Virus record (IMG/VR): IMGVR_UViG_3300022562_001595
Span: 1-22,346 of that record
Source of the DNA: a virus
Length of the DNA stretch: 22,346 nt
Strand: one strand, 5' to 3'
Part shown: positions 1 to 22,346 of the stretch, one piece after another
Layout of the letters: each line of letters opens with the position of its first letter
Numbering within the stretch: position 1 is the stretch's first letter
Program-made: the position numbers and the translations under genes
The notes under the pieces: model-generated
What the model was told of the DNA's origin: nothing
Seen by the model: the letters and a program-made list of their open reading frames with translations, nothing else
The model's database searches: none

Positions 1-632
1 CGCTTGTGCCTCAGCCTCTCCCAGCCAGGTAGTGGGTGCATTTCCAAAGGCTTGAAATGAGATAAGATGGGTAGCCCTTGGCTGGAGGCATGGACCCAAT
101 CGTTCATCAGGTGGACTTCTTGAGAGGCGTATTTCTCAAAGCCTTCCTCGTTCTCCTCCACCCACTGATCCAGGAAATCCATCTGGTCTGCCGGCTTGGT
201 GAACCCCCACGGATGGGAGATGATCGCGGGGGTTTGCTTGAACCACTTCCTGTCGATCCAGGCGTCGTTCTCCGTGGCGATGACGTCTGTGTCGATCTTC
301 AGCCAGTAGGGCGTCCCAACGGTCTTAGGAGGCACGTGGACGAATCCTGAGAGCATTTTGTAGCGTTGGGGATCTCCCATGCGTCCTTCCAGCAAACGCT
401 CGTAAGAGACGCCCTTAGGGGGCCAGGCGTAGAGAGTAAGTCCCTCCTTCCTTGTTCCCACCACATCGTAGATTTCGTCCGGCTTGACCTGCTCCTCGTC
501 GTAGAAGATCACCAGGGGCTTTTTCATCAGGGAAGGCTTGTGCTTCCGCCAGCTCCACCAAGTCCAGGAGAGCTGCTCCAAGTGGACCCTATCGACCCCT
601 AGGACAAGGGTGAAATCAGGAATTTGATTCAC
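1..632 (-). CDS. Glycosyltransferase-like protein, 3' end beyond the window (partial)
   Basis: An uninterrupted minus-strand frame of 210 codons starts at GTG (632-630) and runs off the left edge. The start is chosen because GGAGGG lies 4 nt upstream and the GTG overlaps the TGA of the HAD gene as GTGA, matching junctions elsewhere in the operon. The product opens with a strand of the type DFTLVLGVDRV. Another strand, KKPLVIFYDEEQ, is near residues 37-48, and WLKIDTDVI is near residues 110-118. That last motif holds a DTD triad of the kind that binds the metal and nucleotide sugar in GT-A fold glycosyltransferases. The region is rich in Trp and charged residues, with no signal peptide or membrane segment. 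The likely role is sugar transfer to a phage or host surface structure, consistent with the sugar-related neighbours. The GT-A assignment rests on the DTD motif and context; acceptor and donor are unknown. Confidence 0.72.
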   Translation of the reverse strand, partial: MNQIPDFTLVLGVDRVHLEQLSWTWWSWRKHKPSLMKKPLVIFYDEEQVKPDEIYDVVGTRKEGLTLYAWPPKGVSYERLLEGRMGDPQRYKMLSGFVHVPPKTVGTPYWLKIDTDVIATENDAWIDRKWFKQTPAIISHPWGFTKPADQMDFLDQWVEENEEGFEKYASQEVHLMNDWVHASSQGLPILSHFKPLEMHPLPGWERLRHK

Positions 633-1138
633 GGTTCCCTCCGAATAGATTTTGCAAAAGCAATGACGTCTCTAGGACAACCAGGCTGCCGAATGACCTG
701 AGGGATCATTCCCACAAAAGCTCCCCCCTCAATGTCCCCAAAGTCTGGATTTGCCGTTACCATTAGAGATTCCCGTGGAGGCACTCCTGTATCTTTTTGG
801 ACTGTGGTATAGGCTTCTTTGTGTGGTTTGTAGACCTTATGGGCAGCAAGGTCGATTATGAAATCCCAAAAAATGCCATTTTCTTCAGAGATTTTCTTTA
901 GAAGAGATGCAGATCCATTTGAAAGTGTGCCGCAAAGAAACCCCTGCTCCTGAAGCATCTTGATACCAACGGCAGAATCCGGATGGGCTTTAAGATGAAA
1001 CCATGATTCTGGAAACTGGAATTCTGAGAAGTCATTGGAATTCACATGGTCCACATAGGCCCGAATCTCATCCCTGCTAATTCCCTCCATACTGAAGATT
1101 GTTCCGAAACAGTCGAACGCCATCGCTTTAATTGTCAT
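629..1138 (-). CDS. HAD-superfamily hydrolase, haloacid-dehalogenase-like
   Basis: 169 residues. HAD motif I is FDCFGT with the nucleophile Asp9 and Thr13. Motif II is TLSNGS (Ser73-Asn74), motif III is YKPHKEAY (Lys104), and a motif IV-like acidic loop follows (ANPDFGDIEGG, residues 129-139). The residue two after Asp9 is Phe, not the second Asp of HAD phosphatases. Together with LSNG and YKP this resembles the 2-haloacid dehalogenase subgroup. At 169 residues it is shorter than the usual 220-240, so the cap (about residues 15-60) is reduced. It starts at ATG with GGAAGG 7 nt upstream, overlaps the zinc-finger gene by 11 nt, and ends in a GTGA overlap with the glycosyltransferase. Its substrate in the sugar cassette is unknown; a phosphatase role is doubtful given Phe11. 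Confidence 0.75.
   Translation of the reverse strand: MTIKAMAFDCFGTIFSMEGISRDEIRAYVDHVNSNDFSEFQFPESWFHLKAHPDSAVGIKMLQEQGFLCGTLSNGSASLLKKISEENGIFWDFIIDLAAHKVYKPHKEAYTTVQKDTGVPPRESLMVTANPDFGDIEGGAFVGMIPQVIRQPGCPRDVIAFAKSIRREP
637..642 (-). promoter_or_regulatory. Shine-Dalgarno site fixing the GTG start at 632
   Basis: GGAGGG on the minus strand lies 4 nt before GTG (632-630). It supports a non-ATG start for the edge gene, which has no early in-frame ATG. Confidence 0.65.
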
Positions 1139-1322
1139 TTATTATCCTTCCTTTTCCTCCGCAGACGTCACATTTCTGATATCCCATGTCCTTCTTCAAG
1201 GTAACTCGATAGCCTTCCCCGTTGCAGTTGCTACAGAGTGGGCCTGAACTGTTTTTGACCACCACGGGTTCTACGGGGTGCTCTTTCGACCATTCGTACC
1301 AGCGGTTCACGAAATCCCCCAT
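1128..1322 (-). CDS. Small protein with half of a DnaJ-type zinc finger
   Basis: 64 residues. The C-terminal half has two CxxCxGxG units, CSNCNGEGY (about residues 30-38) and CDVCGGKGR (about 51-59). They are spaced as in the Cys-rich region of DnaJ and can bind one zinc through four cysteines. The N-terminal ~25 residues are Trp/Tyr/Glu-rich (NRWYEWSKEH). It has no J domain. The gene meets the cupin gene at base 1322 as TAATG. Such small zinc ribbons are common in phage late and accessory operons, usually without known function; a protein- or RNA-binding role is a guess. The CDS is supported by the motif, the tight packing on both sides, and the strand. Confidence 0.7.
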   Translation of the reverse strand: MGDFVNRWYEWSKEHPVEPVVVKNSSGPLCSNCNGEGYRVTLKKDMGYQKCDVCGGKGRIINDN

Positions 1323-1705
1323 TAGAAAACACCTCCTACGTCATGGCGAACGATATCGTCCATCCTGCAAATCCCCCCCTCTTTCCCTGGGAAGTAGACC
1401 TCAATCGCCCTGCTATCCTGAAGGGCCTTAAAACGATGCCAAACCCCACAGGGGACCGTGTAGATGCAGTTCTCCGTCAGGATGTGCTCATCCAGGGCAG
1501 AGAAGAGATTCTCGTCTGAGAATCGTTCTACCATGATGCAGCCCTCAATCACGATGAACTGGTTGGCCCGCTCCTGGTGGTAGTGGATCGAGCAACGGGT
1601 ATTTTTCTTTGTTTCCAGGTAGGAAACTGAAGCCTGTGGAGAAGCAAAGACGTGCTTGACCCTGCCCCAAACCTTCTCTTCCCAGAACGGAGTGAAATCG
1701 CTCAT
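1322..1705 (-). CDS. Cupin protein, phosphomannose isomerase type II-like
   Basis: 127 residues forming a single cupin. Motif 1 is H41-Y-H43 followed by Glu45 and Gly55 (IHYHQERANQFIVIEG). Motif 2 is P85-C-G-V-W-H90. These His and Glu residues are the usual metal ligands. The opening VWGRVKHVF and the ending MDDIVRHDVGG resemble the cupin half of bifunctional mannose-6-phosphate isomerase/GDP-mannose pyrophosphorylase. The pyrophosphorylase half is absent. Free-standing versions occur in sugar-nucleotide clusters of bacteria and phages and would act in the cytoplasm on a sugar phosphate. ATG has GGAG about 6 nt upstream and overlaps the preceding stop as ATGA. Fold is confident; the exact reaction is not. 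Confidence 0.8.
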   Translation of the reverse strand: MSDFTPFWEEKVWGRVKHVFASPQASVSYLETKKNTRCSIHYHQERANQFIVIEGCIMVERFSDENLFSALDEHILTENCIYTVPCGVWHRFKALQDSRAIEVYFPGKEGGICRMDDIVRHDVGGVF

Positions 1706-2865
1706 TTGTTCTCCTTTTTTCCGTTATCTTTCTTATACCACCCCTTGAGATCGAATGGCTCCAAAGGCACCTGTCCCCTGCAGACCTTCAGGGCTGTGAA
1801 GAAATCCACATAGGGGAAGGCCCGCAGATGGCTGTGTTTGTTACAGTTATAGACCTGAAATCCGTACTTCTCAAAAATTGGCTTCAGGCGGATAAACCAA
1901 TCGTTCGCAATCCCATACTGGCGATTGTTCGCATCGCAGGCCCCAATGTCCCGTTCCTCCCCAAAGGCATAGTTAGAGTATAACCCCTTGGAGGGGTCCA
2001 TAACAAAGTCTACGCCTAGGAGAAAAACCTTCCTCGCTCCTAGGTACTGAAGCAGACGAAGGGCTAGGAACATGGTGTTGACGGTCTTCTCTTCTCCCGT
2101 CTTCTTGACGCCCATATCGTGGTTGCCCCATGCGGCAGACGTCTCTGTGAACCAGCTATCATCCACTGAGAGCCAGGACCGTCGCTCGTAGCCCCAGCAG
2201 TTAGGGGCCTCTGCGGTGGAGGTGTCGATCTGCTGGAAGGTCCCATCGGGATTTTTCTTTCTCAGCCGTCCCCTGTTTCTCCTCATCTTGGGGGTAGGGA
2301 GGAACTTGATGATCTTGGGATCGAGGAAAATCCCGCTGTGAAACTTCATCGGGGGATCTGAGCAGGTGAAGGCAGAAACAGGCACGTAACCTGCCACGTT
2401 GTTGACCCCCATGGAGAAGATCCCCCGCTCCCTGAGCTTCTGATAAGGGACGGTTTTGACAGAAGGGCCCCCACAGACCAGAAAAGCGGCTCCTCCGTTG
2501 AGAAGGTTCCTCAGCACATGGGTCTGATTGCCATTCCTATCCGTGATTCTGAGGGGGTCTTGGAACTTCTTGGAAATATCGGGATCGTCCAGCCTGAGCG
2601 CATCACCACAATCTGAACAAGCGGCCAGACGACCCCGATTGTTTTTTAGAGTGCATTCTCCATGGACCTTGCACTCATAAATAGGCTGATCAATTCGTTT
2701 GCGGGATTCTTCTCGCTTGCTGCCTAGATATATACAAGGGGGAGGACTCATAGGAGAAGGGGGAGTTCCGTCTCGACATTTCTGCTGGGTTTCCTCATTG
2801 GTGATTGTTTGATGCCAGATGCAAGCTCCAGGCAAATCACAACGGCAATGATGTCCTTCGCCCAC
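1702..2865 (-). CDS. DUF115/sialyltransferase-like protein with Cys-rich leader
   Basis: 387 residues, GTG start with GAGGGG 5 nt upstream, overlapping the previous gene by 29 nt. Residues 1-90 are Cys-rich: HCRC and GAC near the start, CIYLG at 44-48, YECKVHGECT at 63-72, and AACSDCGD at 81-88, a likely zinc-binding module. The core starts near residue 124 with AAFLVCGGPSV, the nucleotide-binding-like loop of DUF115/MptE-like and GT42 sialyltransferase-like proteins. GVNNVAGY follows near 153, then NTMFLALRLLQYLGARKVFLLGVDF at 263-287 (two adjoining pieces), the typical second half of that fold. DUF115 proteins are linked to sugar transfer to flagellin or capsule. With the cupin and glycosyltransferase next door, a surface-sugar role is likely. 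It has no membrane anchor. The exact chemistry is not determined. Confidence 0.72.
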   Translation of the reverse strand: MGEGHHCRCDLPGACIWHQTITNEETQQKCRDGTPPSPMSPPPCIYLGSKREESRKRIDQPIYECKVHGECTLKNNRGRLAACSDCGDALRLDDPDISKKFQDPLRITDRNGNQTHVLRNLLNGGAAFLVCGGPSVKTVPYQKLRERGIFSMGVNNVAGYVPVSAFTCSDPPMKFHSGIFLDPKIIKFLPTPKMRRNRGRLRKKNPDGTFQQIDTSTAEAPNCWGYERRSWLSVDDSWFTETSAAWGNHDMGVKKTGEEKTVNTMFLALRLLQYLGARKVFLLGVDFVMDPSKGLYSNYAFGEERDIGACDANNRQYGIANDWFIRLKPIFEKYGFQVYNCNKHSHLRAFPYVDFFTALKVCRGQVPLEPFDLKGWYKKDNGKKENK

Positions 2866-3361
2866 TTGTTCCCCTCTTAGTTCGATTTTTGAAAAGAGCC
2901 AGCCTAACAGCAGCGTAAATAGCCAATTTTGAAGGATTTACTCCAATTTGCCTAGCCGATTCTTGGATTAAATCCACCACCATCTCTTTGTTGGAATTGA
3001 TCAGATTCCAAGAGGCTTGATCCAGCATGGTGGAGAGCGATTTACAAAAGCAGCTAGGATGGTTTTGATCGTAGCCCAGAGAATGGAAGAATCCCGTCAG
3101 CCAAGTGCCGATACGGGAGTTGTCCGGGGGATCTAAAAGGAGATTTGCCGTGTGAGTGGATTCTTTTTCAGGGTCGAGGTAAATAAACTCCCATGAGGGC
3201 CTCGGAGAGCTGATCTGACGCACGTAACGCTCCATTCCCTCTGTGGGGACGGAGATCCTGCACATGGCCTTCAGGCTGCCCGCAGGGACGTCCAAATGGA
3301 CAATCCGCTCACAGCGAATACAACGAAGCCCGCTCTCGGTTTTGACGAATTCACAGTTCAT
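2837..3361 (-). CDS. Unknown phage protein with N-terminal Cys motif
   Basis: 174 residues. The N-terminus holds Cys3, Cys14 and Cys17 (RCIRCERIV), a zinc-knuckle-like pattern. A second Cys cluster lies near residues 103-105 (PSCFC). It is followed by an amphipathic helical stretch with Asn/Trp residues (about 110-150) and a basic tail ending TSGRRTSLPL. I recognise the pattern of a Cys pair, a small helical domain and a downstream sugar enzyme as recurrent in phage contigs, but no function is known to me. The start ATG at 3361 adjoins the previous stop at 3362. It could be the last structural gene or the first gene of the accessory cassette. Confidence 0.65.
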   Translation of the reverse strand: MNCEFVKTESGLRCIRCERIVHLDVPAGSLKAMCRISVPTEGMERYVRQISSPRPSWEFIYLDPEKESTHTANLLLDPPDNSRIGTWLTGFFHSLGYDQNHPSCFCKSLSTMLDQASWNLINSNKEMVVDLIQESARQIGVNPSKLAIYAAVRLALFKNRTKRGTSGRRTSLPL

Positions 3362-4531
3362 TTATATGGACGAGACGGTGAGGGTGTCTGGGATATTGAG
3401 GCAATAGATGAAAGGATCACGATTTTTATAGGTATAGTTTAGGACATGGGTTCCTTGGCACATTTCTTGAATCAATCCAGTTCCTTCCCAACGTCCCATA
3501 ATTGCATTCCCGCAAATTGCATTATCCCAGTTGTTAAAATCTCCGGTATTAAACTGAAGGATAGAAAGGGTAGCACGTAACCCGCAACTTTGCCCTCCCT
3601 TACTAACAACCTCAAGTGTAATGTCGTACCCAAAAGGAATTTGAAAACAATCACTAATTCCACCGAAAACTATTGTGTAATCTACTGGTTGAATTCCTAA
3701 AGCAGAAAATTCCCCCACATATTTCCATCTGCATCCATTTCCAACCGCATCCAGTAGATGTAATCCATTTATTGCATCACAAGCCTCTGCTTGAAGCCCC
3801 GTGTCATAAAATAAATCCAATGGAGGATCTGCCGGGACTCCCGTTCCTGCGATATTGTTGAAACTCACAGCCCAGCCTGAGGCAGCGGGCTCTGGACAGC
3901 AGGGATCGCAGGTGACCCCTAGGCAAGCTGGACAGAATTCTTTCTCCGTTGATTCAGAAGCAGAACGAGTGAACTCACTAAGCTGCCCTTGGGTAGTGAC
4001 TCCATCTAGCTTATACCCCACTGACCCGCCGGCTACTGAGGGGGTGTATCCCGTTGAGACGTAGTAGTGGTTATTACTCCCATCTGTGAGAACGATGCTG
4101 ATGATTCCATTGTCAAAATGGATGCAGTAGAAGAATGTCTGAGACGAGTTGAAGACGGTAAACGACTCCGTGTAGGTCCCCACCATGGAGCCTAGGACAT
4201 CGCCTGCAAGCACCGTGACTTGGAAGTAGGTCAGGTTCGCTGCTCTGCGAAACTGAACCGCCGTTCCGGGATTCGTTTCCAAGTCCGTGGAAGTTCCGTC
4301 AAAGTCAAAATAGACGGTGAACTTGTCGCTAGAGCCGTTGAGAATGAAGTAGCCGGAAACCTTCCCTGTGTGGCCTTCTTCCCCTAGGGGATGGGTCTGG
4401 ATGATCTTCCTGATCGGATAAGTAGGTCCAGTCCCGGCGAGATCCGCCTCTTGGCAGTCTAGGTAGCAGATCGTGCAAGTGAAGTCCGTGGGCTCAGTAG
4501 GGCAGCAGCAGCGGTTGAACTTGTTCTTCAT
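3362..4531 (-). CDS. Cys-rich beta-structured virion protein candidate
   Basis: 389 residues with no recognised domain. It starts with a Cys-dense leader (RCCCPTEPTDFTCTICYLDC, residues 8-27). About 170 residues of alternating strands rich in Thr/Ser/Phe/Tyr/Gly follow (such as GYFILNGSSDKFTVYFDFDG), then a second Cys cluster near residues 198-211 (FCPACLGVTCDPCC). The C-terminal half has scattered cysteines and repeated CxxGI-type turns. Two Cys hinges, each followed by a beta-rich block, suggest a two-module protein, perhaps a distal tail or fibre component. The position after the tape measure and two other structural candidates supports this. No signal peptide is present. The function is an inference from order and composition. 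Confidence 0.6.
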   Translation of the reverse strand: MKNKFNRCCCPTEPTDFTCTICYLDCQEADLAGTGPTYPIRKIIQTHPLGEEGHTGKVSGYFILNGSSDKFTVYFDFDGTSTDLETNPGTAVQFRRAANLTYFQVTVLAGDVLGSMVGTYTESFTVFNSSQTFFYCIHFDNGIISIVLTDGSNNHYYVSTGYTPSVAGGSVGYKLDGVTTQGQLSEFTRSASESTEKEFCPACLGVTCDPCCPEPAASGWAVSFNNIAGTGVPADPPLDLFYDTGLQAEACDAINGLHLLDAVGNGCRWKYVGEFSALGIQPVDYTIVFGGISDCFQIPFGYDITLEVVSKGGQSCGLRATLSILQFNTGDFNNWDNAICGNAIMGRWEGTGLIQEMCQGTHVLNYTYKNRDPFIYCLNIPDTLTVSSI

Positions 4532-4535
4532 GGCT

Positions 4536-5171
4536 CTACGGGGGGCACTCAGCCCCTATGATCCGCCACAGGGACTCGCTGGAGAAGTAGCCGATGATCA
4601 CCTCCGTTTCCGCCTGGATGTTCTGATTGCCAGTAATCCAGTCGTGGCGGACGTCTGTCTGTGTTTCTCCAGTAGCTTCCAGAACCCCTTCCTCGTTCTC
4701 CTCCCAGAGATTAATCACATTATCCTTCGTGTCTGGGGCAACGATGGTTTCTGTTTTGCCTATTTTGAGGACGATTCCGGCAGAAGTGCCGAACGGCATG
4801 AAAGCATCCCGCTGAGCATTCCAATAAGCAATCAACTTATCCCCAACCAGAACCGCCAATCCTGATTCGGTTGCATCTAGGATATATGGCGGATCTTCAT
4901 CCGATGTTTTCCAGGTTGGACTTGTAGCTCCGTGATCGTAATAGCGGAATTTGATTGTATAAGTTCCGTCGCTATTATCCGAATCAACAATCACCTGCTC
5001 CATTCGGAATGGGGCAGCTATAGACAGTGAATCCGCTGAACCCCCTGAATGGGAATTGATATACGGACCTCTGATCCCTTTTCCAACACGGCGACAAACA
5101 TCACTCAGCTTATTAACATGCTGGTGAGTGAGACGGTCACCGCGCTTCGTTACTGGGAATTCTTCTCTCAT
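4536..5171 (-). CDS. Structural protein candidate (tail tip region)
   Basis: 211 residues. The N-terminus MREEFPVTKRGDRLTHQHVNK resembles openings I associate with short virion proteins that attach to the tail tip (basic, with a conserved GD..T..HVN pattern). The middle is beta-rich with VIVDSDNSDGTYTIKFRYYD (about residues 61-80). The end is acidic and contains HDWITGNQ and a C-terminal ECPP. The gene overlaps the upstream gene by ATGA at 5171-5168 and is followed 4 nt later by the Cys-rich protein. No catalytic motif is visible. A baseplate, hub or fibre-linker role is suggested only by location. Confidence 0.58.
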   Translation of the reverse strand: MREEFPVTKRGDRLTHQHVNKLSDVCRRVGKGIRGPYINSHSGGSADSLSIAAPFRMEQVIVDSDNSDGTYTIKFRYYDHGATSPTWKTSDEDPPYILDATESGLAVLVGDKLIAYWNAQRDAFMPFGTSAGIVLKIGKTETIVAPDTKDNVINLWEENEEGVLEATGETQTDVRHDWITGNQNIQAETEVIIGYFSSESLWRIIGAECPP

Positions 5172-6217
5172 TCTGAAGCTGGAGTAAATAAAGTATTGAA
5201 ATCATAAGACTGATAGACGCTATCTCCAGTCGCCCCATTGGTCAAATAGCGTCTCCAGCGACCTTCTTTCTTATCCCAGAAGTGGTTGTGACCTACATAT
5301 GGAGCCTCTTGTACAACATCTCCGTCAGGTGTCACTTTATCGGGGGAGTTCTGCCCTGCCTGTTCCCCGAAGCGGATCTGAATAGGTCCTACGTTCTTTT
5401 CCAACATCTTGACTGTGAGTCTGATTGGGGCATGAGTATATAGTGGATTGCTGGTTTCCGATGAGAACAGCATTTGGTGCTCTTCCGTGTGTTCCCATCC
5501 AGTTAATAGCAGTGTTTCCGCCGGAGCACTATAGAGGAGTTCAAAGGTTGAAGAATTCACCCTTCCATTTGCTGAGCGGAGCCGATCAACCATTGTGTTC
5601 TTATAGAAGTCATAATTCAGCATTGGCCAGGTGAAGTTCCATTCAATCAATGGAACAAATACCGAATTGGGAAGTTCCAATGTAGTGTTTTGGGTAACAT
5701 CTCCACCCACATCATCAAACCAATAGGCATTTAGCGATTCAGTACGGATAAACTCCCCTGCTGCGGAACAACTGATCTCCAAGAATGTCTCAGGATCATC
5801 TTCTTTCGCATCTCCTCCCCCGCCTGATCCGGGAGATTGCGGATCATCATCATAGGAGATCTCCACCTTGATGATATCGTGATATGTGCCTGTTACAGCA
5901 CTTGTATCGGCCCCGAATGGGTCAATTGGCAATCCATCTACATGAGATGACCACGACACGTTCTTTGCAATCAAAGGGAGATTCCCTTTCATCGCCGTGG
6001 CTTGCCAGATCGGCATGTTGTTCAAAAAAGTGGGGAGTGGAAGGACCTCACGAACGAAAGCTTGGAGATCGGTGGCTTTGATTAGAACCGTTTCGGTCGC
6101 ATCAGTTCGATTGAAACCAAAGTTTCCGGACCTGTTTACTAGCCGATATTTGATTCCCCCAACGGTAGACTGTCTCCATGTAGTGGGGTCGGTGTAGATA
6201 GAGTTCAAGTCTGCCAT
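5168..6217 (-). CDS. Distal tail protein candidate downstream of tape measure
   Basis: 349 residues, immediately after the tape measure (TAATG at 6217). In siphophages this slot is usually the distal tail (Dit-like) protein, but I cannot see a clear Dit motif. The sequence is beta-rich with many Asn/Asp/Trp residues. It has a flexible acidic/glycine linker (SPGSGGGGDAKEDDPE, about residues 127-142) that splits an N-terminal ~125-residue part from a C-terminal ~205-residue part. The C-terminal part contains WNFTWPMLNYDFY (about 193-205) and GHNHFWDKKEGRWRRYLTNG (308-327). No transmembrane segment or enzyme signature is present. Assignment rests on gene order. Confidence 0.55.
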   Translation of the reverse strand: MADLNSIYTDPTTWRQSTVGGIKYRLVNRSGNFGFNRTDATETVLIKATDLQAFVREVLPLPTFLNNMPIWQATAMKGNLPLIAKNVSWSSHVDGLPIDPFGADTSAVTGTYHDIIKVEISYDDDPQSPGSGGGGDAKEDDPETFLEISCSAAGEFIRTESLNAYWFDDVGGDVTQNTTLELPNSVFVPLIEWNFTWPMLNYDFYKNTMVDRLRSANGRVNSSTFELLYSAPAETLLLTGWEHTEEHQMLFSSETSNPLYTHAPIRLTVKMLEKNVGPIQIRFGEQAGQNSPDKVTPDGDVVQEAPYVGHNHFWDKKEGRWRRYLTNGATGDSVYQSYDFNTLFTPASE

Positions 6218-7932
6218 TAGGCCAATCCTCCGAAGTCGGGGAGATTATCCCACTTGTCGGAAGTTTCTTTCAAATAGTGAATGACTAGATCGTTCTGTCG
6301 ATTGTTCTCATTCCAGAACTTCTCAACTTTTCTTCTGTGCTCAGCTTCCACATCTAGGAGTTCTTGTTGAATCTGCCTTCCCAACTCAGCAATCCCGACC
6401 ATGGAACTTCCTGTTTTCTTTTTCTTTGCCGTTTCCGGCAATCCGACATCCGGTGACAGTTCAGGACGCTCTACTCCTTTGATATTCATTTCAGCTAAAC
6501 GCCTATTTCTTGTCATTTCCAAGGCTTTAGCAAACTGTTCAGCTACTTTATCCCTATCTTTTTTAAGCTTTTTCAATACAGGACTTTCTTTAAATTTAGA
6601 TGCTGTAGCTACTTCTTTTGCGTAGGCACTTGAAGCGGCCTCCATTGCATTTTTCATGACCGCATCAAATCCTTTTGTTCCCCGCCTTGTCCATCGGTCT
6701 ACAATCTGCTGGGTCATTTCATCCCAAGCTCTTTTTTCTGCTGCGGATCGTTCCATCCCCTGTCCTTGGTAAACATCTGCCCTTGCTAACCATGATCCGC
6801 TTACGTGCATTTGGGCAATGTCTTTTTGTATGTTGAAGAAATTACCAAATAGATCACCTAACGATGCAGCTAATCCTTTGAATATTTCCCATATGGCTTT
6901 TGCTCCTGCTTTTGCATACACAGGAAGCGTATTAGTCATTAATGTTTGCCAATTCTCAGAAATGAATTGAGAGCTTACTTTAAATTGTGCATTTAAAAGC
7001 TCCCAAGTAAGTCCTAGGTTCTTTGAAATTGTATTCAACACATCGGCCACATTATTGGCCCATTGCATCAAAGGACTATTAACGTTATCAAAGACACGCT
7101 TCAATTTATCGCCTAAAGAAATGGCAATATTTATGACGCCTTTTAGAACAGGCATCAGTGATGTACCAAGATCGGTCAAAATGAATTTGATATAGTTTTT
7201 GAGAATATTGAATGATCCGGATAGCGTCTTGCTCATCTCACTCAAAATACCTGTATATCTACCAGTTCCTTCTGTAAGGCCAAACATGACCTTTTCAACC
7301 TCAGAGAATCCCACCTTCCCTTCCTCAACAAGCTTCAGCACTTCTCCTGAGGATTTTCCCATCTCAGCAGCTAATAGCTGCACAAGTGGCACAGTGGCTT
7401 CTGTGAACTGACGAATTTCCTGGGCTTGCAACCTCCCCTTAGATCGAACTTGTCCGTAGGCAAGGGCAAGCCGTCCAAAATCAGCATCCGTAGCAGCGAC
7501 GACGCCAGCCAAAGCCTTGACAGTCTTAATCAGGTCCTTAGAAGCAATCCCATAAGCCAAAAGCTGCTTAGTGTTTAAAGTTAGTTCTTCAAAAGAGAAC
7601 GGAGATGTCAGAGAAAGTTTGCGGATCTCATCAATGATGCCCTTGGCTTTCTCTGCTGATCCCAACATCACTCGCATGGAGGTGGTGGTGGTTTCCAAAG
7701 AGGCAGCTAGACCAAACATCTCTTTTGCTAAAGATGCTGCCCCGATACCGACAAATAACCGTTTCAGCTTCAGGCCCAGCGATTGCTGTCTAACAGTGAT
7801 GTTGTTGTTGATGATGTTGCTGATCTTTTTGGATTGATCAACAGCAACACTCTGGGCACCACGGAAGTCGCCTTTGAGCTGAGAGGCATCTGCTCGGATT
7901 CTGACCCAGACTCTAGCTAGTTCAAGTCCCAC
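6217..7932 (-). CDS. Tape measure protein
   Basis: 571 residues. The core at about residues 75-265 shows the classical tape measure signature: SPFSFEEL (110-117), LLAYGI, GRLALAYGQVRSKGRLQAQE (153-172), EIRQFTEATVPL and FNILKNYIKF. A hydrophobic stretch near 248-275 precedes a charged, helical C-terminal half with coiled-coil-like Lys/Glu segments (about 435-560). It sets tail length and is packed in the tube lumen. At roughly 0.15 nm per residue the tail would be about 85 nm, a short siphovirus tail. The start is GTG at 7932, inside the last codons of the preceding gene (11-nt overlap). An in-frame TGA three codons upstream excludes an earlier start. No lysozyme or peptidase domain is visible. 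Confidence 0.9.
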   Translation of the reverse strand: MGLELARVWVRIRADASQLKGDFRGAQSVAVDQSKKISNIINNNITVRQQSLGLKLKRLFVGIGAASLAKEMFGLAASLETTTTSMRVMLGSAEKAKGIIDEIRKLSLTSPFSFEELTLNTKQLLAYGIASKDLIKTVKALAGVVAATDADFGRLALAYGQVRSKGRLQAQEIRQFTEATVPLVQLLAAEMGKSSGEVLKLVEEGKVGFSEVEKVMFGLTEGTGRYTGILSEMSKTLSGSFNILKNYIKFILTDLGTSLMPVLKGVINIAISLGDKLKRVFDNVNSPLMQWANNVADVLNTISKNLGLTWELLNAQFKVSSQFISENWQTLMTNTLPVYAKAGAKAIWEIFKGLAASLGDLFGNFFNIQKDIAQMHVSGSWLARADVYQGQGMERSAAEKRAWDEMTQQIVDRWTRRGTKGFDAVMKNAMEAASSAYAKEVATASKFKESPVLKKLKKDRDKVAEQFAKALEMTRNRRLAEMNIKGVERPELSPDVGLPETAKKKKTGSSMVGIAELGRQIQQELLDVEAEHRRKVEKFWNENNRQNDLVIHYLKETSDKWDNLPDFGGLA

Positions 7933-8314
7933 GTTTGTTCACTTTCTTCCCCGCAGGCGTCTGTGTGGAAAACGGCACTTTCATCAACTCCCCGTTCGCC
8001 ATCCTGACCTTGATCATCCCGTCTTTATCAACAAAACGAGCAGCCTCCAACGAATTTACAGTCCGTGTGTTTCCAGGACCTTTCCCAGTTCCGTCTTTGA
8101 ATATGTCTTTATCGCATGCCCTGAACCAAACCTGATCAGGAGTCATGTCGCCAACCTGCTGTGGAGTGTACCCGGCCCCTCCAGAGTTAAACGGGTCTTC
8201 ACACAGCATTCTGATCACGTAGGCGTTTATTCCAAACATCAGCCCTCCCCCACCAGTGTCTTTGTAATCAGTCTCCTGATTCTCACTGGCTGTCTCTAGG
8301 GAGGAGAGCTTCAT
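7922..8314 (-). CDS. Tail assembly chaperone T-like frame (expressed by -1 frameshift and/or reinitiation)
   Basis: 130 residues. It sits between the G-like chaperone and the tape measure, where lambda-type phages encode the T part of the G/GT chaperone. The ATG (8314-8312) overlaps the upstream TGA as ATGA. The frame is exactly -1 relative to the upstream gene, and a GGGAAAT heptamer lies just before. A frameshift would give a 340-residue fusion, with Tyr inserted before Met1. The sequence has a GGGGLMFGINAYVIRMLCED segment (23-42) and QQVGDMTPDQVWFRACD (52-68), the kind of small helical domain that recruits tape measure. The C-terminus is basic (GKKVNKRGT). No direct family match is claimed beyond position and frame relation. 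Confidence 0.7.
   Translation of the reverse strand: MKLSSLETASENQETDYKDTGGGGLMFGINAYVIRMLCEDPFNSGGAGYTPQQVGDMTPDQVWFRACDKDIFKDGTGKGPGNTRTVNSLEAARFVDKDGMIKVRMANGELMKVPFSTQTPAGKKVNKRGT
8253..8289 (-). other. Nested stem-loop downstream of the frameshift site
   Basis: Outer arms CCAGTG (8289-8284) and CACTGG (8258-8253) enclose a perfect inner hairpin AATCAG-GAGA-CTGATT (8281-8266) whose GAGA loop is a GNRA tetraloop. It could modulate the frameshift or initiation. It lies inside coding sequence, so chance is possible. Confidence 0.35.
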
Positions 8315-8943
8315 ATATTTCCCTCGTCTGGTTGGGTGATATTTTCAATGATTTGAGCAGCTTCAACCTGCTTGGCGATAGGCCAATTCTCAATATCGCT
8401 TTTCTTAACCCTAGGATGCTGAATACGCACACTTTCAAAAACGAAGGAAATCATTCCCTCATAGCTGCCTGTTATCCACCACATGTCGTAGGAAACAGGA
8501 TTTTGCAACGGTTTCTTGCCGGTTAGTTCTTTGACTTCCCCCGAATCAATCTGATTGCTGTCAAGAGCCGCAACCAGTAGATTCTTGAACTGATCGTCTG
8601 TAAGTTTCTCATCTCCTGGATATATTTCTCGGAGTCGTGATTTGAGCCCTTCTGTAACTTTGATGTTGGAGGCGGAATAGCTTTTTTTTGGTGGCAGGTC
8701 TTTGATGTCCCAACGAGCGGCTTCCTCCACTTTTTTCTCAAGAAGGGCCTCCTGTTTCTCTTTAGGAAACAAATGAATATTCTTGGCGTAGGTCCGCAAA
8801 TACTCAGCTTTGTAAAAATCAACTGCTGCTCTTTGTAGCTCAGCAAGTTGCCTTAATTTTACAGGAGATAGAGTGAATTCGGTATCTTTATCAATGCGGA
8901 TCTTTGCTCCCGCACCGAGAGCCCTGGCTTCTTTATCAGCCAT
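8311..8943 (-). CDS. Tail assembly chaperone G-like protein
   Basis: 210 residues upstream of the tape measure, followed in the -1 frame by a 130-codon gene. The N-terminal third is basic/helical, with KLRQLAELQRAAVDFYKAEY near residues 29-48. The middle contains TEGLKSRLREIYPGDEKLTDDQF and the end has MWWITGSYEGMISFVFESVR (about 153-172). The last codons GAG GGA AAT ATA TGA contain the slippery heptamer. Such proteins bind tape measure and tube subunits in the cytoplasm and are absent from the virion. Length is above the ~140 residues of lambda G but within the range seen for diverse phages. Assignment comes from gene order plus the frameshift signal. Confidence 0.72.
   Translation of the reverse strand: MADKEARALGAGAKIRIDKDTEFTLSPVKLRQLAELQRAAVDFYKAEYLRTYAKNIHLFPKEKQEALLEKKVEEAARWDIKDLPPKKSYSASNIKVTEGLKSRLREIYPGDEKLTDDQFKNLLVAALDSNQIDSGEVKELTGKKPLQNPVSYDMWWITGSYEGMISFVFESVRIQHPRVKKSDIENWPIAKQVEAAQIIENITQPDEGNI
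8317..8323 (-). other. GGGAAAT slippery heptamer for -1 ribosomal frameshift
   Basis: The minus-strand codons read GAG GGA AAT ATA TGA, so G GGA AAT is an X_XXY_YYZ heptamer in the correct phase. It is one base different from the GGGAAAG used in lambda G/GT. Slipping back one base leads directly into TAT ATG AAG, the frame of the next gene. The GAGGG here can also serve as the ribosome binding site for ATG 8314. A nested hairpin follows at 8253-8289 but starts 27 nt downstream, farther than the usual 5-9 nt spacer. Confidence 0.68.
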
Positions 8944-8977
8944 GAGAAGGATTCCTTAAAGGTAAGATTTGCAGCAG

Positions 8978-9178
8978 TTAGTTTTGCGTTTTACAACGCA
9001 CTTTATCAAAGCCAAATAGACGAGCGGCTTCTGCTGAAAGGCGAATTTGCCTAGGGGGAAGGGATTGACGGTGCCGCTCGCGTTCAGCTTCGCAAGCGGC
9101 ACATGGGCAGGTTGGCAAATAGTGGTAGCATGTCTCTCCGTACTCGTGAATCGCGTGTATGAGAGGCAGGCTAGTCAT
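8978..9178 (-). CDS. Small Cys/His-rich protein between tail tube and chaperone genes
   Basis: 66 residues. Cys17, Cys24, Cys26 and Cys29 with nearby His residues (CYHYLPTCPCAAC) look like a zinc site. An Arg-rich helix follows (EAERERHRQSLPPRQIRLSAEAA). The ATG meets the tail-tube stop as TAATG at 9178, so translational coupling is likely. No family recognised. The tight packing and non-random Cys spacing argue that it is expressed. Confidence 0.6.
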   Translation of the reverse strand: MTSLPLIHAIHEYGETCYHYLPTCPCAACEAERERHRQSLPPRQIRLSAEAARLFGFDKVRCKTQN

Positions 9179-9702
9179 TATGAAGATTCGTTTACCGGAT
9201 GTAAAATAGCAGATGGGTAAGTTGGATCAGAATCCGGATCAGGATCACCAGTAGGTCCGTTTTCTCCAGGACCGTAGACAATTCCGTCTGTTCCGAAGCT
9301 CCCTGACCAACCAACGACTTCCTCAGTATCCATATCGACCGTCATACTGAAATCAAGAGCAAGGGCCCTCTTGAAATGCCAAGTTAACGTAGAATCAGGA
9401 GCTACCGATGCTCCATCAAGAGGAAAGGTCGAAGTTCCCATCCAGAGATGCACATTGATATAGTTGGTCCCTAGAGCCAGGGGACTGAAGATTGAAGCCC
9501 CGTGGTCATATTTTCCCTCAGCCGTGAAGGTAGCGTCTCGACGTCCAATGGCTCGATTCGTCCAGCCATAGCTATCTGAGTCGCCCCACTCGGATACGGT
9601 TGCGAGGGTTTTGTTCAAGGCCCATTGGGTGGTACGGGCCACAAGAGTACCGTCAATGGTGATTTTCCCATGACGTCCCGTTACGGTTCCTATTGCTGTC
9701 AT
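9178..9702 (-). CDS. Major tail tube protein candidate
   Basis: 174 residues. The N-terminus (about residues 8-30: GRHGKITIDGTLVARTTQW) reads like the first strands of TP901-type tube proteins. TLATVSEWGDSD near 33-44 and RRDATFTAEGKYDHG near 54-68 correspond to the usual loop and strand around the tube repeat. ALALDFSMTVDMDTEEVVGWSGSF near 112-135 (written as adjoining strands) fits the closing strands. The C-terminus is a Pro/Asp-rich tail (GDPDPDSDPTYPS). The position, two genes before the chaperone pair, is the normal slot for the tube protein. It would polymerise as hexameric rings around the tape measure. Sequence similarity is inferred by eye, so the exact family is open. Confidence 0.7.
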   Translation of the reverse strand: MTAIGTVTGRHGKITIDGTLVARTTQWALNKTLATVSEWGDSDSYGWTNRAIGRRDATFTAEGKYDHGASIFSPLALGTNYINVHLWMGTSTFPLDGASVAPDSTLTWHFKRALALDFSMTVDMDTEEVVGWSGSFGTDGIVYGPGENGPTGDPDPDSDPTYPSAILHPVNESS

Positions 9703-9725
9703 TTTCTAAAGGGCCTTACGCTTAA

Positions 9726-10595
9726 TTAACTCTGCGAACTCCAGGACGAACTACTCGTGCTTGAGGAGCTGCTTGAGGTTGAACTTGTGCTGATCGAACT
9801 TGCGGAACTTGACAATGAGCTGTACGAGCTGCTGCTCACGCTGCTAGATGTGCTGAGCGACTGGCTGCTAGAGCTGCTAGAGCTTTCGCTGGAGCTGCTA
9901 GAGCTAGTGCTTGCACTGCTGGAGCTAGAGCTTGAGCTGAAGCTAGAGGAACTGCTAGAGCTACTGGTGCTCGATGCAGAGCTGCTGGAGCTAGAACTAG
10001 AGCTGCTAGACGAACTGGAGGAGCTAGAGCTAGAGGAGCTTTCGTCCGCATCATGGCGGCCAAGCACCCACATGCTGTAGGTCACAGGACCACCGTTAGC
10101 AGTGAGCTTCAAATTGAAACTCGATCCGCCTACCGCATACCCATCTTCAGCGGTTTGGGTTTTGAATAAAATCCCACCACCAATCAAAGCCCCTCCGGTA
10201 GCGACTGTATGGGTTCCAATAGGAGTCCAGCCATTGGACGAACCCGGTTGAATCTCTAATTTCCCCGCTGCCGTAACAGCATTATCGTTTTTGATCAGAA
10301 TGGCCACAATCTCTTCAAGAGTCAGAGCTTGGCCTACTGAATCATTCCCTGCTCCTGCCCCCACATCAAGATCGGTAAATGACGCTAGATCAATTGTGAT
10401 ACTAGCACCACTGGCGAGATACTGGGACTTATATTGCCACGCACGATTCGCCTGACTGGCACTCACACCACTGGTAAGGTTTGTGGTGACATTGGCGGAA
10501 ATTGCAGCACTTGCAGTCGTGCTGTCATTCAGGGAGTTCTGAATCGTCGCACTGAGCGAAAGAGCAAATTTAGGACTTGAAAGAGATCGTGCCAT
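9726..10595 (-). CDS. Virion protein candidate with C-terminal poly-Ser tail
   Basis: 289 residues. Residues 1-185 form a compact, beta-rich domain (QANRAWQYKSQYLASGASIT, LTLEEIVAILIKND, GKLEIQPGSSNGW, TYSMWVLGRHD) similar in style to small phage surface or decoration proteins. Residues 186-289 are almost pure Ser with a few Ala, Thr, Glu, Gln, Phe, Leu and Trp. The tract uses all six serine codons in mixed order, so it is not a simple DNA repeat. The gene lies between the tail terminator candidate and the tail tube gene. The tail could be a flexible spacer or a site for O-linked sugars. Function of the folded part is unknown to me. Confidence 0.68.
   Translation of the reverse strand: MARSLSSPKFALSLSATIQNSLNDSTTASAAISANVTTNLTSGVSASQANRAWQYKSQYLASGASITIDLASFTDLDVGAGAGNDSVGQALTLEEIVAILIKNDNAVTAAGKLEIQPGSSNGWTPIGTHTVATGGALIGGGILFKTQTAEDGYAVGGSSFNLKLTANGGPVTYSMWVLGRHDADESSSSSSSSSSSSSSSSSSSSSASSTSSSSSSSSFSSSSSSSSASTSSSSSSESSSSSSSQSLSTSSSVSSSSYSSLSSSASSISTSSTSSSSSSTSSSSWSSQS
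9729..10040 (-). repeat. Ser-tract coding region (~104 codons) of the second poly-Ser protein
   Basis: It encodes residues 186-289 with the same mixed serine codon style as 18127-19233. The antisense strand reads as a Leu/Glu-rich frame, which is an artefact of this composition. Confidence 0.85.
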
Positions 10596-10600
10596 TAGCT

Positions 10601-11098
10601 TTATGTTTCCTCAGGGAAATCTACTTTAAACAGGTATTCAACTTCCCAGCGATGTTCTTCGTCCCCTGTCCGCATTCCTCTGCTGTACTGATACTGACAC
10701 AGAAGAACTTGTCCATTATCAATTGATCCAAAGTTTCTTGGCCTGGTTGTTGGATGCCCTCCAAACTTAGCCAAAAGCTCCTCAAGTAATACTGCTCCAA
10801 ATTCCTTCGCTGATTTCGTCCCAGCCGCCTTCGTATGGATATAAAACATTGCTGGGACATCTTCGATTCTGTGTTTCTCAGAAACCGTATGTCCCGTCAT
10901 CCTAGCGTTTATACTACTTCCAATGATCTCATAAACACAATACGGAAACGGCTGTTTAGGCGTAGCTTCTCCATCGTGGAGAGTTGGGAATAAGGTTTTG
11001 TCTTCAGGACTGTAGTACATCTTGAAGTCATCATTTAAATCCCAGCTCATCCAAGCGTTTCTAATCGCTTTATGGAGTGAAGCTATGCCTATCGTCAA
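10601..11098 (-). CDS. Tail terminator (completion) protein candidate
   Basis: 165 residues. PFPYCVYEIIGSSIN (about residues 50-64), EDVPAMFYIHTKAAGTKSAK (about 79-98) and a C-terminal RWEVEYLFKVDF strand match the plan of small tail-terminator/gpU-like proteins, which cap the tail tube. The position between the gp10-like gene and the tail tube gene agrees. The start is TTG (11098-11096), overlapping the upstream TGA as TTGA; GGAG lies about 11 nt upstream. No in-frame ATG is available near the beginning (the next Met is residue 16). Assignment is from pattern and order. Confidence 0.62.
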   Translation of the reverse strand: MTIGIASLHKAIRNAWMSWDLNDDFKMYYSPEDKTLFPTLHDGEATPKQPFPYCVYEIIGSSINARMTGHTVSEKHRIEDVPAMFYIHTKAAGTKSAKEFGAVLLEELLAKFGGHPTTRPRNFGSIDNGQVLLCQYQYSRGMRTGDEEHRWEVEYLFKVDFPEET

Positions 11099-11637
11099 AA
11101 AATTTCGTCTCCAGGATCTCTAGTAACCCAACTATGGTTAGTTGGGATTCTTTTTCCAAAAAGCCTACGGAGAGCGTCGTAGTTTTCATTGAATGTTCTA
11201 ACAAGGAAACTGCGATCCAAATCCCTCTCTAAATACAGAGAGTAGTCAACGTTTGTGTAAACGTAGCCTTCCCAAGATCCGTGTTTATATTCTTTAACAA
11301 GCCCGAGAATACTATGAGCAAGTTTCCCTGTATCAAAATAGGGATACATCCCTGGCTTACTTCTACTAACAGGACTTCCAGGAGAGCGGTACAGAACAAC
11401 CCGTTTTGTGATGTTTTTGACTGTCCGAAAGCGTATCATTTTCACCGCTTTCCCCATTTTTTCGCTCATGTCTTTGTAAATCACGCCTTCGACACGATCC
11501 CCATTCCATTGGATGGTGACATCGAATCGTTTCTGTCCCTTTTCTCCGGAATGGACACCCCTAGCATGACCTGCTTCGCGGTATCTTTTTTCTATTCCCC
11601 GAAAAGAAGCAGAAAATGGTGATTTAGCCCAAGCCAT
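11095..11637 (-). CDS. HK97 gp10-like neck/tail protein
   Basis: 180 residues. The middle has SPGSPVSRSKPGMYPYFDTG (85-104) followed by KLAHSI, then VDYSLYLERDLDRSFLVRTFNEN (130-152, written as one strand-turn-helix segment). These are the SPPG..P..R.G.L..S and YA..LE.G...RPFL signatures of the HK97 gp10 family of neck proteins. The usual Gly after the Glu is Asp here. The ATG follows the TAG of the previous gene with no spacer. It would act at the head-tail junction during assembly. Confidence is good for the family, moderate for the exact position in the particle. Confidence 0.78.
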   Translation of the reverse strand: MAWAKSPFSASFRGIEKRYREAGHARGVHSGEKGQKRFDVTIQWNGDRVEGVIYKDMSEKMGKAVKMIRFRTVKNITKRVVLYRSPGSPVSRSKPGMYPYFDTGKLAHSILGLVKEYKHGSWEGYVYTNVDYSLYLERDLDRSFLVRTFNENYDALRRLFGKRIPTNHSWVTRDPGDEIF

Positions 11638-12237
11638 CTAGCTCCCCACTCGATTGAGCGACTCAATAAACGCAGGATAGTCCTTCTCGAAGCGAGGCAT
11701 CGCGTTCTGCACTTGAGACAAGGGATTCAGCAGGAACTCACCGTCCATCTGCTCAATCTTGTCCATCGAGGGCAACGCCCCCTTCACAACGCGAACCTCA
11801 TTCGCCTGCACCATGTTGTAAATCTCACGCACCAGCGTCTTCATGTAATGCTTGTCCAGCTTCCCTGTGGAGGTCGGAACACCCCGCAGCTCTCCGCCTG
11901 AGCGAATCCCCACATGGTTCTCCATCGACCGCTTGATCTTCCTGCACAGCTCAGGGTCCTTGTTCAGGGGATCGCTGATCTCATAGGTACACTCCGCAGG
12001 ATCAACGGAAAGCCGCTGACCAGGGATCTCAGGGAACTTGCCTAAGATCGTCTGGGACTCAGGGACCAGATGCTCTTGCATCCGCTTGTCATAGACCGTC
12101 CGCGAGTAGGTAATGCGAGAACGCAACTTCTGGCCGTTGAGGCACTGAAACAGCACGTCGCAATTGCGGTGGTGGTCGATCTCAATGGTGAAAGGTGTCA
12201 CTGGGCAGGTCTTCTTTTCAGCAGCAGCAGATGTCAT
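11638..12237 (-). CDS. Head-tail connector candidate (unknown family)
   Basis: 199 residues, first gene after the capsid/HNH locus, in the slot normally taken by a connector or adaptor. It starts at ATG 12237, preceded by AGGGGA about 9 nt upstream. The sequence has VDPAECTYEISDPLNKDPEL (about residues 78-97), a basic middle (CRKIKRSMENH) and a helical C-terminus with LLNPLSQVQNAMPRFEKDYP. Two cysteines near residues 11 and 27 and a third near 33 are not arranged as a known motif. I do not recognise the family; the role is suggested only by gene order. Confidence 0.55.
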   Translation of the reverse strand: MTSAAAEKKTCPVTPFTIEIDHHRNCDVLFQCLNGQKLRSRITYSRTVYDKRMQEHLVPESQTILGKFPEIPGQRLSVDPAECTYEISDPLNKDPELCRKIKRSMENHVGIRSGGELRGVPTSTGKLDKHYMKTLVREIYNMVQANEVRVVKGALPSMDKIEQMDGEFLLNPLSQVQNAMPRFEKDYPAFIESLNRVGS

Positions 12238-12273
12238 TTTTGAAGTTCCCCTTCTCCTAATTTCTCAAAACTG

Positions 12274-12324
12274 AAAAAGTGCCGCCGCCGAATCGGGAGG
12301 AGAAAAACCGAGTCCGGCGACGGC
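12274..12324 (-). terminator. Probable intrinsic terminator after the capsid locus
   Basis: Arms 12315-12324 and 12281-12290 form a 10-bp GC stem in minus-strand RNA with one G-U wobble. The same position is a C/A mismatch if read on the plus strand. An inner 4-bp CGGA-type stem (12308-12311 with 12293-12296) and an 11-nt loop extend it. Five T residues follow at 12278-12274. Its place directly before the next gene suggests partial termination that separates abundant capsid mRNA from downstream tail genes. Confidence 0.62.
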
Positions 12325-12383
12325 AGGCTGCTGCATCCAATGACAGAGCCTAAGGTGGATTCAAAAAAAGCATTCTCAGCTTG

Positions 12384-12412
12384 TTGACTGTTTGTATTAT
12401 TCAGGCTATATT
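12384..12412 (+). promoter_or_regulatory. Sigma70-type promoter for the HNH gene
   Basis: TTGACT (12384-12389), 17-bp spacer, TATATT (12407-12412): each hexamer differs from consensus at one position. The expected start is near 12419, about 55 nt before the HNH ATG. It points against the late operon. Confidence 0.65.
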
Positions 12413-12434
12413 TAGGTTCAGGAGCATTAGTTGT

Positions 12435-12473
12435 TTCAAGTTCACCTCCATATCTCGCAAAGGCGAAAACAAG
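12435..12473 (-). pseudogene. Remnant of a second, diverged major capsid C-terminus
   Basis: The 13 minus-strand codons from 12473 to 12435 read LVFAFARYGGELE. Capsid codons at 13739-13701 read LILAFARYGGQAE, so 9 of 13 residues are identical. Most synonymous positions differ (for example Arg AGA versus CGT), so this is not a recent copy. The match stops exactly at the HNH start codon (12474). Beyond 12435 the frame stays open to an ATGA overlap with the next gene at 12237-12234, but that part has no visible counterpart. It looks like the original capsid 3' end left when the HNH gene and a new capsid end arrived. Confidence 0.6.
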
Positions 12474-13646
12474 ATGACTGATTTCACTAGAAGCCGAAGT
12501 AAGCCTATTTTGACTGACAACACCGTCCAAAACGAAGCCATCCAAGAGTATGTTTCCGGCATCTCCTTGGCTGATCTCTCCAGGAAGTATGGAACCAGTC
12601 CCGCCTATCTCAGGAAGTTGCTCAAGGGAAGCGGAGTTGCCACACGCTCTGCTGTCGAGCAGGCGAAGCTGGATGCCGCCAAGTTCAAAGAACTCTACGG
12701 AGACGAAATCCTTTCCAGATATAACGCAGGGGAATCTGCCAAATCTATCTGTAAAGATTTGGGACTCTACCCTGCACAAATCCGCACGCTGCTGAACGAG
12801 AACAACATCGGCATCAGAAAGGGGCCGCATAAGCACGGACTTGCTGGAACCCCTGAGTACAAAGTTTGGAAGGGTGTCCGCAAACGAATCTTTAACAAAA
12901 ACGCCCAGAACTATAAGTACTATGGGGGCCGTGGAATACAGATGTGTTCCTACCTTGCTGGTTCGGCCAAAAACTTCGTTGATTTGATGGGGAATAAACC
13001 GACTCCCGAACACACTCTTGATCGAATTGACAATGATGGACACTATTCTTGTGGAGAATGCGAAGACTGCAAGAAAAATGGCTGGCCAATGAATCTTCGT
13101 TGGGCAACCCATAAAGAAAACTGCCGAAACACCAGTATTGTACGAACTCTCACATTTAGAGGTGAAACCCGATGTGTCAACGAGTGGATTGAAATCACCG
13201 GAATTACTGCTCTCAAGACTAGACTCAATGCTGGTTGGGATATTGAAAAAGCCCTCACCACTCCTATGGACATGATTGGAAATCAACCCAATTTGACTCC
13301 CGCAGAATTGACTGATCCCATTATTTCTATGTATTCCGATGGGAACTCCCTTATGGCCATCGCGGACCACTTTAAACTCAGCCAAACCGCTGTCAGAAAT
13401 GTTCTGACGCGAAATGGTATCGAGATTAGAAGCAGATCCGAACAAGCTCAACTCCGTGTTGATAGTAGAAATAGGATGCTCACTTACAACGGGAAAACAC
13501 AAACTATCGCCCAATGGGCACGTGAACTCGGAATAAATGGAGCTGCCATTCGTCATCGTAAAAATCGAGGGTGGTCAGATGAGGATGCTCTGACCACTCC
13601 TCTTGTAAAACGTCATGACCAAGATCATCTTGGCAAAAATACTTAA
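12474..13646 (+). CDS. HNH homing-type endonuclease with HTH and NUMOD-like repeats
   Basis: 390 residues on the strand opposite to the operon. An upstream in-frame TTG/ATG would add 31 residues, but ATG 12474 is preferred because AAAGG lies just upstream and the extension is antisense to the capsid remnant. Three helix-turn-helix-like repeats lie at about 24-56, 79-115 and 283-319 (Y-x-x-G-x-S...I...L.S/G). The nuclease part spans about 126-220: YKYYGGRGIQMC, HTLDRIDNDGHYSC, NLRWATHKENCRN, with a CGECEDC cluster at 193-199 that may bind zinc. Two GWxxExALTTP-type repeats at 225-264 and 335-376 resemble NUMOD DNA-binding units. It would cut a specific allele of its target locus and promote its own spread. 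It is convergent with the capsid gene, with stops only 12 bp apart. Confidence 0.85.
   Translation: MTDFTRSRSKPILTDNTVQNEAIQEYVSGISLADLSRKYGTSPAYLRKLLKGSGVATRSAVEQAKLDAAKFKELYGDEILSRYNAGESAKSICKDLGLYPAQIRTLLNENNIGIRKGPHKHGLAGTPEYKVWKGVRKRIFNKNAQNYKYYGGRGIQMCSYLAGSAKNFVDLMGNKPTPEHTLDRIDNDGHYSCGECEDCKKNGWPMNLRWATHKENCRNTSIVRTLTFRGETRCVNEWIEITGITALKTRLNAGWDIEKALTTPMDMIGNQPNLTPAELTDPIISMYSDGNSLMAIADHFKLSQTAVRNVLTRNGIEIRSRSEQAQLRVDSRNRMLTYNGKTQTIAQWARELGINGAAIRHRKNRGWSDEDALTTPLVKRHDQDHLGKNT
13571..13597. repeat. Perfect 9-bp inverted repeat inside the HNH gene
   Basis: GTGGTCAGA (13571-13579) and TCTGACCAC (13589-13597) are perfect complements separated by 9 nt. In minus-strand RNA the hairpin follows the capsid stop by about 60 nt and is followed, after about 7 nt, by TTTTT. 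It may end capsid transcripts or be chance within a coding repeat. Confidence 0.4.
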
Positions 13647-13658
13647 TGGGTTAGGACC

Positions 13659-15236
13659 CTAAGCAGGTAAAGTTGTAGAACGAGCGATGATCGCTCCACT
13701 CTCAGCTTGGCCCCCGTAACGGGCAAAAGCTAAGATGAGAAGCTCGTTCTGCCGACGCAGGGTATCACCCGACGTCTCTTGCATGAGCTGGATGCCCTTC
13801 CGCTGATACATGCGATAACGGCCCAAGATCGCGTAGAACGCTTCGGTGTTAGCGAGGCTCTCGTTGATCTTGTAGGGACGCTGCATGATCGAGTAGGAGT
13901 CATAATCCATCCCGAACAAGCGACGGGCATCACTCGACCCTACGGCCAGAGCACGGGCTCGCTGGTAGCTCGTCTCATTGCCGCAGAACACCGCTGTGGA
14001 GCCGTAACCGCCCTGATGCTCCGGCTTGGAAACGCCGAATCGCAGGGACTCGTAGTTGCTCAAGCTGGTAGAACCACCGAAGTTGACGCTTGTGGCACCA
14101 GACTTCTGCATGATCCCTTCAGGCTGGGTGGTGCCGTTTCCATCGGCGATCACGTCGTCCAGGTCTTCCTTCAGGCGGTCGCCGTACTGGCGAGCAATGC
14201 GGGAAGCGAAGTCAATCGGGGTGTCGGACAAGAAGTCCAAACCGACATGAATCGCACCCTGCCATCGGAAGATCGTGGTATCGAAAGCCGCGATGTAGGA
14301 AGCCGTGTTGAAGAGGCTGACTGCGGTATCATCGACACCACCCCAGCTTCCTGTCACGACCAACTGGCTCACGCCTTCAACTCGACGTCCACGCTCAATA
14401 GGAACGACATTGACGAGCGGGAACAGCTCACCGAACAGCAGGGGCCGTTCGATCACCATCGCGTCAAACACGATTGGAGCGGCTTCCAAACCACCCGAAG
14501 CACCGCCGTCGTCGATCAGGGCTTTCTGCTCGCTGGGGGTCAGGTGCTTTTGGCCGAAGTAGATCCCGTTCGAGGACCCGCCCCATTCCATCTTTTCCGC
14601 ACCATAGCGAAGCAGCTCTTTGTCGTGGTCGTTGAGCATGCTGAAAGCCATGGAGGCCGAGCCGTTTCGCTGGCTCTTGGCAATCTGATGCTTCGCCCAC
14701 GCCCCAGCAACCGCCTTCTCCCGCTCGGAGATGTCCATGTCGCCGGATTCCAGCCAGTGAAGCCTCTGGCCTGCTTTCGCGTGCCTGTGGCCCTTGTGGT
14801 TGGTTTCAGGGAAGGTCTTGGTCTGCTTGGTGCCGTCGTAGCTTTCCCAAGCACCCTTGACGCGGATCTGGGAGCCCGCTGCCTTCTCAGTCTCTTCGGT
14901 GGTCAAGACGGCTTTCACGCCCTCCTGCCATTCCGTCGATTCCTTGGGAGCCGCTGGGGCCTGCTTCTCTTCAACCTTCGGCTGAGGAGCCGCTTCCTTG
15001 GCAACCGCGATCTCCGCCAGCTTGGCGACCAGGTTGGTCAGGCTGTCGAGCTTCTGGGTGAACTCGTTGGCCTTCTCAACTTCAGGCTCAATCGAAAGTT
15101 CAGCTAACTTTTCCGCCGAGAGTGTGCCATTGGCAATCGCTTCTCCGGCGGCCTTGCGGTACTCTTCGTCGGAAGCATCGGCAACTACACCGCACTTCTC
15201 TTGAAGGTACTTCTTCAATGCGTCCGTCAGTTTCAT
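13659..15236 (-). CDS. Major capsid protein, HK97 fold with N-terminal scaffold region
   Basis: 525 residues. Residues 1-100 are charged and helical (coiled-coil-like, with a Pro/Ala/Glu-rich end at 82-100) as expected for a delta/scaffold domain removed by the protease. The HK97 fold begins near 230. Marker segments are LFPLVNVVPIERGR (271-284), WQGAIHVGLDFLSDTPIDFA (325-344), DDVIADGNGTTQPEGI (360-375, the usual DGxGxxxPxGI) and ETSYQRARAL. The C-terminal LILAFARYGG (500-509) packs in the P domain of such proteins. Codon use is more GC-rich and regular than in neighbouring small genes, fitting high expression. ATG has AAAGG about 7 nt upstream, and a hairpin sits in the leader. The last 14 codons differ from a remnant C-terminus at 12435-12473. 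Confidence 0.92.
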   Translation of the reverse strand: MKLTDALKKYLQEKCGVVADASDEEYRKAAGEAIANGTLSAEKLAELSIEPEVEKANEFTQKLDSLTNLVAKLAEIAVAKEAAPQPKVEEKQAPAAPKESTEWQEGVKAVLTTEETEKAAGSQIRVKGAWESYDGTKQTKTFPETNHKGHRHAKAGQRLHWLESGDMDISEREKAVAGAWAKHQIAKSQRNGSASMAFSMLNDHDKELLRYGAEKMEWGGSSNGIYFGQKHLTPSEQKALIDDGGASGGLEAAPIVFDAMVIERPLLFGELFPLVNVVPIERGRRVEGVSQLVVTGSWGGVDDTAVSLFNTASYIAAFDTTIFRWQGAIHVGLDFLSDTPIDFASRIARQYGDRLKEDLDDVIADGNGTTQPEGIMQKSGATSVNFGGSTSLSNYESLRFGVSKPEHQGGYGSTAVFCGNETSYQRARALAVGSSDARRLFGMDYDSYSIMQRPYKINESLANTEAFYAILGRYRMYQRKGIQLMQETSGDTLRRQNELLILAFARYGGQAESGAIIARSTTLPA

Positions 15237-15274
15237 CTTTAAACCTTTCTTTGGGTTCTGACGGTGATCTTTTC

Positions 15275-15293
15275 CACTACGACCGCCGTAGTG
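15275..15293 (-). other. Leader hairpin between protease and capsid genes
   Basis: CACTACG and CGTAGTG pair perfectly over 7 bp around a 5-nt loop in the 63-bp gap. There is no T-tract, so a terminator is unlikely. A processing or stabilising element for the abundant capsid mRNA is possible. Confidence 0.4.
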
Positions 15294-15299
15294 CGTTCT

Positions 15300-16763
15300 C
15301 TACAGCCCCGCTAGGAGCTTGTAGGTTTTTGCTAGGGCATTCTGCTCCTGGGCATTCTTCATGACCTGCAGAACTGACAGCATCTTTTCCTTCTGGTCCT
15401 CGCTTGACTCAGCAAGGAAGATGGCAAACGCTTGCTTGGCAGTGATCTCCTGGACAGCGGTTTCGCCCGATGCGTCCCCCTCGTCCTCGTCGATCATCTT
15501 GCGGATCTTGCCTGCACACCTTTCACAAAGAGCCATGCTGCCTCGGCTCATGTTTTGTTCGTTGTTGCACACATCAGTCAGATCGTCGTGGACCTCTTTG
15601 AGAACCGCCATGTTCTTCTTGCTGATGGAGCGGCCAGCCTTCTCTTCTGTCTGGGGCTGGTCTTTTGTTTCGATCACTTTCTCGTCGTGGGCTTCTTCTT
15701 CTTTTGCTTCAACGACTTCATCGGCTTCTTTTGATGTACAGCCGCATCCTTCTCCGCATCCTGCTCCTTCTGTCTCAGGGCTTCCGTCTCCGCACTCGTT
15801 CTCATCACAATCCCCCTTGGTTAAATCAATGCCAACAGCCACCTGGATGGGCATTTGGTTACGAATCGTTTTGCCATACTCCTTCATGATCCCAGAGGTG
15901 AGCTTGCCGCCTTCCACAAGGGAAACCAGCACCTCCGCTACCTCCGCATCCGCGTTAGAAGGCACGGAAACCACCGACTCTTCCATGATCTCGAACCGCT
16001 TGACGTCAAATCCACCTGGCCCCGTGACCTCTCCCTCGGTTTCCTTCAGTTCCTCAAATTCCAAGGCTCGGAACCCATGGGAGAAACGGGCCATGTCGTT
16101 ATCTACCATCACGGCGGCGTCATGGCTCAGTTCGTTCATATCCACGATGGCGGAGATCAGAACCAGCTTCTTGGGGTTGTGCTCCACAACGGCCAGCATC
16201 TTGCCGATCGGCAGGGTGTGAACATGCTGCCAGAGAAGCAGCATCTTGGGATCGACCACCGCCCCCTCGGTTCTCAGAACATCTCCGTCCCGATCCTTTC
16301 GAGGAGTAGTGAGAACATGACGAAAAGCCATAAGAGTATTCTTAGGAAGTTCCACATCCTTCAGGGCTCCTAGGTCTACCTGTTTCTGCTCCACCACCAT
16401 GTCTTCGTTCGAGTAGGTGAGGGTGCGACTGGCTTTGCGGAGAGCATCGTCATAGGAGACGCTGCGAGATGAAGCAAACTTATAGCAAGTATCAAGACCC
16501 ACTACTTGTTGCATATTCTTCACCCAGCGATCCGCCGTGAGAATTCCGTGATGGAACTCAGTCAGCTTCTCGCTGCGGGCTCGAATTCGATCAATCAACG
16601 AAGTGTTGTCACTTGCCATCTTGTGGGCCTCGTCCCATTGAGAATTACAAACCGCGTACCGCTGGGCGTTCGTCGGGAAATCATCATTCATTGTGCTGTT
16701 TGCCATGCACCGCTGAATGAAGTCTTCTTTTCTTTCGCCCGAATTTGGAGTAGGTAACGGCAT
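15300..16763 (-). CDS. Prohead protease with Cys/acid-rich C-terminal extension
   Basis: 487 residues. The N-terminal 50 residues carry a leader (PNSGERKEDFIQRCM, TNAQRYAVCNSQWDEA) often fused to phage proteases. The protease domain, about 145-275, has RDGDVLRTEGAVVD, LWQHVHTLPIGKM with the likely catalytic His180 or His182, ARFSHGFRA with Ser229, and ESVVSVPSNADAEV, the typical end. It would cut the capsid scaffold region inside the prohead. The C-terminal 210 residues are unusual: CDENECGDG and GCGEGCGC (319-342), an acidic Glu/Lys stretch, then NMSRGSMALCERCAGKIRKM (404-423) and a helical end. This may be a built-in scaffold or zinc-binding part. ATG at 16763; 9 bp after the previous gene. 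Confidence 0.85.
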   Translation of the reverse strand: MPLPTPNSGERKEDFIQRCMANSTMNDDFPTNAQRYAVCNSQWDEAHKMASDNTSLIDRIRARSEKLTEFHHGILTADRWVKNMQQVVGLDTCYKFASSRSVSYDDALRKASRTLTYSNEDMVVEQKQVDLGALKDVELPKNTLMAFRHVLTTPRKDRDGDVLRTEGAVVDPKMLLLWQHVHTLPIGKMLAVVEHNPKKLVLISAIVDMNELSHDAAVMVDNDMARFSHGFRALEFEELKETEGEVTGPGGFDVKRFEIMEESVVSVPSNADAEVAEVLVSLVEGGKLTSGIMKEYGKTIRNQMPIQVAVGIDLTKGDCDENECGDGSPETEGAGCGEGCGCTSKEADEVVEAKEEEAHDEKVIETKDQPQTEEKAGRSISKKNMAVLKEVHDDLTDVCNNEQNMSRGSMALCERCAGKIRKMIDEDEGDASGETAVQEITAKQAFAIFLAESSEDQKEKMLSVLQVMKNAQEQNALAKTYKLLAGL

Positions 16764-16772
16764 TTAATCTAA

Positions 16773-17072
16773 TTAGCTGCTGACGATAATCCGACCTGTC
16801 GCATAATGCAGGTTCAGGTTTCCGTCGCTCGCAGCTCCTCTAGTAAATCGAATCTTCCTAACATCTCGAACCAGAAACAGTTCAGGCTCGTTTCCGTTAA
16901 CTAGAACCATCCCACTGGTTTGTGTGGGATCTGTGGCATCATCCATGGTGTATCGGATGTCATTCGTGTCTGCTTGAAGCTCAACAAGCGTGGCTTCAAC
17001 AGGGATATTAAGCACAGAAGCAGTCTTCACCGCAGCACCCGCTGCAACTGATTCTGAGAGAATAAATGCCAT
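16773..17072 (-). CDS. Small beta-rich virion-associated protein candidate
   Basis: 99 residues in a pattern I know from small phage structural proteins: VLNIPVEATLVELQADTNDI, RYTMDDATDPTQTSGMVL and RKIRFTRGAASDGNLNLHYA. These form a chain of short strands with the DG..PT..G turn. Its place just before the protease and capsid genes would suit a head decoration protein. No enzyme motif, membrane segment or cysteine. The start overlaps none; a 4-bp gap separates it from the gene before. The family is a by-eye judgement. Confidence 0.6.
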   Translation of the reverse strand: MAFILSESVAAGAAVKTASVLNIPVEATLVELQADTNDIRYTMDDATDPTQTSGMVLVNGNEPELFLVRDVRKIRFTRGAASDGNLNLHYATGRIIVSS

Positions 17073-17076
17073 GCTA

Positions 17077-17355
17077 TTAGCACCGTTTAACTAGTGTCGC
17101 ATCAATAGAAAGTAATTGACGAACAGCAGGCCAATCTTCCTTGTCCACTTTTTTGATCCAAGCAACTAGAGATCCGGTGTCTAGTTGATCGCTTCCCATA
17201 GGAGTTTTCTCCACCGCGTATTCCATGTCGCGTTTCACACCAAGCTCTTTCAGCTTGTTGTAGGTGGCGTCTCGTAGAAATGCCACATTCTCACTGGAGG
17301 TCTTCCTGACCTGGCGAATCACGCTATTGAATTCATTTTTTTCTAGTTCAGGCAT
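17077..17355 (-). CDS. Small unknown protein
   Basis: 92 residues, mainly helical and charged (NSVIRQVRKTSSENVAFLRD, TYNKLKELGVKRDMEYAVEK, DKEDWPAVRQLLSIDATLVK). No motif recognised, one terminal Cys. It follows the long poly-Ser gene by 9 bp and precedes the small beta protein by 4 bp in the same transcript. It could be a virion or scaffold accessory protein; nothing in the sequence decides this. Confidence 0.55.
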   Translation of the reverse strand: MPELEKNEFNSVIRQVRKTSSENVAFLRDATYNKLKELGVKRDMEYAVEKTPMGSDQLDTGSLVAWIKKVDKEDWPAVRQLLSIDATLVKRC

Positions 17356-17364
17356 TTCTACCTC

Positions 17365-19551
17365 TTATGTGTAATTCAAATAAACCGACATGCCTTTAAA
17401 ATGCACACCAAGTTCATTTTTATCTAACGACAAATCAAAATTTGCTGCTGTGTCATCAGTAGTAACTGTCATAAACAACAAAATATTATGGTTACTAGTA
17501 TCCCATCCAGAAGTTTGAAGAAGTTCATTTATAACTCCGGCAATGGTTGGGCTAGAAGCAGTAAATGGGTTGCTGTCCCATGTTTCTCCTGGAGTTATGC
17601 TTTTTATCAAGAAAGAATCAGACGCACTTCCTGTTTTAGAAGCATTTAAATAGTCTGCTGAGTAATCAAATAACCCATCACCATCTGAATTAACATCAGG
17701 AGCATTTATCAATGCGTATCCTGATATAGTGGCTTTTAAATCAACCTGCCCGTTCACCGTACTATCTGTTGGCTGCCATGCAGACATCGACAAATAAGCA
17801 CTTGTTACTGTATTTGTACTGTAGAGGGGGACATTTCTCAAAAGCAATGCAGTACTGTAGTGATGAGGGCTGTATTGATAAACGCCTCCCCCAAGCGGGT
17901 ATCTATGCAATGAAGCAAAAAGAACGCCAGAATTTGGCGGATTGTATAAATCAAACGTATCAAAACTGGTTCCACCAACATCCGGGTTTGTGTAATTAAC
18001 AGTGGATGGATAATTAGCCAGGCTAGTATCAGTAAAATCTGCGCTCGAAATAGTTTCATGTTGTGTATCTAACTGACGATACCACCCGACAAATGGCACT
18101 AGCTCTAATGGTGCTCCAGTTAAACCGGAACTGCTCGAACTGGACGAACTGCTAGACGAGCTAGAACTGGAACTACTGGAACTTGACGACGAGCTGGAAC
18201 TAGAGCTACTTGAGCTGGAGCTAGAGCTGCTAGACGAGCTGGTTGAGCTTTGACTACTGATCGAATCTTGCGAGAGCGAGCTTACATCGCTGAGGCTAGA
18301 ACTTGATGTAGAGCTGATTGACGAACTAGAAACCGAGCTACTGGAACTGCTGGAACTCGATGTGCTGCTTGCACTTTGACTCGATGTGCTGATACTGCTG
18401 GCACTAGAACTAGACGAACTTGAAGTACTTGACTCAGAAAGACTTGAATCGCTAGAGCTTGATGTGCTGGAGGAGCTAGTTGAACTATCGGAACTTAGCG
18501 AGATCGAGCTAGACGACGTGCTATTTGAGCTGGACGATGTGCTGATCGAGCTTTCAGAGCTGGAACTTGTGCTGGAAGCCGAGAGCGAGCTATCCGAGCT
18601 GGAACTTGTGCTGGACGACGAGCTACTAGAACTAGAACTAGAACTGCTAGAACTCGTGCTAGAAGCCGACAAACTGGAGGCACTAGAACTACTAGATGAG
18701 CTACTAGAACTGGAACTAGAACTACTAGAACTCGTGCTAATTGAACTAGCTGAACTAGTAGAAAGTGACGAAGCAGATGAACTCGATTTACTAGAGCTAC
18801 TTGTGCTCTGTGAACTTAGACTCGAAACACTGCTAGAACTACTGGTACTGAGCGAACTAACATCACTCTGACTAGAACTACTTGTGCTAGAAGCACTAGA
18901 AGAACTAGTAGAACTAAGACTAGAGCTACTCGATGTGCTCGGACTTGAGCTACTCGATGTGCTCTGCGAACTAACAGAACTCTGAGAACTAGAGCTGAGC
19001 GAACTAAGCGAACTCTGAGAACTAGAACTCTGGCTAGAACTTTGAGAACTCTTAGAACTAGAACTAACAGAACTTGTACTAATCGAGCTAGTAGAGATCG
19101 AACTAGACGATGTACTGATTGAGCTAGAGCTGGTTGAACTAGAACTAATCGAACTCAAAGAACTTGTGCTAGACGAACTGCTCGTACTGATCGAGCTGGA
19201 AGAACTGGTGGAAACCGACTGACTCGAATCAGAGCAGTCTTCCATGTAGCGGATACGAATCTTCCCATCCCGACGATCAGGAAGAGGGTATTGCTGCAAA
19301 GATCCGGTATGGAAATGCGTAATGTCTGTTTCTTCGTCTTCCCCGTTGATGCGGGTATCCGTTAGTTCAATACGCCAAATCGTATTGTAGGGAAGACAAA
19401 AAGTGGCTTGATTGACATTGCCAGCAAGTTCAGTAGTAACTTGTGCCGCTGGTGGCGTGTCGTCGCCTGCTCGCGTGTGTCGCGTAATCACTACCGTACG
19501 CTTGGTTAAAGCACCGGCAGGAGCGAACTCAACATGAACCATAACTGGCAT
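17365..19551 (-). CDS. Very long Ser-rich surface protein candidate
   Basis: 728 residues in three parts. Residues 1-106 form a small beta domain (EFAPAGALTKRTVVITRHTR, NQATFCLPYNTIWRIELTDT). Residues 107-475 are a serine tract broken by scattered Thr, Ala, Leu, Ile, Gln, Val, Asp, Glu and Lys. Residues 476-728 form a C-terminal domain rich in Asn/Asp/Tyr/Thr; TPGETWDSNPFTASSPTIAG and LLFMTVTTDDTAANFDLSLD suggest a lectin- or DNRLRE-like beta sandwich, though I cannot confirm a family. The tract mixes all six serine codons. A flexible fibre projecting the C-terminal domain from the head is a plausible picture. The start at ATG 19551 has a weak ribosome site; Met4 is an alternative. It may have its own promoter at 19675-19703. 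Confidence 0.72.
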   Translation of the reverse strand: MPVMVHVEFAPAGALTKRTVVITRHTRAGDDTPPAAQVTTELAGNVNQATFCLPYNTIWRIELTDTRINGEDEETDITHFHTGSLQQYPLPDRRDGKIRIRYMEDCSDSSQSVSTSSSSSISTSSSSSTSSLSSISSSSTSSSSISTSSSSISTSSISTSSVSSSSKSSQSSSQSSSSQSSLSSLSSSSQSSVSSQSTSSSSSPSTSSSSSLSSTSSSSASSTSSSSQSDVSSLSTSSSSSVSSLSSQSTSSSSKSSSSASSLSTSSASSISTSSSSSSSSSSSSSSSSSASSLSASSTSSSSSSSSSSSSSSSTSSSSDSSLSASSTSSSSESSISTSSSSNSTSSSSISLSSDSSTSSSSTSSSSDSSLSESSTSSSSSSSASSISTSSQSASSTSSSSSSSSSVSSSSISSTSSSSLSDVSSLSQDSISSQSSTSSSSSSSSSSSSSSSSSSSSSSSSSSSSSSSSSSSSSSGLTGAPLELVPFVGWYRQLDTQHETISSADFTDTSLANYPSTVNYTNPDVGGTSFDTFDLYNPPNSGVLFASLHRYPLGGGVYQYSPHHYSTALLLRNVPLYSTNTVTSAYLSMSAWQPTDSTVNGQVDLKATISGYALINAPDVNSDGDGLFDYSADYLNASKTGSASDSFLIKSITPGETWDSNPFTASSPTIAGVINELLQTSGWDTSNHNILLFMTVTTDDTAANFDLSLDKNELGVHFKGMSVYLNYT
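18127..19233 (-). repeat. Ser-tract coding region (~369 codons)
   Basis: The stretch encodes residues 107-475, mostly Ser, with TCG, AGT, TCC, AGC, TCT and TCA interleaved. It gives low-complexity protein without long exact DNA repeats. The longest near-pure run is at its 3' end (about 18127-18240). Confidence 0.85.
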
Positions 19552-19650
19552 AGGTACAAATCCAAAATCTGAAAGCAGTGGGTAGTTTTCATCTCAAACA
19601 CCCGTCGCAGTTCATCTTTGGAAAGACACCTAGACGCGGCTATGGAAACT

Positions 19651-19669
19651 CAAACCCTAGAAGGGTCTG
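19651..19669 (-). other. Short hairpin in the leader of the Ser-rich gene
   Basis: CAGACCCT and AGGGTTTG pair over 8 bp around a 3-nt loop in minus-strand RNA, with one G-U pair that is a mismatch on the plus strand. No T-run follows, so it may protect the 5' end of the transcript rather than end one. Confidence 0.4.
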
Positions 19670-19674
19670 CAATT

Positions 19675-19703
19675 ACATTAAATTTAGAATAAACCCTTGA
19701 CAA
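19675..19703 (-). promoter_or_regulatory. Possible promoter for the long Ser-rich gene
   Basis: On the minus strand: TTGTCA (19703-19698), 17-bp spacer, TAATGT (19680-19675). The -35 box matches consensus at 5 of 6 positions, the -10 box only at its most conserved T, A and final T. The predicted start falls at the hairpin 19651-19669. Confidence 0.4.
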
Positions 19704-19711
19704 CCACAATG

Positions 19712-19972
19712 TCATTCTAGGGCATTTTTCTGATTTACTTCTTGAAGTTTCCTCTGAGTTCCTGCCGGTCTATCGCAAGAAGTATAGGAAACCTTGCAGT
19801 GGATCATCATTCCCCGATTGCCGTGAACCTCAAATTTAAGAGAGAATTCCTTGCCACTGCCTACCATTTCACAAAAAAGCCTGTCAAACTCTCGAACATT
19901 TCCTAAAAAACACTTGAGAGATTCGTCGTCCTCTAAAACCTCTCGATAATCAATTGATTTATTTTGTTCCAC
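19712..19972 (-). CDS. Small unknown acidic protein
   Basis: 86 residues with GTG start (19972-19970) preceded by GGAG 7 nt upstream, overlapping the previous gene by 14 nt. Sequence features: a charged N-terminus (SIDYREVLEDDESLKCF), a hydrophobic/charged middle (LFCEMVGSGKEFSLKFEVHG) and a basic end (CDRPAGTQRKLQEVNQK). No domain recognised. The GTG start and close packing indicate translational coupling with the gene above it. Confidence 0.55.
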   Translation of the reverse strand: MEQNKSIDYREVLEDDESLKCFLGNVREFDRLFCEMVGSGKEFSLKFEVHGNRGMMIHCKVSYTSCDRPAGTQRKLQEVNQKNALE

Positions 19973-20159
19973 GCAGGATCTCCAAATCCACGTAATTCTC
20001 GTCTAGCAGCAGCACCTCAACGCCTGATCCCGCCCAACGCTCTAGTTTCCTTTGCAGGGAGCGTCTCTGCTCAAAGTCCAACGGGACTCGATAGCGAGCA
20101 ATGATCTTGTCCCCTGGCTGGAAACGAAGCACTGAGCATTTGAGATCCGTGAGTTTCAT
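19959..20159 (-). CDS. Small unknown protein
   Basis: 66 residues. KCSVLRFQPGDKIIARYRVP at 8-27 looks like a strand-turn-strand. A basic helix (QRRSLQRKLERWAGSG) and a closing VEVLLLDENYVDLEIL strand follow. The size and plan are like small phage proteins with one alpha/beta unit, but I do not recognise the family. It begins directly at the stop of the membrane-protein gene (20160) and overlaps the next gene by 14 nt. Confidence 0.6.
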   Translation of the reverse strand: MKLTDLKCSVLRFQPGDKIIARYRVPLDFEQRRSLQRKLERWAGSGVEVLLLDENYVDLEILRGTK

Positions 20160-20459
20160 CTAATTCCTCTGGTAGTCGTCCAAGGAGAACTGAGGAGACG
20201 GATCAGGCTCCCCCTCATCATCATCGTCGTCGCCCCCTCCACAGCAGGGTGGTGCGTTGGTGCTCAGATAGAACTCACCATGGAGTTGCTGCCCCTGCTC
20301 AAGAGGCTTCACCAAGTCCTTGAAAGGAGAGGAAATCTGTGGTTCTATTCGTAGTAAAGAAAAAAGTGTCCCAAATAGCATACCAAGGAAGCCGAAAATC
20401 ACACTGCCGACAATCGCCCCAATAAGAAAAGAGCCCCACGACATATCTAATCTCTCCAT
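20160..20459 (-). CDS. Small membrane protein with acidic tail
   Basis: 99 residues. Residues about 11-36 form one or two hydrophobic helices with many Gly (FLIGAIVGSVIFGFLGMLFG), no cleavable signal site. A soluble part follows with a CCGGGDDDDDEGEPDPSP acidic/Cys tail near 72-90. Overlap of 13 nt with the upstream gene. Small Gly-rich membrane proteins of phages can be holin-like, but a single helix, no lysin next door and location beside the portal do not support that call. Membrane insertion is clear; role unknown. Confidence 0.62.
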   Translation of the reverse strand: MERLDMSWGSFLIGAIVGSVIFGFLGMLFGTLFSLLRIEPQISSPFKDLVKPLEQGQQLHGEFYLSTNAPPCCGGGDDDDDEGEPDPSPQFSLDDYQRN

Positions 20460-20740
20460 TCCAGTTTGAGTGGTGTTTGTCCGCAGATTGAACGATTGAG
20501 ATCAACGGTCCATTGGGCGATTGCCCTGATGGACTTCTTTTCTGACTCCGAATGGCGAAAATCTCCTTCTTTGTAACGACCAAAAACCATGTTGTAGCGA
20601 ATGAAATCCGCCTTGAGATTGGGCGGAATGATGAGATCGTTCCCGCTGACTTTGCAAAACCTATCTCGAAGTTCAACTAATCGCTTCTGGATTTCGTAAA
20701 CAATAGCGATGTCGTCTCGATTGCTAAGAGTCATTTGCAT
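20447..20740 (-). CDS. Small unknown helical protein after the portal gene
   Basis: 97 residues overlapping the portal gene by 17 nt. Mostly helical: NRDDIAIVYEIQKRLVELRD (7-26), then LIIPPNLKADFIRYNMVFGR (36-55) and a Lys/Glu helix ending in QWTVDLNRSICGQT. No family recognised. The first Met (20740) or the third residue Met could start it. Its neighbour suggests a head-associated or assembly role, but nothing proves it. Confidence 0.58.
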   Translation of the reverse strand: MQMTLSNRDDIAIVYEIQKRLVELRDRFCKVSGNDLIIPPNLKADFIRYNMVFGRYKEGDFRHSESEKKSIRAIAQWTVDLNRSICGQTPLKLEWRD

Positions 20741-22334
20741 CGGGATCGTTCTCCTGTGTCAAGTAATCTTCCTGCGGGGGCTGCTCAAGCTGTGTTGGCA
20801 CCTGATTATCCTGTCCCCCCACCTCTACCTCACGTCCTGCCGCATCCTCCACAATCTCCATCGCGGCTTCCTCTGGGATCTGGAGAAACAGGGAGACGAT
20901 CTTGGTCCCCGCCTCCGTCCCAATAGACCCCGTGGAGATCATGTTCAAAAACGTCGCCAAGGCCATCATTCCATTGGGATTATCAAGAATTTTTGACCTA
21001 GGTCCTACGTCGTTGATATCAGGGGGGAAGCCCAGCTCAGCACGAAACTCATTCTTGCTGATGTCTCCCTGGGCCCTGGCAGAGCGGAGATTGAGCCAAT
21101 AGAGCTGCTGGTCCGGGTACTCACAGTTCTCCCACCAGACCACCACCCGGCCTTTCCCGTCCATGGGGTCGGAAATGAAGCCTGATGTGCAGGAACTCAG
21201 CATTTCCAAGAAAGTGTTAACTCGTTTGCAGAAGCGGAGATGGATGTCCGCCACCTGTCTGGACCCACCAACCGAAACAGGCTCGCCCAAGATGTAGGGA
21301 TGGACACCAAAAGCTGAGAGAATGCGGGTCCGGATCTTGTCTTCTGACTTATCCCAGCCCATCTCGTTGTTGCTGGGAGCGATTCGCTCTATCTTCTCAA
21401 TCAATCCATCGACAATCGCCGGCTCCCCATAGTTCATCACACCGCCCATGATCTTCTTGATGGAGTTGAGGACCTGACGTCTCTGGGCATTAGACAGCCG
21501 TGGACGTAATCCCCCTCCTGGGGCTTCTGGATGAGGGTCTTTCCCTACAGTGACAACCGTGCCGTTAAACAGACCGTTCTCAAAGAACATCTGCTGGCTG
21601 GTCTGAATGTTTTCATCAATCTGAATTGCCCGATTCTGGCTGGTCGAAGGAGCCAAGGCTCTTAGAGGGTGCCCTGGGTCAGGCAGACGGGCCATCTTGA
21701 CATTCTCAGGACCCAGCCGAATCATGCTTTTCGGCTCGTTGGGATCTCCGACGTCAAATCCCTGAAACGCCCCATTTTCGTGAATCGGAGTCACCCAACT
21801 GGTGGGGAATGAGTAAATTTCCAGCTTGCCGGATTCCGTGTAGCCCCCTACCAGGTAGGCCCAACCGGTCAGATTCAAGCTGGCGACAAAGTTATAGGTC
21901 AACTCCCAGCGGGACTGGATAGGATTCGGCTTCTCCAACTGATCCAAAAGCGGATCATCAAAAAGAATCTCAAACTCCGTTACCGCCGCCTTGGATTCAA
22001 GTGATTTTGGCATGGAGCGGAGAACCCGCTTCTCCCTGCTCAGATAAGCGGCTCGTTCTTCTTCTCGCTTCCTGCTGCCCTTCAGTCGGGCTACCTGTAT
22101 GGGTTGTCCAGCCGCCTCTAGCGATAACGCATGAACCGCCGCATACAGCCAGCCCCGATACTGAGAATACTTATCCTGAGAGTTGCCGGACAAGTTAAAG
22201 GGAAAATACCCCTGCCCTGCAGATGAAGGGGTGGCCAACTCCATGCCGTAGGTCCGCTTCTGGGCAACAAACTGCTCTGCAGAACGCGACATGGCCTTGG
22301 TTAATTGAAGGGCATTTTCCAGAGCAGTTGACAT
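20724..22334 (-). CDS. Phage portal protein (HK97-type)
   Basis: 536 residues. Typical portal segments: YRGWLYAAVHALSLEAAGQP (about 59-78), LLDQLEKPNPIQSRWEL (129-145, the D.L..PNP..s..e motif), LTGWAYLVG (154-162), NGAFQGFDV, QMFFENGLFNGTVV (248-261) and GVHPYILGEPVSVGGSRQVA (346-365). The end is acidic and proline-rich. It forms the dodecameric ring at one capsid vertex for DNA entry and tail attachment. The terminase should lie to the right, outside the window. The ATG is 12 bp from the right edge, so its ribosome site is only partly visible (GATA before ATG). Unlike the usual order, six genes separate it from the protease. Confidence 0.92.
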   Translation of the reverse strand: MSTALENALQLTKAMSRSAEQFVAQKRTYGMELATPSSAGQGYFPFNLSGNSQDKYSQYRGWLYAAVHALSLEAAGQPIQVARLKGSRKREEERAAYLSREKRVLRSMPKSLESKAAVTEFEILFDDPLLDQLEKPNPIQSRWELTYNFVASLNLTGWAYLVGGYTESGKLEIYSFPTSWVTPIHENGAFQGFDVGDPNEPKSMIRLGPENVKMARLPDPGHPLRALAPSTSQNRAIQIDENIQTSQQMFFENGLFNGTVVTVGKDPHPEAPGGGLRPRLSNAQRRQVLNSIKKIMGGVMNYGEPAIVDGLIEKIERIAPSNNEMGWDKSEDKIRTRILSAFGVHPYILGEPVSVGGSRQVADIHLRFCKRVNTFLEMLSSCTSGFISDPMDGKGRVVVWWENCEYPDQQLYWLNLRSARAQGDISKNEFRAELGFPPDINDVGPRSKILDNPNGMMALATFLNMISTGSIGTEAGTKIVSLFLQIPEEAAMEIVEDAAGREVEVGGQDNQVPTQLEQPPQEDYLTQENDPDANDS

Positions 22335-22346
22335 TATCTAGTTTTC

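Follow-up and report, generated by a model that had tools for sequence, protein, structure and literature searches.

An uncultured virus fragment of 22,346 bases (IMGVR_UViG_3300022562_001595), analysed over its whole length and called the window here, carries a gene for an HK97-type major capsid protein, an HNH endonuclease gene that runs against it and, behind the start of the HNH gene, codons that resemble the capsid C-terminus once more. This arrangement raises the question of what the second end is, and whether the present end of the capsid gene is its own. A sequence-only reading of the window had proposed that the endonuclease arrived together with a foreign capsid 3' end and displaced the resident one.

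The late genes lie on the minus strand in the order portal, protease, HK97-type major capsid, a conserved 199-aa gene and tail genes, and the HNH gene (12474-13646, plus strand) stands between the capsid gene (13659-15236, minus strand) and the 199-aa gene (11638-12237, minus strand). Two genes of the structural region (9726-10595 and 17365-19551, minus strand; 289 and 728 aa) code for extended low-complexity stretches rich in serine, which may be linkers in proteins of the virion surface. The features discussed below are as follows.

13734-15236, minus strand: codons 1-501 of the major capsid gene, its resident body (TIGR01554 major_cap_HK97, E=5e-19; PF05065, E=2e-14; GC3 about 0.73)
13659-13733, minus strand: present capsid 3' end, codons 502-525 LAFARYGGQAESGAIIARSTTLPA and TAG, apparently foreign, as judged from the GC3 change point, the divergence of the end and changes at near-invariant sites
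13647-13658: 12-bp spacer between the stops of the capsid and HNH genes, which face each other, as read in the sequence
12474-13646, plus strand: gene for an HNH endonuclease of 390 aa, probably of the homing type, on the strand opposite the capsid gene (phrog_3377, helix-turn-helix families, sister in locus L065)
12435-12473, minus strand: core of the remnant, displaced capsid C-terminus LVFAFARYGGELE, now 5' leader of the HNH gene on the opposite strand (PSSM; DNA alignment, z about 6)
12420-12434, minus strand: tail of the remnant, TTNAP, which matches TTTAPA at the end of the family, about seven codons before it having been lost (five-residue match, p=0.0003 to 0.0007 in shuffles)
12412-12414, minus strand: TAA, probable former stop, two bases out of frame (sequence reading, through alignment with the family end APA-stop)
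12384-12412, plus strand: possible HNH promoter, TTGACT-17-TATATT, 10/12, a weak prediction (5 sites against 2.0±1.7 expected)
12274-12325, minus strand: original capsid terminator, a 17-pair hairpin and T-run (fold -29.6 kcal/mol; family comparison)
13559-13600, minus strand: candidate replacement terminator for the capsid transcript, within the HNH 3' coding region (GGAGTGGTCAG-N11-CTGACCACCCT, then CGATTTTTA)
11638-12237, minus strand: next late gene, 199 aa, in head/connector position, a conserved capsid neighbour that starts 52-220 bp past the capsid stop in HNH-free relatives

A decayed capsid end behind the HNH gene

We built a profile (PSSM) of the capsid C-terminus from 66 relatives and scanned the whole window with it in six frames. 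The capsid's own end, LILAFARYGGQAE at 13739, ranked first with 30.8 bits, and the 13-residue core encoded by the minus strand at 12473-12435 ranked second with 24.7 bits, while the third-best place in the window reached 8.1 bits and shuffled windows peaked at 2.4±3.3 bits, with a maximum of 9.5. The sequence-only reading had taken these codons for a diverged copy of the capsid C-terminus; its coordinates were exact, and the remnant turned out to be longer than claimed, as a TTNAP tail follows the core. The similarity begins at the HNH start codon, as had also been pointed out, the first codon of the remnant (CTT, 12473) directly abutting the HNH ATG (12474).

The same relationship was found in the DNA. 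Aligned with the capsid 3' ends of 65 relatives, the remnant gave a mean score of 21.8, as compared with 15.6±0.98 in dinucleotide shuffles, none of which scored as high in 300 trials (z about 6). It aligned better to the relatives' capsid ends than to the present capsid end of its own genome, and is therefore not a recent copy of the latter. From AFARYGG to the closing E, eight codons specify the same residue in both ends and seven of them differ, which bears out the earlier statement that most synonymous sites had changed. Both ends have F504, which is absent from the 66 relatives, so they may stem from the same sublineage.

The five codons after the core, TTNAP, matched the family tail TTTAPA in shuffle comparisons (five residues, p=0.0007 in frame and p=0.0003 in any frame; six residues, p=0.002 in any frame). 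Since the consensus end of the family is ARYGGQLERGAxxAxTTTAPA, about seven middle codons, corresponding to the family's R-G/A-A-x-x-A-x, are missing from the remnant between core and tail. The remnant is without an in-frame stop, and an old stop can be read solely when two bases are ignored (CCT-GAACC-TAA, a reading of the sequence). Taken together, these results identify the remnant as a true capsid end, decayed yet recognisable. It now serves as the 5' leader of the HNH gene on the other strand; the HNH promoter region there is a weak prediction, the -10 box of which touches the probable former stop of the remnant.

For comparison, about 100 loci with this capsid were retrieved. HNH-free relatives have a single capsid end in the family consensus, then the terminator hairpin and, 52-220 bp on, the homologue of the 199-aa gene; a distant bacterial match (L106) differs from this layout. 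According to the sequence-only reading, such relatives were expected to end like the remnant, with ELETTNAPEP-like residues, ahead of the terminator and the connector gene. The terminator and the next gene do follow and the family matches the remnant, but none of the relatives ends in ELETTNAPEP, which is instead a derivative of ...QLERGAxxAxTTNAPA by deletion of seven codons. The best full-length capsid relative was 56% identical, and no close relative was among the loci found; tblastn at E<=1e-3 gave no capsid relative in isolated phages, and bacterial genomes gave one, which is distant.

A second C-terminal copy of the capsid was detected in none of the other loci retrieved (143 such loci with a clear C-terminal match), so that the remnant is known from one locus only, the present window. 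A scan with the DNA pattern for AFARYGG[QE] returned seven stretches, none of them with capsid similarity. A further search for neighbouring gene ends present twice, run over about 90 HNH loci, returned noise only and was uninformative, because it also missed the known remnant.

In one of the loci, L065, the capsid is 52% identical to that of the window and an HNH gene lies at the same site and in the same orientation (5387-6449), between the capsid stop and the terminator and 13 bp from that stop, as compared with 12 bp in the window. As in the window, the family-type terminator of L065 stands beyond the HNH gene. Neither the profile nor DNA alignment detected a capsid-end remnant in L065.

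The position of the terminator agrees with the identification of the remnant. A hairpin of -29.6 kcal/mol at 12325-12280, followed by a T-run, lies directly behind it, so the displaced codons do stand beside a probable terminator, as the sequence-only reading had described. A hairpin with a T-run was present within 140 nt past the capsid stop in 46/66 capsid loci, compared with 29/614 control stretches; with a terminator of the family type directly behind it, the remnant sits where the capsid end belongs. The present capsid stop, on the other hand, is more than 1.3 kb from this original-type terminator, with the HNH gene and the remnant in between, and the capsid transcript may use the hairpin at 13600-13559, inside the HNH 3' coding region, instead.

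Composition of the present end and of the remnant

The present capsid end differs from the body of the gene in composition. GC3 stood at 0.73 in the body as against 0.37 over the final 27 codons (p=0.0002 for this stretch), and the best change point, the place of which was not preselected, fell at codon 502, LAFARYGG, with a drop to about 0.35 (permutation p=0.006). This is exactly where the duplication starts. A drop as large was found in one other capsid of 66. Relative to its own body, the present end was also the most divergent among 67 capsids, and it departs from the family at near-invariant sites (R513S, with R in 65/66, and A523L, with A in 64/66). From these observations the present capsid end looks foreign, the composition effect being significant but small over only 24 codons. 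The nearest relatives of the end and of the body overlap (L003, L001), and the last ~30 codons hold too little signal to name a donor.

Elsewhere GC3 was intermediate in the HNH gene (0.47) and back at the level of the capsid body in the following 199-aa gene (0.72). Across the window, GC3 was 0.62-0.73 in the portal, protease, capsid and 199-aa genes (11638-22334), compared with about 0.38-0.47 in the tail-region genes (5168-11637), a contrast that suggests either mosaic origin or expression-related codon bias.

The remnant has a composition of its own, with 3/17 codons ending in G or C as compared with 0.73 in the capsid body (P=3.6e-6). Being AT3-rich, it is probably not the own end of the present body. 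The claim of the sequence-only reading that a foreign end came with the HNH gene and displaced the resident one thus gains support in its first part from the composition break and from the most divergent end of 67, while the view of the remnant as the resident end of this very capsid is at odds with its GC3. Since the core is so well preserved as protein, a displaced end decaying neutrally would not be expected to have changed at third positions alone. The low GC3 of the remnant relative to the body suggests, as the simplest reading, import of the new end, the HNH gene and the remnant together from an AT3-rich relative, and we consider it more likely that the three arrived as one block, with the upstream crossover at LAFARYGG, than that the remnant is the body's own end.

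The alternative that the present capsid end is native, and that the HNH gene was inserted downstream of it, as in L065, with a stray fragment of a donor's capsid end on its 5' side, makes the remnant the foreign piece. It would fit the GC3 of the remnant and of the HNH gene, both of which are far from that of the capsid body, and it has a model in L065, where the HNH gene follows a complete capsid gene with no remnant. However, the present end too breaks with the composition of the body, at the very codon where the duplication starts, and no other of the 67 capsids has so divergent an end, while the remnant lies just upstream of the family-type terminator, the proper place for a capsid end. 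On balance we regard this alternative as unlikely.

The HNH gene and its place at the capsid end

The product of the HNH gene matched phrog_3377, an HNH endonuclease (E=1.8e-50); it has 390 aa, with the HNH domain at about residues 119-270 and helix-turn-helix motifs around it. The gene thus combines a nuclease domain with DNA-binding modules and lies outside any intron or intein; the region 12000-14300 gave no Rfam intron match at E<=1. Judged from these sequence features, the protein is probably a free-standing homing endonuclease. At its N-terminus it is longer than the HNH protein of L065 by about 115 residues, which contain helix-turn-helix motifs (12474-12830, plus strand), a difference that suggests gain or loss of a domain in the DNA-binding part.

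In a tree of 82 HNH proteins, the capsid-linked HNHs of the window and L065 were sisters with 0.99 support, and none of the other capsid relatives had the HNH gene in this position. Since these sisters occur in the same place, the HNH lineage is linked to the capsid-end site, whereas replacement of the end with a surviving remnant was seen once. The site itself departs from the family in both HNH-bearing phages, the window having QAES and L065 having SRWGG instead of ARYGG.

This association also bears on the alternative that ordinary recombination, by tandem duplication or unequal crossing-over between two diverged phages, produced the duplication and that the HNH gene settled there later without having caused it. 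Phage genomes are mosaic, and tandem HK97-type capsid ends could arise without an endonuclease; nevertheless, the similarity starts one base past the HNH start codon, and only 12 bp separate the working capsid end from the HNH stop, the two stops (13659 and 13646) facing each other at the distance that the sequence-only reading had given. The HNH gene accordingly fills the interval between the two capsid-end copies. Because a sister HNH stands at the same site in another phage, and two copies without an HNH gene occurred in no locus examined, we find this alternative improbable, and more so than a native present end.

Opposite the HNH gene, the minus strand has an open frame of about 440 codons (12237-13556), which is in register with the capsid gene and the remnant and ends in an ATGA overlap with the start of the 199-aa gene; TTA, CTA and TCA do not occur among HNH codons 1-367. 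Such an open frame had a P between 7e-7 and 3e-5 under the codon usage of the window, and 2e-8 under that of the gene itself. As 18/334 comparable phage genes (about 5%) were equally open, we did not use it as evidence of selection.

A further alternative is an element that is read through, either as a spliced intron or as an in-frame insertion like that of ShiLan, in which case the true last exon would be the remnant. In its favour, the remnant and the open antisense frame both share the capsid frame, and an in-frame element with a hidden HNH has already been described (PMC11855218), but the capsid frame is broken by two stops, at 13661 and 13577, the Rfam search found no intron, and seven conserved codons and the stop are gone from the remnant, whereas the present end is complete. 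Equally open antisense frames are found in about 5% of surveyed phage genes, and in L065 the HNH gene is out of frame with the capsid and its antisense strand has stops. These points make read-through very unlikely. Two specific forms were rejected: a group I intron, the conserved RNA structure of which should have been matched by the Rfam search of 12000-14300 (E<=1) but was not, and a ShiLan-type insertion, which requires that no stop separate host gene and element, against the stops at 13661 and 13577.

An assembly artefact, with two related phages fused within the capsid/HNH region, is hardly credible either, in spite of the record being an uncultured 22 kb virus fragment with GC3 varying along it, because a second genome would have contributed the end of a functional capsid gene, which the remnant, short of seven codons and a stop, is not, the resident composition resumes past the block (GC3 0.72 in the next gene, matching the capsid body), and the independent contig L065 has a sister HNH in the same place.

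Proposed mechanism and known systems

We therefore favour, with moderate confidence, replacement of an older capsid end by a foreign capsid 3' end, linked to homing of the HNH gene, as in fungal mitochondrial mobile ORFs. The HNH protein would act as a free-standing homing endonuclease on the conserved AFARYGG-coding stretch near the capsid 3' end, and the mobile unit would carry a capsid 3' end of its own (codons 502-525 and the stop), the 12 bp and the antisense HNH gene. On entry, the end of the unit would complete the capsid reading frame and so keep capsid function, and the recoded target site in the carrier should escape cutting. The recipient's own end would come to lie between the HNH start and the original terminator; there it would decay by loss of seven codons and the stop and become the leader and promoter region of the HNH gene. 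By composition, there would have been two steps: the composite of new end, HNH gene and remnant would have formed in an AT3-rich relative, the putative donor, and co-conversion would then have carried it into the present GC3-rich capsid gene, the upstream crossover falling at LAFARYGG. In an account of T4-like phages, the passages concerned report that free-standing homing endonucleases cut the co-infecting genome and co-convert flanking sequence, and document one-sided illegitimate repair at microhomology (PMC2988022).

A wider possibility, which we put forward tentatively and hold to be somewhat doubtful, is that a phage HNH lineage carries a spare capsid 3' end as cargo, which would provide an immune, functional end wherever it lands and let it spread among diverged phages by repeated replacement of the C-terminus. 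If so, it would be the first phage case of replacement of a gene end by a mobile ORF, and would show a route to mosaic capsid proteins.

If the replacement we favour is true, it would account for one way in which capsid proteins turn mosaic inside a single gene; a mechanism of fungal mitochondria would be extended to phages and to the most conserved virion gene. The two-ended structure would mark the exchange site at base resolution. It is predicted that the recoded AFARYGG-coding sites of HNH-bearing phages resist their own enzyme, and that HNH-free relatives are cut there.

Among phage systems, the ShiLan element, a hidden HNH in a phage methylase (PMC11855218), is similar in combining an HNH with an essential phage gene and an open frame in register; it lies on the same strand, in frame and without a stop, whereas the HNH gene of the window is antisense and placed after the stop codon. 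The HNH endonucleases of Skunavirus are reported at fixed genome sites, with a phylogeny that tracks the insertion site (PMC12724721), and endonuclease genes are reported at exchange boundaries, where their neighbours are core genes such as those for capsid and terminase (PMC10448857). The window shares with these the link between phylogeny and site, the core-gene neighbours and the exchange borders, but a duplicated or replaced gene end does not appear in the passages of these two accounts that deal with them. Similarly, the mob and seg genes of T4-like phages (free-standing HNH and GIY-YIG; PMC2988022) resemble the window in having an endonuclease beside an essential conserved gene, with co-conversion of the flanks expected, while the passages on them describe no replacement of a gene 3' end with a displaced remnant. 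What marks phage free-standing homing endonucleases was found in the window as well, namely an HNH with DNA-binding modules, a site-linked phylogeny and presence or absence at one site. Literature searches within an open-access library yielded no phage precedent for endonuclease-linked replacement of a gene end.

The closest likeness is to the mitochondrial mobile ORFs that carry a foreign C-terminus, described for atp6 of Allomyces macrogynus and for atp6, atp9, cox2 and nad3 of Glomus (PMC3630166), where transcription of the hybrid gene was observed by RT-PCR. In both the fungal genes and the window, an endonuclease ORF lies near the 3' end of the gene, a C-terminus that is foreign in the fungal genes, and probably so in the window, completes the host gene, and the older C-terminus is kept downstream; likewise, nucleotide identity between the two ends is low and protein identity high, as in Glomus atp6, with 63.5% in nucleotides and 91% in protein (PMC3630166). 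The fungal endonucleases are of the LAGLIDADG or GIY-YIG type, belong to organelles and lie downstream of the inserted end, some in phase with the host gene, whereas that of the window is an HNH, in a phage and antisense. Moreover, the older fungal ends match close relatives, while the remnant of the window matches the family, has a composition unlike that of the capsid body and has no close relative. As to the features that define the fungal type, the window has an endonuclease ORF adjoining the 3' end of a conserved gene and a second, diverged C-terminus beyond it, and the present end may be foreign, in view of the change in GC3 (p=0.006) and of its divergence, the highest among the 67 capsids. 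The arrangement is probably a phage version of mitochondrial gene-end replacement.
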